Origin: Rudaea cellulosilytica DSM 22992
GTDB taxonomy: Bacteria > Pseudomonadota > Gammaproteobacteria > Xanthomonadales > Rhodanobacteraceae
NCBI RefSeq assembly: GCF_000378125.1
Contig: NZ_KB899241.1
Coordinates: 1,711,652 to 1,775,651, forward strand
DNA length: 64,000 nt
Reading direction: 5' to 3'
The notes under the pieces were generated by a model. The model worked only from the letters and a program-made list of their open reading frames with translations. It was not told the DNA's origin and ran no database searches. Each line of letters opens with the position of its first letter. Position 1 is the first letter of the stretch. The position numbers and the translations under genes are program-made. This document shows, piece after piece, positions 1 through 64,000 of the stretch.

Positions 1-19
1 TGCGCCCCAGAGCATTGCG

Positions 20-131
20 CCCCTTGGGCATCCTGCCCAAGGGGTCCGCGTCAGCAGTCGGGTTCGGCTGACAGCACATCCGTGTGCTGGCAGCCGAATC
101 GGCGCGATCCGTCGCGCCGCCCCCTGAGGGG
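20..131 (+). repeat. Cluster of four consecutive hairpins
   Basis: Four back-to-back inverted repeats are visible. 20-30 pairs with 34-44 (11 bp, perfect, loop TCC). 63-78 pairs with 83-98 (16 bp, one mismatch, loop TCCG). 101-107 pairs with 112-118 (7 bp, perfect, loop TCCG). CCCC at 121-124 pairs with GGGG at 128-131. The two TCCG loops would be UNCG-type tetraloops in plus-strand RNA. There is no T-run, so this is not a normal intrinsic terminator. Confidence 0.6.
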
Positions 132-427
132 CGTTTCCGACCGCTGCCGCCGCAATGCAATGGGGACCCGGAAGAGCCGAAGCAGCGCGCTCCTGCGCGC
201 AGAAGCAAGGCAAGCGAAAAGCAAAGGCGTCGCGCGCCTTGTTTTTGATCTGGTTGGTGATCTTCGGGTCCCCGTTTGCCGCGGCGAGGGCAGGACGGAA
301 ATGTCCGTAGGATCGCGCGCACGACGCGCGCGAGTTCGTTGCTTGGACAGGGAAGTTCAATCAACGAACCCCGGCTTGTCCTCGCGCACTGCCGCAGGCA
401 GCGCGGCATCCGGGGTGCATTTCTTTT

Positions 428-463
428 GGTTACTTTTCTTTGTGCAAGCAAAGAAAAGTAACC
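428..463. repeat. Perfect 15-bp palindromic repeat
   Basis: The left arm GGTTACTTTTCTTTG (428-442) and the right arm CAAAGAAAAGTAACC (449-463) are exact reverse complements around a 6-base TGCAAG loop. From memory, this palindrome recurs in non-coding DNA of many Xanthomonadales and other proteobacterial genomes; I could not check that here. It has no assigned function that I know of. Confidence 0.8.
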
Positions 464-588
464 CGCGCGCCGGACGCGCGCGGAAAGGCGAATGGACGCG
501 GCCAATGAGGATTAAAAACAACAAAGACTGGGTTCAAGCTTGTGCTGGAATGGCAAGCGAGAAGCAAAAGCGCGCGAAGCGCGCAACG

Positions 589-3500
589 TCACTGGAGAGT
601 GAAATCCACCCGCGTCGTCTTGCCCTGGTCGTCGATGCCCTTGGGCGTCAGTTGCGGCGCGAGCGTCCACAGCCGGCGGTCTTCGACTTTGCCATGGAGG
701 AAGCCGACGACATGGCCGGCGCGGCGTTCGGCGAGATGCAGCATCGAGCCGTCGTCGATCGTCACGTTCGCTTCGAGCAGGCGGCGCATTTCCTCGGGCG
801 GCTGCGACTTGGTCAGCCAGACCAGCGTCTTTTCCTTCGGGAACTTCGCGTGCTTGTACGCGGCTTCGAGATATTTGTCGGTGTCGGCGGGCGACAGCGG
901 CGCGGAGGCGGCCTCGTCGCCGTGGTCGTGTGCGTATTCGCTGCGGATCAGTTCGTCGACGGTGACACGGCGCAATCCCTCGATGTCCAAAGCCGGATCG
1001 GTGCGGCCGATGATGCCGAGACTGAGGTGCGGCTTCTCGCCGAGGATCTTCGCGATCTGTGCGAGCTTGGCTTCGGCGGCCGCATCGAGCCGATCGGCGC
1101 CAGGCGCGAATTCGACGTAGCCGAGATCTTCGCCGGGACCGTCGCCGCCCTTGAATGCCGAGGCGAGCAGACGGAACGGCGCGGTCGCGGCCTTAGCGAT
1201 CATGCCCGCGAACGCGCGCCAGACCATGCCACCGAGCGAGAACTGCGGATCGTCGAGCGAGCCGGATACCGGCACGTTGACGTCGATCACGCCGTTCGAA
1301 TCCTTGAGCAGGGCGACGGCGAGCTTGACCGGCAGGTGGCTCACGCCGGGGTCCTTGTTCTCGTCGCCGAAGGTGAGCTGGTCGATGTAGAGATGGTTGT
1401 CGGCCTTGAGCTTGCCCTGGTCGAGCAGGTAGCTGACGTCGGCATTGAGGCGGCCCTTGATGATCGGATAGCCGGTGTATTTGACCGAATACGCGGACAG
1501 GTGGGTCAGTTCGACGCCGTCGGCCTTGCCTTTGATCTCGACGTAGGCAACCGGCGCAAGCGGGTCGATCTTGCCGTCGATATCGACCTGCGCGTTATCG
1601 TCGAGCAGGCCGCGCAGGGTGACCGGCGCGGGCGTGCCGCCCGCTGTGCCGAATGCGCCGATCTTGCCGGACAGCTGGGTGATGTCGGCGGTGTAGTTCG
1701 GCTTGACGAAATTGTCGGTGTAATTGAGATGGCCGCGCGACAGCGTGATCTGTCCGACCTGGATAGCCGCGGCAGGTTTCGCCGCTTCGGGCTTGGGCGC
1801 GGGGGTTGCGGCTTGCGCCGCGGGTGCCGGATTCGACGGACCTTCGACGCGCGTGACCGACACCGGCGTCGCCGCGTTCGCGCCGGCGATGTCGCTGAGA
1901 TTGAGCTTGCCGTTCGCGTTCATGATGACGCGCGCGTAGAAATCGGACAACGCGATGTCGCCGAGCTTGAGCTGCATCGGCGCGGCGCCGTTCTGCACGT
2001 AGTCGATCGCGCCGATATTGAGTGAGCGGCAACTGGCGAAGTCGTCGCCGGTCAGCTTGTCGAGCACGCGCAGGCGGCCGAGCGTCACGCGGCCGCGGTA
2101 CGCGGTCTTGGCCGGGCTGGTCGCGGCATAGCGCAGTTCGCCGTCGCTGGTCAGCAGCGCCGACGACACACGCACGTTGAGCGGCACTTCGGCATACGCG
2201 GTCAGACCGGCGACATCGAGTTCACGCGTCTTCAACTTGAGATCGACATCGAGCGGAGTGGGTTTGACGTTGCCGTTGACTTCGAAACCGCCCTGGCCGA
2301 TCGCGCCGCTCAACGCGAGCTTGAGCGTTTGCTTCATGTCTTCGCTCAAGCCGGTGACGTCGCCCTTGATCGCTTCGACCGCGATCCGCGTCGGCTTCGC
2401 CGTGGTGCGGTCCTCGATCGTCGCCGCGGCGTCGTCGAAGGCGAGGCGCGCGACGCTCCATTTCCACGGTTGCACCGGTTTGGCGGACTTCGCCGCAGCG
2501 GCGGTTTTCGTCGCGGGCTCGTTGCCGATCAGGCTGGCGAGATCGATCCTGCCGTCGCGTTCGCGTCGCGCGTTGACGCGCAATCCGTGCATGACGACGT
2601 CGCCCTGGTGCGCTTCGCCGGCGCCGAGGTCGAACTTCACCAGCGCGGCGTCGAGCGCCTTCCACGCGATCGCCGGCTCCTTGGCGTCGCGCACGACGAT
2701 CGCGACATCGCGCAGCGTCGATTTCGCCGGTTCGACATGCAGGTTGAACAGACCTTTCCAGTCGGCGACAAAACTGCCTTCGGTGTCGAGGACACCGCTG
2801 CGGATCGTCGCGCCACTGCCGGCGGGCAGCGCGAACGGTTGCAGCGGCGCGAGGCCGACGCTCGATGCGTTCAACGTGCCGGCGTAGCGGCTCGCGGCGA
2901 GGTCGAGCTTGCCACGCGTGGCGAGGTCGCCGCCGTTGTGCTTTGCCTTGACCTCGACGGCCGCGATCGTGCCCTTGGTCGTATCGATGCCGGTCACCGA
3001 ACCGGCGAGGCTGTCGATGGTCACGGTCGCATCCGCCAGTGTCTCGTCGACATAGTCAAAGCGGCCGGCGACGAGGCCGAGATGCGCGATGGCGAATTCG
3101 CTGTCCGGGATCTTGTCGCCCGCCGGTTTCGGCTTCGCGTAGAGCGCGTCGAAATTGCTGCGCCCGCCCGTCCGGGCAACATAGCGCAGTTTGGCGTGAT
3201 CGAGATTGACGTTGTCGAAACGGTAGCGCGAAATCAGCGGCTCGACGTCGGCGAATGAGGCGATCACGCGGCTCGCCTCGGCGATCGGCGTCTTCGTCTT
3301 GTCGGTCATCGCGAAATCGTCGAGCACGATCGCGCCGTCGAGACGCAGCTGTGCCGCTTTGTCCTGGACGAAATGCGCGCGCACGCTGCCGGAAACGAAG
3401 CCCTTCGGAATCGCCACCGGCAACTCGGCGGCCACGTAGGCGAGGTACTGCGGCAGGTCGAGGCGATCGAGGGTGAGGTCGATCGTCGATTCGAGACTGT

Positions 3501-4212
3501 CCTTGAATGGTTTGGTCTGGCCCTCGATGCGCAGCGGCCGGCCGTCGATGCGTGCCGCGAGCAGGGGTTGCACGAACACGTCGACGTCACTCGGCAGGTT
3601 GGCGAGAAACGGGATGCCGACCTCGATGTCCTCGACGCGGTGGCTCGCGTTCGTCGGCTTGTCGTCGAAGCGGATTTCGCCGTGGTGGATGCTGATGTTC
3701 GACAGCGAGAAGCGCGCGGGCTGCGCAGGCGTTCCACCTTGTTTTGCCGGCGGGCCGGAAAAATGCTCGATCAGATCGGAGAAATTGAAGCGCCCATCTG
3801 CCATGCGCGTTAGCGCGATGCGCGGATGCTCGACCTTGATCTCGTCGAGCACGGGCGCCCAGCGCAGCAGCGAGGTCCAGGCGCCGTTGAGCACGACGCG
3901 GTCGATGTCGACGAACGGCGCCTTGCCGTCGCCATCCGCGATATGCACCTGGTCCGCGCCGAGCTTGAGCGTGAACGGATTGAATTGCAGCGCAGCCACC
4001 GATACCGGCCGGCCGAGCAGCTTGCCCGCGTTCGCATCGACCCAGCGCTGCAGCAGCGCGGGCACGAGGAAGAAGCCGAGCAGCGCATAGATGATCAGCA
4101 CGATTGCCGCGATCAAGGCGAGCTTGCGCGCGCGCTGCGAATGGCGCAGCGCGAGGACGCGATCGCGCACATCCAGCGCGCGGGTTTTCAACGAGGCTGT
4201 CGATGCGGTCAT
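589..4212 (-). CDS. DUF748 / AsmA-like envelope protein
   Basis: This 1207-residue protein has one N-terminal membrane helix (about residues 32-52), followed by a long periplasmic stretch of beta-rich AsmA-like repeats. Near the end is a segment with the motif VEFAPGADRLDAAAEAKL, which resembles an OmpA-like fold and is typical of DUF748 proteins. AsmA-like proteins bridge or move lipid between inner and outer membranes; that role is inferred here. An Ala/Pro-rich linker lies around residues 780-810. I chose the ATG at 4212, with AAAGGA about a dozen bases upstream, over an in-frame start 75 bases further out that gives an unlikely N-terminus. The gene stands alone, 165 bp from the S9 peptidase, in the same direction. 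Confidence 0.85.
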   Translation of the reverse strand: MTASTASLKTRALDVRDRVLALRHSQRARKLALIAAIVLIIYALLGFFLVPALLQRWVDANAGKLLGRPVSVAALQFNPFTLKLGADQVHIADGDGKAPFVDIDRVVLNGAWTSLLRWAPVLDEIKVEHPRIALTRMADGRFNFSDLIEHFSGPPAKQGGTPAQPARFSLSNISIHHGEIRFDDKPTNASHRVEDIEVGIPFLANLPSDVDVFVQPLLAARIDGRPLRIEGQTKPFKDSLESTIDLTLDRLDLPQYLAYVAAELPVAIPKGFVSGSVRAHFVQDKAAQLRLDGAIVLDDFAMTDKTKTPIAEASRVIASFADVEPLISRYRFDNVNLDHAKLRYVARTGGRSNFDALYAKPKPAGDKIPDSEFAIAHLGLVAGRFDYVDETLADATVTIDSLAGSVTGIDTTKGTIAAVEVKAKHNGGDLATRGKLDLAASRYAGTLNASSVGLAPLQPFALPAGSGATIRSGVLDTEGSFVADWKGLFNLHVEPAKSTLRDVAIVVRDAKEPAIAWKALDAALVKFDLGAGEAHQGDVVMHGLRVNARRERDGRIDLASLIGNEPATKTAAAAKSAKPVQPWKWSVARLAFDDAAATIEDRTTAKPTRIAVEAIKGDVTGLSEDMKQTLKLALSGAIGQGGFEVNGNVKPTPLDVDLKLKTRELDVAGLTAYAEVPLNVRVSSALLTSDGELRYAATSPAKTAYRGRVTLGRLRVLDKLTGDDFASCRSLNIGAIDYVQNGAAPMQLKLGDIALSDFYARVIMNANGKLNLSDIAGANAATPVSVTRVEGPSNPAPAAQAATPAPKPEAAKPAAAIQVGQITLSRGHLNYTDNFVKPNYTADITQLSGKIGAFGTAGGTPAPVTLRGLLDDNAQVDIDGKIDPLAPVAYVEIKGKADGVELTHLSAYSVKYTGYPIIKGRLNADVSYLLDQGKLKADNHLYIDQLTFGDENKDPGVSHLPVKLAVALLKDSNGVIDVNVPVSGSLDDPQFSLGGMVWRAFAGMIAKAATAPFRLLASAFKGGDGPGEDLGYVEFAPGADRLDAAAEAKLAQIAKILGEKPHLSLGIIGRTDPALDIEGLRRVTVDELIRSEYAHDHGDEAASAPLSPADTDKYLEAAYKHAKFPKEKTLVWLTKSQPPEEMRRLLEANVTIDDGSMLHLAERRAGHVVGFLHGKVEDRRLWTLAPQLTPKGIDDQGKTTRVDFTLQ

Positions 4213-4377
4213 GGCCTTGAGCGTCCTTTCATCGAAACCGATGGACCGAATCTTCCCACAAGTCCCGTTGCGCGAGACACTGTTCACGTGCGGTCGTAGG
4301 GGCTCGATTCATCGAGTCCGATTGGCGCTTCGAAATTGCTGCAGGGAGGGATGACGCATTCCGGATTGAAGTCCGAT

Positions 4378-6471
4378 TTAGCTACTCGCTGGCTTTTCGT
4401 CCTTCAACCATCGAGCCAGCCACGCCTGCACTTCACCGTACCAGAACTTCGAGTTCTCGGCGTTGAGCACCCAATGGTTCTCGTCCGGGAACACGATGAG
4501 CTTGCTCTCGACGCGCTGGCGCTGCAGTGCGGACCAGTATTCGAGCGCGTTGTTGATCGGCACGCGGAAATCGTGCTCGCCGACCGAGACCAGTGCCGGT
4601 GTCTTGAACTTCGCCGCGTAGCGAATCGGATTTTGCTCGCGCCACACCGCGCCTTGCTCCCAGACCGGGCCGCCGTTGCCGATTTCGCGGCCGTAGATCG
4701 TGTCGGAGGTTCCCCACTGCGCTTCGAGGTTGACCAGGCCGGCGTGGCTGACGAGGCAGCGGTAGCGCGTCGTCGTCGCCTGCATCCAGTTCGACAGGTG
4801 ACCGCCGTAGCTCGCGCCCGCGGCGCACTGGCGGCTCGCGTCGATGAAAGTATACTTCTTGATCGCCTCATCGGCGGCGGCATTGATGTCGTCGCCCGGA
4901 CCTTTCAGCGGATCGCCCTGAATCGCCTGCGAGAACGCTTCGCCGTAGCCGGTCGAGCCGACGTAGTTGGTCAGCAGCACGACGTAGCCGGGCGCGGCGA
5001 GCAGGTGGTAGTTCCAGCGCAGCACCCACTGGTCGCGCCATTGTGAGAACGGGCCGCCGTGCATGACCACGAGCAGCGGATATTTCTTCGCTGGGTCGAA
5101 ATGCGGCGGCTTCACGAGCATCGAGTCGATGCGCTGGCCGCGTGCGTTGGTGAAGGCGAAGTGCTCGACCGGGCCGAGGTCCAGCTTGGCCGCGCGCTCG
5201 GCGCTGAAATTGGTGAGCTTCTGCATCTTGCCCGAGGTGTCGAGGCGCACGATCTCCGGCGGCTCGCTCGCGGACTCGTACTGCGCGAGCAGCACGGGCG
5301 ACTTCGGCCCACCGCTCAGGTTTGCCCAGGTGCCGTGCGCGGGCGCGCCGACGAGCTTGGCTTCCTTGTCGCCGGTCGCGGCGCGATAGAGTTTTTCCTG
5401 GCCGGCATCTTCGGCAGTCAGGTACACCGTGCGGCTGTCGGGCGCCGGCGCAAAGCTGCCGACCGAAAGATGATTCGGCAACTCGATGCGCGCGCGGGCT
5501 TTCGCGCTCGGCCAATCGATCACGGCGAGGCGCGAGGCGTTGTATACCGCACCCGTCTGCGGCGTCACCGCCGCGTAGAGCGTGCGGCCGTCGGTGCTGA
5601 AGCGTGGCTTGCCATAGCTGTCGCCCGCGTCGAGCGAGTCGGCACCGGTGAGGCGCTGCGGTTCGCCGCCGTCGACGGAAACCTGGAACAAGTCGGCGTT
5701 GGTGAACTGCCAGGCGGCGCGATCGCGATTGCGGCTGGCGACGAAGACGATGCTGCGGCCGTCGGGCGCCCAGGTCGAACCCGCGTTCTCGTCGGGCGCG
5801 GAATAGCCGGGCAGTTTCGCGAGCGCGCTGCCGACGAGGAGATCGCGCGCATCGTTCGCGCCAATCGTCTGCACGAACACGTGCGGGCGCGTGTCCTCGA
5901 TCCACTTGTCGAAGTTGCGGATCGGAAAGCCGGTGTAGACGTGCGCCTTGTACTTGCGCTCTTCGTGTTCCTTGGCGATGCGCTCGTTGTCCTTGTCGTT
6001 CTTCGCTTCGGTGTAGACGTGGCTGGTGAACAACAGACGCTTGCCCTCGGGTGAGAACTCGGGCTCGGTGGCGCCGGTCGACAATGTCGTCGCCTTGATC
6101 GCTTCGCCACCCTGGGCCAGGTCGAGAATCCAGACCTGCGCAACCTTGTCGTCGCCACGCTTGGCTGCGAAGGCGATGCGTTTCGAGTCAGGGCTCCAGG
6201 CGATGCCGTTCTCCGCGGTCTTGCTCGCGGTGAGGCGCCGCGCAGGCGTGCTGCCGTCGGTGGCGACTAACCACAGGTGGGTCGCGCTCTCGTCCTTCTT
6301 GTAGCTCGGCTCGGTGACGTTGAACGCCGCATATTTTCCGTCGGGACTCGTGACCGGTGCGCCAACGCGAGGCATCAGCCAGAGGTCTTCGTGGGTGATG
6401 ACCTTCTTTTCTTCGGCGTACGCTGAAGCCGTTGCCGCAAGCAGGAAGAAAAGAATGTGGCGGATTTTCAT
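4378..6471 (-). CDS. Secreted S9-family prolyl oligopeptidase
   Basis: This 697-residue alpha/beta-hydrolase peptidase of family S9 (acyl-aminoacyl-peptidase/DPP-like) begins with a signal peptide that should be cut after the SAYA near residue 19. The middle is a seven-bladed beta-propeller built from TolB/WD40-like repeats (motifs such as WSPDSKRIAF and WAPDGRSIVF). The C-terminal hydrolase domain has the nucleophile in GASYGG (Ser554), the acid in GEHDFRVP (Asp634) and the base in DENHW (His666), so the catalytic triad is complete. It probably cleaves short peptides in the periplasm. The start at 6471 is supported by GGGGAG about 6 bases upstream. It follows valS, separated by a palindrome. 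Confidence 0.93.
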   Translation of the reverse strand: MKIRHILFFLLAATASAYAEEKKVITHEDLWLMPRVGAPVTSPDGKYAAFNVTEPSYKKDESATHLWLVATDGSTPARRLTASKTAENGIAWSPDSKRIAFAAKRGDDKVAQVWILDLAQGGEAIKATTLSTGATEPEFSPEGKRLLFTSHVYTEAKNDKDNERIAKEHEERKYKAHVYTGFPIRNFDKWIEDTRPHVFVQTIGANDARDLLVGSALAKLPGYSAPDENAGSTWAPDGRSIVFVASRNRDRAAWQFTNADLFQVSVDGGEPQRLTGADSLDAGDSYGKPRFSTDGRTLYAAVTPQTGAVYNASRLAVIDWPSAKARARIELPNHLSVGSFAPAPDSRTVYLTAEDAGQEKLYRAATGDKEAKLVGAPAHGTWANLSGGPKSPVLLAQYESASEPPEIVRLDTSGKMQKLTNFSAERAAKLDLGPVEHFAFTNARGQRIDSMLVKPPHFDPAKKYPLLVVMHGGPFSQWRDQWVLRWNYHLLAAPGYVVLLTNYVGSTGYGEAFSQAIQGDPLKGPGDDINAAADEAIKKYTFIDASRQCAAGASYGGHLSNWMQATTTRYRCLVSHAGLVNLEAQWGTSDTIYGREIGNGGPVWEQGAVWREQNPIRYAAKFKTPALVSVGEHDFRVPINNALEYWSALQRQRVESKLIVFPDENHWVLNAENSKFWYGEVQAWLARWLKDEKPASS

Positions 6472-6495
6472 CGTATCTCCCCAACGCATTTTTCA

Positions 6496-6519
6496 TCATT
6501 CCGGCGTCTGCCGGAATGA
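6496..6519. repeat. CATTCC-type palindrome between valS and the S9 gene
   Basis: A 10-bp perfect inverted repeat (CATTCCGGC with its complement, plus one flanking pair) encloses a 4-base loop. It sits in the short gap after the valS stop and before the S9 peptidase start. There is no U-tract. It resembles the palindromes at 11167-11200 and 61150-61177. Confidence 0.65.
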
Positions 6520-6543
6520 CGTCTTTCACCTTGGCTTTACTGC

Positions 6544-9375
<2,832 letters not shown>

Positions 9376-9493
9376 ACGGGCGTCGGTAAATCCTCCGTCG
9401 GCCGCAAGCGGCGGGCGGAAAACAGAAGGGGAAGAAAGGAGCGGCAATTGTAACGATGTGAGGCGGTTCGCCCAAGTCGTACCGCGGCGAGAA

Positions 9494-10099
9494 TTATCCG
9501 CCGCTTGGCTCTTCGCCGATCACGCTCGGCGTGCCGACGTAGAGCAGGACAACCTTGGATTTGCTTTCGTTGCGTGAGGAATGCGGCGACTGCGAATTGA
9601 AATGCATGCTGTCACCGGGGCCGAGCACGGTCTCGATCTCGCCGACGCGCGCGTGGATACGGCCCTTGAGCACCATGACGAATTCCTCGCCGTCGCGCTG
9701 ATCGGTCGGGAAGGCATGGCCGGGCGGGATTTCCATGAGGATCGCGTCCATCATGCGATGGATCAGGCTCGACGAAAGATCGTAGAACGTGACCGGCGAA
9801 TTGATGCGGATGCGCGGGCGTTCCTTGGCGCGGCAGACGATGTTGCGCTCGGTCGGGCTTTCGAGGAAGTACTGCAGATCGACCTTGAGCGCCTTGGCCA
9901 GCGCCATCAGCGACATGATCGACGGCACCGTCTGATTGCGCTCGGCCTGGGAGAGGAACGGCGCCGACAGGCCGGCGCGCGCGCCGAGCTCGCTCAGGGT
10001 CAGGCCGAGCTGCTTGCGCCGGTGCTGGATGCGCGCGCCCATGCCGATGTGCAGCTTGCCGAGGCGCGGTTTGGTTTTTCGCTTGGCGACCGTGCTCAT
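9494..10099 (-). CDS. XRE-family regulator with C-terminal cupin
   Basis: This is a 201-residue DNA-binding regulator. Residues about 20-76 form a helix-turn-helix of the Cro/C1 (XRE) type ([19 protein letters not shown], then [14 protein letters not shown]). Residues about 110-190 form a small cupin barrel ([20 protein letters not shown], then [12 protein letters not shown]). This architecture is known from small-molecule-responsive regulators such as PuuR- and SutR-like proteins; the ligand cannot be told from sequence. AGGGAG lies 8 bases before the ATG. Its neighbours, a cyclophilin and a TonB receptor on the same strand, make the receptor a plausible target, but this is inference. Confidence 0.92.
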
Positions 10100-10160
10100 G
10101 CGTTTGCTCCCTTGTTTTCTTTTCCCCTCTTCCCGTGCAGAAGGGCCTCCCCGTGATGCT

Positions 10161-11135
10161 TCAGCGTCCGCCTGCAGGCCGGACCGGCACTTCGATGTTG
10201 CAGACGTCGATATGTCCGGCCGCTACCGCATACCACTCTTCGCGATGGTTGCGGCGCGATTCGATGTAGGCGTCGAACGTAGGCGTGTCGGTGCGCAGCA
10301 CTTCGAGCGCCACGCGTTCCTTCTCCGGCACGTCGGCGGCGACGCGGATGCTCTTGATCGGCGTGCGCTGCTCGGGTTTTTCGTACAGGCTGTAAGGCCC
10401 GGTGCCGCGCGGCAGCGTCGACAGTAGCTCGACGCCCTTGACGACGCGGCCGACGACGGTGACGTTGCGGTCGAGCTGGCGCGGCGGCGTGCCGATGACG
10501 ACGTAAAGTTCCGCGCCGCCGCCCGAGTCGGGCGCGTTGTCGCGACCGACGCCGACCGAGCCGTAGCAGTGGGTCAGCCACATGCGCTGCGCTTGCGGAT
10601 CGCGTGCCGAGGCGAAGCCGTCGGAGAATCCGGTCGCCGGCGCGTAGCCGTCCGCGTCGGGTAGGCGCGTGAACGGCGCCTTCGCGTCGAGGGCGACGGT
10701 GAACTCGGGGGCGAGGTGGCGCTTGGCCGTCTTGATCGGCTTGCGCGTGGCTTCGTTCTCGTAGTCGGGGTCGTTCATCTGCACGACGTAGTTGTCCTGC
10801 GCGCGCACGATGAAGAGCCCGTCGTAGTACTGCTCGCGCGCCAACGCTCGGATGTTGGCGATGTGGTTCGGCGCGAACGCCGGGGCGAGTTCAATGACGA
10901 CCCGGCCGTTGGGCAAGTCGAGGTAGAGCGTGTTCTGCGGATCGAGCGCGCGCCAGTCGCCGGGCTTGGCCGCGGCGAGCACAGCGGCGGTGGTCGGGGC
11001 GGAGGCGGGTTTCGCTGCGGTCACAGGTGGCTTGGCGGGGAGAGATGCGGCGAGCATCGTAGCCAAGCCGAGTGCGCAAAGCGATGCGATGCGCGCGGAG
11101 GAGCGTGTCGGACGGCTTCGATGCGGTTGGGTCAT
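10161..11135 (-). CDS. Secreted cyclophilin-type peptidyl-prolyl isomerase
   Basis: This 324-residue protein has an N-terminal signal or anchor segment ([18 protein letters not shown]) followed by an Ala/Pro-rich linker. The cyclophilin-like domain starts near residue 75 ([20 protein letters not shown]) and continues through [16 protein letters not shown] and [20 protein letters not shown]. It should catalyse proline isomerisation during folding in the periplasm. It is longer than PpiA-type cyclophilins (about 165-190 residues), with an insertion in the middle and a C-terminal extension. I prefer the ATG at 11135, with GAGG 8 bases upstream; the ATG at 11141 would be too close to that site. 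Confidence 0.85.
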
Positions 11136-11166
11136 CGTCATATCCTCGATGGGTTTGCAGCAACCG

Positions 11167-11200
11167 TCCATTCATTCCCGAACGCGCGGGAATGAATGGA
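11167..11200. repeat. Perfect 14-bp palindrome between receptor and cyclophilin
   Basis: Arms 11167-11180 (TCCATTCATTCCCG) and 11187-11200 are exact complements around AACGCG. It lies just after the stop of the TonB-dependent receptor and before the cyclophilin start in the leftward direction. It could slow or end receptor transcription, but there is no U-tract. It shares the CATTCC core with the palindromes at 6496 and 61150. Confidence 0.7.
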
Positions 11201-11216
11201 CGCCGGATCACGGTGC

Positions 11217-13535
11217 TCAGAACCAGTAACGGAACGACGCACCGATCGTGCGCGGCTGCACGCGGTAGGCGCCGTCAGGGTAGAACGGCGTCGCCGACAC
11301 CTGGCGGATCACGCCGTCGCTGTTGCCGAGGTTCTGCACGAATACCGAAGCTTCCATCGAACTCCACTGCACGCCGGCGCGCACGTTGAGCGTGTCGTAG
11401 GCGTCCATCACGCGGTAGAGCGAATTGGCCGGATCGAACTGGGTGGTGCGCTTGCCGACGTAATTCCAGCCGCCCCAGACAAAACCGTGCATGTCGGCAC
11501 CGAGCGGGAACGTGTACTCGGCGTTCGCATTGAGCGAGACCTTCGGCACGAACGGAGCGAATTCACCCTTGAGCGCCGGCAATTCGGGCGTGTCCGCATC
11601 GATCGTGGAATGCGTGTAGGAACCGCCCGCCGTGACCTTCAGGTTCTGGATCGGGCGCCAGGCGATTTCCAGCTCTGCGCCCTTGCTGGTCAGGCCGGCC
11701 GCATTCTCGACGTAGTTGACGCCACAATTAAGGCCGCGGCGCACCTGCACGTTGTTCCATTTGATCAGGTACAGGCTGCCGTTGATGGTGAGGTGGTTGT
11801 CGAGCAGGCTCGCCTTGTCGCCGATCTCGTAGTTCCAAAGGCTGTCCGAGCCATAGTCGGTCGACGGATGCAGATTGTTCGCCTCCAGCTCGGCACCGCA
11901 CAGGTTGAGCGGAATGACCTGGTTGATGCCGCCATAGCGGAAGCCCTTCGCCGCCTGCGCATAGACCTGGTTGCTCTCGTCGATGTCGTAGGCGACGTTG
12001 ACCTTCGGATTGACGCCGTTCTCCTTCGAATGCTGCATGCCGTTCGACGTGGCGCCACCGTTGAAGAAGCCGGACTGGTATTGCCAGTGGCGTTCCTTCC
12101 AGTCGAAGGCGCGCAGGCCGCCGGTCAGGGAGAAATTGCCGACTTTGTACGTGCCTTCGCCGAACAGCGCGGCTTCCTCGATGTGCACGTTCTGGATGCC
12201 CCAGAACGGATAGTCCGGCGGCGCGCCGAAGTCGGCGCTCGGGAAGCCCGTGTAAGCATCCCAGCCCGGATCGGGAAAGGCGTTGGTGTAGCCGCGATTG
12301 CGCCGGTGATAGTAGGCGCCGGCAAGCCACTTGAGCACGCCATCGTCGTTCGAGACCGCGCGCACTTCCTGGGTGAAGTCGTTGAGATGCGTTTGGTCGG
12401 CCAGTGATGCCGTCGGACCGTTTGCCGAAAGGCCGAGCGCGGGATACGTCGAGGTGTAGATCTTGTCGAGGTTCCAGCGGTTGAGCATGTTCATCTGGAA
12501 ATACGACGTCGACGAAACGATACTGCCCCAGCCGAGGGCCTGGGTCAGGGTGAGGTTCGACAGCGTGTAGTCCTCGTTCGAATTCTCCGGCGACTTGTAC
12601 GAGCGCGTGTAGCTGCCGGTCTCGTCGAGGCCGCGGCCATGATCGCTCTGGTCGTGGGCCCAGATCGACAGGTCGACGGTGAGGCTGTCGGTCGGCAGTA
12701 CGCGCAGCGCGACGCGCCCACCGGCGGCGTCGGCGCGGTTGATGTTGTTCTCGCCCGTGGTCGTGTTCTTGATAAAGCCGCCGTTGCGGTCGTCGTACAT
12801 CGACACGCGCAGGCCGGCCACGTCCTTGACCAGCGGCACGTTGATCACGCCGCGCAGGTCGTAGCTCGTGCCGCCGTGATCGATGTCGGCGACCGAGGTT
12901 TCCACGCTGCCTTCGACCGTGTCGAGCAGCGGCTTGCGCGTGACGAGGCGGATCGCGCCGGCCATCGAGCCCGCGCCGTACAGCGTGCCCTGCGGACCGC
13001 GCAGCACTTCGACGCGCTCGAGGTCGAACAGGCCGAACTCGGGATTGAAGCCGTTGATCGCGACCGGTGCATCGTCAACATAGAGGCCGACGGTCTCCTG
13101 CGTCTGCGGATCGTCTTCCGAGGAATTGCCCGCGTTGACGCCGCGCATGATGATCTGCGAGCGGCCCGAGCCGGTCTTGAAGATGCCCAGGCTCGGCACG
13201 CTCGAGATCAGGTCGGTGAAGTTCTGCGAGCCGGCATTGGTCATGTCCTTGCCGTCGATCGCCGAGATGCTCATCGCCACCTTCTGCAGCGACTCGGAGC
13301 GCTTGTTCGCGGTGACTGTCACCGTTTCGAGCGAAGCGGACGTATCCGCATTCGCATCGGTCGGCTTGCCCTGTGGGTCGGCGGTAGCCGTCGTCGCATC
13401 GCTGGCCTCGGATGCATGGGCGCTGGCGAAAGTCAGCGCGGCAAGGGCACAGAAGACGGCGTGTGCAATTTTGTTGCGCGTCGGATGCGGCGCGCGAGAT
13501 CGGACGGCGGAAGAAGCGCTGGAGCGTGTGTTCAT
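11217..13535 (-). CDS. TonB-dependent outer-membrane receptor
   Basis: This 772-residue receptor has an N-terminal signal peptide (AVFCALAALTFASAHA, about residues 26-42). A TonB-box-like segment (LETVTVTANKR, about 68-78) and a plug domain follow (DLISSVPSLGIFKTGSGR, RVEVLRGPQGTLYGAGSMAG). The rest is a 22-strand beta-barrel ending in the aromatic terminus SFRYWF. It imports a scarce ligand (siderophore, cobalamin or oligosaccharide) through the outer membrane using TonB energy; the ligand cannot be read from the sequence. GGGGAA lies 6 bases before the ATG. Its upstream region holds two palindromes that could be operators. The same frame stays open far upstream, but that part lies opposite pepA and has no receptor character. 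Confidence 0.95.
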   Translation of the reverse strand: MNTRSSASSAVRSRAPHPTRNKIAHAVFCALAALTFASAHASEASDATTATADPQGKPTDANADTSASLETVTVTANKRSESLQKVAMSISAIDGKDMTNAGSQNFTDLISSVPSLGIFKTGSGRSQIIMRGVNAGNSSEDDPQTQETVGLYVDDAPVAINGFNPEFGLFDLERVEVLRGPQGTLYGAGSMAGAIRLVTRKPLLDTVEGSVETSVADIDHGGTSYDLRGVINVPLVKDVAGLRVSMYDDRNGGFIKNTTTGENNINRADAAGGRVALRVLPTDSLTVDLSIWAHDQSDHGRGLDETGSYTRSYKSPENSNEDYTLSNLTLTQALGWGSIVSSTSYFQMNMLNRWNLDKIYTSTYPALGLSANGPTASLADQTHLNDFTQEVRAVSNDDGVLKWLAGAYYHRRNRGYTNAFPDPGWDAYTGFPSADFGAPPDYPFWGIQNVHIEEAALFGEGTYKVGNFSLTGGLRAFDWKERHWQYQSGFFNGGATSNGMQHSKENGVNPKVNVAYDIDESNQVYAQAAKGFRYGGINQVIPLNLCGAELEANNLHPSTDYGSDSLWNYEIGDKASLLDNHLTINGSLYLIKWNNVQVRRGLNCGVNYVENAAGLTSKGAELEIAWRPIQNLKVTAGGSYTHSTIDADTPELPALKGEFAPFVPKVSLNANAEYTFPLGADMHGFVWGGWNYVGKRTTQFDPANSLYRVMDAYDTLNVRAGVQWSSMEASVFVQNLGNSDGVIRQVSATPFYPDGAYRVQPRTIGASFRYWF

Positions 13536-13679
13536 TGGATGTTCCCCGGGGAGTGGAGTGGGCGGATGGCGGCATCCTGCCGGTGCTGCGGGTCTAAGGG
13601 CAGATCGGGCGATCGACCGCCGTGGCGTGTCGACACGACCTAGCGAAATCGCTGGCCGCGCGGGCTGGAACCGTCGGTC

Positions 13680-13710
13680 ATCGAAATTCGATATGTCAAA
13701 AAAATTTGAC
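13680..13710. promoter_or_regulatory. Adjacent palindromes upstream of the TonB receptor
   Basis: In the AT-rich gap before the receptor, ATCGAA-A-TTCGAT (13680-13692) is directly followed by GTCAAA-AAAA-TTTGAC (13695-13710); both are perfect inverted repeats. A further GTCAAA half-site in minus-strand orientation lies at about 13724-13729. The layout suits binding of a dimeric repressor near the promoter. The TTGACA at about 13693-13698 on the minus strand could be a -35 element, but I see no good matching -10. Confidence 0.45.
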
Positions 13711-13807
13711 GAATTGATAACGTTTTGACGGATGCATGTCAAGCGCAGCCGGCCTCCGCTCGCGCTGCGAGATGCGGAATTTCGCTGCGCAGCCGGCGAG
13801 GCCGCGG

Positions 13808-14230
13808 TTACATGTCGTGCTTGTTGACCTCGAAGCCGGCGGCCTTGTAGGTCTTCCAGCGCTCGCGCGAGCCGAGGCGTTGCGCCTCGTCGGCGGGGAT
13901 GACTTCGAGCACACGCTCGAACAGGCCCGGCGCGCATTCGTCGCGCAAGTTGATCACGAGAGCGCGGTCCGGCGTCTCGGTGCCCGGCGCAACGATCAGC
14001 ACCGGCGTGATCGCGTCGTCGTCGTCGCCGGCAATCTGGTGCGGGATGAACGCCTGCTCGTCGAACTCCCAAAGCTTCTCGTCGAGTGCGTCGGCCTGGT
14101 CGGCCGAACGCGCGAGGATTAGCGCCGGCTGCCCGGATTCGAACGCGCGCTTGGCCAGTTCGCAGACGAGCAACAGCGGATCGTCGAGAAAGCGCGGCTT
14201 GGCGATCAGGTAGAAGTCGGCGCGGGGCAT
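13808..14230 (-). CDS. holC: DNA polymerase III chi subunit
   Basis: This 140-residue protein matches HolC (chi) throughout: N-terminal ADFYLIAKPRF, then the Rossmann-like core with RSADQADALDEKLW, FIPHQIAG and the late KTYKAAGFEV. Chi links the clamp loader to single-stranded-DNA-binding protein at the replication fork. It begins 12 bp after the pepA stop, so the two are probably co-transcribed as in other gammaproteobacteria. The expected next gene, valS, is displaced by about 4.4 kb. Confidence 0.93.
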   Translation of the reverse strand: MPRADFYLIAKPRFLDDPLLLVCELAKRAFESGQPALILARSADQADALDEKLWEFDEQAFIPHQIAGDDDDAITPVLIVAPGTETPDRALVINLRDECAPGLFERVLEVIPADEAQRLGSRERWKTYKAAGFEVNKHDM

Positions 14231-14242
14231 TCGCAGGCAGGA

Positions 14243-15730
14243 TTATTGAGCGCGGTCGAGCAGATACTGCACGAGCAGCGGCACCGGCCGGCCCGTCGCC
14301 GAGCCCTTGCGGCCTTCGTCCCAGGCGCTGCCGGCGATGTCGAGATGCGCCCAGCGGAAGCCTTCGGTGAAGCGCGCGAGGAAGCAGCCCGCGGTGATCG
14401 CGCCGGCGTACTTGCCGCCGATGTTGGCGATGTCGGCATAGCCGGTCTCGAGCTGGCTCTGGTAGTCGTCCCATAGCGGCAGGCGCCAGGCGCGGTCGAG
14501 CGTGGCCTGGCCTGCGGCGAGCAGTTCGTCGGCGAGCGAATCGTCCTGGGTCATCAGGCCGCTCGCGTGCTTGCCGAGCGCGACGACGCAGGCGCCGGTC
14601 AGCGTGGCCACATCGATGATCGTCTGCGGGTTGTACTTCTGCACGTAGGTCAGTGCATCGCACAGGATCAGGCGGCCTTCGGCGTCGGTGTTGAGCACCT
14701 CGACGGTCTGGCCTGACATCGTCGTGACCACGTCGCTCGGCCGCTGCGCGTTGCTGCCGGGCATGTTCTCCACCGCCGGCACGACGCAGACAAGGTTGAG
14801 CTTGAGCCTGAGCTCGACCGCGGTCAGGAACGCGCCGAGCACGCCGGCCGCGCCGCACATGTCGAACTTCATCTCCTCCATGCCGGCGCTCGGCTTGATC
14901 GAGATGCCGCCCGTGTCGAAGGTGACGCCCTTGCCGACCAGCGCGTAGGGTTTTTCATCGGCGCCGCCGCCTTTCCACTCGAGCACGATCAGGCGCGGCT
15001 TGTTCGCCGAACCTTGTGCCACGCCGAGCAGGGCGCCCATGCCGAGCTTGTACATCGCCTCCTCTTCAAGCACCTCACAGATCACGCCGGGGTGATCCTT
15101 GGCCAGCTGGTGCGCCTCGCCGGCAAGATAGGCCGGCGTGCAGATGTTCGGCGGCAGGTTGCCGAGTTCGCGCGCGAAGCGCACGCCCTTGGCGATGGCG
15201 GTCGCCTGTTCGAGCACGCTGGCGTCGCTTCCCGCCGGCGCGGCGAAGGCGAGCGCGTGCAATTCCGGCCGCGAAGATTTCTCGCGCGGCTTGAACGTCG
15301 TTGTGTATTTGTACGCCTGTGCGTCGCTGGCGAGCGCGGCGGTGCGCAGCTTCCAAGCGAGGTCCTTGCCGGGCACGTCGAGTTCGGCGAGGTAGGAGAC
15401 GGCACTGTCGATCGGCAGACCCTTGAGCGCACGTGTGGTGTCGACATTGGCCTTCGCATAGCGCGCGGCATCGAATTTCTTCGCGTCGCCGAGACCGACG
15501 ACAAGTACACGCGCGGCCTTGACGCCGACGAGACCGAACAGGGGTTGCGTCGTACCGGGCTTGCCCGACAGGTCGTTCGATTCGAGCAGACGCGTGATCG
15601 CGCCACCTGCGGCCGCGTCGATTCGCTGTGCGGCGGTGGAAAGCATGCGCTCGTCGAACACGCCGACGACGACGCAGGGGGTTTCCACGATCTCGGCGTT
15701 GCGCGATTCGAGGCTGAATTGAAGAGTCAT
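14243..15730 (-). CDS. pepA: Leucyl aminopeptidase (M17, cytosol aminopeptidase)
   Basis: This 495-residue M17 peptidase removes N-terminal residues from peptides using two metal ions. The signature NTDAEGRL is at about residue 344, and the metal and active-site region GKGVTFDTGGISIKP is at about 260-275. It forms hexamers, and in E. coli it also binds DNA as the XerA accessory factor; whether that applies here is unknown. The start MTLQFSLESRN at 15730 matches the family, though the upstream Shine-Dalgarno is weak. The gene diverges from lptF across a 174-bp shared promoter region and precedes holC. Confidence 0.97.
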   Translation of the reverse strand: MTLQFSLESRNAEIVETPCVVVGVFDERMLSTAAQRIDAAAGGAITRLLESNDLSGKPGTTQPLFGLVGVKAARVLVVGLGDAKKFDAARYAKANVDTTRALKGLPIDSAVSYLAELDVPGKDLAWKLRTAALASDAQAYKYTTTFKPREKSSRPELHALAFAAPAGSDASVLEQATAIAKGVRFARELGNLPPNICTPAYLAGEAHQLAKDHPGVICEVLEEEAMYKLGMGALLGVAQGSANKPRLIVLEWKGGGADEKPYALVGKGVTFDTGGISIKPSAGMEEMKFDMCGAAGVLGAFLTAVELRLKLNLVCVVPAVENMPGSNAQRPSDVVTTMSGQTVEVLNTDAEGRLILCDALTYVQKYNPQTIIDVATLTGACVVALGKHASGLMTQDDSLADELLAAGQATLDRAWRLPLWDDYQSQLETGYADIANIGGKYAGAITAGCFLARFTEGFRWAHLDIAGSAWDEGRKGSATGRPVPLLVQYLLDRAQ

Positions 15731-15823
15731 TTCGTTACCGTATCGATTTGGAAAAAGAAAGCTTGCGCCGGCCGCAAGAGGTGCGGAATTGCGGGCGGAG
15801 AAGGGAAGACCTTCCCACTCGGC

Positions 15824-15829
15824 TACAAT
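15824..15829 (+). promoter_or_regulatory. Possible -10 element for lptF-lptG
   Basis: TACAAT in the context GGCTACAATT lies 76 bases before the lptF start, in the divergent pepA-lptF gap. It matches five of six consensus bases. I see no convincing -35 at the proper distance. A similar GGCTAGAAT element precedes purL. Confidence 0.35.
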
Positions 15830-15904
15830 TAAGGCTGGGTAAACGCGTTTGCGTGTGCAATCGCGACGCCTCGAGCGCAAAACAAGAGAACAAGTTTACC
15901 GCAA

Positions 15905-17083
15905 ATGCGATTTCCCACCCTGCGCATCATCGACCGCTATCTCGCGCGCGAGCTGCTGGTCAGTTTCATCGCCGCGACTGCCATCCTGCTGCTTGTCAGC
16001 ATCGGCGGCACGGTGGCCGACCTGCTCGGTAAGATCGCGCGCGGGCGCATTCCGGCCGAGCTGCTGTTCTCGCTGATCGGCCTGCGCACGGTCGATGCGC
16101 TGACCCTGCTCGCGCCGCTGGCCGTGTTCATCGGCGTGCAACTCGCCTACGGGCGCCTGTACCGCGAGAGCGAGATGGCTGTGTTCGCCGCCTCGGGCCT
16201 GCCGGTCACCGGCCTGTTGCGCCCGCTCGCACTGCTCGCCGTGCCGCTGGCGCTGGCCATGGCATTGATTTCGTTCTGGCTCGCGCCGGCCGCGGTGCGC
16301 CTGTCGCAGAATCTGATCCTGCAGGCGAACCGTTCGCTGATCATCGCCGGGCTCGAGCCGGGCAAGTTCGTGGAGCTGCCGAACGGCGACGGCATGATGT
16401 ACGTCGAAGCGATGAGCGCGGACGGCATCCAGTTCAAGAAGATGTTCGTCGCCAGCGAGCGCGCGGTGGGTATCGACAAGAATACTCCGGACGCTGCAGC
16501 CAAGGCCGCGACCGCGCCCTTGCGCATCAACGTGATCACCGCGGCCGACGGCGAGCTGTATCACGACGTCAACGGTGCCGAACGCTATCTCGGCCTCAAC
16601 AACGGCTTCCGCGTCGAAGGCATCATCGGCGAGGACAACTATCGCTTGCTGCGCTATGTGCGCAACGACGTCAAACTCACTGATTCCGAGCCCGACGCCA
16701 CCACCGATGCGGTCAAGCGCGCCGCGCCGACCACCGACTTGCTGCGCAGCGTGGATCTCGTGCAGCGCACCGAACTGCATTGGCGCCTAGCCGCGCCCAT
16801 TTCGACTCTTGTGCTGATGCTCCTCGCCCTGCCGCTGTCTAAATCGAGCCCGCGACAGCCGCGTTACGCGGGTCTGATCATCGCGTTCCTGACTTGGGCG
16901 ATCTACTACGCGCTCATGAACATCGCGCGCAACCAGCTCGTCAGCGGCAAAATGAGCCTCGCGCTTGGTATGTGGTGGATTCACATTCCCGTGTTGCTGA
17001 TCGCGCTATATCTGCTCTGGCGCAGCCAGCAATTGCCGAAGCCGAAACCAGCGAAAACGCAGCTCGCCTCGGGGACAGTGTGA
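15905..17083 (+). CDS. lptF: LPS export ABC transporter permease LptF
   Basis: This 392-residue inner-membrane protein has an N-terminal membrane domain (RIIDRYLARELLVSFIAATAI and following helices to about residue 130). A periplasmic beta-jellyroll domain (about 130-270) follows, and then three C-terminal helices. With LptG and the ATPase LptB (not in this window) it extracts lipopolysaccharide from the inner membrane and passes it to LptC/LptA. Family motifs include GRLYRESEMAVFAASG and, near the C-terminus, LPLSKSSPRQPRYAG. Its stop overlaps the lptG start by one base (TGATG), so the two are translationally coupled. Confidence 0.96.
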   Translation: MRFPTLRIIDRYLARELLVSFIAATAILLLVSIGGTVADLLGKIARGRIPAELLFSLIGLRTVDALTLLAPLAVFIGVQLAYGRLYRESEMAVFAASGLPVTGLLRPLALLAVPLALAMALISFWLAPAAVRLSQNLILQANRSLIIAGLEPGKFVELPNGDGMMYVEAMSADGIQFKKMFVASERAVGIDKNTPDAAAKAATAPLRINVITAADGELYHDVNGAERYLGLNNGFRVEGIIGEDNYRLLRYVRNDVKLTDSEPDATTDAVKRAAPTTDLLRSVDLVQRTELHWRLAAPISTLVLMLLALPLSKSSPRQPRYAGLIIAFLTWAIYYALMNIARNQLVSGKMSLALGMWWIHIPVLLIALYLLWRSQQLPKPKPAKTQLASGTV

Positions 17084-18216
17084 TGACGGCGACATGGACA
17101 TCTCGCATCGGCCTCGACCGCTTGCGTTTCAAGAAAGTTGACAAGGTCGTCGCGCTGTCGGTGATCGGCGCGGTGCTGCTCGCCTGGCTCGTCGTCGTCG
17201 CGCTCGATGCAATGATGGCCTTCGTCAACGAGATCAATGACGTCGGTGTAGGTGACTACACGCTGGCGAAAGCGGTTGCCTACATCCTGCTGACGATTCC
17301 TCGGCGCATGTACCAATACTTCGCTTACGGCGGTCTGATCGGCGGCCTGATGGGCATGGGCGCGCTTGCCGCCAGCGGCGAGTTGACTGCGTTGCGCGCC
17401 GCGGGAATGTCGAAGCTGCGCATATGTGCATCGGTCGTGCTCGCGCTGACCATCCTGACTGTGTTCGTCGCGCTGATGGGCGAAGCGGTCGCGCCACGCG
17501 CGCAGCAGAAGGCCGAAGCGATGGCGCTGACGGCGAAGAACCGCGACGTAACGATCGGCAAAGGCGGGACGTTGTGGGCGCGCGATGGCACAACCGTTAT
17601 CAACGCCAAGCATGCGCGTACGCATGCGAAGAAGGGTGCGGCTCCGGTAATCGAATTATTCGACGTACGCGTGTTCGAATTCACGCCGATCGGTCAACTG
17701 ACCGCGCTGTCGATCGCGAAGTCGGCGACGCACGAAAATGGCGAATGGACGTTGCACAATGTACGCCGTAGCGAATTTGAGGGTCGCTCAGCGACGAGCA
17801 CAACCGAAGAAACCAAACAATGGAAATCGCAGCTTGACCCTGATGTACTCGCCGTTTCGGCGATTCACCCAGAGTACTTGTCGATGGCTGATCTTTCGCG
17901 CAACATCGATTACAACCGTCGCAATCAGCAGGATGCCACGACGTTCGAGCTCGCCTATTGGGGCCGCGTTTTCTATCCGCTCAACGTGCTTGTGCTCGCC
18001 TTCTGCGCGGTGCCGTTCGCATTCGGCCAGCTGCGCACCGGCGGGCTCGGCAAGCGCCTGTTCATGGGCATGGTACTTGCGATCAGCTACTACTTTTTCC
18101 AGCAGTCCGTAGTCAGAATGGGCGCGGTATACAATTTCAATCTCGCGGTCGTGAATGCGCTGCCCTCGCTGTTTCTCGTGGTGGCGGCATTCGTGTATTT
18201 CCGCAGGAACGCGTAG
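17083..18216 (+). CDS. lptG: LPS export ABC transporter permease LptG
   Basis: This 377-residue partner of LptF has the same layout: membrane helices at about 20-120 (VVALSVIGAVLLAWLVVVAL, YFAYGGLIGGLMGMGALAASG), a periplasmic jellyroll to about 270, and C-terminal helices with PFAFGQLRTGGLGKRLFMG. The start ATG shares its A with the lptF TGA. The codon choice in the middle (about 17640-17900) looks slightly less GC-rich than the flanks, but the protein is intact. Confidence 0.95.
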   Translation: MTATWTSRIGLDRLRFKKVDKVVALSVIGAVLLAWLVVVALDAMMAFVNEINDVGVGDYTLAKAVAYILLTIPRRMYQYFAYGGLIGGLMGMGALAASGELTALRAAGMSKLRICASVVLALTILTVFVALMGEAVAPRAQQKAEAMALTAKNRDVTIGKGGTLWARDGTTVINAKHARTHAKKGAAPVIELFDVRVFEFTPIGQLTALSIAKSATHENGEWTLHNVRRSEFEGRSATSTTEETKQWKSQLDPDVLAVSAIHPEYLSMADLSRNIDYNRRNQQDATTFELAYWGRVFYPLNVLVLAFCAVPFAFGQLRTGGLGKRLFMGMVLAISYYFFQQSVVRMGAVYNFNLAVVNALPSLFLVVAAFVYFRRNA

Positions 18217-18264
18217 GGGCGTGACTTTCGCGCCCCGCGCGAAAGTATTCGAATTCGCCACGCG

Positions 18265-18717
18265 CTACACGCTCTTCTCCACGCGCACGAGCAGCGTGCC
18301 GGCCGCGATGTCATGCCAGGCGCGCCGCTCGCGATCGATCAGGCACCAGAAAAACCCGAGGCCGAGCGCGCCAAGCGACACGAGCGCGACGGCGAAGCGC
18401 AGCAGCGCGCGGCGCAAGTCGATGGCGCCGCCGTCGATGCCGACCACGCGCAGTCGCCAGGGTTTCATGCCGACGGTCTGGCCGCCGCGCAACCAAGACA
18501 CGACGAAATAGGCAGCGGCGACCGCAAGCACGAGTACCTGTACGAGCAGCTTGTGGCTGAGGCGATGGACGTCGAGCGCGCCGCCGGTGAGCAGGATCGC
18601 CGCGATGGTGGCGAAAAACCACAGCGCAAGCAGCGGAAACAGGTCATAGGTCGCAGCGATCAGACGCCAGCCGAAGTGAGCGGGGGCGGCGGTCGTGCGC
18701 TGGGAGGTCGAGTTCAT
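18265..18717 (-). CDS. RDD-family membrane protein
   Basis: This small 150-residue protein has three predicted membrane helices (about 23-42, 55-75 and 105-130) and the arrangement GMKPWRLRVVG then GIDGGAIDLRRALLRF, which marks the RDD family. Its role is not established; some RDD proteins act in ion or osmotic tolerance. I start at the ATG giving MNSTSQRTT rather than 45 bases further out. It is convergent with lptG and divergent from xerD. Confidence 0.85.
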   Translation of the reverse strand: MNSTSQRTTAAPAHFGWRLIAATYDLFPLLALWFFATIAAILLTGGALDVHRLSHKLLVQVLVLAVAAAYFVVSWLRGGQTVGMKPWRLRVVGIDGGAIDLRRALLRFAVALVSLGALGLGFFWCLIDRERRAWHDIAAGTLLVRVEKSV

Positions 18718-18824
18718 CAAGGGCTTGGCGGTTCGTCCTCGGCGCGCGGTCCGCGCAAGCAAAGCTCGTCGCGTGACTTACGAACGGAACGGGTTCAAGA
18801 AAAACAGCTGCGGCTTGTGTTGAA

Positions 18825-19826
18825 ATGACGTCGATGGCTCCAACACGAAGACGAAGTCTACCCGATGCAGCGATGAGGAAATCCGCAAGACAGTCCGCAA
18901 CCGCCGCATTGCGCGTCAGCGATCAGATCGATGCCGGCGAGCATGCGCTTATCGAAGACTTCCTCGAGCGTGCCTGGTCCGAATCCGGCCTCGCCGAAAA
19001 TTCGCTCGCCAGTTATCGGCGCGATCTCGAGGGACTGGCACGCTGGGTGGCACGTGCGGGTACCGGCATATTGCGCTGTACGCGCGAGCAATTGCACCGC
19101 TACCTCGCCGAACGCGGCGAAGGCGGTTATTCCTCGCGCAGCAATGCGCGCCTGCTTTCGACCCTGCGCCATTTCTACCGCATGCAGCAGCGCCTCGGCG
19201 CGATCGAGGTCGACCCGACGCTATTGTTCGATACGCCCAAGCTGGCCAAGCCGCTGCCGAAGGCGCTGAGCGAGGCGCAGGTCGAGGCCTTGATCCGTGC
19301 GCCGGATATCGCCACGCCGCTCGGCCTGCGCGATCGCGCGATGTTCGAATTGCTCTACGCGACCGGGCTGCGCGTCTCCGAGCTCGTCAACATTGCTCTC
19401 GACCAGATCAACCTGCGCCAGGGCGTGCTGCGCGTGACCGGCAAAGGCGGCAAGGATCGCCTGGTGCCGATCGGCGAGGAGGCACTGGATTGGCTCGAAA
19501 GCTATTACGCTGATGCGCGGCCGGCACTCCTGGCCGGCAAGGTCGTCGATGCCGTCTTTGTCACCCGGCGCAAGGAGGCGATGACGCGGCAAATGTTCTG
19601 GACGATGGTGAAACAGCACGCCGCCAGCGCCGGCATCGACGCCAAGCGCATCTCGCCGCATGTACTGCGCCATTGCTTCGCCACCCACCTGCTCAACCAC
19701 GGAGCCGACCTGCGTGCGTTGCAGATGCTGCTCGGCCACAGTTCGTTGTCGACCACGCAGATCTATACGCTGGTCGCGCGCGAAGGCCTCAAGCGCCTGC
19801 ACAGCCAGCATCACCCGCGGGGGTGA
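18825..19826 (+). CDS. xerD: Site-specific tyrosine recombinase XerD
   Basis: This 333-residue recombinase resolves chromosome dimers at dif together with XerC. All catalytic residues are visible: Arg183 in ATGLRVSEL, Lys207 in TGKGGKDRL, His279 and Arg282 in HVLRHCFATH, His305 in LLGHSSLS and the nucleophile Tyr314 in TQIYTLV. The residue two after that tyrosine is Leu rather than the His of E. coli XerD. The N-terminal about 30 residues exceed the E. coli protein, so a later ATG (18873) may be the true start. Housekeeping context and the C-terminal HSQHHPRG argue against a mobile-element integrase. Confidence 0.95.
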   Translation: MTSMAPTRRRSLPDAAMRKSARQSATAALRVSDQIDAGEHALIEDFLERAWSESGLAENSLASYRRDLEGLARWVARAGTGILRCTREQLHRYLAERGEGGYSSRSNARLLSTLRHFYRMQQRLGAIEVDPTLLFDTPKLAKPLPKALSEAQVEALIRAPDIATPLGLRDRAMFELLYATGLRVSELVNIALDQINLRQGVLRVTGKGGKDRLVPIGEEALDWLESYYADARPALLAGKVVDAVFVTRRKEAMTRQMFWTMVKQHAASAGIDAKRISPHVLRHCFATHLLNHGADLRALQMLLGHSSLSTTQIYTLVAREGLKRLHSQHHPRG

Positions 19827-20058
19827 TGCCGAGCGCAAGCTGCGCCTACCTATGCGTTCAAATTGCAACCGTGCATGAGCAGAAGCTACCCCGAAAAGCC
19901 CGCCGACACCGGCCAATCGTGCGATAATCGCAAGAAATACCGTGGGACTCCGGTCATCAGGCCGTAGGCTCCGGTTGTCGGCCGGGCTGGATCTTTTTCG
20001 TCTATGTGTATGTCGTAATCGCTTCGTCGCGCACGTTCTATCCCCTTCGAGAATCGTC

Positions 20059-20874
20059 ATGCTTAAACACTTGCTTGCCGCCGCCAGTCTCGCCCTTGTG
20101 GCTGTGGCTACCCATGCCCAGAGTGCCCCCTCGTTCACCGATGTCAGCTCCGCTGCCTCGGCCCCGTCGTTCACACCGACGGCGCCGGAGGAAAAAACCA
20201 TATACGACGCGCTTAGCAAGCTGGCGCCCAACGTGAAGATTCAGGCGATGGCCAAGGCCGAGTTGCCCGGCTTCTACGAAGTCGTCGTCAGCGGAGGCCA
20301 AGTGGTCTATGCAAGCGCCGACGGCAAATACCTGATTCAGGGTGACGTCATCGACGTGGCGCAGAAGGCCAGCTTGCCCGGCCGTGCCCAGTCATCGCTG
20401 CGCCTTGCGTCGCTGAAGACGTTGCCGCAGAGCAAGCGCATAGTGTTTGCCCCGGCGAATCCGAAGCACACGGTGACCGTATTCACCGACGTCGATTGCC
20501 CGTACTGCCGTCAGTTCCACAAGCAGATCGCGGCCTACAATCAGGTCGGCATCGCGGTCGAGTACGTGTTGTTCCCGCTGGCGATCCATCCCGGCGCCGA
20601 CAAGAAGGCCGAGGCGGTGTGGTGCGCACAGGATCGCAATGCTGCCTACACTGCAGCGATGAATGGGCAGGATCCGGGCAAGAAGACCTGCGCCAATCCG
20701 GTCGCCGAGACGACTGCGCTGGCGTTGAAGATCGGCATCAGCGGCACGCCGACCATTCTCAACGAAAGCGGCGTGCAGGTGAACGGCGGTGTCGTCCAGG
20801 ATCCAGCGAAGTTCCTCGCCGAGCTCGATCGACTGGCGGCGCAGAACGCGAAGGGCGCTGTCGCGTCGAAGTAA
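20059..20874 (+). CDS. dsbC: Periplasmic disulfide isomerase DsbC
   Basis: This 271-residue protein has a signal peptide ending near residue 20 (ATHAQS), an N-terminal dimerisation domain (about 45-110) and a thioredoxin-fold domain. The active-site CPYC is at residues 147-150 in DVDCPYCRQFH, and the cis-proline is in GISGTPTI. A second cysteine pair (in VWCAQDR and GKKTCANP) is where DsbC has its structural disulfide. It reshuffles wrong disulfides in exported proteins and so may help fold cysteine-containing type II secretion clients encoded further right. The start at 20059 gives a clean signal peptide; in-frame upstream residues do not. Confidence 0.95.
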   Translation: MLKHLLAAASLALVAVATHAQSAPSFTDVSSAASAPSFTPTAPEEKTIYDALSKLAPNVKIQAMAKAELPGFYEVVVSGGQVVYASADGKYLIQGDVIDVAQKASLPGRAQSSLRLASLKTLPQSKRIVFAPANPKHTVTVFTDVDCPYCRQFHKQIAAYNQVGIAVEYVLFPLAIHPGADKKAEAVWCAQDRNAAYTAAMNGQDPGKKTCANPVAETTALALKIGISGTPTILNESGVQVNGGVVQDPAKFLAELDRLAAQNAKGAVASK

Positions 20875-20917
20875 GCGACCGGATGCCGTTGTTCCTCTGT
20901 CGTCCCTGAAGTCCAAG

Positions 20918-20961
20918 CCCCGGCAATCTCACCGCCGGGGCGACGCGCGTCCTGCGCGTCG
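20918..20961 (+). terminator. Two adjacent GC-rich hairpins after dsbC
   Basis: CCCCGGC (20918-20924) pairs with GCCGGGG (20934-20940), and immediately after it CGACGCGC (20941-20948) pairs with GCGCGTCG (20954-20961). Both are perfect. They lie 43 bp past the dsbC stop and just before the possible purL -10. There is no T-run, so termination activity is uncertain. Confidence 0.4.
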
Positions 20962-20963
20962 GC

Positions 20964-20969
20964 TAGAAT
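20964..20969 (+). promoter_or_regulatory. Possible -10 element for purL
   Basis: TAGAAT within GGCTAGAATA lies 24 bases before the purL start and matches five of six consensus bases. If used, the 5' leader would be very short. The upstream hairpins occupy the -35 position, and no -35 consensus is visible. Confidence 0.4.
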
Positions 20970-20993
20970 ACGCGCCCCTTCCGCAAGTAGCCG

Positions 20994-23900
20994 ATGCTCG
21001 CCATGTTGGTTTTTGATGGACAGCCGGCCCTCTCGGCGTTTCGCCTCGAGCGTCTCAACCGTGAACTGAACCGTACCCTGTCCGACTGTCGTGTCGGCGC
21101 AGCGCGCTACGTCTACTTCGTCGATTCCGATCCGGGAGCCGCGGTCGACCGCGACGCGCTTTGCCGCGTGCTTCGCGCGGAGAACGGCGAAGCCAAGCCG
21201 GCGACGCTGTGGGTCGTGCCCAGGCTCGGCACCTTGTCGCCGTGGTCGACCAAGGCGACGGAGATTCTGCGCGGCTGCGGCATGGCCGTGCGCCGTGTCG
21301 AGCGCGGCATCGCGTTCACGATCGCCAATCCGCCGATGTCCGGATCGACCCAATGGCAGAAATTGGCGCAGGCGTTGCACGACCCGATGACGCAATCAGT
21401 GCTGGCCACGCTCGACGATGCGCAGGCGCTGTTCCGCGCCGGTGCCGTCGCACCGCTGGAACGCATCGCGCTCGACGGCGATCCCGCCTCGGCGCTGGCC
21501 GAGGCGAATGCGCGCCTTGGCCTTGCCCTCGCGCCCGATGAGATCGAATACCTGATCGCGCGCTACGCCGAACTCGGTCGCGATCCGACCGATGTCGAAC
21601 TGATGATGTTCGCACAGGCGAATTCCGAGCATTGCCGGCACAAGGTGTTCAACGCGAGCTGGACGATCGACGGCAAGCCGCAGGACCGCTCGCTGTTCGC
21701 GATGATCAAGAACACGCACAACGTCGCGCCCGCGCACACCCTGTCGGCGTACAAGGACAACGCGGCGGTGATCGAGGGCAGTTCCGCGGCGCGCTTCTTC
21801 CCGCACGAAGACGGCCGCTTCGTCGCGACGAACGAACCCGTGCCGTTTGCGATCAAGGTCGAGACACACAACCACCCGACCGCGATCGCGCCGTATCCGG
21901 GTGCGGCGACTGGCGCCGGCGGCGAGATCCGCGACGAAGGCGCAACCGGTCGCGGCGCCAAGCCCAAGGCCGGCCTCGTCGGCTACACCACCTCGTACCT
22001 GCGCATTCCCGACTGGCCGCGGCCGTGGGAGAAGGAACGCCCGCTGCCGCCGCGCATGGCGACGGCGTTCGAGATCATGCGCGATGCGCCGATCGGTGCC
22101 GCGGCGTTCAACAACGAATTCGGCCGGCCGTGTCTTGGTGGCTATTTCCGCACGTTCGAGCAGGAAACCGCCGATCCGAACTATCGGCGCGGCTACGACA
22201 AGCCGATCATGATCGCCGGTGGCCTCGCCAACATGCGTCTTGCGCATGTGGAAAAGGGCATTCTGCAGCCGGGCGACGCGATCGTCGTGCTCGGCGGCCC
22301 GGCCATGCTGATCGGCCTCGGCGGCGGTGCCGCATCCTCGCTCGCCGGAGGCGATTCTTCCGAGGCGCTCGACTTCGCCTCGGTGCAGCGCGACAACGCC
22401 GAGATGGAACGGCGTTGCCAGGAAGTGATTGACCGCTGCTGGGCGCTTGGCGCCGACAATCCGATCGTCAGCGTGCATGATGTCGGCGCGGGTGGCTTGT
22501 CGAATGCGATTCCGGAAATCCTCAACGATTCGCATGTCGGCGGACGCATCGAGCTACGCAAGGTGCCCTCGGCCGATCCTTCGCTGTCGCCGATGCAAAT
22601 CTGGTGCAACGAATCGCAGGAGCGCTACGTGCTCGGCTTGCACGCCGGCGATGTCGAGCGCTTCACCGCGTTGTGCGAGCGCGAGCGTTGCCCGTTCGCA
22701 GTCGTTGGCGAAGTCACCGCCGAGCGCCTGCTGCTGCTCGACGATGCGGCGAATCCGCAGGCACCGCCGATCGACCTGCCGATGGACGTGCTGTTCGGCA
22801 AGGCGCCGAAGATGCAGCGCGACACGAAGCGCAAGGCGGTGCGCCTGGACATCGTGCCCGACCTCGATGGCATTGCGCTTTCGGATGCGCTGCAGCGTGT
22901 GCTGCGCGCACCGGCGGTCGGCTCGAAGTCGTTCCTCGTCACGATCGGCGACCGCACGGTCGGAGGCCTCTGCGCACGCGATCCGATGGTCGGTCCGTGG
23001 CAGGTGCCGGTCGCGGACTGCGCGGTCACGCTGGCCGATTTCGACGGCTATGCAGGCGAAGCGATGGCGATGGGCGAACGCGTGCCGGTCGCGATGTTGT
23101 CGGCGCCGGCTTCGGCGCGGCTCGCGGTCGGCGAGGCGATCACCAATCTCGCCGCGGCGCCGATTGCCGACATCGGCGAAATCCGCCTGTCGGCGAACTG
23201 GATGGCCGCGGTCGCCGTGCCTGGCGAGGACGCGGCGCTGTTCGACGCGGTGCAGGCGGTCGGCATGGAGCTGTGCCCGGCGCTCGGGATTTCGATTCCG
23301 GTGGGCAAGGATTCGCTGTCGATGGCGACGGTATGGCAGCTCGACGGGCGCAAGCAGAAGACGGTGTCGCCGGTATCGCTCAACGTGACTGCGTTCGCGC
23401 GCGTCACCGACGTGCGCCAGGCGCTGACTCCGCAACTGCGCACGGATGCGGGCGAGACCGAGCTGTGGCTTATCGACCTCGGCGCACGCAAGAACCGCCT
23501 CGGCGGTTCGATGCTCGCTCAGGTCTACAATCGCGGCGGCGGCCTGCCGGCCGATGTCGACGATCCACAGCGGTTGAAGAATTTCTTCGCGGCAATCCAG
23601 CAGGCGAACGCGCAAGGCCTGTTGCTCGCGTACCACGATCGCGCCGACGGCGGCGTGCTCGTCACCCTGATCGAGATGGCACTGGCGGGACACTGCGGCC
23701 TCGACGTCGAGATGAACGGCTGGGGCGAGGCGATTCTCGCTTCGCTGTTTTCCGAGGAGCTGGGTGCGGTCGTGCAGATCCGCGCGAGCGACCGCGACGC
23801 ATTCCTCGCCCTGCTCGCCGAGCACGAACTCGATAGGCTCGCGAACTTCTGCGGCAATCCGCGCAAGCGCAAGCGCGTGAAACTCTGGCTTGGCGGCGAG

Positions 23901-24863
23901 GCGCTCGCCCGCTGGCCGTGGGAAGATCTGATGCGCGCTTGGTCGGAAACCAGCTACCAGATAGCCGCGCGCCGCGACAATCCTCAATGCGCACGCGACG
24001 AGGACGGTCTGCGCAGCGACGACGGCAGCCCCGGCATCACCCCGAAGCTCACGTTCAATCCGGCCGACGACATCGCCGCGCCGTACATTCACACCGATGC
24101 GCGACCGAAGATCGCGATCTTGCGCGAACAGGGTGTCAATGGTCAGGTCGAGATGGCGGCGGCGTTCACACGCGCCGGCTTCGATGCCTACGACGTGCAC
24201 ATGAGCGATCTGCAAAGCGGCCGCCACAAGCTCAGGGATTTCCGCGGCGTGGCCGCGTGCGGTGGCTTTTCCTACGGTGACGTGCTCGGCGCTGGTCGCG
24301 GTTGGGCGACGTCGATCCTGTTCAACGCGCAGTTGCGCGACCAGTTCGCCGCGTTCTTCGCAGACACGACCAAGTTCGCGCTCGGCGTGTGCAATGGTTG
24401 CCAGATGCTCGCCGCACTGAAGGAGATCATTCCCGGCGCCGAAGGCTGGCCGAGCTTCGAGCGCAATGCGTCCGAGCAGTACGAGGCGCGCTTGGTTACG
24501 CTCGAAGTCGTCGAGTCGTCGTCACTGTTCTTCAAGGGCATGGCCGGCTCGCGCATCCCGGTCGCGGTCGCGCATGGCGAGGGCCGCGCCGAGTTCGTCA
24601 AAGGCGGCGACCTGCGGCGCACCGCGGTGTGCCTGCGCTATGCCGACCATTACGGCCGCGCGACCGATGCGTACCCGCTCAATCCGAACGGTTCGCCGGG
24701 CGGCCTCGCCGGCATCACCGCGGCGGACGGCCGCGTCACCGCGCTGATGCCGCATCCGGAGCGCGTTTTCCGCAGCGTGCAGATGTCGTGGGCGCCGCGT
24801 GAATGGGGCGAGGATTCGCCGTGGATGCGCATGTTCCGCAACGCGCGCGTGTGGGTCTGCTGA
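20994..24863 (+). CDS. purL: Phosphoribosylformylglycinamidine synthase
   Basis: This large single-chain PurL of 1289 residues (E. coli about 1295) converts FGAR, glutamine and ATP to FGAM in purine synthesis. The N-terminal PurS-like domain, the central ATP-binding synthetase half ([21 protein letters not shown]) and the C-terminal glutaminase are all present. The glutaminase nucleophile is the first Cys of GVCNGCQML at about residue 1133, with HGEGRAEF and MPHPERVFR completing the triad region. The start could also be the ATG three codons later. The next gene begins 22 bp after the stop. Confidence 0.98.
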
Positions 24864-24885
24864 GCGTGCCCTTGCGAATCCGGCG

Positions 24886-25578
24886 ATGACGATTTCCCCG
24901 CTCCGGCGCTTCATGCTCGCGGCCGTGCTCTGGCTGCCGTTCGCGTTCTTTCTTTGGTTCGCGTTCCGCGCCCCGTTCGCGTGGCCGGTGATCCAGATCG
25001 CCAAGCTCGCCTTGCTGCACGTCTGGCCGGGTTTATACCTCGACGTGATCGTCGGTGCCGACGAGATCAACCAGGCAACCGGGCAGCTGATCGCGCACCA
25101 CTCCGACTGGATGCAGGTCAATAGCAACGTCATCTACAACGCGGTCAAGGATGGCGCACCGAAGTACGCGTTCTTCGACTTCGCGCTCAACCCGATGATC
25201 TACGGCTACAGCGTGCCGTTGTTTGCCGGCCTGGTCATGGCGACGCCGCTGGAGAAATGGCAGCGTTTTGCGCAGATCGGCGTGGGCCTCGTCGCGCTCT
25301 GGCTGGTTCAGGCTTTCGGCGTCGTCGCGGAAACGTTCAAGGTGCTCGGTTTGCAATTGGCCGAGGGCACGGCGAAGATGCACGAGCTGGGCTATTCGCT
25401 GGAGGTGGTCGCGCTGGCTTATCAGTTCGGCTATCTGATACTGCCGCCGCTCGTGCCGGCGGCACTGTGGATCCTGCTGAACCGGCCGTTCATCGAAGAG
25501 CTGACCCGGCCGCCGGCCGCTGCAGCTGTTGAACCTAATCACGAGACCGCGGTCGAAACGCGGCAGCAGGGGAAATAA
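24886..25578 (+). CDS. Probable exosortase-H-associated membrane protein
   Basis: This 230-residue protein has about four membrane helices (residues 10-30, 105-125, 140-165 and 190-210) and a periplasmic loop between the first two. The stretch NPMIYGYSVPLFAGLVMATP and the late LAYQFGYLILPPLVPA agree, from memory, with the family annotated as exosortase-H-associated membrane protein in Xanthomonadales. It is not an exosortase: there is no cysteine and no catalytic Cys/Arg/His pattern. No exosortase gene and no IPTL-type sorting signal occur in this window. It ends 5 bp before gspE and so is probably co-transcribed with the type II secretion genes. Naming rests on remembered similarity, so the function stays tentative. 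Confidence 0.65.
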   Translation: MTISPLRRFMLAAVLWLPFAFFLWFAFRAPFAWPVIQIAKLALLHVWPGLYLDVIVGADEINQATGQLIAHHSDWMQVNSNVIYNAVKDGAPKYAFFDFALNPMIYGYSVPLFAGLVMATPLEKWQRFAQIGVGLVALWLVQAFGVVAETFKVLGLQLAEGTAKMHELGYSLEVVALAYQFGYLILPPLVPAALWILLNRPFIEELTRPPAAAAVEPNHETAVETRQQGK

Positions 25579-25583
25579 CGATC

Positions 25584-27320
25584 ATGTCCGCCGTACAACC
25601 ATTGCCAACTCCTCCGCACGAGGGGCACGACGAAACACTGGACGAGCGCATTTGTGCGTATCTCGTCGCGCGCGGCCGCCTGAAGGAGAACGATCTTCTC
25701 CGCGCGAAACGGCTGCTGGAAGAAAACGGCGAGGGCAATCTCGTTCCGCTGCTCACGCGTCTGGGCCTCGTCTCCGAACGCGAAATGGGCGATGCCTTGG
25801 CCGAGGTGATGGGCCTGCAGTTGGTGACCGCGAAGGAGTTTCCCGACACCCCGCCGCAGAACGTGGCCATGTCGATCCGCTTCCTCAAGCAGCACCACAT
25901 CGTGCCGATCGGCGAAACCGAGGACAAAGTCATTTGGGTCGTCGCCGACCCGGCCGAGGAGTATCCGATCCAGGCGGCGCAACTCGCGACCGGCAAAAGC
26001 GCCGAGATCAAGGTCGGCTTCCGCTCCGAGATCGACGACCTGATCGAGCGTTACTATGGCTCGGGTCGCTCGGCGATGGGTTCGATCGTCGAGAGTCTGT
26101 CCGAGGATGCGACGCGCAGCGAGGATGACATCGAGCACCTGCGCGATCTCGCTTCCGAAGCGCCGGTCATCCGTCTGGTCAACCTGATCATCCAGCGCGC
26201 GGTGGAACAGCGCGCGTCCGACGTGCACATCGAGCCGTTCGAGAGCCGCCTGAAAGTGCGCTACCGCATCGACGGCGTGCTGCTCGAGGCCGAGTCGCCG
26301 CCGGCGGCATCGACTGCGGCGGTCATTTCGCGCATCAAGATCATGGCGAAATTGAACATCGCCGAGCGCCGCCTGCCGCAGGACGGACGCATTCCGCTGC
26401 GCGTGCAGGGCAAGGAACTCGACCTGCGCGTCTCGACCGTGCCGACCAGCTTCGGCGAGTCGGTGGTCATGCGTATCCTCGACCGCGAATCGGTCGTGTT
26501 CGATTTCCACAAGCTCGGCTTCACCGATCAGTTTCTGTCCAAGTTCCTCAAGGTGCTCGAACTGCCGCACGGCATCCTGCTTGTCACCGGCCCGACCGGT
26601 TCGGGCAAGACGACGACGCTGTACACGGCCTTGTCCAAGCTCAACACGCCCGACGTCAAGATCATCACGGTCGAAGATCCGGTCGAATACCAGATCGAAG
26701 GCATCAACCAGATCCAGGCCAAGCCGCAGATCGGTCTCGACTTCAGCCACGCGCTGCGCTCGATCGTGCGCCAGGACCCGGACATCATCATGATCGGCGA
26801 AATGCGTGATCTGGAGACCGCGAAGATCGCGATCCAGTCCGCACTGACGGGTCACCTGGTGCTGTCCACGCTGCACACGAACAATGCCTCCGGCGCGGTC
26901 ACGCGCATGCTCGACATGGGCGTCGAGGATTACCTGCTCACGTCCACCGTCAACGGCGTGCTCGCCCAGCGCCTCGTGCGCCGGCTCGATATCGAGCATG
27001 CGCACAAGTACGAAGCGATGCCCGAGGTGATCGAGGAGTTCGGCCTGCGCCGCTTCCAGCCTGAAGGAAAAGTGGAGTTGTACAAACCGATGCCGTCGCC
27101 GTTGTCCGCGACCGGTTACCACGGCCGCACGACGATCATGGAGTTCCTCGTCATGAGCGAGCCGCTGCGCCGTCTGGTCATGCAGCACGCCGACATGAAC
27201 AAGCTCGAGGAGCTGGCACGCAGCGAAGGCATGCGCACGATGTACGAGGACGGCCTGGTCAAGTCGCTGCAAGGGCAGACGACGATCGAGGAAGTGTTGC
27301 GCGTGACTTCGGAAAGCTGA
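25584..27320 (+). CDS. gspE: Type II secretion ATPase GspE
   Basis: This 578-residue cytoplasmic ATPase powers pseudopilus assembly. The N-terminal domain (about 20-150), which binds GspL, is followed by the nucleotide-binding core: Walker A GPTGSGKTTT near residue 335, the Asp box around EDPVEYQIEG, Walker B MIGEMRDLETA near 403 and the His box VLSTLHTNNA. The zinc-binding tetracysteine module of many GspE/PilB proteins is missing; the corresponding region (LRRFQPEGKVELYKP) has no cysteine. It starts 5 bp after the exosortase-associated gene, and its TGA overlaps the gspF ATG by one base. Confidence 0.97.
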   Translation: MSAVQPLPTPPHEGHDETLDERICAYLVARGRLKENDLLRAKRLLEENGEGNLVPLLTRLGLVSEREMGDALAEVMGLQLVTAKEFPDTPPQNVAMSIRFLKQHHIVPIGETEDKVIWVVADPAEEYPIQAAQLATGKSAEIKVGFRSEIDDLIERYYGSGRSAMGSIVESLSEDATRSEDDIEHLRDLASEAPVIRLVNLIIQRAVEQRASDVHIEPFESRLKVRYRIDGVLLEAESPPAASTAAVISRIKIMAKLNIAERRLPQDGRIPLRVQGKELDLRVSTVPTSFGESVVMRILDRESVVFDFHKLGFTDQFLSKFLKVLELPHGILLVTGPTGSGKTTTLYTALSKLNTPDVKIITVEDPVEYQIEGINQIQAKPQIGLDFSHALRSIVRQDPDIIMIGEMRDLETAKIAIQSALTGHLVLSTLHTNNASGAVTRMLDMGVEDYLLTSTVNGVLAQRLVRRLDIEHAHKYEAMPEVIEEFGLRRFQPEGKVELYKPMPSPLSATGYHGRTTIMEFLVMSEPLRRLVMQHADMNKLEELARSEGMRTMYEDGLVKSLQGQTTIEEVLRVTSES

Positions 27321-28537
27321 TGGCACTGTTTCGCTACAAGGCGGTCACTGCCGATGGCGAGATCGTCGAAGGCCAGTACGACGTCGCTTCGAACGACGAA
27401 GTGATCGCAAAGATCCAGGACGCGGGCAACATCCCGCTCGAGGTATCCGCGGCGGACGGCACGGGTGGTGGCGGCGGACTTGCCGGCTTGTTCAAGCGCG
27501 AGGCGATGAACCAGACGCAGGTGCTGCAGTTCACCCAGCAGCTTGCGACTCTGCTCGGCGCCGGCCAGCCGCTCGACCGCGCATTGCAGATTCTTCTGGA
27601 ACTACCGGAAAGCGAAAAGGCCAGGCGTATCGTCGAGCGCATCCGCGATCACGTGCGCAGCGGCGCGCCACTGTCCGAGGCGCTCGAAGCCGAGCCCGGG
27701 GTGTTCTCGCGCCTGTACGTCAACATGGTGCGCGCAGGCGAGGTCGGCGGTTCGCTCGATTCCACGCTGACCCGCCTCGCCGACTATCTCGAACGCGCCA
27801 AGTCGCTCAAGGAAAGCGTGGTCAATGCGCTGATCTATCCGGTGATCCTCGTGGTCATGGTGTTCGCCGCGCTGTTCGTGCTGCTCACCGTCGTCGTGCC
27901 TCAGTTCCTGCCGATGTTCAAGGACATGAATGTCGAGTTGCCGCTGATCACCAAGATCACCCTATTCGTCGGCACGCTGCTGCAGGACTGGTGGTGGCTG
28001 ATGTTGATCGCGGGCGTCTTCGGCGTGGTGACGATCCGCAGGCACCTGGCCGATCCGGAGAAAAAGCTCGCCTGGGACGCGCGCGTGCTCGGCATGCGCG
28101 TGGTCGGGCCGCTGTTTGCCAAGCTCGAAACCGCGCGGCTCGCGCGCACGTTGGGAACTTTGCTCAAGAACGGTGTTCCATTGCTTACCGCGCTGTCGAT
28201 CGCGCGCAACGTGCTCGGCAATTCGGCTTTGGCCGAGTCGGTGGACAAGGCGGCGGAAGACGTGAAGACCGGCGGTGGCTTGGCCCATGCGCTTGCACAG
28301 AGCAAGCGGTTTCCGAAGCTGGCGACGCAGATGATCTCGGTCGGTGAAGAGTCCGGCGAGATCGACACCATGTTGATGAAGACCGCCGACACTTTCGACC
28401 TGGAGACGAGGAATGCGATCGATCGCATGCTCGCCGCTCTGGTGCCCGCATTGACCCTGGTAATGACGGCACTGGTCGCCGTAATTATGATGGCGATCCT
28501 GCTGCCCATTTTGAATCTGGCCAGTTCCATTCAATGA
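27320..28537 (+). CDS. gspF: Type II secretion inner-membrane platform GspF
   Basis: This 405-residue polytopic protein has two homologous cytoplasmic T2SS-F domains (about 70-190 and 275-395), with membrane helices near 170-190, 215-240 and 378-400. Motifs include FTQQLATLLGAGQPLDRAL and LARTLGTLLKNGVPLLTAL, the two repeats. It anchors the ATPase and feeds pseudopilin subunits. It is coupled to gspE through TGATG, and to gspG, whose ATG overlaps its stop. Confidence 0.96.
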   Translation: MALFRYKAVTADGEIVEGQYDVASNDEVIAKIQDAGNIPLEVSAADGTGGGGGLAGLFKREAMNQTQVLQFTQQLATLLGAGQPLDRALQILLELPESEKARRIVERIRDHVRSGAPLSEALEAEPGVFSRLYVNMVRAGEVGGSLDSTLTRLADYLERAKSLKESVVNALIYPVILVVMVFAALFVLLTVVVPQFLPMFKDMNVELPLITKITLFVGTLLQDWWWLMLIAGVFGVVTIRRHLADPEKKLAWDARVLGMRVVGPLFAKLETARLARTLGTLLKNGVPLLTALSIARNVLGNSALAESVDKAAEDVKTGGGLAHALAQSKRFPKLATQMISVGEESGEIDTMLMKTADTFDLETRNAIDRMLAALVPALTLVMTALVAVIMMAILLPILNLASSIQ

Positions 28538-28998
28538 GTATGACAATGATGACGTCCATGTCTTTGCGAACGCGCCGCGATCTTCCGGCAAACCTGACCC
28601 GCAGCGCGGGTTTCACCTTGATCGAAATCATCGCGGTGCTGGTGTTGATCGGCATCATCATGAGCGTCGTGGTAACGAAGATCGGCGACACCGTCAATTC
28701 GGGCAAGGTCAAGGCCGGCATTGCGCAGATGCGTCAGCTTGCAAACAGCGTCGAGCGCTATTCGCTCGACAACGGCAATCCGCCCACAAGCCTCAACGAT
28801 CTCGTCTCGCGTCCGAGCAGCGCGGTCAATTGGAACGGTCCGTATGCGACCGAAGCCCAGTTGAAGGATCCGTTCAACCATCAATTCCAGTACAAGATGC
28901 CGGGCAGCGACGGGCGCGACTACGACCTCGTTTTCCTGGGCAAGGATGGCCAGCCCGGAGGCGACGGCCTGAACAAGGACGTCGGCAACTGGCAGTAA
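28534..28998 (+). CDS. gspG: Major pseudopilin GspG
   Basis: This pseudopilin of about 154 residues has the prepilin-peptidase site AG|FTLIE, with Glu at mature position 5, followed by the hydrophobic helix EIIAVLVLIGIIMSVVV. The C-terminal domain carries PYATEAQLKDPFNHQFQY and the Ca-binding-type end typical of GspG. It is the main subunit of the periplasmic pseudopilus. From the ATG at 28534 the leader would be 26 residues, long for this family; the ATG at 28558 gives an 18-residue leader and could be the real start. The prepilin peptidase is not in this window. Confidence 0.95.
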   Translation: MSMTMMTSMSLRTRRDLPANLTRSAGFTLIEIIAVLVLIGIIMSVVVTKIGDTVNSGKVKAGIAQMRQLANSVERYSLDNGNPPTSLNDLVSRPSSAVNWNGPYATEAQLKDPFNHQFQYKMPGSDGRDYDLVFLGKDGQPGGDGLNKDVGNWQ

Positions 28999-29033
28999 CC
29001 GGCTTCCGCCGGCCCGCGCAGTAGTGCTCTGAC

Positions 29034-29489
29034 ATGACTAGCGTGCGCTCATCGCGGGGCTTCAGCCTGATCGAAATCGTCGCGGTGATCTTCCTGATCG
29101 CGCTTGCGGTGGGCGCGGTGTCGATCTCGTTCTCGAAGAGCATGAGCGGGGCGAAGGTGCAGGCAGCGACCCGCGACATGATCGCCGCGTTGCGCTACAC
29201 CCGCGGACAAGCCATCGTCAAAGGCAAGGAATCCACGTTCGATCTCGACATCGCCAACAACAGCTACCAGGCGCCCGGCAGGTCGATGGTGCAGCTGCCC
29301 AAGAACATGCGCTTGGCCTTGTATACCGCCGATCAGGAGATCATCAGCGAGACCACCGGGCGCATCCGCTTCTTTCCCGACGGCGCCTCGACCGGCGGTC
29401 ATATCTCCGTGCTCATGGAGCGCGTGGAGTGGCGGATCAACGTCGACTGGTTGACCGGTGCGGTGACGCGCGAGGAGCTGCATCAATGA
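29034..29489 (+). CDS. gspH: Minor pseudopilin GspH
   Basis: This 151-residue protein has an 8-9-residue leader, the cleavage site RG|FSLIE and a hydrophobic N-terminal helix (IVAVIFLIALAVGAVSIS). The remainder contains the beta-rich GspH domain (ALRYTRGQAIVKGKESTFDL, IRFFPDGASTGGHISV). It is a minor component near the pseudopilus tip. Its TGA overlaps the gspI ATG (ATGA). Confidence 0.92.
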   Translation: MTSVRSSRGFSLIEIVAVIFLIALAVGAVSISFSKSMSGAKVQAATRDMIAALRYTRGQAIVKGKESTFDLDIANNSYQAPGRSMVQLPKNMRLALYTADQEIISETTGRIRFFPDGASTGGHISVLMERVEWRINVDWLTGAVTREELHQ

Positions 29490-29968
29490 ACATGCGATCG
29501 CGAAACGCCATGCCGCGTGGCCAGGGCGGATTCACCCTGATCGAGCTGATTTCGGCGTTCGTCATTTTCGCACTCGGCTTCAGCATCCTGATGAAGACAT
29601 TGACCGATGCGATCCACACCACGCGACAAGCGCAGGAGGCGACCCAGGCTGCGCTATACGCGCAATCGCTGCTCGACATCCAAGGCATCGGCGAGCCGCT
29701 CAAGGAAGGCGGCAGCAGCGGCGATTTCGACGATACCTATCATTGGCAGCTCAGCGTCCAGCGCTACCAGTTGCAGGCTACGCCTGGCTCGACGCTGGCG
29801 CCGGCAGCGATTGCGCCCGGCCAGCCCGAGCTGTTCCAGCTCGAGCTCGTGGTGAGTTGGGGCAATCAGTACCTGCAGCATCACGCGCGCTTCGTCACGC
29901 TGCGCTCGATGGCGCCGCCGCGCAACGGCAATCAACCGTCGAGTGGCTTGCCGCCAGGGTTCGGCTAG
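29486..29968 (+). CDS. gspI: Minor pseudopilin GspI
   Basis: This 160-residue protein has a 15-residue leader and the site QGG|FTLIE (Glu at +5), then a helix (LISAFVIFALGFSILMKTL) and a short globular part. In other systems GspI nucleates the I-J-K tip complex. I chose the ATG overlapping the gspH stop; a second ATG two codons later is also possible. Confidence 0.92.
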   Translation: MNMRSRNAMPRGQGGFTLIELISAFVIFALGFSILMKTLTDAIHTTRQAQEATQAALYAQSLLDIQGIGEPLKEGGSSGDFDDTYHWQLSVQRYQLQATPGSTLAPAAIAPGQPELFQLELVVSWGNQYLQHHARFVTLRSMAPPRNGNQPSSGLPPGFG

Positions 29969-29970
29969 GC

Positions 29971-30627
29971 ATGCACACGTTCCCACGCCAACAGGGGTTC
30001 AGCCTGCTCGAAGTGATGCTGGCCGTGCTGCTGCTCGCGCTGCTGCTGGCGGGCGCCTACAACGGCATCACCGCATCGGTGCGCAGCATGCACTCGGGCG
30101 AGGCGGCGATCGAGCGAATCGACAAATTGCGTACGGTGCAGGAGTTCCTGCGTCACCAGATCTCGCGCATCCTGCCGTTTCCTTATGCACGTTCGAAGGA
30201 CGGCTTGAAGGTGGAAGTTTTCCGCGGCGACGGCAAGTTCATGCGCTTCGTCGCGCCGATGCCGGGCTACCTTTCGCGCGGCGGCGCATATGTGCAAACC
30301 CTGGAGCTCGCTCCGGGCAAGGACGGCATGCAGCTGGTGTTCACGAGCACGCTGCTCAACGGCTTCGATATGGACAAGAACAAGGTCGCCGAGGAATCGA
30401 CCGTGGTCCTGCTCGACCATATCCAGGAGGGCAGTTTCAGTTACCGCGGCCTGAACCAGCAGGGTGAGTTGATGAACTGGAGTCAGGGTTGGAAGGATTC
30501 CAGCACGACGCCGTTGATGGTCGCTCTCGACCTGCGCCTCGCCGCCGGTAACCGAATCGAGTGGCCGCGCATGACGATACCGCTGATGATGGATGTCGGC
30601 GCGCGGCGTTCGGGTCCGGCGGGTTGA
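29971..30627 (+). CDS. gspJ: Minor pseudopilin GspJ
   Basis: This 218-residue protein has the leader MHTFPRQQG and cleavage before FSLLEVMLAVLLLALLLAG. The globular part (RTVQEFLRHQISRILPFPY and onward) fits the GspJ family, part of the tip complex with GspI and GspK. The start lies 2 bp after the gspI stop. Confidence 0.92.
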   Translation: MHTFPRQQGFSLLEVMLAVLLLALLLAGAYNGITASVRSMHSGEAAIERIDKLRTVQEFLRHQISRILPFPYARSKDGLKVEVFRGDGKFMRFVAPMPGYLSRGGAYVQTLELAPGKDGMQLVFTSTLLNGFDMDKNKVAEESTVVLLDHIQEGSFSYRGLNQQGELMNWSQGWKDSSTTPLMVALDLRLAAGNRIEWPRMTIPLMMDVGARRSGPAG

Positions 30628-30631
30628 CGCC

Positions 30632-31609
30632 ATGAACCGAACGCAAGCGCATTCTTCCTTAACCGCGAACGGCAGGCGTCGGCCGCACATGAGCGCATCG
30701 CCCGGCCACGGCGGGGCTTTCCGTGCGCGCGGTGTGGCGCTGATCCTGGTGATGTGGGTGATCGCGCTCATCGGCGTGCTGCTCGGCAGCTTTGCTCTCA
30801 TGGCACGTACCGAAAATCTCGAATCGCGGCACATGTTCGACACGACCTCGGCGCGTTACGACGCGATCGCGGGCGTCGAGCTGGCATTGGCCCAGCTGCG
30901 CAATCCGGACCCGATGCAGCGCTGGGTTGCAGACGGGCGGCCATACGAGTTCCCCTATGAAGGTGCGACGGTAAAGGTGGAGATCACCAACGAGTCGGGC
31001 AAGATCGATCTCAACGTGGTCGACAGCGCCACCCTCATGGCCTTGTTCCAGTCGATCGGTCTCGACCTCGGCGCGGCGGAGGCGCTGTCCGATGCGATCC
31101 AGGATTGGCGCGATGCCGACCAGCAGGTGCGTCCGCACGGCGCCGAGGCGCCGCAGTACGCCGCCGCAGGACTCGACTACGGGCCCACCAACCTGCCGTT
31201 CCAGACCGTGGCCGAGGTACAGCAGGTGCTCGGCATGAATTACGAGATCTACAAGAAGATCGAGCCGGCGATCACGGTGTATTCGGGGACACGCACGCCG
31301 AACGCGGCGTTCGCTCCCTACGAGGCACTGATGGCGATCCCGGGCATGACCCAGCCGCTCGCCCAGCAGATCATCGCTGCGCGTCAGGCGACGCCGCCGG
31401 GAACCACGGGAGCGATCGAGGGTCTGACCTTGCCGGGAGGCGTGCCGATCATGGCCAGCGGCGGCGGCCTCACGTATAGTATTAAGTCCAAGGCCACCCT
31501 CCCGAACGGCGTCAGCATTACCTTCGACGCCACCATACGCGCGGGTGGGGTGAGCACGTCGGGGCGGCCCTATACCGTGTTGCGTTGGCGCGACGGCGAG
31601 GCGTCGTAG
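30632..31609 (+). CDS. gspK: Minor pseudopilin GspK
   Basis: This protein of about 325 residues has the pseudopilin-type helix RGVALILVMWVIALIGVLL, which lacks the Glu at +5 as is usual for GspK, followed by the large alpha domain (INVVDSA-type region KIDLNVVDSATLMALFQSIG). It caps the pseudopilus tip. Two starts are possible, 30632 and 30689; the later one gives a leader of about 14 residues, closer to the norm. A 164-bp gap follows before gspL, the only sizeable break inside the secretion run. Confidence 0.92.
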   Translation: MNRTQAHSSLTANGRRRPHMSASPGHGGAFRARGVALILVMWVIALIGVLLGSFALMARTENLESRHMFDTTSARYDAIAGVELALAQLRNPDPMQRWVADGRPYEFPYEGATVKVEITNESGKIDLNVVDSATLMALFQSIGLDLGAAEALSDAIQDWRDADQQVRPHGAEAPQYAAAGLDYGPTNLPFQTVAEVQQVLGMNYEIYKKIEPAITVYSGTRTPNAAFAPYEALMAIPGMTQPLAQQIIAARQATPPGTTGAIEGLTLPGGVPIMASGGGLTYSIKSKATLPNGVSITFDATIRAGGVSTSGRPYTVLRWRDGEAS

Positions 31610-31773
31610 CGCAGGAGCGGGCGCTGCAGTCTGGCTGGGTGGAGCCGCGGGCCCGTTCGTTACCTTTCGTTACGTTTTGAGAACTTATCCTTTCCGGCGC
31701 AGTCTTTAAGCCGCGCCATATTGCGAACCAAACAGATTCACTCAACCGTTTGTTGCCCCGATAGATTTTGCCC

Positions 31774-32988
31774 ATGAGTTTGACCACCACCATTGACACC
31801 CAGCTCATGCGCCTGCGCCTGCGCTACGCGAACAGCGGGTTGCCGAAGTTTTTCTCGTGGTGGGCCCGCCAGCTGACCGATCTCTTGCCCGTGCACTGGC
31901 GCGAGCTGTTCGCGGAAGGCGCACAGGAACTGCTTGTCGACGCAAGCCCCAGCGAGTTCGGGATATGGCGTCAATCCAAGGGGCGCAGCACCGAGTATGG
32001 ACGCATCCCGCGCGACCAGGCCGCGGAAGATCAGCGCAATGAATTCTCGCGGCTGCGCGACCGCATCGACGATCCGGGACTGCGCGTGTTCTACTGCATC
32101 CCGCTGCGGCGCACATTGCGGCGCGAGCTGACCCTGCCTGCGGCGGCTGAAGACAAGCTGCGCCAGGTGCTTACCTTCGAGATGGATCGGCAGACCCCGT
32201 TCAAGGCCGACCAGGTCTACTTTGATTATCGGGTCGTGCAGCGCGATGCCGTGGCCAAGAACCTCAAGATCGAGTTGCACGTCGTGCCGCGCGCGCAGCT
32301 CGACGGCGAGTTGGCGACGCTGAGCGCGATCGGCGTTGCGCTCGACGGTGTCGATTGCTGGAGCGCCGCAGCGGGTAGCACTCGTGCCGGGCTCAACCTT
32401 TTGTCCGCGGAGCGGCGCGTCAAGCGCGTCAATCAGCGCCTTCGTCTCAACCTTGCGCTCGGTGCGGTGGCATTGGTCCTGTTTGTCGTCGCCGGCATGT
32501 TATTCCTCAACAATCGCCAGATCGCCCTTGATGCGATGAACGCCGAAGTCGACAAAGCCAAGGCCGAAGCCAAGCAGACTGCGACACTGAATAAGCGGCT
32601 CAAGGACAACACGGCTTCGATCAGCTACCTGTATCGGCTCAAGCGCGACTCGACGCCGATGACGGCAATGCTGACGGACCTGACCAAGCGTCTGCCCGAC
32701 GACACCTTCCTCGAGCGCTTGACGGTTGACGAGAAAGGCAAGGTCGAAGTGCAGGGGCAGAGCGGCAACGCGAACAAGTTGATCGAGGGGCTGCAGAAAT
32801 CGGAAGTGCTCGATAACGCGACCTTCATCGGCACGGTGCAGCCGGACGCGCGCACGAAGAAGGACCGCTTCACGATGAATTTCCAGTTGCGCAAGCAACC
32901 TGAGCCGGAATCGACCGACAAGGACAGGAAGGCGCACGAGAAGAGCGGCGCGAAGCCTGCGGAGGACGCTGATGCGCCTGCTGCCTGA
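31774..32988 (+). CDS. gspL: Type II secretion assembly protein GspL
   Basis: This 404-residue protein has an N-terminal cytoplasmic actin-like domain (about 25-215; LLVDASPSEFGIW, LTFEMDRQTPFKADQVYFDY), one membrane helix (about 225-248, GAVALVLFVVAGMLFL), and a periplasmic PilN-like ferredoxin-fold region after a coiled coil. It links GspE to GspM. I use the ATG at 31774; a TTG two codons upstream is also open. The last 17 bp overlap gspM. The preceding AT-richer gap may hold a second promoter, but I could not define one. Confidence 0.93.
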   Translation: MSLTTTIDTQLMRLRLRYANSGLPKFFSWWARQLTDLLPVHWRELFAEGAQELLVDASPSEFGIWRQSKGRSTEYGRIPRDQAAEDQRNEFSRLRDRIDDPGLRVFYCIPLRRTLRRELTLPAAAEDKLRQVLTFEMDRQTPFKADQVYFDYRVVQRDAVAKNLKIELHVVPRAQLDGELATLSAIGVALDGVDCWSAAAGSTRAGLNLLSAERRVKRVNQRLRLNLALGAVALVLFVVAGMLFLNNRQIALDAMNAEVDKAKAEAKQTATLNKRLKDNTASISYLYRLKRDSTPMTAMLTDLTKRLPDDTFLERLTVDEKGKVEVQGQSGNANKLIEGLQKSEVLDNATFIGTVQPDARTKKDRFTMNFQLRKQPEPESTDKDRKAHEKSGAKPAEDADAPAA

Positions 32989-33598
32989 ATCCATGCGCGG
33001 CCAACGGTTTCTTGCCGTGGTTCTGCTGGTCATCGCGTTGCTGCTCGGCTATCTGCTGTTCGTGCATTGGTGGCTGGTGTCGCCTTACCTGACGATGCGC
33101 GATGAGTACTATGATCTGCGCGACCAGCAGTACCATTTCGCCGAGCTGATCCAGAGCAGGCCGCTGATCGAGCAACAACTCAAGGACGTTGCCGGCCTGG
33201 AGCAGGAGAACCAGGCGTTTCTCAACGATGCCGACGCGGCGAGCGCGTTCTCGGATCTTTCCGAGCGGCTCAAGCGCGCGGTCGAGCAGAACCTCGATCC
33301 GAATGCGCGCTGCACGGTCAACGGCATTTCCCCGTCCACCAACCGCGCCCAGGAGGTGTATCTGCGCGTGTCGGCGAACGTCAACATGAACTGCCAGGCG
33401 GAAATGTTTGCGCGGGTGCTGTATACGCTCGAGTCGAGCAACCCCTATCTGTTCGTCGACCGGCTCGTGATATATCGGCAGCAGCAGATGTTCATGCCCG
33501 GCGGCAAGCCGGCACCACCTGGTGCGACCTCGGTCAATGCCCAGTTCGTGCTTTCCGGCTTCCTGCGCCAGTCCGGCGGCGCAAAGGGGGCCAATTGA
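32972..33598 (+). CDS. gspM: Type II secretion protein GspM (XpsM-like)
   Basis: This 208-residue bitopic protein has one membrane helix (about 12-32, FLAVVLLVIALLLGYLLFV), a coiled coil (about 40-90) and a periplasmic ferredoxin-like domain with paired cysteines (ARCTVNG, NMNCQAE). It is the partner of GspL in the inner-membrane platform and belongs to the Xanthomonas-type (GspM subtype b) branch. It overlaps gspL by 17 bp, and its stop overlaps the TTG start of gspN. Confidence 0.88.
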   Translation: MRLLPESMRGQRFLAVVLLVIALLLGYLLFVHWWLVSPYLTMRDEYYDLRDQQYHFAELIQSRPLIEQQLKDVAGLEQENQAFLNDADAASAFSDLSERLKRAVEQNLDPNARCTVNGISPSTNRAQEVYLRVSANVNMNCQAEMFARVLYTLESSNPYLFVDRLVIYRQQQMFMPGGKPAPPGATSVNAQFVLSGFLRQSGGAKGAN

Positions 33599-34356
33599 AC
33601 CTGCGTGCCTCGCGTGGCCTGACCCTGACCCTGGCCGGCATCGCCGCGCTGATGTTGCTGCTGGTCGTGCTGTTCTGGGCGGGCATCGGGCGCGGCTACA
33701 GCTGGTGGACGTTGGATCCGCTCGATCCCGCTACGGGTAAGAAGAAACTGGCCAATGCCCAGTACAGGCTCGGCGCCTGGGACAATTTTGCCGACGTGAA
33801 CGCGCGTCCTTTGTTCAACGAGGACCGCAGGCCGACTCCGCCGATGCCCCCCGACGTGCCAGGTGATGCAAAGCCGATCCCCAAGCTCGAGGTGGTCCTC
33901 GCCGGCGTCATCATTACCTCGAAGGCCCGTCTCGCGATGGTCAAGGAGAAGGGCAAGGAAAAATCGATGACGGTGAAGGAGGGAGGCGCGCTGCCGGGCG
34001 AATTGGCTGCCTGGAGCCTCGCCGAGCTCAAGCCGCGCAGCGCGGTGTTCAAGAATTCCGCCGGCGAGAGCGCAACGGTGGAACTCATCCCGGTCGCGAG
34101 CAGTCAGAAACCCACGCCGCCGCCACCACCGCGTACGCCCAATCCGCCGGTACCGGGCGCGCCCCAGCCCCAACCCGGGCAGGCGCCGCCAACACTGCCC
34201 GGACCGGTGGCGCCGGCCTCTCCCGATGCGGCGGCAGCGGATCTGCAGCAGCGCATCGATGCGCGTCGCCAGCAGATACGCGAGCAGCAACAGCAACAAC
34301 CGCAGCAACCGCAGGCGCCACAGACCGAGCCAGCGCAGCCTGCGCAGCAGCAATAA
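33595..34356 (+). CDS. gspN: GspC-like type II secretion protein (XpsN)
   Basis: This 253-residue protein has an N-terminal membrane helix (about 9-30), a homology-region domain (about 65-165; LFNEDRRPTPP, then KLEVVLAGVIITSKARLAMV) and a Pro/Gln-rich C-terminal tail. The domain and its place between gspM and gspD identify it as XpsN, the GspC equivalent linking the inner-membrane platform to the secretin. No ATG is available. The TTG at 33595 is preceded by the strong Shine-Dalgarno AAGGGGG and overlaps the gspM stop, which settles the start. Confidence 0.88.
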   Translation: MNLRASRGLTLTLAGIAALMLLLVVLFWAGIGRGYSWWTLDPLDPATGKKKLANAQYRLGAWDNFADVNARPLFNEDRRPTPPMPPDVPGDAKPIPKLEVVLAGVIITSKARLAMVKEKGKEKSMTVKEGGALPGELAAWSLAELKPRSAVFKNSAGESATVELIPVASSQKPTPPPPPRTPNPPVPGAPQPQPGQAPPTLPGPVAPASPDAAAADLQQRIDARRQQIREQQQQQPQQPQAPQTEPAQPAQQQ

Positions 34357-34379
34357 TCCAAATTCAAAGGTATAACGCA

Positions 34380-34754
34380 ATGGCAATGAAACCCCTATTT
34401 TTCAGCTTGTGCATTACGCTGGCGCTTTTGCAGATCGGTTGCGGCCGATCCAAGCCGGCGTCGTCCAAGGTGGCGACGGTAGAGGCCCCGACCCAAGAAG
34501 ACGCGCCGCCTCCGCCGCCGGATGCGTTGCCGCCCAAGCCTGCGGCGGCCCCTTTGCCGCCGCAGCCGGCCGTGTCCCGCCCAACAGGGTCTATTCCATT
34601 TGCTCTACTGCCGCGCGGCAAGGATCCCGCTGGTGATGCTGAACATCAGAAATTCCTTGAGGCCAGCGCAAAGCAGGCGGACGCGGTCAAACGCGAGCTG
34701 GAGCAAAGGGCGGCGCAGTTGCAGAATCAGCCTGAAAGCAAAAGCGATCAATGA
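34380..34754 (+). CDS. Small Pro-rich lipoprotein between gspN and gspD
   Basis: This 124-residue predicted lipoprotein has the signal FFSLCITLALLQIGC, with the lipobox Cys at residue 21, a Pro-rich tether (about 40-70) and a charged C-terminal helix (KFLEASAKQADAVKRELEQR). I recognise no family. It sits 23 bp after gspN and 28 bp before gspD, clearly within the secretion operon. In Xanthomonas xps clusters, as I recall, xpsD directly follows xpsN. Size and location suggest a pilotin or accessory factor for the secretin, which is inference only. The starts at 34380 and 34386 are both possible. Confidence 0.8.
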   Translation: MAMKPLFFSLCITLALLQIGCGRSKPASSKVATVEAPTQEDAPPPPPDALPPKPAAAPLPPQPAVSRPTGSIPFALLPRGKDPAGDAEHQKFLEASAKQADAVKRELEQRAAQLQNQPESKSDQ

Positions 34755-34782
34755 AGCGGGTTTCCGTTGTAAGGAGTGCTAA

Positions 34783-37164
34783 GTGAACTTACCTCTTCGT
34801 CCCGTCCTTGGGATCCTGTTCGCGGCGCCCGTATTGTTAGTCGGCTGCGCCAATCTGCCCGGCATCAAACAGGACGCGGTAACCACGGAATTGAGCACGG
34901 AAAAACCCGTGCCGCCGCCGCCGCCGTATCATGTGCCGGACGAGTCCAAGCCGATTACGATCAGGCAGGGCGCCGGCAGCAAGCCGCGCACCGACGCCAC
35001 GTTGACGCCGGGCACCGGGCAGTTGATCAACTACGAAGCAGCCGCGGCACCGGTCTCCAAGGCCACATCCGCCGGCTCGGGTGAGATCACCTTCAACTTC
35101 GAAAACCTGCCGATCCAGGCGGTGGTGCAGAACATCCTGGGCGGGCTGCTCAACGAGAATTACACGGTTTCGCCGACGGTCACCGGCAACGTCACCTTCT
35201 CGAGCTCCAAGCCGGTGGCGATCGACCAGGCGATGCCGATCCTCGAGATGCTGCTGGCGTGGACGAATAACGCTCTCGTGCGCAAGCAGGGCCGCTACGA
35301 GGTCGTCCCGGTCAAGGATGCGATTGCCGGCAGCCTGAGCCCTGGTTTGTACTCGATCAAGGCTGTGCCCGGCTATCAGGTGCGCGTATTCCCGCTCAAG
35401 TACATCTCGCCGAGCGAGATGCAGAAGCTGCTCAAACCCTACGCCAAACCCGATGCGATCGTTTCCGCAGACAACTCGCGCGCGATGATCGTGCTCGCTG
35501 GCACCGCGTTCGAGCTGCAGAGCTACGAGCACACGATCAATGTGTTCGATGTCGATTGGCTCAAGGGCATGTCGGTCGGCGTCGTTGGCCTGCGCAATAT
35601 GGAGGTCGCCAAGCTCATGCCCGAGCTCGACAAGATGTTCGGCGACAAGGCAGAGACGCCGCTCGCCGGCATGTTCCGCTTCATCCCGATGGAGGCGACC
35701 AATTCGATCGTCGTCATCACTCCGCAACCCGACTATCTCAAGCGCGCGCAGGAGTGGATCTACCGCCTCGATATCGGCGTCGGCGAGAACGGCACGCAGC
35801 TTTACGTCTACGACGTGAAGAACGTCAAGTCCGTGGAGTTGTCCGACCACTTGAACGCAATCTTCACCGGCAAGAGCAGCGGCTCGACGAGCAAGAGCAA
35901 CTCAGGCAACACTGCGCCCGGGCTGCGCGGCAGCTCGATCGGCGGCGGTTTGTCGAGCGGCATCGGCAGCGGCGCGATGAGCATCAACAACCAGCAGCGC
36001 TCGACGACGCCGAATCTCTCGACGACCGGAACCGGCACGGGCCTCGCGGGCGGCAACAAGGACACCGACATCCGCATCACCGCGATCGAGGAGAACAACC
36101 AATTGCTCGTGATGGCGACGCCGGGCGAATACGATTCGATCCTTGCTGCGATCCATCGCCTCGACGTGCCACCGCTGCAGGTGCAGATCGAAGCCAAGGT
36201 GCTCGAGGTCACGCTCGGCGGCGACCTCAACTACGGCGTGCAATGGTGGCTGTCCGGATTGAAGAACAAGCAAGGACTGGCCAGCTATACCGGTTCGGAC
36301 TTCGGTACCAAGGGTAGTGGCTTGGGCAACTTCGCCGGAAACCCGAATGATCGCCACCAATTGCAATTGGGCGGCGGCGGCAGTGCCCAGGCAACGAATG
36401 GTCCAGGAATTTTCTATTCGTTCTTGAACAAGGATTTCCAGGTCGCCATCAACGCGTTGCAGCAGGACACGACGACTAAAACGCTATCCGCCCCATCAAT
36501 GGTCGTGCTGAACAATCAGCAAGCAAGCATCACCGTAGGCACCCAGGTGCCGATCGTGACGACTTCGCTGTATGGCTTGGGCACCACGAGCGGCACCTCC
36601 AGCCTCAGCGGCATAGGGACGAACACGGGTATCGGTTCGACTTCCTATGTCAGCACCGGCTCGACTCTTCAAATTACCCCGCGCGTGAATCCGGGCGGTC
36701 TGGTCTATATGGACGTCGCTCAGGAACTCACCGTACCGGGATCGACCACGGCTACCCAGCCGAATCCCGCGATCTCGCAGCGCACGTTGCAAACGCAGAT
36801 CGCCGTGCAAAGCGGACAGACCGTGCTGCTTGGGGGCTTGATCGGCGAGAACAATTCCAAAGGCAATACGGGAGTGCCTCTGCTCAGCAGCATTCCGTGG
36901 GTTGGGAATCTGTTCAAGAGCACGACCAATCATCGTGACCGCACCGAAATCATCGTGTTGATCACTCCCACGGTGATCTACAACGCCGAAGATGCGAAAG
37001 CCGTCACCCAGGAATACCAGGACAAGTTCGAATCGCTGGCACCGCTGCGCGCCAAGAAGAAGATGGAAAAAGAAACGGGCGAAGTGCCGGGCGACGCGAA
37101 AGGCGCCGTCGTCACTCCCGTGCCTTCCGCAGCGCCTGCACCTCTCGAAAAATCCAAGCAGTGA
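34783..37164 (+). CDS. gspD: Type II secretion secretin GspD
   Basis: This 793-residue outer-membrane channel begins as a lipoprotein (signal to LLVGC, Cys at about 22). A Pro-rich tether and the periplasmic N-domains follow (ITFNFENLPIQAVVQNILGG at about 102; then N1-N3 repeats, with a Ser/Gly-rich loop at about 365-425). The secretin core (about 540-760) includes TTKTLSAPSMVVLNNQQASI and VNPGGLVYMDVAQE. The start is a GTG at 34783, fixed by AAGGAG 7 bases upstream. This Shine-Dalgarno is the strongest in the cluster and may set secretin level. The C-terminal Lys/Glu-rich tail after the core lacks an obvious S-domain. Confidence 0.97.
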   Translation: MNLPLRPVLGILFAAPVLLVGCANLPGIKQDAVTTELSTEKPVPPPPPYHVPDESKPITIRQGAGSKPRTDATLTPGTGQLINYEAAAAPVSKATSAGSGEITFNFENLPIQAVVQNILGGLLNENYTVSPTVTGNVTFSSSKPVAIDQAMPILEMLLAWTNNALVRKQGRYEVVPVKDAIAGSLSPGLYSIKAVPGYQVRVFPLKYISPSEMQKLLKPYAKPDAIVSADNSRAMIVLAGTAFELQSYEHTINVFDVDWLKGMSVGVVGLRNMEVAKLMPELDKMFGDKAETPLAGMFRFIPMEATNSIVVITPQPDYLKRAQEWIYRLDIGVGENGTQLYVYDVKNVKSVELSDHLNAIFTGKSSGSTSKSNSGNTAPGLRGSSIGGGLSSGIGSGAMSINNQQRSTTPNLSTTGTGTGLAGGNKDTDIRITAIEENNQLLVMATPGEYDSILAAIHRLDVPPLQVQIEAKVLEVTLGGDLNYGVQWWLSGLKNKQGLASYTGSDFGTKGSGLGNFAGNPNDRHQLQLGGGGSAQATNGPGIFYSFLNKDFQVAINALQQDTTTKTLSAPSMVVLNNQQASITVGTQVPIVTTSLYGLGTTSGTSSLSGIGTNTGIGSTSYVSTGSTLQITPRVNPGGLVYMDVAQELTVPGSTTATQPNPAISQRTLQTQIAVQSGQTVLLGGLIGENNSKGNTGVPLLSSIPWVGNLFKSTTNHRDRTEIIVLITPTVIYNAEDAKAVTQEYQDKFESLAPLRAKKKMEKETGEVPGDAKGAVVTPVPSAAPAPLEKSKQ

Positions 37165-37166
37165 GT

Positions 37167-37709
37167 ATGGACATGACCAGAATCAAGACTCTTGTTCTCG
37201 CCGGCGTTATCGGCATGTCGTTGCTGCTGGCCGCGGGCTGCAGCAGCAAGGATCCGGCGGAACTCGTTCGGCAGAGGGCGGTCGAGCGCTGGGATCTGCT
37301 TGCCGGCAAGCACGCGGTGAAAGCCTACGACTATCTCAGTCCAGGCTATCGCTCCACGCATACACTGGAGCAGTACGTAGCTTTCGTCGCTACCGCACGC
37401 ATAAGCTGGAAATCCGCAAAGGTCGATTCGGTGCAGTGCGAGACTGATGTATGCACTGCAAAGCTCGTCGTCGTGGCGATTGTTCCCGGGGCCGTCATGC
37501 AGCGGCCTAGCGACATGGAATATCCGTCCCCCATCGTCGAGAAATGGGTGCGCAGCGAAGGGCAGTGGTATTTCCTGCCGGAATCGAAAATCGAGCCAAA
37601 AGACATAGCTGGGCAAGCGGCGGCGGCACCTGCTCCTGCCGCGGACGCCCCCGCGAACGCCGCTCCTCCTGCTGCAGCCGATGACAGCGCCAAAAATAGT
37701 CACAATTAG
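37167..37709 (+). CDS. Lipoprotein of unknown function after gspD
   Basis: This 180-residue predicted lipoprotein has the signal LVLAGVIGMSLLLAAGC with lipobox LAAGC. A compact domain of about 110 residues follows (AVERWDLLAGKHAVKAYDYL, YPSPIVEKWVRSEGQWYFLPE), reminiscent of NTF2-like folds, and the tail is Ala/Pro-rich. There are two further cysteines (QCETDVC). It starts 2 bp after the gspD stop and so belongs to the secretion operon. It could help the secretin or a client; I know no characterised homologue. Confidence 0.82.
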   Translation: MDMTRIKTLVLAGVIGMSLLLAAGCSSKDPAELVRQRAVERWDLLAGKHAVKAYDYLSPGYRSTHTLEQYVAFVATARISWKSAKVDSVQCETDVCTAKLVVVAIVPGAVMQRPSDMEYPSPIVEKWVRSEGQWYFLPESKIEPKDIAGQAAAAPAPAADAPANAAPPAAADDSAKNSHN

Positions 37710-37983
37710 CGAATCGGGATCCTGTTTTCGGCCCCAAATTTCCTTGTTTTTTCAGGGTTTTATCGTAGTGCGAGAGTGCAGGCATGTAGGCCTTATCGAT
37801 CGCCAGAAAGGTCGGTGCGGGGAACCTCGGAAATAGTTTTCTCGGGGAGTTGCGCGGGCGATTCGGATATCGTAGACTTGAAGTGCTGTTGCTTGGACTC
37901 GTCGGGACTTCTTGCCTAAAAGCAGGAGTACGAATGGGCGGGCCAGCAAAAACATAAGCCCTGTGACCGAAAGGAGTTTAGTA
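37710..37983 (+). other. Intergenic region before the secreted-protein gene
   Basis: This 274-bp stretch is AT-richer than its surroundings and has no gene. A weak promoter-like pair (TTGGAC at 37893, TAAAAG at 37917) precedes the next gene. It ends in the excellent Shine-Dalgarno AAGGAG at about 37971-37976. I see no terminator for the secretion operon here. Confidence 0.5.
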
Positions 37984-39480
37984 ATGAAAAGAACCAGTCT
38001 TACGACTGCCGTCATCGCCGGTATCGCCGGTGTGGCTGGCATTTCCAACATGGCCAGCGCCGTCTATCTGAACAATGACGGTCTCGGTCAGGTCCTCATC
38101 TACCCGTATTACACCGTCAACGGCGGCAACAACACGCTGCTGACCGTGGTCAATACGACCAATCAAGGCAAGGCCGTCAAGGTCCGCTTCCTTGAAGCCT
38201 ACGACAGCCGCGAAGTCCTCGACTTCAACCTGTACCTCTCGCCGCAGGACGTCTGGACGGCAGCCGTTGTGCCGGTTGGCGGCGGTGCGGGCGTGTTCAC
38301 CAACGACAACAGCTGCACGGTGCCGGCGCTCCCGACGAGCCTGGCCACGGCTCAGCCGTTCCTGACCTATGCCTACGACGGCACGGGTGATACGGCGGCC
38401 GACGGCGGCCCGACCGGTGTTTCGCGTACGCTCGAAGGTTATGTCGAGCTGATCGAAATGGGTACGGTGACCAATGCGTCGCAGGATACCCTGAAGTCGA
38501 TCACCCACTCGGCTGGTGTTCCGCTCGACTGCACTCAGGTTGCGGACGCGTGGAACGGCGGTTATTGGGACATCACCGCTGGCGGCGATGTGACGATCGA
38601 TTTGTCTGCGACCTCCGGTGGCCTGTTCGGCTCCGGCGCGATCATCAACGTCAACCAGGGCACGATTGCCGGCTATAACGCCGATGCGATCGATCAGTTC
38701 TACTCGGATACGTTCTCGCACCACACCGCTCCGGGTTCGCTGTCGCCGAACATCTCCAGCGCCACCTCGCACGTGAGCTATGTGTTTGCGCCGAGCCCGA
38801 CCACGACCTCGCCGACGCTGATCACCACGAGCTACACCTCGGGTGTCGACGCCGTGAGCTCGCTGTTCATGGCCGACAAGATCTTCAACGAGTACTGGAC
38901 CGCTGGCGGTACCGCGGCCAACTCCGAGTGGGTCATCACGTTCCCGACCAAGCGCTTCTACGTCGATTCCGCCAGCGCCGCTGCCGGCCATCTGCAGCCG
39001 TTCGACAAGCTGTTCTCGAAGGGCGTTTCGTGCGCGCCGATCGGCATTGGCATCTATGACCGCGAAGAGCGCACCACGTCGGGCACGATCGGCTTCTCGC
39101 CGGCCAAGAGCCAGCAGGGTGCCGCGCTGTGCTACGAGGCACAGGTGGTCACGTTCAACCAGCCGGGTATTGGCACGGCGGCCAGCGCAGTGCTGGGTTC
39201 CAACCTGACGGCGAACATTGCTCCGCCGGCCGGTGCGAACAACGGTTGGGCCGTGATCGATCTGTACGGCAAGAGCGCAGCGAACCACGTCCTGCCGGCG
39301 GCCTACACCGACGGTACTGTCGGTGCCGCCAACGTGTTCCGCGGCCTGCCGGTCACGGGCTTCTGGGTTGCCAACCTGGTCAACGGCAACGTCGGTGGCG
39401 TGCTGTCGAACTATTCGGCGCTGTTCCGTCACAAGCTGCATCGCACCTGCGCCCAGGCCTCGGGTTCGGCCTGCTCGTAA
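37984..39480 (+). CDS. Secreted/surface protein of unknown function
   Basis: This 498-residue exported protein has a signal peptide ending near ASA (residue 24). The mature part opens VYLNNDGLGQVLIYPYYTVN and is rich in Gly, Thr and Ser, low in charge, with about six cysteines including two near the C-terminus. From memory, similar proteins occur widely in Xanthomonadales, unannotated. No catalytic motif is visible. AAGGAG stands 7 bases before the ATG, and a strong terminator follows the stop, so it is a well-expressed single-gene unit just after the type II secretion genes. It is a plausible secretion client or outer-surface component. Confidence 0.85.
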   Translation: MKRTSLTTAVIAGIAGVAGISNMASAVYLNNDGLGQVLIYPYYTVNGGNNTLLTVVNTTNQGKAVKVRFLEAYDSREVLDFNLYLSPQDVWTAAVVPVGGGAGVFTNDNSCTVPALPTSLATAQPFLTYAYDGTGDTAADGGPTGVSRTLEGYVELIEMGTVTNASQDTLKSITHSAGVPLDCTQVADAWNGGYWDITAGGDVTIDLSATSGGLFGSGAIINVNQGTIAGYNADAIDQFYSDTFSHHTAPGSLSPNISSATSHVSYVFAPSPTTTSPTLITTSYTSGVDAVSSLFMADKIFNEYWTAGGTAANSEWVITFPTKRFYVDSASAAAGHLQPFDKLFSKGVSCAPIGIGIYDREERTTSGTIGFSPAKSQQGAALCYEAQVVTFNQPGIGTAASAVLGSNLTANIAPPAGANNGWAVIDLYGKSAANHVLPAAYTDGTVGAANVFRGLPVTGFWVANLVNGNVGGVLSNYSALFRHKLHRTCAQASGSACS

Positions 39481-39513
39481 TACAGAGCGGATCGGTAGAT
39501 GTAGAGTTTCAAG

Positions 39514-39550
39514 CAAAGGGGAGCACTTTGTGCTCCCCTTTGTGCTTTTT
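39514..39550 (+). terminator. Rho-independent terminator after the surface-protein gene
   Basis: A 13-bp perfect stem (39514-39526 with 39530-39542), loop TTT, is followed by GC and a run of five T at 39546-39550. It is 34 bp after the stop codon. Confidence 0.88.
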
Positions 39551-39647
39551 GGGGGTCGTAAAAAAATGAAGGATTGGCGGTGCCGTGCAGAACCGCGGTC
39601 CTGATACGTTGTCGATATCCAGCCTTGCAGAAATCGGAGTACATAAC

Positions 39648-40712
39648 ATGCTGAACAAACTGTTCTTGGCCAGCGCAGCAATGCTGCTGGTCTCCTCGGC
39701 GTTCGCCCAAACCCCTGCCACCACAACCACGACTTACAGCACCCCGCCGACCATCGTCGCGGGAGGTTGCAACATCACCGGCGCCACCGTCTTCCATTAC
39801 GATCCGTCCACGAATACCATTACCCTCGACAATGCTACGGACAGCTGCAGCACCAGCCCCCCCGGCAACCAGACAGCCAGCGTGTCCGTTTCCATCAGTC
39901 CGACGAGCTATACGCTTGGCTCAAGTGCGGCCCCGCCGGTCGTCAGCGTGACCTACAATACCCCGGCGGCCGCGGTGACCTGTACGCTCAATCCGACCAA
40001 CGGATTCTCGGTCACCTCGGCCGGCACCATCACCGGAACCGGTACGTTCGCGCTCAGTGCGCCTACAACGCAAGGAACTTTCACCTTCACGCCGACGTGT
40101 ACGACCAATACGAGCGGCTACAACCCCGCGGTCTCGGTGTCGGGATCCACGTCGCTGACGGTCAACCCCGCCCCGGTTAACACCAGTGGTTGTGATGCCA
40201 CTCAGATGAGTTCGTCGCTGAACGGAATCACGCTTAAGCGCCAATGCAGCGGCCAGGTCAATATCATGCCGAGCACTATTGCCTACAACAATGCGCTGAC
40301 CGATCTCGGCACGGTGTTGGGCAACTCGTCGTTCCCGGCCTACAAGTACGCCGGCTACTCGCCAACGTTCACGATCCAGTCGGGTTATTACGTCGCGTTG
40401 GCATTCAAGCCCACGACGACCGGCGCGTTCCAGCTCGTGGCCAATACCAGCTATGGCGACGGCGGCATGATCTCGCTGAGCACGGTGCCCGGAGCGCTCA
40501 CCCGAGGCAGCACCGGCGCGATCTGCGTGCAGGGCGCCAATGCGTCGAACAGCTTGTACGTCAGTACTACGTCGTCGACCTGTCAGGTGACGGCGGGCAC
40601 GACCTACTACATCAATTTCGCCGATACGAACATCAACGGCGATGCGCTCTGCTACAACGGCTCGGCCGGCAGCTGCAACACCTCGCAGGTGTCGTACACG
40701 CTGTACAGGTAA
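39648..40712 (+). CDS. Secreted Thr/Ser-rich protein of unknown function
   Basis: This 354-residue protein has a signal peptide (FLASAAMLLVSSAFAQ). A Thr/Ser-rich N-terminal half carries immunoglobulin-like repeat character (VSVSISPTSYTLGSSAAPPV, LNPTNGFSVTSAGTITGTG). The C-terminal region has regularly spaced cysteines and ends SCNTSQVSYTLYR. The C-terminal half resembles beta-sandwich surface modules but I cannot name it. GGAG lies 9 bases before the ATG. It stands alone between two terminators, near the secretion locus, and may be another exported client. No PEP-CTERM or IPTL sorting tail is present. Confidence 0.82.
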   Translation: MLNKLFLASAAMLLVSSAFAQTPATTTTTYSTPPTIVAGGCNITGATVFHYDPSTNTITLDNATDSCSTSPPGNQTASVSVSISPTSYTLGSSAAPPVVSVTYNTPAAAVTCTLNPTNGFSVTSAGTITGTGTFALSAPTTQGTFTFTPTCTTNTSGYNPAVSVSGSTSLTVNPAPVNTSGCDATQMSSSLNGITLKRQCSGQVNIMPSTIAYNNALTDLGTVLGNSSFPAYKYAGYSPTFTIQSGYYVALAFKPTTTGAFQLVANTSYGDGGMISLSTVPGALTRGSTGAICVQGANASNSLYVSTTSSTCQVTAGTTYYINFADTNINGDALCYNGSAGSCNTSQVSYTLYR

Positions 40713-40722
40713 GGCGTTCTGT

Positions 40723-40751
40723 AAAGCCCCCGCGACAATGCGGGGGCTTTT
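40723..40751 (+). terminator. Rho-independent terminator after the Thr/Ser-rich protein gene
   Basis: AAAGCCCCCGC (40723-40733) pairs with GCGGGGGCTTT (40740-40750) around GACAAT, ending in TTTT. It lies 10 bp after the stop codon. Confidence 0.88.
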
Positions 40752-40783
40752 CGAAGCGGCAAGCTGGATTGTTCAATCAATTT

Positions 40784-40814
40784 CAAAGGCCGGATAATTC
40801 CGGCCTTTGCTTTT
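40784..40814 (+). terminator. Second terminator-like hairpin just before the parvulin gene
   Basis: CAAAGGCCGG (40784-40793) pairs with CCGGCCTTTG (40800-40809) around ATAATT, followed by C and TTTT. It ends only about 17 bp before the parvulin start, so it may act as a backup terminator or a leader attenuator for that gene. Confidence 0.7.
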
Positions 40815-40830
40815 AGGCAGAAGGGAAGAC

Positions 40831-41772
40831 ATGACGCTAAAGAAAATTTTCGGCACGATTCTGGCGCTGGCCGGCATCGCGGGTACGGCATTCGCGGGCG
40901 ACGATGTGGAGCTGGTCAAGCAAGGCGGCACCGCGGTGACGTTGGCGGACGTCGATGGTTTCCTGCAGCAGATGCCCGAGAATCAGCGAGAAACCTATCT
41001 CAGCAGCCCCGATCGTGTGCAGCAGATGCTGATCGGCATCCTGCGCGACAAGCAATTGGCGAACCAGGCCATTGCGATGAAGCTCGACCAGGATCCGCAC
41101 GCGCAGGCCGAAATCGCTTTCGCTCGCGACCGGATTTTGTCGCGCAGACGGATGAATGCCTACGAGGCCTCGCTTCAGATCCCTTCGATGGAAACCGCGG
41201 CAAAGGAACAATACCTGGCGCATAAGGCCGACTACGTCGTTCCCGAAGTCGTCGACGTGCAGCACGTGCTGATTTCCGAACAAGGCCGCAACGACGCGGA
41301 CGCAAAAGCGCTGGCGGAAAAAGTTCGCGCGGAAGCGGTGGCCGATCCCGCGGCCTTCGACCAGCTGGTGAAGAAATATTCGGAGGATCCTTCGAAGGCA
41401 AGCAATCTTGGGCAGATTCGCGATGCGACGTCGTCTAAACTGGTGGGCGAGTTCAGCGCCGCTGCGAAAAAGCTGACGAAAGTCGATGAGATTTCGCCGG
41501 TGGTCAAGACCGCATACGGCTACCACGTGCTCAAGTTGATTCAGCGCACACCAGCGAAACCGCAGGAGTTCGGTGCGGTCAAGGATCAGTTGATCGCCAA
41601 GCTCAAGCAGAACTATGTCGCCGAACAACGCAAGGCGTTTCTTGCCAAACTGGACAACGGGGCGTCGAGCGTCAATCCACAAGGCATGGAGGCCATGCGC
41701 GAACGCTACAAGCTCGGAGAACAGCCTGACATCGGCGCTGCAACCAAGGCGGCGGAGAAAGGTTCTAAGTAA
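40831..41772 (+). CDS. Periplasmic parvulin-type peptidyl-prolyl isomerase
   Basis: This 313-residue protein has a signal peptide (ILALAGIAGTAFA), an N-terminal SurA-like helical part (about 25-125) and a PpiC/parvulin domain (about 135-235; VQHVLISEQGR, QLVKKYSEDPSKASNLGQI, VVKTAYGYHVLKLIQR). It should assist folding of exported or outer-membrane proteins. It is shorter than SurA, with one parvulin domain, and closer to PpiC/PrsA-like foldases. AAGGGA lies just before the ATG. Position next to secretion genes suggests it serves secreted clients. Confidence 0.9.
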   Translation: MTLKKIFGTILALAGIAGTAFAGDDVELVKQGGTAVTLADVDGFLQQMPENQRETYLSSPDRVQQMLIGILRDKQLANQAIAMKLDQDPHAQAEIAFARDRILSRRRMNAYEASLQIPSMETAAKEQYLAHKADYVVPEVVDVQHVLISEQGRNDADAKALAEKVRAEAVADPAAFDQLVKKYSEDPSKASNLGQIRDATSSKLVGEFSAAAKKLTKVDEISPVVKTAYGYHVLKLIQRTPAKPQEFGAVKDQLIAKLKQNYVAEQRKAFLAKLDNGASSVNPQGMEAMRERYKLGEQPDIGAATKAAEKGSK

Positions 41773-41847
41773 CCTTTCAGCAGGCGCATCATTTCGATGA
41801 GCGAAATCCTGCGTCCGCTCTCGATCGTCCCCATGTAAAAGCAACTG

Positions 41848-41875
41848 GCTTTGGCTCGAAGATTCGAGCCAAAGC
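41848..41875. repeat. Perfect 13-bp palindrome upstream of wzm
   Basis: GCTTTGGCTCGAA (41848-41860) and its exact complement (41863-41875) flank just two bases. It lies about 100 bp before the wzm start in a 199-bp gap. No T-run follows, so an operator or an RNA hairpin is more likely than a terminator. Confidence 0.6.
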
Positions 41876-41971
41876 TGACGGCATTGCAAAAGAAAGCAGA
41901 AGCAGGCCATGGGAATCCCAAGAACGCCTCGCCACAGCGTTCGCATACAATTCAGACGGTAGTTCGATGGC

Positions 41972-42781
41972 ATGACACTCGATGAGCTCCAACCGCGTAG
42001 AGTGGGGAAATTGCGGGCCATCTCGCTCCACTTCATTCGCCGCGAGTTGCACAACCGTTATCTGGGCAGCATCAGCGGTGGCGTGTGGGCATTGCTGCAA
42101 CCGCTGATCCAGCTGGTCATCTATGGTTTCGTCTGGACCTACGTATTCAACATGCGCTTGCCGGGAGCGGGCGCCACACCGGTGGCGATCGTGCCGTTTC
42201 TCGCGCTCGGCGTGTGGCCATGGAACGCCTTCAGCGAAGCCGTGCTGCGTTCGGCCACGGTGATCCAGGACAATGCGGGACTGATCGGCAAAGTCGCCTT
42301 CCCGCGGGGCGCGCTCGTCTTCGCGGCGAGCAGCGCGAGCTTTCTCCTGCACGGCGTCGGTTTCATCGTCGTCGTGATAGCGAGCGAATTGCTCGGCGTG
42401 CCTTTGCAGCTCGTGCATCTGCCGTTGGCCCTGCTCGCGTTCACGCTGTTGTTTGTGCTGGCGCTCGGCTTTGGCTATCTATTCGCCGCAGTGCAGGTGT
42501 TTGTGCGTGATACCTCGCAGGTGCTCGCACAACTGCTGCCGTTGATGATGTTCACCGCGCCCGTGCTGTATTCGCGCGATTATCTGCCCGAGCGATTCCG
42601 CGCCTGGCTCGGCTGGAATCCTTTCACGTTCTACCCCGAGTATCTGCGTGCCGAACTGCTCGGCATCGGCACGGTCGGCATCGGCGCGCAGCTGGCTGCG
42701 CTCGTGCTGGCGTTCGCAGTCCTCGCACTAGGCTACGCGGTGTTCCGCCGACTGGATGCGCGCTTCGAGGATTTCCTGTGA
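41972..42781 (+). CDS. wzm: ABC-2 permease of polysaccharide exporter (Wzm)
   Basis: This 269-residue inner-membrane protein has six predicted helices and is of the ABC-2 type (LHFIRRELHNRYLGSISGGV at the N-terminus, then WALLQPLIQLVIYGFVWTYV). Together with Wzt it moves a lipid-linked glycan, such as O-antigen or capsule, from cytoplasm to periplasm. The gene starts the surface-glycan operon and overlaps wzt by 4 bp (GTGA). Confidence 0.93.
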   Translation: MTLDELQPRRVGKLRAISLHFIRRELHNRYLGSISGGVWALLQPLIQLVIYGFVWTYVFNMRLPGAGATPVAIVPFLALGVWPWNAFSEAVLRSATVIQDNAGLIGKVAFPRGALVFAASSASFLLHGVGFIVVVIASELLGVPLQLVHLPLALLAFTLLFVLALGFGYLFAAVQVFVRDTSQVLAQLLPLMMFTAPVLYSRDYLPERFRAWLGWNPFTFYPEYLRAELLGIGTVGIGAQLAALVLAFAVLALGYAVFRRLDARFEDFL

Positions 42782-44055
42782 ACACGGTGCGGAACGAGGC
42801 CACGGTCGCGACAGGCGGCGCAGACCTGCTCGCCGTGGCGCGCGATCTCGGCAAATCCTATCCAAAGGTGTTCCGCCGCCGCGATCGCCTGCGCGCGCTG
42901 GGCAAATTGCTCGTCGGCATCGACGACCTCGACTCGGTGCCCGTGTTGCGCGGAGTCAATCTCGACGTCCTGCGCGGCGAGTCGCTCGGCCTGATCGGCG
43001 AGAACGGCGCCGGCAAGTCGACGCTGCTCAAGCTGCTCACTGGCGTGCTGACGCCGACGACGGGCAGTGTCGAGGTGCGCGGCCGGGTCGGCGCGCTGCT
43101 CGAACTCGGCGCCGGTTTCCATCCTGAATATACCGGTCGCGACAATGTCGCGATGTCGGCGGCGCTGTATGGCCTCGCTGCCGATGAGCTGCGCGAGAAA
43201 CTGCCGCAGATCATCGAATTCGCCGACATCGGCCGCTACGTCGACGAACCGGTGAAGCACTATTCCTCGGGCATGGTCGTGCGCCTCGGTTTCGCGATCG
43301 TCGCCGCACTCAGGCCGGACCTGCTTATCACCGACGAAGTACTCGCCGTCGGCGACGAGTCGTTCCAGAAGAAATGCGTGCGCTGGATGGAGGATTATCT
43401 CGCCCATGGCGGCACGCTGATTCTCGTCTCGCACAGCATGTACCACATCCAGAAGCTGTGCCGGCACGCGCTGTGGCTGCGCCAGGGCGAAGTGGCGGCC
43501 GCCGGCGACGTGTTCGAGGTGACCCAGGCCTACCTCGCCTACCACGAACGCAAGTCGGTGGCCGCGCCGGATCGCGGCATCATCGCCGCGCAGGGCGTCG
43601 AATTCCACCTGCTTGGCCTGGCCGCCAACGATCTGGAGCAGGAAACGCCGGTGTTCCTCAACCAGGGCGACACGTTGCGCCTGACCGCGCGCGTGCGCTC
43701 GCGTGACGGGCGTCCACCGACTGTGGCGTTCGGCATCGCACGCGTGGACGGCACGGCCGTGTACGGCGTCAGCAGCGAGATGGACGGCATCGCACCGCAG
43801 CGTCTCGATGCGCACACTTGGGTCGCCGAAATCGTGTTCGACGATCTTACCCTGCTGCCGGGAGCCTACACGGTCAAGGCGCATCCGATGGATACCGAGG
43901 GCGTGCGCCTGTTCGACACGATCGAGCGCGGTATCGTCGTGCGCGGCAGTACGCGCGAATTTGGCCTGGTCCGGCTGCATCACCGCTGGAACGATGCGCC
44001 CGCACAAGTCATGGCGCAAAATGGCGCCGATTCAGCTTCTTCGAGTTCGTCATGA
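42778..44055 (+). CDS. wzt: ABC ATPase of polysaccharide exporter (Wzt)
   Basis: This 425-residue protein has Walker A GENGAGKST (about residue 79), the signature HYSSGMVVRLGF, Walker B LLITDEVLAVGDE and the H-loop LVSHSMYH. The C-terminal region (about 260-410) is a beta-sandwich like the Wzt carbohydrate-binding domain that recognises the modified glycan end. Its presence suggests a terminal cap, such as a methyl group, is read before export, in line with the methyltransferase gene next door. The start is a GTG overlapping the wzm stop; the end overlaps the methyltransferase start (ATGA). Confidence 0.95.
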   Translation: MNTVRNEATVATGGADLLAVARDLGKSYPKVFRRRDRLRALGKLLVGIDDLDSVPVLRGVNLDVLRGESLGLIGENGAGKSTLLKLLTGVLTPTTGSVEVRGRVGALLELGAGFHPEYTGRDNVAMSAALYGLAADELREKLPQIIEFADIGRYVDEPVKHYSSGMVVRLGFAIVAALRPDLLITDEVLAVGDESFQKKCVRWMEDYLAHGGTLILVSHSMYHIQKLCRHALWLRQGEVAAAGDVFEVTQAYLAYHERKSVAAPDRGIIAAQGVEFHLLGLAANDLEQETPVFLNQGDTLRLTARVRSRDGRPPTVAFGIARVDGTAVYGVSSEMDGIAPQRLDAHTWVAEIVFDDLTLLPGAYTVKAHPMDTEGVRLFDTIERGIVVRGSTREFGLVRLHHRWNDAPAQVMAQNGADSASSSSS

Positions 44056-44945
44056 CGACTTCGCCCTCTGCGCCGGCCTTGGAATTTACCGGCGAGCGCT
44101 TCACCCCCGAGTGCGTGCGCGAGATCTGGTACGAGCACTGGGCACGCTACGCCTTTGCTCTTGATTTCGCGCGCGACAAGCGCGTGCTCGACGCAGCCTG
44201 TGGCGAGGGTTTCGGCAGCGCCTTGCTTGCGCGTAGCGCGCGCTCGGTAATCGGCCTGGACGTGTCCGCGCAGGCGGTCGCACACGCGCAGGCGCGCTAT
44301 GGCGGCGCCGCGAACCTGCGCTATGTCCAGGGCGACTGCACGCAGCTCGATCTGCCTGCCGCAAGCGTCGACCTCATCGTTTCGATCGAGACCCTTGAGC
44401 ACGTCGCGGCTCAAGAGGCGATGGTTGCCGGCTTCGCGCGCGTCCTCGGTGAGGACGGCATTTTCATCGTCTCCTCACCTGACAAGCGCACCTACAGCGA
44501 CGTCACCGGTTTCCGCAACGAATTTCACGTACGCGAGCTGTATCGCGACGAATTGCTGGCTCTGCTCAAGTCGCATTTTCCCGAAGTACGCCTGTACGGA
44601 CAGAAGCTGCTGTTCCAGTCCGCGATCTGGGCGCTGGACGATGGCGAATCGCCGACTTGCAAAATCGCCGCGAAGACCGCCGAAGCGGCCGCCGACGGCT
44701 CGACTTTGGTAAAATCCGGCCTGCAATACGACCCGCTGTATTTCATCGCGGTGTGCTCGCGCCGGCCGCTGGGCGAGTTGCCGCGGCTGGCGTTGTTTGG
44801 CGACCGGGCCGAATCGGTGTACACGCACTACAACCATGAAGTGCGCAAGAACATCGCCGCCGGCGGACGCATAGCCGAACTCGAAGCGCAGGTCGAAATG
44901 CTGCGCGCCGAGGTCGAGCGCTTGCAGACTGCGGCGAAATCGTAA
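44052..44945 (+). CDS. SAM-dependent methyltransferase
   Basis: This 297-residue class I methyltransferase has motif I VLDAACGEGFGSALLA (about 39-54), motif II around IGLDVSAQAV and motif IV near DLIVSIETLEHV. The C-terminal about 40 residues form a coiled coil (AELEAQVEMLRAEVERL). It may methylate a sugar or the reducing or non-reducing end of the exported glycan, as WbdD-type enzymes do, and the coiled coil would suit chain-length control; both are inference. It overlaps wzt by 4 bp. Confidence 0.9.
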   Translation: MTTSPSAPALEFTGERFTPECVREIWYEHWARYAFALDFARDKRVLDAACGEGFGSALLARSARSVIGLDVSAQAVAHAQARYGGAANLRYVQGDCTQLDLPAASVDLIVSIETLEHVAAQEAMVAGFARVLGEDGIFIVSSPDKRTYSDVTGFRNEFHVRELYRDELLALLKSHFPEVRLYGQKLLFQSAIWALDDGESPTCKIAAKTAEAAADGSTLVKSGLQYDPLYFIAVCSRRPLGELPRLALFGDRAESVYTHYNHEVRKNIAAGGRIAELEAQVEMLRAEVERLQTAAKS

Positions 44946-44999
44946 ACTCGCTTGCGCGGCGATTGCGCCGCAGGCATCTCCTTTCTTTCAGGCAATCTC

Positions 45000-46856
45000 T
45001 TGAGCTACCAATTCAACTACACCCTGCCGCCGCTGAATGCCGCGGCGCCGAAGGCCGATCCGAACGCGCCGACCTATGCGTCCGAGGACGGCATGGTCGC
45101 CTCACTGTCGAGCCAGGAATGCATTTTCCAGATCCGGCGTACGGGCGAGCCGCACGTCATGACCTTCCAGGTCCTGCAGGCGATGGACCAGTGCCGCGAG
45201 TTCCGCACGCTCGACGAGCATGTCGCCCGCATTCAGTCGACCCAACCCGCACTCGCCAGCAAGCGCGACGACGTGAAGCGCGTGCTAGAAAGTCTCGTCC
45301 AGCGCAAGTTGCTCATCTCCGATGCCAGCTTCGTCGAGCGCCTCGGCACGTCGTCCGCGATCGCGCAGGCGCCGATGCGCGCCGTATTCATCCGCGCCTG
45401 CGACCGCCCGCAGCAACTCGCCCACCTGTTGACCTCGCTTGCCGAGTACGAGCGCCGCTTCCGCGCCGGCCGCCGCTACGTGCTGCTCGACGATTCGGTA
45501 CTGCAGGCGAGCATCAATGAGCAGCGCGATCTGCTGCGTGAATTCGCGCGCACGACCGGCTGCAAGGTGCACTACATCGGCCACGCCGAACGCACCAAGA
45601 TCGTCGACAAGCTGGCGCGCGAATTCCCGCAGGCGAAGGCGACGATCCAGAACCTGCTCGTGCGCGATAAGAGCGCAGGTACGCAGCGCTTCGGCGGCGG
45701 CCGCGGCTGGAACATGGCCTTGCTGCTTTCGGCCGGCTCGCGCTTCGCGCTGCTCGACGACGACCTGCGCCTGAATCTCAAGCGACCGCCGTTCGCGCGC
45801 GTCGGACTCGACCCGAACCCGTCGCCGCCGATGGAAGCGGCATTCCTGGCCAATATGGAGGAAGCGTTCGGCTACGGCGAGGACGTCGATCAGGATCCGT
45901 TCGCGCTGCATCTCGATGCCTGCGGGCAGATGCTCGGCGCGCTGACGCGTACGGCGTATCCGCTGTCGCGCCAGGCGTTGCGCGGAATGAACCTGTCGCG
46001 GCTGGAAATCCTGTCCGCGCCGTCGCGCGTCGTCGCCACCCAGCTCGGCACCTACGGCAGCGCTCGCACCGAGAACGGCTTGTGGCTGTATCGGCTCGAG
46101 GGCCGCAGTCGCGAGGAACTGTGGCGCGAGCGTGCAAGCTACCTGCGCAACACCGAGGCGCAACACATCTGGTTCGGCGTCGCCCAAGCGTTGCCGAAGG
46201 AAATCACCGGGTTTACCCCGTTCACATTCGACAACAGCCTGTTGCTGCCGTGCACGAATCCGGTCGGTCGCGGCGAGGACAGCCTGTGGAGTGCGCTGAC
46301 CCGCTACGCGCATCCCGACGCGGTCGTGCTCGAACTGCCCGAAGCGATCGCGCATGTGCAGGAAAGCCAGCGCAACCGCTCCGAGATCACGCGTAGCGCA
46401 TTTGCTCCGCGCGTCAACCTGTTCCTGCGCGACTATATCCAGCGGCAATTCGGCCTGTACAAGGCAGCCGATCCCGCGCAGCGGCTTTCGTTCTTTGCCG
46501 ACGTGCTACGCGATCTTGCCGGCGCGAGCGAGGCCGAGCGCGTGTCGAATCTGCGCGAATACCTGAGCTACGCGCGTGCCGATCTGATCGATCGCCTGCA
46601 GCACCAGATCGAAGCGGCGACCGAGGCGCCGATCTACTGGCAGGCCGATGCGCGCGCGATCGTGGAAAGCAACGCCAAGGCGCTTCTTGCGAAGGTTCCG
46701 CCGCGGCTGGGCGACTGGCCCGAAGACATCGACGATGCCGGTTGCGCCAAGGCGCTCGTCGGCGAGCTCGACGGCATGGCCGATGCGCTCGAGCATTGGC
46801 CGGCGCTGTGGCGTCACGCAGCAGAGCAGGGCGAGAAGCTGCTCGGCGCGCTGTAG
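45000..46856 (+). CDS. PqqD-like domain fused to glycosyltransferase-like domain
   Basis: This 618-residue cytoplasmic protein belongs to no family I can name. Residues about 25-110 look like a PqqD/RRE-type winged helix (LSSQECIFQIRR, then FQVLQAMDQCREFRTLDEHV and RVLESLVQRKLLIS). Residues about 125-300 look like a GT-A fold: FIRACDRPQQLAHLLTSLAE, GRGWNMALLLSAG and the acidic motif FALLDDDLRL, a likely metal/nucleotide-sugar site. The remaining 300 residues are helical. The start is a TTG at 45000 giving MSYQFNYTLPP; the ribosome site is weak, so this is uncertain. It lies between the methyltransferase and a GT2 gene in the glycan operon. Confidence 0.75.
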   Translation: MSYQFNYTLPPLNAAAPKADPNAPTYASEDGMVASLSSQECIFQIRRTGEPHVMTFQVLQAMDQCREFRTLDEHVARIQSTQPALASKRDDVKRVLESLVQRKLLISDASFVERLGTSSAIAQAPMRAVFIRACDRPQQLAHLLTSLAEYERRFRAGRRYVLLDDSVLQASINEQRDLLREFARTTGCKVHYIGHAERTKIVDKLAREFPQAKATIQNLLVRDKSAGTQRFGGGRGWNMALLLSAGSRFALLDDDLRLNLKRPPFARVGLDPNPSPPMEAAFLANMEEAFGYGEDVDQDPFALHLDACGQMLGALTRTAYPLSRQALRGMNLSRLEILSAPSRVVATQLGTYGSARTENGLWLYRLEGRSREELWRERASYLRNTEAQHIWFGVAQALPKEITGFTPFTFDNSLLLPCTNPVGRGEDSLWSALTRYAHPDAVVLELPEAIAHVQESQRNRSEITRSAFAPRVNLFLRDYIQRQFGLYKAADPAQRLSFFADVLRDLAGASEAERVSNLREYLSYARADLIDRLQHQIEAATEAPIYWQADARAIVESNAKALLAKVPPRLGDWPEDIDDAGCAKALVGELDGMADALEHWPALWRHAAEQGEKLLGAL

Positions 46857-46867
46857 CCGTTGCGCAC

Positions 46868-47791
46868 GTGAGCGATTCCCGCGAGCGATCGTCCGCCGAG
46901 CAGGGTTTCACCAGCGTCGTCATCGTCACTGCCGACAGTGGCGCCGGAGTCGGCGACAACATCGAGCGCGTGCTGCGCAGCACGGCACCGGTCGAGATCA
47001 TCGTCGTTGACAACGACTCGCGTGACGGCAGCATCGAGCAGCTCGCGCTGCGCTTCGCGCAGAACGCGTCCGTGCGCATCCTGCGCAACAAGGAAAACCT
47101 GGGCTTCGGTACCGCCTGCAACCGCGGCGCGACGATCGCGCGCGGCGAAACGTTGCTGCTGCTCAACCCGGATTGCCTGGTCGAAAGCGACACGATCGCG
47201 CGACTGCGCGCCGTGCTCCGCGCGGATCCGCGCATCGGCCTGCTCGGCGTGCTGCAGGCCGGCATCGACGGGAGCATCGATCCAGCTTCGCGTCGTCGCG
47301 ACCCGCTGCTGCGGCGCGCATTGATGAGCGCGTCGGGGCTGGCGCATTTCGCCCCGCGCTGGCCGGTGTTCGCCGGTGTGGACATGCCGGCGGCTGCGAA
47401 CGAGCCGGCGGTCGAGCCGGTCGATGCGGTGTCCGGCGCGCTGATGCTGCTGCCTCGCAAGGCGTTCGATCGGATCGGCGGATTCGACGAAGGCTATTTC
47501 CTCCATTGCGAAGATCTCGATCTCTGCCGCCGAGTACGCGACGCGGGTTGGCATGTCGCCTGCGCGAACGAGGTGCGCGTGGTTCACGGCAAGGGCGGTT
47601 CGAGCCGGCATCGCCCGGTGTTCGTGGCTTGGCACAAGCGCCGCGGCATGTGGCGCTGGTTCAGCAAATTCGATCCCGCCGCGCGCAATCCCGCGCTGCG
47701 CGTTTTCGTCCGTTGCGCGATCTGGGCCGCGTTCGCGGCGAGCGTGCCGCTATTGCTTCTGCGCCGTTGCCGCGTCACGCACACGATGTAG
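46868..47791 (+). CDS. GT2 family glycosyltransferase
   Basis: This 307-residue inverting glycosyltransferase of family 2 resembles rhamnosyltransferases. The nucleotide-sugar domain carries VVIVTADSG, IIVVDNDSRDGS and the metal site LLLLNPDCLVE. The acceptor region holds VSGALMLLPRKAFDRIGGFD, then GYFLHCEDLDLCRRVR. A hydrophobic C-terminal helix could attach it to the membrane. It starts with GTG 11 bp after the preceding stop. Its last 42 bp overlap, in antisense, the end of the convergent GT2-TPR gene. It probably adds a sugar to the glycan exported by Wzm/Wzt. Confidence 0.9.
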   Translation: MSDSRERSSAEQGFTSVVIVTADSGAGVGDNIERVLRSTAPVEIIVVDNDSRDGSIEQLALRFAQNASVRILRNKENLGFGTACNRGATIARGETLLLLNPDCLVESDTIARLRAVLRADPRIGLLGVLQAGIDGSIDPASRRRDPLLRRALMSASGLAHFAPRWPVFAGVDMPAAANEPAVEPVDAVSGALMLLPRKAFDRIGGFDEGYFLHCEDLDLCRRVRDAGWHVACANEVRVVHGKGGSSRHRPVFVAWHKRRGMWRWFSKFDPAARNPALRVFVRCAIWAAFAASVPLLLLRRCRVTHTM

Positions 47792-49651
47792 CAGAGCCAG
47801 GTTCTCGCGCAAGCCCGCATGTTCGGGCAACTGGCGCAAGGCCTGGGTCAACAGCGTCTCGGCGCGGTCGAAATTGCCTGAGTGGAGGTTCGCCAAACCG
47901 GCGAGATTGAGTGCGTTGATATCACTCGGTTGCGCCGCGAGCGCGCGTTCGAGGTAGTCGAGCGCACGTTGTGAATCTTTCTCGCGCAGGTATTGCTGGC
48001 CAACGAAGATCAGCGTCTCCGGCTGGTCGAGCAGCGGCTGGAAGAATGCGACCCATTTGCGATGCAGTTTGGCGTGGAAATGCGCGCGCTGCACCTCGTC
48101 GGTGTTGCTGCCGTGACCGACGCCGGACTCGCCGATGAATGCATTCCAGATGCACGTCGTCGCATCGACGAACTGGAAGTCGCAGCGCGTGGCGCAGTTG
48201 ATGAAGAAGTCGTGGTCCTCGTAGACCGGGAATTCGGGATCGAAACGCACGCCTTCGTCGACCAGGCTGCGATGGAACAGCGTCGCGGCCGGATGCGAAC
48301 GGTTCTGGTAGTACAACTGCACCGGGAAGCTCGCGAATCCGACGCGGCCAAGCGGTTTTCCGCCTGCGTCGACCACGCGCGCGCGCGAGTAGACGACACG
48401 CGCCCCGCGCGCGCGCGGCGCGGCCAACAGCGTCGCGACGTGCTGCGGCAGCAGTTCGTCGTCGTCGTCGAGAAAATTGAGCCACTCGCCGCGGGCAGCT
48501 TCGAGTGCCGCGTTGGCCGCCTCGGGCCGCGGCAACAGGCGGTCGGGTTGCGGACGGACCAGTCGCAGCGAACGACCTTTCCAGGTTTCCGGTAACGCAC
48601 GGTGGCGGCCTCCGCATGCGGCGACGACGACGATCTCAAGGTTCGGCCAGGTCTGCGCCGCCGCCGAATCGAGCGCACGCGCGAGCGTCGGGCGATCCAT
48701 GCTGCGGATCAGGATCGAAACCAGCGGCGTGTCGTGTTGCGGAACCAGCGTCGGATTGGCATCGCGCGCCGCCGGTTCCGTACCCACCGACATTTCATCC
48801 AAGGCTCGTATCGCCAGCGGATGACCGGGCTGCAGATGAAGAGCCTGATCGAAGCATGCGCGCGCGGCGGTGGCGTCGCCGCCCAGAAAATACTGGCGGG
48901 CAGTGAACAGAACGGCGTCCACGTCGCTCAGCCAGTGGCGCAAGGCTGCATCCCACTTGCGTCGGATCTTGCGCAGGCTTTGCGTGCGCTGCGGCGCATC
49001 GTCGTTCGCGCCGAAGCCGCAGCCCGAATCACCTGCCTGCGCGTGCCATAGGCAAGTTGCCGCGTCGACATAACGGAATTCGCTGCGCGTCGCGCAGTTG
49101 ATCTGGAAATCATGATCCTCATGCACGGCGAAGTCGGGATCGAAGCGCACGCCTTCGTCGACCAGGCTGCGCTGGAACAGCAGCGCGCAGGTCGTCGCGC
49201 GGCTGTGGAAATACAGCTGCACATGATTGCCCGCGTGGCTGACGTGGCCAAGCGTGCGGCCGGTTGCATCGACGACGCGCGTGCGCGAGAACACGACGCG
49301 CTCATCTTCGTTGCGCGGCGCGGCGAGCAGCGTGGCAAGGTGTTGCGGCAGCAGCTCGTCGTCGTCGTCGAGAAAGTTGAGCCATTCGCCACGAGCCGAG
49401 ACCAGGCACAGATTCGCCGCATCGGCCCGCGCCAGCCTGTCGCCAGACTCGGCAAACACCAAGCGCAATGGCCGGCCGTTCCAGGTTTCCGGCAACGCAC
49501 GATGCGTGCGGCCGCAGGCCGCGATAACGACGATCTCGAGATTGGGCCAGGTCTGCGCTGCGGCCGAGTCGAGCGCGCGCGCCAGCGTAGGCCGATCCAT
49601 GCTGCGGATCAGGATCGAGACCAGGGGCAGGGCGGGGATAGGTTCGTTCAT
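47750..49651 (-). CDS. Tandem duplicated GT2 glycosyltransferase with TPR repeats
   Basis: This 633-residue protein is built of two near-identical units of about 300 residues. Each begins PLVSILIRSMDRPTLARALD, carries the metal motif NFLDDDDELLPQH and an acceptor region (LVDEGVRFDP, then EDHDF), and ends with tetratricopeptide-like helices; the final TPR block is about 555-625. The DNA copies are about 900 bp apart and still closely similar, so the duplication is fairly recent or kept alike by gene conversion. Both catalytic motifs are intact. The likely role is transfer of two sugars to a surface glycan. A GTG at 49732, inside pyrF, is an alternative start; the ATG lacks a good ribosome site. 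Confidence 0.88.
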   Translation of the reverse strand: MNEPIPALPLVSILIRSMDRPTLARALDSAAAQTWPNLEIVVIAACGRTHRALPETWNGRPLRLVFAESGDRLARADAANLCLVSARGEWLNFLDDDDELLPQHLATLLAAPRNEDERVVFSRTRVVDATGRTLGHVSHAGNHVQLYFHSRATTCALLFQRSLVDEGVRFDPDFAVHEDHDFQINCATRSEFRYVDAATCLWHAQAGDSGCGFGANDDAPQRTQSLRKIRRKWDAALRHWLSDVDAVLFTARQYFLGGDATAARACFDQALHLQPGHPLAIRALDEMSVGTEPAARDANPTLVPQHDTPLVSILIRSMDRPTLARALDSAAAQTWPNLEIVVVAACGGRHRALPETWKGRSLRLVRPQPDRLLPRPEAANAALEAARGEWLNFLDDDDELLPQHVATLLAAPRARGARVVYSRARVVDAGGKPLGRVGFASFPVQLYYQNRSHPAATLFHRSLVDEGVRFDPEFPVYEDHDFFINCATRCDFQFVDATTCIWNAFIGESGVGHGSNTDEVQRAHFHAKLHRKWVAFFQPLLDQPETLIFVGQQYLREKDSQRALDYLERALAAQPSDINALNLAGLANLHSGNFDRAETLLTQALRQLPEHAGLRENLALLHRVRDAATAQKQ

Positions 49652-49694
49652 CTGAGGAGGGCGGCTAACGACGCCCGTTGCACGACCGTCGCGT

Positions 49695-50534
49695 TCAAGG
49701 GCGGGCGTGAAGGTGCCGGTTGATTTCTTCACGCATCGTGAGGGATGCCTTGCGCGCCGCGGCGGCGAAATCCTCGCCGCTGCCGGCGTAGAGGATCGCG
49801 CGCGACGAACTGATGATCAGCCCGTCGCCGCTGCGCGTGCTGCCATTGCGCACCACCGCTTCGGCGTCGCCGCCCTGCGCGCCGACGCCCGGCACGAGAA
49901 TCGGCATGTCGCCAACGAGCGCACGCACCTGCGCGAGCTGCTCGGGCCAGGTCGCGCCGACGACGAGGGCGCAGTTGCCGTTCGCGTTCCAGTCGCGCGC
50001 GATATTCATTGCGACGTGCTGATACAGCGGCAGTTCGCTGCCGTCCGCGCCACGCACGATGAGCTCCTGCAGGTCCGCCGCGCCGGGATTGGAGGTGTGG
50101 CAGAGCAGGATCACGCCCTTGTCGGCGCGGTCGAGAAACGGCTGCACCGAGTCGCGGCCGAGATAGGGATTCAGCGTGACCGCATCGGCGCCATAGCGCT
50201 CGAACGCTTCGTTCGCGTAGTGCTGCGCGGTCGAGCCGATGTCGCCGCGCTTGGCGTCGAGGATCACCGGCACGCCGGGATGTTTCTCGTGGATGTGCGC
50301 GATCAGCCGTTCCAGCGCATCCTCCGCACGCCGCGCGGCGAAATGTGCAATCTGCGGCTTGTAACAGCAGACGAGATCGGCCGTCGCATCGACGATCGCA
50401 GTACAGAATTCGTAGATCGCGTCGGGCCGCCCGCGCAGGTGCGCGGGGAACTTCGATGGTTCCGGATCGAGGCCGACGCAGACCAGCGAATTGTTGATTC
50501 GCCACGCTTGTTTCAGGGCCTCGATGAAATTCAT
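49695..50534 (-). CDS. pyrF: Orotidine 5'-phosphate decarboxylase (type 2)
   Basis: This 279-residue enzyme makes UMP from OMP. The active-site cluster [15 protein letters not shown] starts at residue 93, with Asp93, Lys95 and Asp98. The length and the motifs [14 protein letters not shown] and [12 protein letters not shown] place it in the long (type 2) PyrF group. It ends 43 bp before the GT2-TPR ATG in the same direction and starts 12 bp after the ettA stop, so the three may share a transcript. Confidence 0.95.
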
Positions 50535-50546
50535 GCGGTTCGCACC

Positions 50547-52208
<1,662 letters not shown>

Positions 52209-52380
52209 TGATTGCTCCGTGGGAGGCGCCGTACCCAAACACGAGTTGACGCGCCTGCAAGAAAAATGCTGGCAGCCGCGACGGCCTTGGGACAGGCGCG
52301 TCGAACGAGTGCCGCACCAATTATCGCCGATGGCCGCCGCCGCCGCCACGTTTTGCCGTGCCGAAGGCGGCAATAACCCG

Positions 52381-52386
52381 TAAAAT
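52381..52386 (+). promoter_or_regulatory. Possible -10 element for glyA
   Basis: TAAAAT, matching five of six consensus bases, lies 31 bases before the glyA ATG in the ettA-glyA divergent gap. A TTGCCG at 52353 is too far (22 bases) to be a normal -35. Confidence 0.35.
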
Positions 52387-52416
52387 AGCCGGCCCTTGCC
52401 CCGGAGATGCGGTCCG

Positions 52417-53670
52417 ATGTTTGCAGCGAACCTGAAGATCGAAGGCTACGACCCCGAACTGGCTGCCGCGATTGCGGCGGAAAAGCAGCGCCAGGAGGAT
52501 CACGTCGAGCTGATCGCATCGGAAAACTACGCCAGCCCGCGCGTGCTCGAGGCGCAGGGTTCGGTGCTGACCAACAAGTACGCCGAGGGTTATCCGGGCA
52601 AGCGCTACTACGGCGGCTGCGAGTTCGTCGACATCGCCGAGCGCCTCGCGATCGAGCGCGTCAAGCAGCTGTTCGGTGCCGACTATGCCAACGTGCAGCC
52701 GCATTCGGGCTCGCAGGCGAACCAGGCCGTGTATTTGGCCCTGCTCAATCCGGGTGACCGCATTCTCGGCATGTCGCTCGCGCATGGCGGCCATCTCACT
52801 CACGGCGCCAAGGTCAATGCGTCGGGCAAGCTGTTCGACGCCGCGCAGTACGGCGTGAACGAGCGCGGCCTGATCGACTACGACGAGGTCGAGAAGCTCG
52901 CACTCGAGCACAAGCCGAAGATGGTCGTGGCCGGATTCAGCGCCTACTCGCAGGTCGTCGACTGGGCGCGCTTCCGTGCGATCGCGGACAAGGTCGGCGC
53001 CTACCTGTTTGTCGACATGGCCCACGTTGCCGGCCTCATCGCCGCGGGCGTGTACCCGAATCCGCTGCCGCACGCGCATGTCGTCACTTCGACGACGCAC
53101 AAGACCCTGCGCGGCCCGCGCGGAGGCATCATCGTCGCCAGGGGTGCGGGCGAGGAGATCGAGAAGAAGCTGCAATCGATCGTGTTCCCCGGCATCCAGG
53201 GCGGCCCGCTCATGCACGTGATCGCGGCCAAGGCGGTCGCGTTCAAGGAAGCGCTCGAGCCGGAGTTCAAGGCCTATCAGCAGCAGGTCGTGAAGAACGC
53301 GCAGGCAATGGCCAAGGCGATCATCGCGCGCGGCTACAAGATCGTCTCGGGCGGCACCGAAAATCACCTCATGCTCGTCGACATGATCGGCAAGGGCGTC
53401 ACCGGCAAGGACGCCGAAGCCGCGCTCGGCAAGGCGCACATCACGGTCAACAAGAACGCCGTGCCGAACGATCCGCAGAAGCCGTTCGTCACCTCGGGCC
53501 TGCGCATCGGCACGCCGGCGGTGACCACGCGCGGCTACAAGGAACCCGAATGCGTCGCCCTTGCCAACTGGATCTGCGACGTGCTCGACGCGCCGAGCGA
53601 CGAACGCGTGATCGCCGGCGTGCGCGGCAACGTCGAGATGCAGTGCAAGGCGTTTCCGGTCTACGGTTGA
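52417..53670 (+). CDS. glyA: Serine hydroxymethyltransferase
   Basis: This 417-residue PLP enzyme converts serine and tetrahydrofolate to glycine and methylene-THF. The PLP lysine is Lys229 in [13 protein letters not shown], the same number as in E. coli GlyA. Conserved [17 protein letters not shown] and the glycine loop [15 protein letters not shown] are present. The start is the ATG giving [12 protein letters not shown], with GGAG upstream. nrdR begins 11 bp after the stop, so glyA likely heads the long run to pgpA. Confidence 0.98.
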
Positions 53671-53681
53671 GCAGGGCCTAG

Positions 53682-54209
53682 ATGCACTGCCCGTTCTGTC
53701 AATACAACGACACTCGCGTGATCGATTCGCGCGAGACCGACGACGGCGCGACGATTCGCCGCCGCCGCGAGTGCCCGCAGTGTGGCGAACGCTTCAATAC
53801 GTTCGAGACCGCCGAGCTGAAATTGCCGACGGTGGTGAAGAGCGGCAATCGTCGCGAAAGTTTCGACGAGCGCAAGCTGCGCACGAGCTTCGAGCGCGCG
53901 CTGCAGAAGCGCCCCGTCGCGACGCACGACGTCGACTCGGCGATCCGCGAGATCGTCAACGACCTGCGCCGCACTAGCGAGCGTGAGATTTCCTCGCGCC
54001 ATATCGGCGAACTGGTGATGCGCGAACTGAAGAAGCTTGACCAGGTCGCCTATGTGCGTTTCGCCTCGGTCTATCGCAGCTTCGAGGACGTGCAGGCGTT
54101 CCGCGAGGAAATCGAGAAGCTCGAACGCGACCTGCCGGCGATCGAGGGCCTGCAACTGCCGCTGCTTGGCGACGTGGTCGTGCCGATCGAGAAGAACAAG
54201 AAGCGCTGA
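53682..54209 (+). CDS. nrdR: Ribonucleotide reductase repressor NrdR
   Basis: This 175-residue regulator has a zinc ribbon (Cys3, Cys6, Cys31, Cys34) and an ATP-cone domain (about 49-139; [20 protein letters not shown]). It represses nrd genes in response to ATP/dATP by binding NrdR boxes; I did not see clear NrdR boxes in this window. It is coupled to ribD by TGATG. Position before ribD is the common proteobacterial arrangement. Confidence 0.97.
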
Positions 54210-55303
54210 TGTCCGCTGCGGGTGCCGCCTTCTCCGCCGTCGACCACGCGCATATGGCGCGTGCGCTGCGGCTGGCCGAGCGTGGCCTGTACACGACGCA
54301 GCCGAACCCGCGCGTGGGTTGCGTGATCGCCCAGGGCGAGGAGATCCGCGGCCAAGGCTGGCACGAACGCGCGGGCGAAGCGCATGCCGAAGTCTTCGCG
54401 CTGCGCGACGCAGGTGCGCGTGCGCGCGGAGCGACGGCCTATGTCACGCTCGAACCCTGCGGTCTGCACGGACGCACGCCGCCGTGCGCGGATGCGCTGA
54501 TCGCGGCCGGGGTCGCGCGCGTCGTGATCGCAAGCGAAGACGCGTTCCAGCGCGAAGGCGGTGCCATCGAGCGCATGCGCGCGGCTGGCATCATCGTGGA
54601 GCCGGGCCTGATGCGCGAGGCCGCGCGCGAACTCAACCGCGGCTTCTTCGCGCGCATCGAGCGCGGCCGGCCTTGGGTGCGCATCAAGCTGGCGATGAGT
54701 CTCGACGGCCGCACCGCGCTCGCCAACGGCGAGTCGAAATGGATCACGGGCGAACCCGCGCGCGAGGATGTGCAGCGTTGGCGCGCACGCAGCTCGGCAA
54801 TCCTGACCGGCAGTGGCACCGTGCGCGCCGACGATCCGCGCCTGACGGTGCGCCTGGCGTCGCCGCACACGGCGCCGCTGCGCGTCGTGCTCGACCGCGA
54901 GCTGCGCACGCCGCGCGGCTCGCATTTGCTCGACGGTAGTGCGCCGACACTGATTTTTCATGCGCCAGACGCGAGGCCGGCGCACGACGGCTTCGCTCGG
55001 GTCGAACTGGCCGCGATTGCGGTTCGCGACGGACGCCTCGACTTGTCACAGGTGTTGCACGAACTTGGTCGACGCGGCGTCAACGAGTTGCAGGTCGAAG
55101 CCGGGCCGACGCTGTGCGGCGCCTTGCTGCAAGATGGATCCGTGGACGAATTACTTTTGTACGTCGCGCCGGTCGTGCTCGGCGACAAGGCGCGGCCGCT
55201 GCTCGCCTTGTCCGAACTGAATGACATGGCGCAGGCAAAGCGTTTTCGCGTCACCGATCGGCGCCAGATCGGTGACGACTCACGGATTTTGTATCGGGAA
55301 TAG
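54209..55303 (+). CDS. ribD: Riboflavin biosynthesis deaminase/reductase
   Basis: This 364-residue bifunctional enzyme catalyses steps two and three of riboflavin synthesis. The N-terminal deaminase has the zinc site His59-Ala-Glu61 with Cys84 and Cys93 (PCGLHGRTPPCADA). The C-terminal reductase (about 150-360) carries RPWVRIKLAMSLDGRTAL, SAILTGSGTVRADDPRLTVR and the end motif LLQDGSVDELLLYVAPVVLG. It overlaps the nrdR stop by one base and is followed 3 bp later by ribE. Confidence 0.97.
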   Translation: MSAAGAAFSAVDHAHMARALRLAERGLYTTQPNPRVGCVIAQGEEIRGQGWHERAGEAHAEVFALRDAGARARGATAYVTLEPCGLHGRTPPCADALIAAGVARVVIASEDAFQREGGAIERMRAAGIIVEPGLMREAARELNRGFFARIERGRPWVRIKLAMSLDGRTALANGESKWITGEPAREDVQRWRARSSAILTGSGTVRADDPRLTVRLASPHTAPLRVVLDRELRTPRGSHLLDGSAPTLIFHAPDARPAHDGFARVELAAIAVRDGRLDLSQVLHELGRRGVNELQVEAGPTLCGALLQDGSVDELLLYVAPVVLGDKARPLLALSELNDMAQAKRFRVTDRRQIGDDSRILYRE

Positions 55304-55306
55304 CTC

Positions 55307-55897
55307 ATGTTCAGCGGCATCGTTCAATCGGTTGGAAAAATCGCGGCGATGGAACCACGTGGCGGCGATGTGCGCCTCGTGGTCGACGCAGACGGCCTCG
55401 GCGTCGACGGCATCGCGCTCGGCGACAGCATCGCCGTAGCCGGCGTCTGCCTGACCGTGGTCGCGATCGACGCGACGCGGCTCGCGTTCGACGTATCGAA
55501 TGAAACCCTGGCGTGCACGAGTCTTGGCTCGCTGGTTGTGGGTTCCGGCGTGAACCTGGAGAAGGCACTGCGCCTGGCCGACCGTCTCGACGGCCATCTT
55601 GTTTCGGGCCATGTCGACGGCGTCGGCCGCGTGCTCGCGATCGAGCCTGACGCGCGCTCGCAGCGTTGGACGTTCGAAGTGCCGGCGGAACTGGCGAAGT
55701 ACATCGCCGGCAAGGGCTCGGTCTGTATCGACGGTACGAGTCTGACCGTTAACCAGACCGACGGCGCGCGTTTCGGCGTGAACCTGATTCCGCATACGAT
55801 CGCGGTGACGACGTTCAAGGACCGGCGCGTCGGTGATGCGATCAATGTCGAAATCGACCTGATCGCGCGTTACGTCGAGCGATTGCTGCGCGGCTGA
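55307..55897 (+). CDS. ribE: Riboflavin synthase alpha chain
   Basis: This 196-residue enzyme has two lumazine-binding beta-barrels (about 1-95 and 96-190). The N-terminus MFSGIVQSVG, the SVAVAGVCLTV-like motif (SIAVAGVCLTVVAIDATRL) and GSVCIDGTSLTVNQTDGARF mark the family. It forms riboflavin by dismutation of lumazine. No FMN riboswitch precedes the cluster. Confidence 0.97.
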   Translation: MFSGIVQSVGKIAAMEPRGGDVRLVVDADGLGVDGIALGDSIAVAGVCLTVVAIDATRLAFDVSNETLACTSLGSLVVGSGVNLEKALRLADRLDGHLVSGHVDGVGRVLAIEPDARSQRWTFEVPAELAKYIAGKGSVCIDGTSLTVNQTDGARFGVNLIPHTIAVTTFKDRRVGDAINVEIDLIARYVERLLRG

Positions 55898-55898
55898 T

Positions 55899-56735
55899 AT
55901 GCGCTGGCTACGCCAACCAGTTGGCGCGTTGATTGCGGAACTCGTGATCCTTGCGCTGCCGCTCAACGCGGCGTATCGCTTCGCGATGCAGGTCGTCTAT
56001 CGCCTCGACGCGCTCTGGGGCGCGCTGTTCGCGCTCGTTGCGGCGGTGATTGCCTGCAACGCGTACAACCTTTACGCGCGTTTCGTCGCACGGCGCGCAG
56101 CAGACGAACTCGCACCGCGGCACGCAGACGGGGCGTTGTACGGGCTCGCGCTCGGCGCGCTGCTGATCGGCATTGTCGTGGCTGCACTCGCGCTCGCGAG
56201 CGTTGCCAAGTTCGATGCGGGTGGCGCGTTCGCGCGTGCCGGCCTGCCCGGCGTGGCGATCCTCGCCGGCACGTTCGAGGAGCTCGTCGCGCGCGGTGTC
56301 GTGCTGCGCAATCTGGAAAACGTGTTCGGTAGCTTTGCCGCGATCGCCTTGTCCGCGCTGCTGTTTGCTTCATTGCATATCGGCAATCCGGGCGCGACGC
56401 CGCTGTCGATTGCCGCGCTCGGCATCGAAGGCGGGGTGATGCTCGGTGCGGTCTATGTCGCCACGCGTTCGCTGTGGTGGACGGCCGGTATCCATGTGGC
56501 ATGGAACTTCACCCAGACCGGTCTGTTCGGCATTGCCGATTCGGGGCATTCGGGGCAGGGCCTGCTGCGCACCGAACTCGTCGGTCCGGACTGGCTGACC
56601 GGCGGCGCGTTCGGCATTGAGGCGTCGCTCGTCAGCGTCGTGCTTTGCGTTATCGTGGCGGCGTTGTTCTTGATTTACGCGCATCGGCGCGGGCACTTCG
56701 TGCCGCCATTCTGGAAACGAACTCATGCAATTTGA
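55899..56735 (+). CDS. CPBP-family intramembrane metalloprotease
   Basis: This 278-residue protein has about seven membrane helices and the conserved CPBP (CAAX protease-like) motifs: EELVAR (Glu-Glu-x3-Arg) at about residue 127, FASLHIGNP at about 150 and HVAWNFTQ near 200. These form the metal/catalytic site of the Rce1-like family, and all appear intact. Bacterial members process or mature peptides or are part of bacteriocin immunity; the substrate here is unknown. It begins 1 bp after ribE and overlaps ribBA by 11 bp, so it is embedded in the riboflavin operon. Confidence 0.88.
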   Translation: MRWLRQPVGALIAELVILALPLNAAYRFAMQVVYRLDALWGALFALVAAVIACNAYNLYARFVARRAADELAPRHADGALYGLALGALLIGIVVAALALASVAKFDAGGAFARAGLPGVAILAGTFEELVARGVVLRNLENVFGSFAAIALSALLFASLHIGNPGATPLSIAALGIEGGVMLGAVYVATRSLWWTAGIHVAWNFTQTGLFGIADSGHSGQGLLRTELVGPDWLTGGAFGIEASLVSVVLCVIVAALFLIYAHRRGHFVPPFWKRTHAI

Positions 56736-57819
56736 CCCCATTGAAGACATCGTCGCCGACATCCGCGCCGGGCGCATGGTCATTATCGCCGACGACGAGG
56801 ACCGCGAGAACGAAGGCGATCTGATCATGGCCGCGCAGGCGGTCACCGAGGAATCGATTGCCTTCATCGTGCGCCATTCGAGCGGCATCATCTGCCAGCC
56901 GATGCTGCGCGCGCGGCTCGAGGAATTGCAGTTGCCGCAGATGGTGACCGACAACAGCGAGAGCCATCGCACTGCGTTCACGATCTCGGTCGACTACCGC
57001 CACGGCACGACCACGGGCATCTCCGCGGCCGACCGCGCGCGCACGATCCGCGCGCTGGCCGATCCGACATCGCAGGCGTCGGATTTTGCGCGTCCCGGCC
57101 ACATCTTCCCGCTGCGCTACAGCGAGGGCGGCGTGCTCACGCGCGCCGGCCACACCGAAGCGACGATCGACCTCGTGCGTCTGGCCGGCCTGCCGATGCT
57201 GTCGGGCATCCTCGTCGAGATCGTCAACGACGACGGCACGATGAAGCGCGGTGCGCAGCTGATCGCGTTTGCGCGCGAACACGGGCTCAAGGTCGGCACG
57301 ATCGCCGACCTGATCCGCCACCGCCTGCAGACCGAGAAAACCGTCGCGCGCGCGTTCGAGCGCGAAGTGCAAACCGAATTCGGCGCATTTCGTCTGGTCG
57401 GCTATCGCGATGCCCTTTCGAGCCTGCCGCACTTTGCCCTCGTGCGCGGCAAGGTCGACGACGGTGCGCCCGTGCTCGCGCGCGTGCATGTGCGCGATAC
57501 GCTGAGCGACGTGTTGCACCTTGCCGACACGCCGGCGGGCTTCTCCCTCAGCGCGGCATTGCGGCGCGTGGGTGAGGCAGGCCGCGGTGTCGTCGTCGTG
57601 CTTGCCGATGCAAAGGAGGCGGCGGGCGCGCTCGAACGCCTCGAAGCCGGCACGCGCCGCGAAACCGAGACCGGCCACGACGGCCGCCAGCACGGCCTGG
57701 GTGCGCAGATTCTCGCCGACCTCGGTGTGCGCCGCCTGACCGTGCTCGGCACCAAGCGGCGCTTCCACGGCCTCGATGGCTTCGGCCTCGAGATTGCCGG
57801 CTACGAGGAACCGGCGTAA
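56725..57819 (+). CDS. ribBA: RibB (DHBP synthase) with degenerate RibA-like half
   Basis: This is a 364-residue fusion. Residues 1-205 are an intact 3,4-dihydroxy-2-butanone-4-phosphate synthase (DDEDRENEGDLIMAA, HSSGIIC, HGTTTGIS, GGVLTRAGHTEATIDL). Residues about 210-360 follow the GTP cyclohydrolase II fold, including GAQILADLGVRRLTVL, but the zinc-binding cysteines and the GECLT-type loop are absent, replaced by HVRDTLSDVLHL. The C-terminal half therefore probably has no cyclohydrolase activity, and a true RibA must be elsewhere. It overlaps the CPBP gene by 11 bp. Confidence 0.94.
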   Translation: MQFDPIEDIVADIRAGRMVIIADDEDRENEGDLIMAAQAVTEESIAFIVRHSSGIICQPMLRARLEELQLPQMVTDNSESHRTAFTISVDYRHGTTTGISAADRARTIRALADPTSQASDFARPGHIFPLRYSEGGVLTRAGHTEATIDLVRLAGLPMLSGILVEIVNDDGTMKRGAQLIAFAREHGLKVGTIADLIRHRLQTEKTVARAFEREVQTEFGAFRLVGYRDALSSLPHFALVRGKVDDGAPVLARVHVRDTLSDVLHLADTPAGFSLSAALRRVGEAGRGVVVVLADAKEAAGALERLEAGTRRETETGHDGRQHGLGAQILADLGVRRLTVLGTKRRFHGLDGFGLEIAGYEEPA

Positions 57820-57902
57820 CCCAACGCGCCGATCGGTCCGCGGGCACGCCCTTCCGGTAAACTATGCGTTGCGGAATCCTCCGCGCCTGCCTGCGTTTCC
57901 CG

Positions 57903-58409
57903 ATGCCGAACTATTCCGGCGAATTGCGCCCCCACGTGGCGGCGCGATTCGCGATCATCGCCAGCCGCTGGAATCCCGGCATCGTCGACGTGCTTGTCGA
58001 CGGTGCACAGCGCGCGCTGCGCGAGCACGGCGTCGCCGACGCGGCGGTCGATCTCGTGCGCGTGCCTGGCGCGTGGGAGATTCCGGTCGTGGCGACTCGG
58101 CTCGCGCATGCGGGCCGGCACGCGGCGATTCTCGCGCTTGGCTGCGTCGTGCGCGGCGACACGCGTCACTACGAGCACGTCGCCGACGGCTGCGCACAAG
58201 GCCTCATGCGTGTCGCGCTCGATCACGGCGTGCCCGTACTCAACGGCGTGCTTGCGGTCGAGCGTCATGCCGACGCGCAGGCGCGCGCCGGTGGCGCGCA
58301 CGGCAACAAGGGCGAGGAAGTGGCACTCGCTGCAATGGAAATGGTGGACCTATGCGAAAAACTGAACGTTGCGATCAAGACGGCGATCGAGGGCGGACGC
58401 GATGAATAA
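57903..58409 (+). CDS. ribH: Lumazine synthase
   Basis: This 168-residue enzyme condenses the RibB and RibD products to 6,7-dimethyl-8-ribityllumazine. Conserved [24 protein letters not shown] and the catalytic histidine in [12 protein letters not shown] (His89) are visible; [15 protein letters not shown] is the C-terminal motif. An ATG at 57864 is an alternative start that would add 13 unlikely residues. No good ribosome site precedes the chosen ATG. It overlaps nusB by 8 bp. Confidence 0.95.
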
Positions 58410-58863
58410 GCCCCGCGCCGACGGCGTCGACCTCAACGCGCGTTCGCGCGCGCGTCGGCGCGCGCTGCAGGCCATCTATGCCTGGCAGCTGAGCGGCAAT
58501 TCGATGGCGAAAGTGATCGACGAATTCCGCCACGAGCAGGACATGGAAGTCGCCGATCTCGAATACTTCGAGGACCTGCTGCGCGGCGTCGATGCGCACT
58601 GCGCCGAGCTCGACGCGGCGCTGGCACCATTCCTCGACCGCAGCGTCGCCCAGGTCGATCCGATCGAGCGCGCCGCGCTGCGCCTCGCCGCGTACGAGCT
58701 GCGCCATCGCATCGACGTGCCGTACCGCGTCGTCATCAACGAGGCGATCGAGGTGACCAAGCGCTTTGGCGCCGACCACGGTCACACCTACATCAATGGC
58801 GTGCTCGACAAGTTCGCCGCGCAGGCGAGGCAGGCGGAGTACGCCGCAGGCGCGCGCGGTTGA
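58402..58863 (+). CDS. nusB: Transcription antitermination factor NusB
   Basis: This 153-residue all-helical protein has the N-terminal RNA-binding Arg-rich helix ([20 protein letters not shown]), [19 protein letters not shown] and the conserved [20 protein letters not shown], then NGVLDKFA. With NusE, NusA and NusG it promotes rRNA antitermination. ribH-nusB-thiL-pgpA is the standard gammaproteobacterial order. Confidence 0.96.
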
Positions 58864-58864
58864 C

Positions 58865-59827
58865 GTGGCAGAATTCGCGCTGATCGACCTGATCCGCGCG
58901 CGCTGCGCGGTCGCGCGCGAGGATGTGCGCCTCGGTATCGGCGACGATGCGGCGTTGCTTGCGGTACCGGCAGGGCAGATGCTCGCGGTCAGCACCGACA
59001 CGCTCGTGTCGGGTGTGCATTTCCCGAAGGATACGGCGCCGTTCGATATCGGTTGGAAGTCGCTCGCGGTCAACCTGAGCGATCTCGCCGCGATGGGCGC
59101 GACGCCGGCATGGGCGACGCTGGCGCTGACCTTGCCCGACGCCGATGCCGCGTGGACAGCGGCGTTCGTCGATGGCTTTGCCGCGCTCGCGCGCGAATTC
59201 GATCTCGCCCTCGTCGGCGGCGACACGACGCAGGGGCCGCTTTCCATCACCGTGACCGTGCACGGCTTCGTGCCGGAATCGCTGGCGCTACGCCGCAGTG
59301 GCGCGAAAGTCGGCGACGCGGTGTTCGTCACCGGCACGCTCGGCGATGCGGCGGCGGGCCTGGCGCTCCTGCAAGGTCCGGGTGTTGCCGGGAAAGCGCA
59401 GGAACATCTGCTCGCGAGGCTGAACCGGCCCACGCCGCGCGTCGCGCAAGGCTTGCTGTTGCGCGCTCGCGCGCATGCCTGCATCGACGTGTCGGACGGT
59501 CTCGTCGCCGATCTCGGGCATATCTGCCACGCCAGCGCGGTCGGTGCCGAAATCGATCTGACGCTGCTGCCGGCATCGCCGGCGCTGCTGGGCCTCGTCG
59601 CCGCGGAAGCGCGAGTGTCGCTGCAACTCGCTGGCGGCGACGACTACGAGTTGTGCTTCAGCGCCGCTCCGGCGATCGCAATCGAACTGCTCAACGACCT
59701 TGCGCGCAGCGGTTGCGCGGCGACGCGCATCGGCCGCATCGTCGCTGAGCCAGGCGTGCGCGTGCGCGCTGTGGACGGTAGCCTCGTGGCGTCGCCGCGT
59801 CCGGGCTGGGAGCATTTTTCGCCATGA
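58865..59827 (+). CDS. thiL: Thiamine-monophosphate kinase
   Basis: This 320-residue enzyme phosphorylates TMP to thiamine diphosphate. Metal/ATP motifs are [22 protein letters not shown] and [13 protein letters not shown], and later [12 protein letters not shown] and [11 protein letters not shown]. The start is the GTG at 58865, one base after the nusB stop, giving [12 protein letters not shown], which matches ThiL N-termini. The end overlaps pgpA by 4 bp (ATGA). Confidence 0.96.
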
Positions 59828-60318
59828 GGCTCGACCCAAGCCAACGCGCCGCACTGCTGCGCGATCCGGCCAGGTGGATCGCCTGCGGCTTCGGCACGGG
59901 GCTGAGCCCGGTCGCGCCCGGCACCGCGGGTTCGCTGGCCGCGCTGCTGCCCTGGTTGGCGCTGCGCGAACTGCCGTGGCCGTTGTACTTCGCCGTCGTC
60001 GCGTTCGCATTCGCGCTCGGCGTGTGGGCGTGTGCGCGCGTCGTCGACAGGTTGCATGTCGACGACCCGGGTTTCGTCGTCTGGGACGAATTCGTCGGCC
60101 AATGGATCGCACTGATGCCGCTGCTGTGGATGCCGTCTGCGTGGTGGCTGCTTGCGGCGGGATTCGCCTTGTTCCGGCTTTTCGACATTGCCAAACCCTG
60201 GCCGGTGTCGTGGGCGGACCGCAACATCAAAGGCGGGTTCGGCGTAATGCTCGACGACGTTCTCGCCGGCGTCTATGCCGCGCTCGCGCTGGCAGCCTTA
60301 ACGAGACTTGTGGGATAG
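59824..60318 (+). CDS. pgpA: Phosphatidylglycerophosphatase A
   Basis: This 164-residue inner-membrane enzyme removes phosphate from phosphatidylglycerophosphate to make phosphatidylglycerol. The motif [20 protein letters not shown] near the N-terminus, [13 protein letters not shown] in the middle and [20 protein letters not shown] mark the family, with about three or four membrane helices. It is the last gene of the coupled run; no clear terminator follows. Confidence 0.95.
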
Positions 60319-60401
60319 TTCGGTGCACCTTTGCCCTCGTTGCTGATCGCGAAAATCATGAGCGCTCACCACCTCCCGACTGTTTCTTCAGAGCACCTCC
60401 C

Positions 60402-61139
60402 ATGACCGAAGAAGAAATCCGCAAGCGCGCGTTCGCAATGCCGATCGACAACCCGGCCTATCCGCCGGGGCCGTATCTGTTCGTCGACCGCGAGTACCTG
60501 ATCATCACCTATCGCACCGATCCCGATGCGCTTGCGAAGATCATCCCGGCGCCGCTCGAGATGACCGAGCCGGTGGTGAAGTACGAATTCATCCGCATGC
60601 CGGATTCGACCGGCTTCGGCGACTACACCGAGTCGGGCCAGGTCATTCCGATCAAGTACAAGGGCGAGCCCGGCGGTTACGTGCGCATGATGTTCCTCGA
60701 CGATCATCCGCCGACCGCGGGCGGGCGCGAGCTCTGGGGCTTCCCGAAAAAGATCGGCGAGCCGACGCTCAAGGTGCATCGCGATACGCTCGTCGGCGAG
60801 CTGCGCTATTCGGACATGCCCGTTGCGCGTGGCACGATGGGCTTCAAGTACGCGCCGATGGATCGCAACAAGGCGATCGCGAGCTTGGAGGCGCCGGCCT
60901 ATCTGCTCAAAATCCTACCGCATGTCGACGGCACGCCGCGCATCTGCGAGCTGGTGCGTTATGCGATGCAGTGCAAGGAGTTCAAGGGCGCGTGGACCGG
61001 GCCCGGCGCGCTCGACCTGTTCGCGCATGCGCTCGCGCCGGTGGCGGATTTGCCGGTGCGCGAGGTCCTCTCCGCCGTGCACCTGAAAGCGGACCTGCTT
61101 CTGCCCTACGGCGAAGTCGTGCACGACTATCTTGCTTAG
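60402..61139 (+). CDS. Acetoacetate decarboxylase-family protein
   Basis: This 245-residue protein matches the ADC fold: [30 protein letters not shown], and [14 protein letters not shown] with the Schiff-base lysine expected at Lys116 (first Lys of the pair). Acetoacetate decarboxylase makes acetone and CO2, but many ADC-like proteins have other substrates, and nothing nearby settles this. It is a monocistronic gene after pgpA with no clear ribosome site, and a palindrome follows the stop. Confidence 0.88.
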
Positions 61140-61149
61140 CTCGGCTGCC

Positions 61150-61177
61150 CGTCATTCCCGCGCACGCGGGGATGACG
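61150..61177. repeat. CATTCC-type palindrome between convergent genes
   Basis: CGTCATTCCCGCG (61150-61162) pairs with 61165-61177 with a single G-T pair and a two-base centre. It lies between the ADC-like and BON-domain genes, which converge, and could act as a two-way transcription end, although no T-run is present. Confidence 0.65.
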
Positions 61178-61192
61178 AGTGCGCACATACCG

Positions 61193-61792
61193 TCAGGCGT
61201 CGGTGTATTCGAACACCTTCACCACCTTGGCGACGCCGGTGACATTGCGCGCGACTTCGACGACGGCATCGGCCTCGTCGCGGCTGACCATGCCCATCAG
61301 GTAGACGACGCTGTCGACCGTGGTCACGTTGACCCGACTCGGGTCGAAATCATTGAGGCTGGTGATGTCGAGCAGCGCGGTCTTCACGCGTGCGGTCATC
61401 GTGTTGTCCGCGCGGCGGCGCCAGAAGCCGATCGGCTCGTCGGTGACTTCGATTTCGTTGACCACGCGTTTGACGCCGTCGAGATGCTCGACCTGCGCTT
61501 GCGCGCGCTGCTTGAGCTCCGCGCTGCGCAATTGGCCGCAGAGCAACAGGCTGCCGTTGTAGACGACCGTGTGGACGAAGTTGTCGTCGTTGACGAAAGC
61601 CTTGTCGCGGTTGATCGCATCGCTTGCGTTCAACGCGAGGCGGCGGTCGGCGAGCACGGTGCCGGCATCGCGGCGATCGTGCGCCACGCCGACTCCGGCG
61701 GCCACGCCCGCGCCGGCCACAGCGAGCAGGCAGCCTTGCAACGGTGTTGCCAGGGCGAGAAGAAGTATCAATTTATACAATGCGCGATTCAT
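61193..61792 (-). CDS. BON-domain lipoprotein (DolP/YraP-like)
   Basis: This 199-residue predicted lipoprotein has the signal LILLLALATPLQGC, with lipobox Cys near 22, and two BON domains (about 45-115 and 125-195; DDNFVHTVVYNGSLLLCGQL, VDSVVYLMGMVSRDEADAV). E. coli DolP (191 residues) supports outer-membrane integrity and BAM activity. It is encoded after yraN and lpoA, as dolP is in E. coli (lpoA-yraN-diaA-dolP), here without diaA. No clear ribosome site is visible. Confidence 0.92.
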   Translation of the reverse strand: MNRALYKLILLLALATPLQGCLLAVAGAGVAAGVGVAHDRRDAGTVLADRRLALNASDAINRDKAFVNDDNFVHTVVYNGSLLLCGQLRSAELKQRAQAQVEHLDGVKRVVNEIEVTDEPIGFWRRRADNTMTARVKTALLDITSLNDFDPSRVNVTTVDSVVYLMGMVSRDEADAVVEVARNVTGVAKVVKVFEYTDA

Positions 61793-61863
61793 GGTGAAGG
61801 GGTCGGGGCGGTGGCGGTACGGTTGCGCCTGGGCGGTGACTCGGCGCTGAACGCGCGGTGTCC

Positions 61864-62250
61864 TCACACCGCCTCGAAGGCATTGCGCGTCCATTCGAAG
61901 ACGGGTCGTTGCGGCGTGCCGGCACAGCCGATCACGTCGAAACGACAAGGCAGGTCGGCGAACCGTGCATGCGCCTGCAGGAACACCTGCGCGGTCTGCA
62001 CGAGCTTGCGCTGCTTGGTCGCGCCGACCGAGGCGGTGCCGCCGCCGCGCGTTGCATCGTCGCGGTAGCGCACCTCGACGAAGATCAGGACATCTCCGTC
62101 GTGCGCGTTCCGATCGAGCATGACGAGGTCGATCTCGCCGTAGCGGCAATGGAAGTTGCGTGTGACGGGTTCGAGTCCGGCTTTGCGCAGATGCGCGAGC
62201 GCCGCGCTTTCCCAGAGTTCACCGATTGCGCGCGCGCTCATCGACGCCAT
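61864..62250 (-). CDS. yraN: YraN-family (UPF0102) nuclease-like protein
   Basis: This 128-residue protein has an endonuclease-like core (AALAHLRKAGLEPVTRNFHC, YGEIDLVMLDR, LIFVEVRYR) of the PD-(D/E)xK type; the D and ExR residues are visible. The function is not established. It starts 4 bp after the lpoA stop, so it is probably in the lpoA operon; an ATG three codons later is an alternative start. Confidence 0.93.
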   Translation of the reverse strand: MASMSARAIGELWESAALAHLRKAGLEPVTRNFHCRYGEIDLVMLDRNAHDGDVLIFVEVRYRDDATRGGGTASVGATKQRKLVQTAQVFLQAHARFADLPCRFDVIGCAGTPQRPVFEWTRNAFEAV

Positions 62251-62254
62251 GCGC

Positions 62255-64000
62255 CTAGGGCGTCGGTGCGCCGACCTGCAGGCTGCCGCTGACCGGTGTG
62301 GCGACGCCTTCGCTGAAGCGTGCCCAGGTCAGCAGGCGCTGGATGCGGCCGCTGCCGTCGTTGCCGAGCTGACCGGTCGCGCCGGGCAAATAGGCATCGT
62401 GGTGCTGGCTCATCCATTCGAGGTAGGGAACGAGAGCATAGGCATCCATGCCCATTGCGAACAGGCGCGCACCGGCGCCGCGCGCGGATTCGAGCGAATT
62501 GGCGATGTCGCCGTGGTGCGGCAACCCGACTACCGCATCAAACAACCAAGGCGCGTCGCAGAACTCGACGCCGTCGAGATCGCGATCCATGCCCGGATTG
62601 GTCAGGCCGCCGAACAGATGCGAGGTAGCGAACACGGGCAGGTTCACGTAGCCGGCGAGCTTGAGTTGCGGCACGAACAGACGCGCTTGTTGCGGTGTCA
62701 TGCTGATGAACACACCGCTGTTGGCCGGGTTGGCCGCATCGTTGCCGCCGGCGGCGCTCGGCGTCGGCAATGTGGCGAGCGCATTTTTTATGTTCGCGGC
62801 GAAGTTCAATTCGCCGGCCTTCAGGCGTGATTCGCCGATCACGCTGCCCTGTCCGGCCTCGAACTGGGCATGGAATGCGGCCGCGGCACGCTCGGCCCAA
62901 TCGCTGTCGGCAGCGATGATCGCGGCGTGGTTGAGGCCGCGATCGAGCATGTGCTGAGCGGCCTGCGCGCCTTCGGTGTCGGGATTGAGGCCGAATGCCG
63001 CGCTGCCCGGCGGCGGCGCCTCGCCGCGTTCGGGCAGGTTGAGCGCGAGCACCGGCGCCGTCAGCTGGCTTTGCGCGAACACGGCAGAAACCGCATCGCG
63101 GCGCAGCGGTCCGATCACGTGATCGGCGCCATCGGCGACTGCGTGCTGGTAGGCGCTGATCGCGTCGGCGGCGCTGTTGCCGGCATCGTACACGCGCAGT
63201 TCCGGACGCGACGTGTGCGTGTCGGAGAAATAGGCGGCGAACACGCCGTCGCGCACGGCCTGGGCAACGGCCTTGAGCTGACCGTCGATCGGCAACAGCA
63301 GCGCGATCACGCGCGCCGGACGATAGCCTTCGCCGTTCATCGCATTCGCGCCGCCCTGCGTGCCGACCGGCAATCCCGGCTGCGTGATCCCCTGCGCCAG
63401 CGCCTGTCCGGATCGGCGCAACGCAAGATCGATGTAGGCACGCAAGGCGTCGCCAGGCAGCAACGAGGCAGCCTGTTGCTTGAGCATCTCCGCATCGATG
63501 CTAGCCAGCGTATCGACGATCTGGTTTTCGTTGCGCTCGCGGTCCTTGCCCTGCAGCGCGGGATTGAGTGCGGCACGCGTGCGAGCGCTCGCGAATGGGT
63601 CGCCGGCAAGCGCCTGCGCGCGTGCGCGCAGCTCGAGCGTGCGCAGGCGAAGCGGGCGCGACAGCTTCGTCTCATCGAGCGTGAGCAGAGTCAGCGCACG
63701 CTGCGTGTCCTTCTTCGACAGCGCGAGTTCCGCTTCGAGCAGATCGAGTCGCGGCTGCTCGGCTTCGGGCAGGCGGCGCGCCTTGACCCCATCGAGCGCC
63801 CAGGCGACTGCGTTGAGATTGCCTTCCTCGTGAAACGCTTCGGCGGCGCGCAAACGATAGTGGTCGCGATATTCGCGGTCGCCTTCGGCAATATCCATGA
63901 AGGCCTGGCCGGCGCGGTCGAATTCGCCGTTCTTGAACCATTGTTCCGCTTCGCTCGCGGCCGGCCCATTGTCGCGATTGCCGGGCAGTTCGGCGCAGCC
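62255..64000 (-). CDS. lpoA: Penicillin-binding protein activator LpoA (5' end missing)
   Basis: 581 residues of an LppC/LpoA-family lipoprotein lie in the window; the gene continues past the right edge. The first residues visible are GCAELPGNRDN, so the Cys is probably the lipidated residue and only the signal peptide is cut off. The N-terminal part is TPR-like (RAAEAFHEEGNLNAVAWALD). The C-terminal part is a periplasmic-binding-protein fold (IALLLPIDGQLKAVAQAV, VIGPLRRDAVSAVFAQ). LpoA reaches across the periplasm to activate PBP1A. yraN follows 4 bp later. Confidence 0.93.
   Translation of the reverse strand, partial: GCAELPGNRDNGPAASEAEQWFKNGEFDRAGQAFMDIAEGDREYRDHYRLRAAEAFHEEGNLNAVAWALDGVKARRLPEAEQPRLDLLEAELALSKKDTQRALTLLTLDETKLSRPLRLRTLELRARAQALAGDPFASARTRAALNPALQGKDRERNENQIVDTLASIDAEMLKQQAASLLPGDALRAYIDLALRRSGQALAQGITQPGLPVGTQGGANAMNGEGYRPARVIALLLPIDGQLKAVAQAVRDGVFAAYFSDTHTSRPELRVYDAGNSAADAISAYQHAVADGADHVIGPLRRDAVSAVFAQSQLTAPVLALNLPERGEAPPPGSAAFGLNPDTEGAQAAQHMLDRGLNHAAIIAADSDWAERAAAAFHAQFEAGQGSVIGESRLKAGELNFAANIKNALATLPTPSAAGGNDAANPANSGVFISMTPQQARLFVPQLKLAGYVNLPVFATSHLFGGLTNPGMDRDLDGVEFCDAPWLFDAVVGLPHHGDIANSLESARGAGARLFAMGMDAYALVPYLEWMSQHHDAYLPGATGQLGNDGSGRIQRLLTWARFSEGVATPVSGSLQVGAPTP

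Follow-up and report, generated by a model that had tools for sequence, protein, structure and literature searches.

A predicted fusion of an RRE-type winged helix with a GT75-like enzyme in a probable NpdA S-layer locus of Rudaea cellulosilytica

The gene at positions 45000-46856 (+) of a 64,000-nucleotide stretch of Rudaea cellulosilytica DSM 22992 DNA (contig NZ_KB899241.1; the whole stretch is referred to here as the window) encodes a protein of 618 aa that is, according to predicted structural models, a fusion of a PqqD/RRE-type winged helix to a GT75-like GT-A enzyme. The gene is located in what is probably an NpdA S-layer locus, and we tentatively propose that the fusion protein prepares a sugar for an exported glycan. 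The enzyme most likely prepares an unusual sugar, perhaps a furanose, for the glycan exported by Wzm/Wzt, with the RRE docking the enzyme to a protein or peptide partner, and making the sugar anchor of the S-layer may involve a step of protein recognition.

Reading frame and distribution of the gene

The frame is open from 44952 to 46856 (+) and encodes 634 aa when counted from the first TTG. We took the TTG at 45000 as the start of this gene, because the homologues begin at this position or close to it, their N-termini reading M-E-F-x-x-x-F-G or L-N-Y-Q-x-N-Y. The gene was present in 35 of 60 relatives (its own genome counted) and at 76 loci across the genome contigs searched, which argues that the frame is real and not a chance one. 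Where distinct homologues are counted below, the set is of 75, obtained from 85 sequences by removing 10 near-duplicates, in which one gene had been reached via two collections.

The 618 aa protein had no match in Pfam at E ≤ 0.1 and none in NCBIfam. LamB_YcsF, listed in the first Pfam scan with E 0.17, and a ribosomal protein, which was the best match of the PDB sequence search with E 0.11, were both dismissed as chance matches. Nothing in the phage or plasmid collections matched the gene, and a phage or plasmid origin was rejected.

The N-terminal domain is predicted to have the RRE fold

The protein begins with a short tail, (M)SYQFNYT (45000..45023, +), followed by a variable linker. The tail recurs in homologues as a short aromatic-x-x-[NDTS]-aromatic motif; a loose pattern describing it was found in 60 of the 75 distinct homologues, and three of the 15 misses are sequences that end short of the tail. 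In the predicted model the tail is disordered, with pLDDT under 50 for residues 1-13.

Since a large model may mask matches to one of its domains, we folded the N-terminal domain by itself and searched with it. The AlphaFold2 model of residues 14-123, built with 58 sequences (mean pLDDT 87.9, pTM 0.75), comprises a three-stranded sheet followed by three helices, the arrangement of an RRE winged helix, which we assign to residues 26-107 (45075..45320, +). Among its best 22 Foldseek matches, none of which reached E ≤ 0.001, 21 were RRE-containing proteins or PqqD (E 0.015-0.6): ranks 1-19 and 21-22 included TbiB1, heterocyclases, ThcOx, TigE, MadB, MibB, a sactipeptide enzyme, a lasso synthetase B1 and, at rank 22, PqqD, and rank 20 was a histone methyltransferase. 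VIA-align gave Z scores of 10.1 for TigE, 9.8 for MibB, 8.7 for MccB, 8.6 for NisB, 7.3 for TbiB1 and 5.0 for PqqD, with a few non-RRE entries (PKMT2, MINA53) at Z 5-6. These matches support the RRE-type call at the level of the predicted structure, and they agree with the earlier note, which had recognised a PqqD/RRE-like winged helix in this region. The PqqD profile PF05402 did not match the focal protein, and its only match in the genome (E ≤ 0.1) was in the pqq operon on contig C3. This profile is described in the available text of PMC7470986 as missing many RREs, hence the profile test was treated as operational only.

The remaining part of the protein is predicted to resemble GT75 mutases

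Residues 122-618 (45363..46853, +) are predicted to form a GT75-like unit composed of a GT-A Rossmann part, a core and C-terminal helices. In VIA-align, the GT75 NDP-pyranose mutases rice UAM2 and MtdL matched with Z 19.7-20.7 over 312-317 residues; the first seven rows were all UAM2/MtdL entries, and the next entry had a Z of 13.6. These alignments, which were read from the larger model of the focal protein, cover the range 122-612 and end at residue 609-612. The predicted model contains the GT-A domain together with the GT75-specific core and C-terminal helix regions; according to the available text of PMC9937993, the latter two regions of MtdL find no meaningful counterpart among the GT2 enzymes examined there. 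An ordinary GT2 fusion was rejected as the closest fold, since the GT75 entries score higher in VIA-align. They surfaced only in this re-alignment: the best Foldseek match of the whole model was GlfT2 (E 3.1e-4), and no GT75 entry was among the best 50 matches listed.

At the sequence level, the profile-profile score against five RGP/UAM sequences was 26.6, compared with a mean of 15.0 (s.d. 2.1, maximum 20.5) for 60 column shuffles, which are an easy null for this score, and 15.2 for the reversed alignment. The core alone scored 26.1, barely above the best of 60 shuffles (26.0). The E-values of hhalign to GT75 were 0.0079-0.023, and the Pfam RGP model (PF03214) had no match in the genome at E ≤ 0.01. 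As the sequence match is not significant, we call the unit GT75-like and not a GT75 member. The earlier note had described a GT-A-like middle domain with an LLDDDLRL motif, followed by 300 residues without recognisable family. The GT-A fold was recovered, and the motif, which contains D253-D254-D255, is present; the 300 residues do lack a family by sequence (Pfam, NCBIfam, PDB), but not by fold, as in the predicted model they join the middle domain in a single GT75-like unit instead of following a glycosyltransferase as an orphan domain.

Conservation of GT75-type residues

The assignment of residues to GT75 positions relies on motif, spacing and hhalign and not on superposed structures; beyond the GLWL stretch, hhalign over the full length falls out of register with it. 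The predicted metal-binding DxD motif, D253-D254-D255 (45756..45764, +), follows the strand 247-253; D253 is kept in 57 and D255 in 54 of the 58 sequences of alignment A3. R328 (45981..45983, +) is a candidate autoglycosylated arginine, corresponding to OsUAM1 R158 and MtdL R159, on the basis of the hhalign alignment of LRGMNLSRLE with VRGYPFSLRE. R424-G-E-D427 (46269..46280, +) is the putative counterpart of MtdL R257-x-x-D260 by motif order and hhalign, in which the sub-region concerned is short and not significant alone. H452 (46353..46355, +), placed at the end of strand 441-452, was assigned by motif and strand end as the counterpart of the Mn-binding MtdL H287. Both D427 and H452 are present in 58/58 sequences of the same alignment.

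Homologues with at least 40% identity keep DxD, D427 and H452 together in 42 of 42 cases, R424 in 42 of 42 and R328 in 41 of 42. Among the 33 more distant ones, R328 is kept in eight and absent in 25 (49/75 overall), and R424 is missing in 23, 11 of which have Lys. Since R328 and R424 are missing in most distant homologues, mutase chemistry cannot be shared by the whole family. Of the 75 distinct homologues, 47 have all five GT75-type positions, and a DxD Asp, the base or the His is missing in nine of them. Rice UAM2, the best match, is itself reported to be without mutase and autoglycosylation activity, and in 2023 the characterised bacterial GT75 members were limited to MtdL and Hyg20 (both statements from the available text of PMC9937993).

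Genomic context

Upstream in the window lies a T2SS operon, gspE..gspD (25584..37164, +). Eight of its 10 tested frames matched Pfam domains (T2SSE, T2SSF, T2SSG, GspH, N_methyl, T2SSK, PilN, T2SSM_b) and two had no Pfam match; a Secretin domain was found as well, and the gene order is that of the xps operon. A small lipoprotein-like gene (37161..37709, +; cluster c5, found in 37 of 45 stretches, window included) separates gspD from the gene for an NpdA/S-layer-type secreted protein of 498 aa, LNNDGLGQVLIYPYYT (37984..39480, +). The gsp cluster is thus followed, after one small gene, by a secreted protein of about 50 kDa, as in NpdA loci. The NpdA identity of this product is based on context and on the species list in the available text of PMC10765051, not on direct sequence comparison; its secretion was read by eye from the N-terminus, and the best PDB match of its profile had an E of only 1.8. 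Next come a secreted repeat/Ig-like protein of the Rudaea type (39645..40712, +; assigned by eye, no Pfam match), in place of which many other loci have a different secreted protein, and a PpiC-type prolyl isomerase (40831..41772, +; Rotamase 4.3e-19).

The genes directly before the focal gene encode the ABC-2 permease Wzm (41972..42781, +; ABC2_membrane 1.4e-13), the ABC ATPase Wzt with a C-terminal Wzt_C domain (42778..44055, +; ABC_tran 2.8e-20, Wzt_C 1.2e-8), a combination typical of an ABC-transporter-dependent glycan locus, and a SAM methyltransferase (44049..44945, +; Methyltransf_11 1.1e-20) whose C-terminal tail looks heptad-like by eye. A GT2 glycosyltransferase gene (46853..47791, +; Glycos_transf_2 1.9e-18) overlaps the focal gene at its end. 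No gene of the operon was recognised as a nucleotide-sugar gene. Across Lysobacterales the focal gene keeps its place in the order T2SS, secreted protein of about 500 aa, PpiC, Wzm/Wzt, methyltransferase, focal gene, GT2. In loci with enough sequence, GT2 was found downstream in 67/68, the methyltransferase in 61/67, Wzt in 56/58, Wzm in 52/55, PpiC in 48/55 and the NpdA-type protein upstream in 47/48. Pfam domains and synteny bear out the grouping with Wzm/Wzt and a methyltransferase seen in the earlier note, but the setting is wider than an O-antigen operon, as T2SS and the NpdA-type protein lie upstream; the tandem GT2 to which the note referred occurs, on the minus strand, only in some Rudaea-type loci and one of Dokdonella, and it is the single downstream GT2 that is general.

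Among 250 genomes of the order, 98 have both the focal gene and the NpdA-type protein, 11 the gene only, 34 the NpdA-type protein only and 107 neither, in a count that ignores shared ancestry and scores as absent 13 weak or partial focal-gene matches chosen by eye. Some operons have the same neighbours and lack the focal gene, and the presence or absence of the gene in operons of otherwise the same layout offers a natural comparison.

Proposed function and alternative explanations

In the reading we prefer, the GT75-like unit would bind an NDP-sugar with Mn2+ via DxD and H452, and R328 and D427 would serve to convert an NDP-pyranose to a furanose or to form a transient arginine-sugar adduct. 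The product could feed the neighbouring GT2, the methyltransferase would cap the glycan, and Wzm/Wzt would export it to serve at the surface as the anchor of the NpdA-type layer secreted by T2SS. The RRE may dock the enzyme by taking up a peptide that forms a strand, candidates for which are the N-terminal tail of the same or a sister subunit, or a partner protein of the locus. A rather unlikely alternative is that the protein acts as a conventional GT-A glycosyltransferase within the glycan pathway and that its RRE-like domain is only an assembly module tying it to the other enzymes, with neither peptide recognition nor a mutase step; in O9a synthesis, WbdD holds WbdA in a parallel manner. 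Weak matches of 18 of 58 members to Glycos_transf_2 (best 4.2e-5) and of 3 of 30 to the mycofactocin glycosyltransferase model (best 0.0023) point in this direction, as do the Foldseek match to GlfT2, the loss of R328 in most distant members, and E426-D427 and N238 of the focal protein, which are GT2-like as well. However, all other listed entries fall some 6 Z units or more below the GT75 entries, whose alignments extend through the core and helix regions, and the clade of the window's protein shows almost no variation at the GT75-type Arg positions. It is very unlikely that the protein is, in some lineages or generally, a non-catalytic scaffold, with a GT75-like pseudoenzyme and selection on the RRE and tail; the catalytic set is intact in 42/42 of the window's clade, which speaks against this reading. 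In its favour, all nine homologues with a disrupted set lie beside neighbours of the operon, five of them (L108, L110, L114, L115, L025) keep the tail pattern, and inactive enzymes, OsUAM2 and AtRGP5 among them, occur within plant GT75 (available text of PMC9937993).

We also consider it unlikely that the enzyme is an RRE-guided protein glycosyltransferase, whose RRE would bind the NpdA-type (or a second secreted) precursor, with the sugar added before Sec/T2SS export. The fusion of RRE and glycosyltransferase and the co-occurrence with the NpdA-type protein are in its favour, and so is the unusually conserved NpdA-type signal peptide (68% mean pairwise identity over 24 loci; for the first 25 residues, PpiC has 18% and the lipoprotein 26%). 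GT75 enzymes glycosylate their own arginine (available text of PMC9937993), bufferins are a case of Sec-exported precursors with RRE partners (PMC12452194), and in a remote relative the RRE is replaced by an FkbH and a carrier-protein domain, a variant found elsewhere in 0 of 249 genomes and on no plasmid, although such an empty answer shows little. On the other hand, residues 27-100 of the NpdA-type protein are equally conserved (70%), so the signal peptide may simply share that conservation, and inspection by eye shows it conserved also where the operon lacks the focal gene; both observations weaken the signal peptide as the RRE target. Moreover, the NpdA-type protein occurs without the focal gene in 34 of 132 genomes, and neither a modified residue nor an acceptor motif was found. 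We regard as quite unlikely the broader idea that the RRE was recruited to S-layer biogenesis to present a precursor or carrier to the GT75-like enzyme for cytoplasmic glycosylation, for example of arginine, before export; if true, the S-layer protein or its anchor would be a RiPP-like modified protein. It is most improbable that the protein matures a RiPP from a small precursor peptide whose gene lies at the locus. The RRE fold and the nearby ABC exporter and methyltransferase would suit such a role, but small peptide genes, for which the earlier note had proposed to search near homologues, were not found in the operon: 45 stretches contained no same-strand ORF cluster of at least 60 aa inside the operon beyond the named genes, and stretches of at least 20 aa in the gaps of the window's operon matched distant relatives only as ends of known genes or their other frames. 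With no precursor gene in operon maps or gaps, a RiPP cluster is disfavoured; in addition, the operon proteins tested matched no radical SAM, protease or cyclodehydratase model, and Wzm/Wzt with Wzt_C is a glycan exporter.

Comparison with known systems

RRE-glycosyltransferase fusions and the linkage of T2SS to NpdA are already in print; a GT75-type RRE fusion in an NpdA-type locus was not found in print, and among the papers listed by a literature search for RRE with mutase or GT75 (10 of 72) none contained the RRE term. The protein links RiPP peptide-recognition domains, GT75-type metal-dependent sugar mutases and NpdA-type S-layers, which are not connected in the papers considered here. 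An active mutase in the GT75-like unit would make furanose-containing S-layer anchors testable, and if the enzyme modifies protein, S-layer proteins would join the substrates of RRE-guided enzymes. Capped O-antigen export of the WbdD/Wzt type uses a methyltransferase plus a Wzt with C-terminal Wzt_C. The present locus likewise has a methyltransferase and a Wzt with Wzt_C, but its methyltransferase has 298 aa and no more than a short tail of heptad-like appearance.

With the GT75 mutases (plant UAM/RGP, bacterial MtdL and Hyg20) the focal protein shares the predicted three-part fold over 312-317 residues, and DxD, the RG-type arginine, R-x-x-D and the metal-site His occur in the same order. It differs in lacking a significant sequence match or Pfam RGP match, in its N-terminal RRE and tail and greater length (618 aa), in the key arginine, which is not universal in its family, and in the location of its gene in a glycan-export operon. 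The published RRE-glycosyltransferase fusions, described in the available texts of PMC7470986 (in possible RiPP clusters) and PMC12710340 (structure-based RREs, fused to PF00535), join the same RRE fold to a glycosyltransferase-type enzyme, whereas here the partner is GT75-like, the locus is of S-layer type and a precursor gene was not found. In the A-layer/wbsalmo locus of Aeromonas salmonicida, where the S-layer is tethered by LPS, the Wzm and Wzt genes flank T2SS genes together with the gene for a 49 kDa S-layer protein; this gene, vapA, is a different S-layer gene, compared with ours by context, and the available text of PMC4483657 contains no RRE fusion. The main text of PMC10765051, in the form available, has no 'glycosyl' or 'methyltransferase', and 'ABC transporter' appears there solely within the title of a reference. 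Its NpdA S-layer locus likewise places a gsp cluster directly upstream of a secreted protein of about 500 aa without known domains, and the paper lists Rudaea, Tahibacter and Dokdonella, with Rudaea cellulosilytica among the cultures imaged.

Distribution and genomic context of the gene

The 45000-46856 (+) gene is genuine and conserved. Its open frame begins at 44952, and the TTG at 45000 is the start common to homologues, giving a protein of 618 aa for which sequence searches of Pfam, NCBIfam and the PDB returned no noteworthy match. The gene was matched in 35 of 60 relatives (own genome counted in) and, in an order-wide draw, in 122 of 250 genomes, 109 of them judged strong by reading; Rudaea, Dokdonella, Tahibacter, Pseudofulvimonas and Marinicella are among the named loci that carry it. 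Few matches come from beyond the order: in a class draw, 4 of 320 further genomes matched at E 1e-10, one over just ~95 positions, and the matches in a phylum draw (4/398) comprised the own genome, two of its own family and one partial match. Phage and plasmid collections gave no match.

On the upstream side, a T2SS operon and a small lipoprotein-like gene come first, then the genes for a 498 aa secreted protein (37984-39480 (+)) and a second secreted protein. PpiC, Wzm, a Wzt that carries Wzt_C, and a methyltransferase follow. Downstream, a GT2 gene overlaps the end of the focal gene. Synteny was counted over 76 loci from genome contigs, using only loci with enough sequence on the relevant side. 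The GT2 gene was found downstream in 67 of 68 loci, and the methyltransferase (61/67), Wzt (56/58), Wzm (52/55), PpiC (48/55) and the secreted protein (47/48) were found upstream. A broken gene or contig explains some of the misses (loci L094 and L116), and four of the six methyltransferase misses come from a single group of close relatives (L108, L110, L114, L115). In the window, the C-terminal end of the methyltransferase (44868-44945) is a leucine heptad-like stretch, reminiscent of chain-terminating methyltransferases such as WbdD.

Across the 250 genomes of the order, 98 had the gene and the secreted protein, 11 the gene alone, 34 the secreted protein alone and 107 neither, counts that take no account of shared ancestry; nine of the 11 gene-alone genomes were <90% complete. 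We also inspected 14 stretches around the secreted protein, 11 from genomes without a full-length focal gene and three from genomes with a copy elsewhere. In 11 of the 14, GT2 directly follows the methyltransferase; L127 and L128 gave no match to either of these genes downstream of Wzt, and L121 has space for the focal gene and a weak match. Two genomes of other orders (L155, L156) have the genes for the lipoprotein, the NpdA-type secreted protein, PpiC, Wzm and Wzt in the same order, which suggests that glycan export is an old part of the NpdA locus. Tandem GT2 domains with TPR repeats are encoded at 47750-49732 (-). Their co-occurrence with the focal gene, raised in the earlier note, extends to some Rudaea-type relatives and one Dokdonella, and they were not matched beside the other loci.

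A predicted RRE domain at the N-terminus

The full-length AlphaFold2 model was confident (mean pLDDT 92.2, pTM 0.90, 58 sequences). It predicts a disordered tail (residues 1-13), a small strand-and-helix domain (residues 26-107) and a GT-A part whose DDD motif immediately follows a strand; beyond these come a mixed core and, at the C-terminus, a long helical region. The small domain was also modelled separately (residues 14-123, pLDDT 87.9). In Foldseek, RiPP enzymes, RRE domains or PqqD filled ranks 1-19 and 21-22; rank 20 was a histone methyltransferase, and entries below rank 22 were mixed. E-values of the RRE-type matches were 0.015-0.6, so that each is weak taken singly. VIA-align gave Z 10.1 for TigE, 9.8 for MibB, 8.7 for MccB, 8.6 for NisB, 7.3 for TbiB1 and 5.0 for PqqD, and a few entries that are not RREs, PKMT2 and MINA53 among them, reached Z 5-6. 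The earlier proposal of a PqqD/RRE-like winged helix at the N-terminus is thus borne out in the predicted fold, because the separately folded domain finds RREs in both Foldseek and VIA-align. The sole PF05402 match in the own genome is at G000:C3:271844-272029 (L139), flanked by frames that look by eye like pqqB, pqqC and pqqE.

In the tail (45000-45023) and its homologues, aromatic or hydrophobic residues alternate with polar ones, followed by a variable linker and then the RRE. The motif looks like a strand-forming peptide, and the pattern, loosely defined, is present in 60 of 75 distinct homologues.

The GT75-like unit

The top Foldseek match of the enzyme part was the galactofuranosyltransferase GlfT2 (E 3.1e-4, low TM), the sole match at E <= 0.001, and no GT75 entry was among the best 50 matches listed. 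When Foldseek's 1000 best chains were re-aligned with VIA, GT75 entries took the top seven rows. Rice UAM2 led (Z 20.7, 317 residues, rmsd 4.2), six structures of MtdL followed (Z 19.7-20.2, 312-316 residues), and the next entry dropped to Z 13.6. The core and C-terminal helix regions of MtdL are described as having no meaningful similarity to the GT2 enzymes compared there (PMC9937993).

Sequence support for this kinship is weaker than that from the fold. The profile-profile score was 26.6; 60 column shuffles averaged 15.0 (s.d. 2.1) and reached at most 20.5, and the reversed alignment scored 15.2. The core-only score was 26.1, and the best shuffle there reached 26.0. Hhalign gave E 0.0079-0.023, with top local stretches that vary between runs. 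Full-length hhalign pairs DDD/DDN, LRGMNLSRLE/VRGYPFSLRE and GLWL/GLWL, and beyond GLWL is out of register with the residue mapping used here, in which D253/D255, R328, R424, D427 and H452 would correspond to MtdL D109/D111, R159, R257, D260 and H287. Sub-region hhalign pairs FDNSLLLP/FNREVLGP, and GRGED with the R-x-x-D stretch, in an alignment that is not significant (12.0 versus a null of 9.6, s.d. 1.8, maximum 14.4 of 100).

All five GT75-type positions are kept in 47 of 75 distinct homologues. Among the 42 at >=40% identity, metal, base and His positions are kept in 42, R328 in 41 and R424 in 42; in the 33 more distant ones the numbers are 24, 8 and 10, with Lys at position 424 in 11 further proteins. 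Since sequence support is weaker and these positions are unevenly kept, we describe the protein as GT75-like rather than as a GT75 member. Nine of the 75 have lost an Asp of DxD, the base or the His and still adjoin operon genes (L025, L028, L029, L031, L035, L108, L110, L114, L115); in the last four, D-to-N in DxD is the sole change of the set. These nine are possible pseudoenzymes. Because they stay beside operon genes, selection may act on binding or scaffolding by itself. Separately, homologues at L032, L033, L034, L036, L037 and L038 have few or no operon-gene matches nearby, with the tail pattern missing and R328 or R424 altered in most.

One genome of the class encodes a 1287 aa protein (L140:4462-8322) in which FkbH (TIGR01686, 3.2e-86) and a phosphopantetheine carrier (PF00550, 1e-17) precede a remote GT75-like relative (22% identity over residues 85-562). 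There is no RRE and no space for one between the carrier and the GT75-like part. Because a carrier-protein domain here replaces the peptide-binding domain, this one example suggests that the enzyme type works beside a tethered substrate. A GT2 gene lies upstream.

The secreted protein and a proposed pathway

NpdA is described as a 52 kDa S-layer protein with no known domains and a gsp cluster upstream; orthologues are listed for Rudaea cellulosilytica, Tahibacter and Dokdonella among others, R. cellulosilytica is tabulated among the examined cultures, and 15 of 16 additional cultures showed an S-layer (PMC10765051). In context, length and taxon, the 37984-39480 product fits this description and is probably an NpdA-type protein. 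Its signal peptide (37984-38061, MKRTSLTTAVIAGIAGVAGI...) is conserved, the first 26 residues having 68% mean identity between 24 loci (first 25 residues of PpiC 18%, of the lipoprotein 26%). Since residues 27-100 are equally conserved (70%, dropping to 40% over residues 100-498) and the signal peptide appears by eye equally conserved where the focal gene is absent, this conservation is no evidence for RRE binding. Many extra NpdA-type copies elsewhere in the genomes match only from residue 5-27, and some from residue 1.

The present analysis establishes predicted fold assignments, residue conservation and synteny. Beyond these, we infer as most likely that the GT75-like enzyme takes up an NDP-sugar together with Mn2+ and isomerises or transiently transfers the sugar. 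The neighbouring GT2 would take its product, the methyltransferase would cap the glycan chain, and Wzm/Wzt would export the capped glycan as a putative anchor of the S-layer. The RRE would accept a strand-forming peptide, candidates being the protein's own N-terminal tail and the NpdA-type precursor; RRE partners of Sec-exported precursors have a precedent in bufferins (PMC12452194).

Comparison with known systems

GT75 enzymes are described as interconverting NDP-pyranoses and NDP-furanoses using a divalent metal and an autoglycosylated arginine, and rice UAM2, the best match here, is named among members with neither mutase nor autoglycosylation activity (PMC9937993). RRE-glycosyltransferase fusions are already known as bioinformatic finds (PMC7470986, PMC12710340), and the link between T2SS and NpdA has been published (PMC10765051). 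Our literature search, largely at record level, found no publication describing an RRE fused to a GT75-like enzyme, or such a fusion in an S-layer locus. In layout, the nearest parallel is the A-layer cluster of Aeromonas salmonicida, in which T2SS genes and the S-layer gene are reported to sit between Wzm and Wzt and LPS tethers the layer (PMC4483657).
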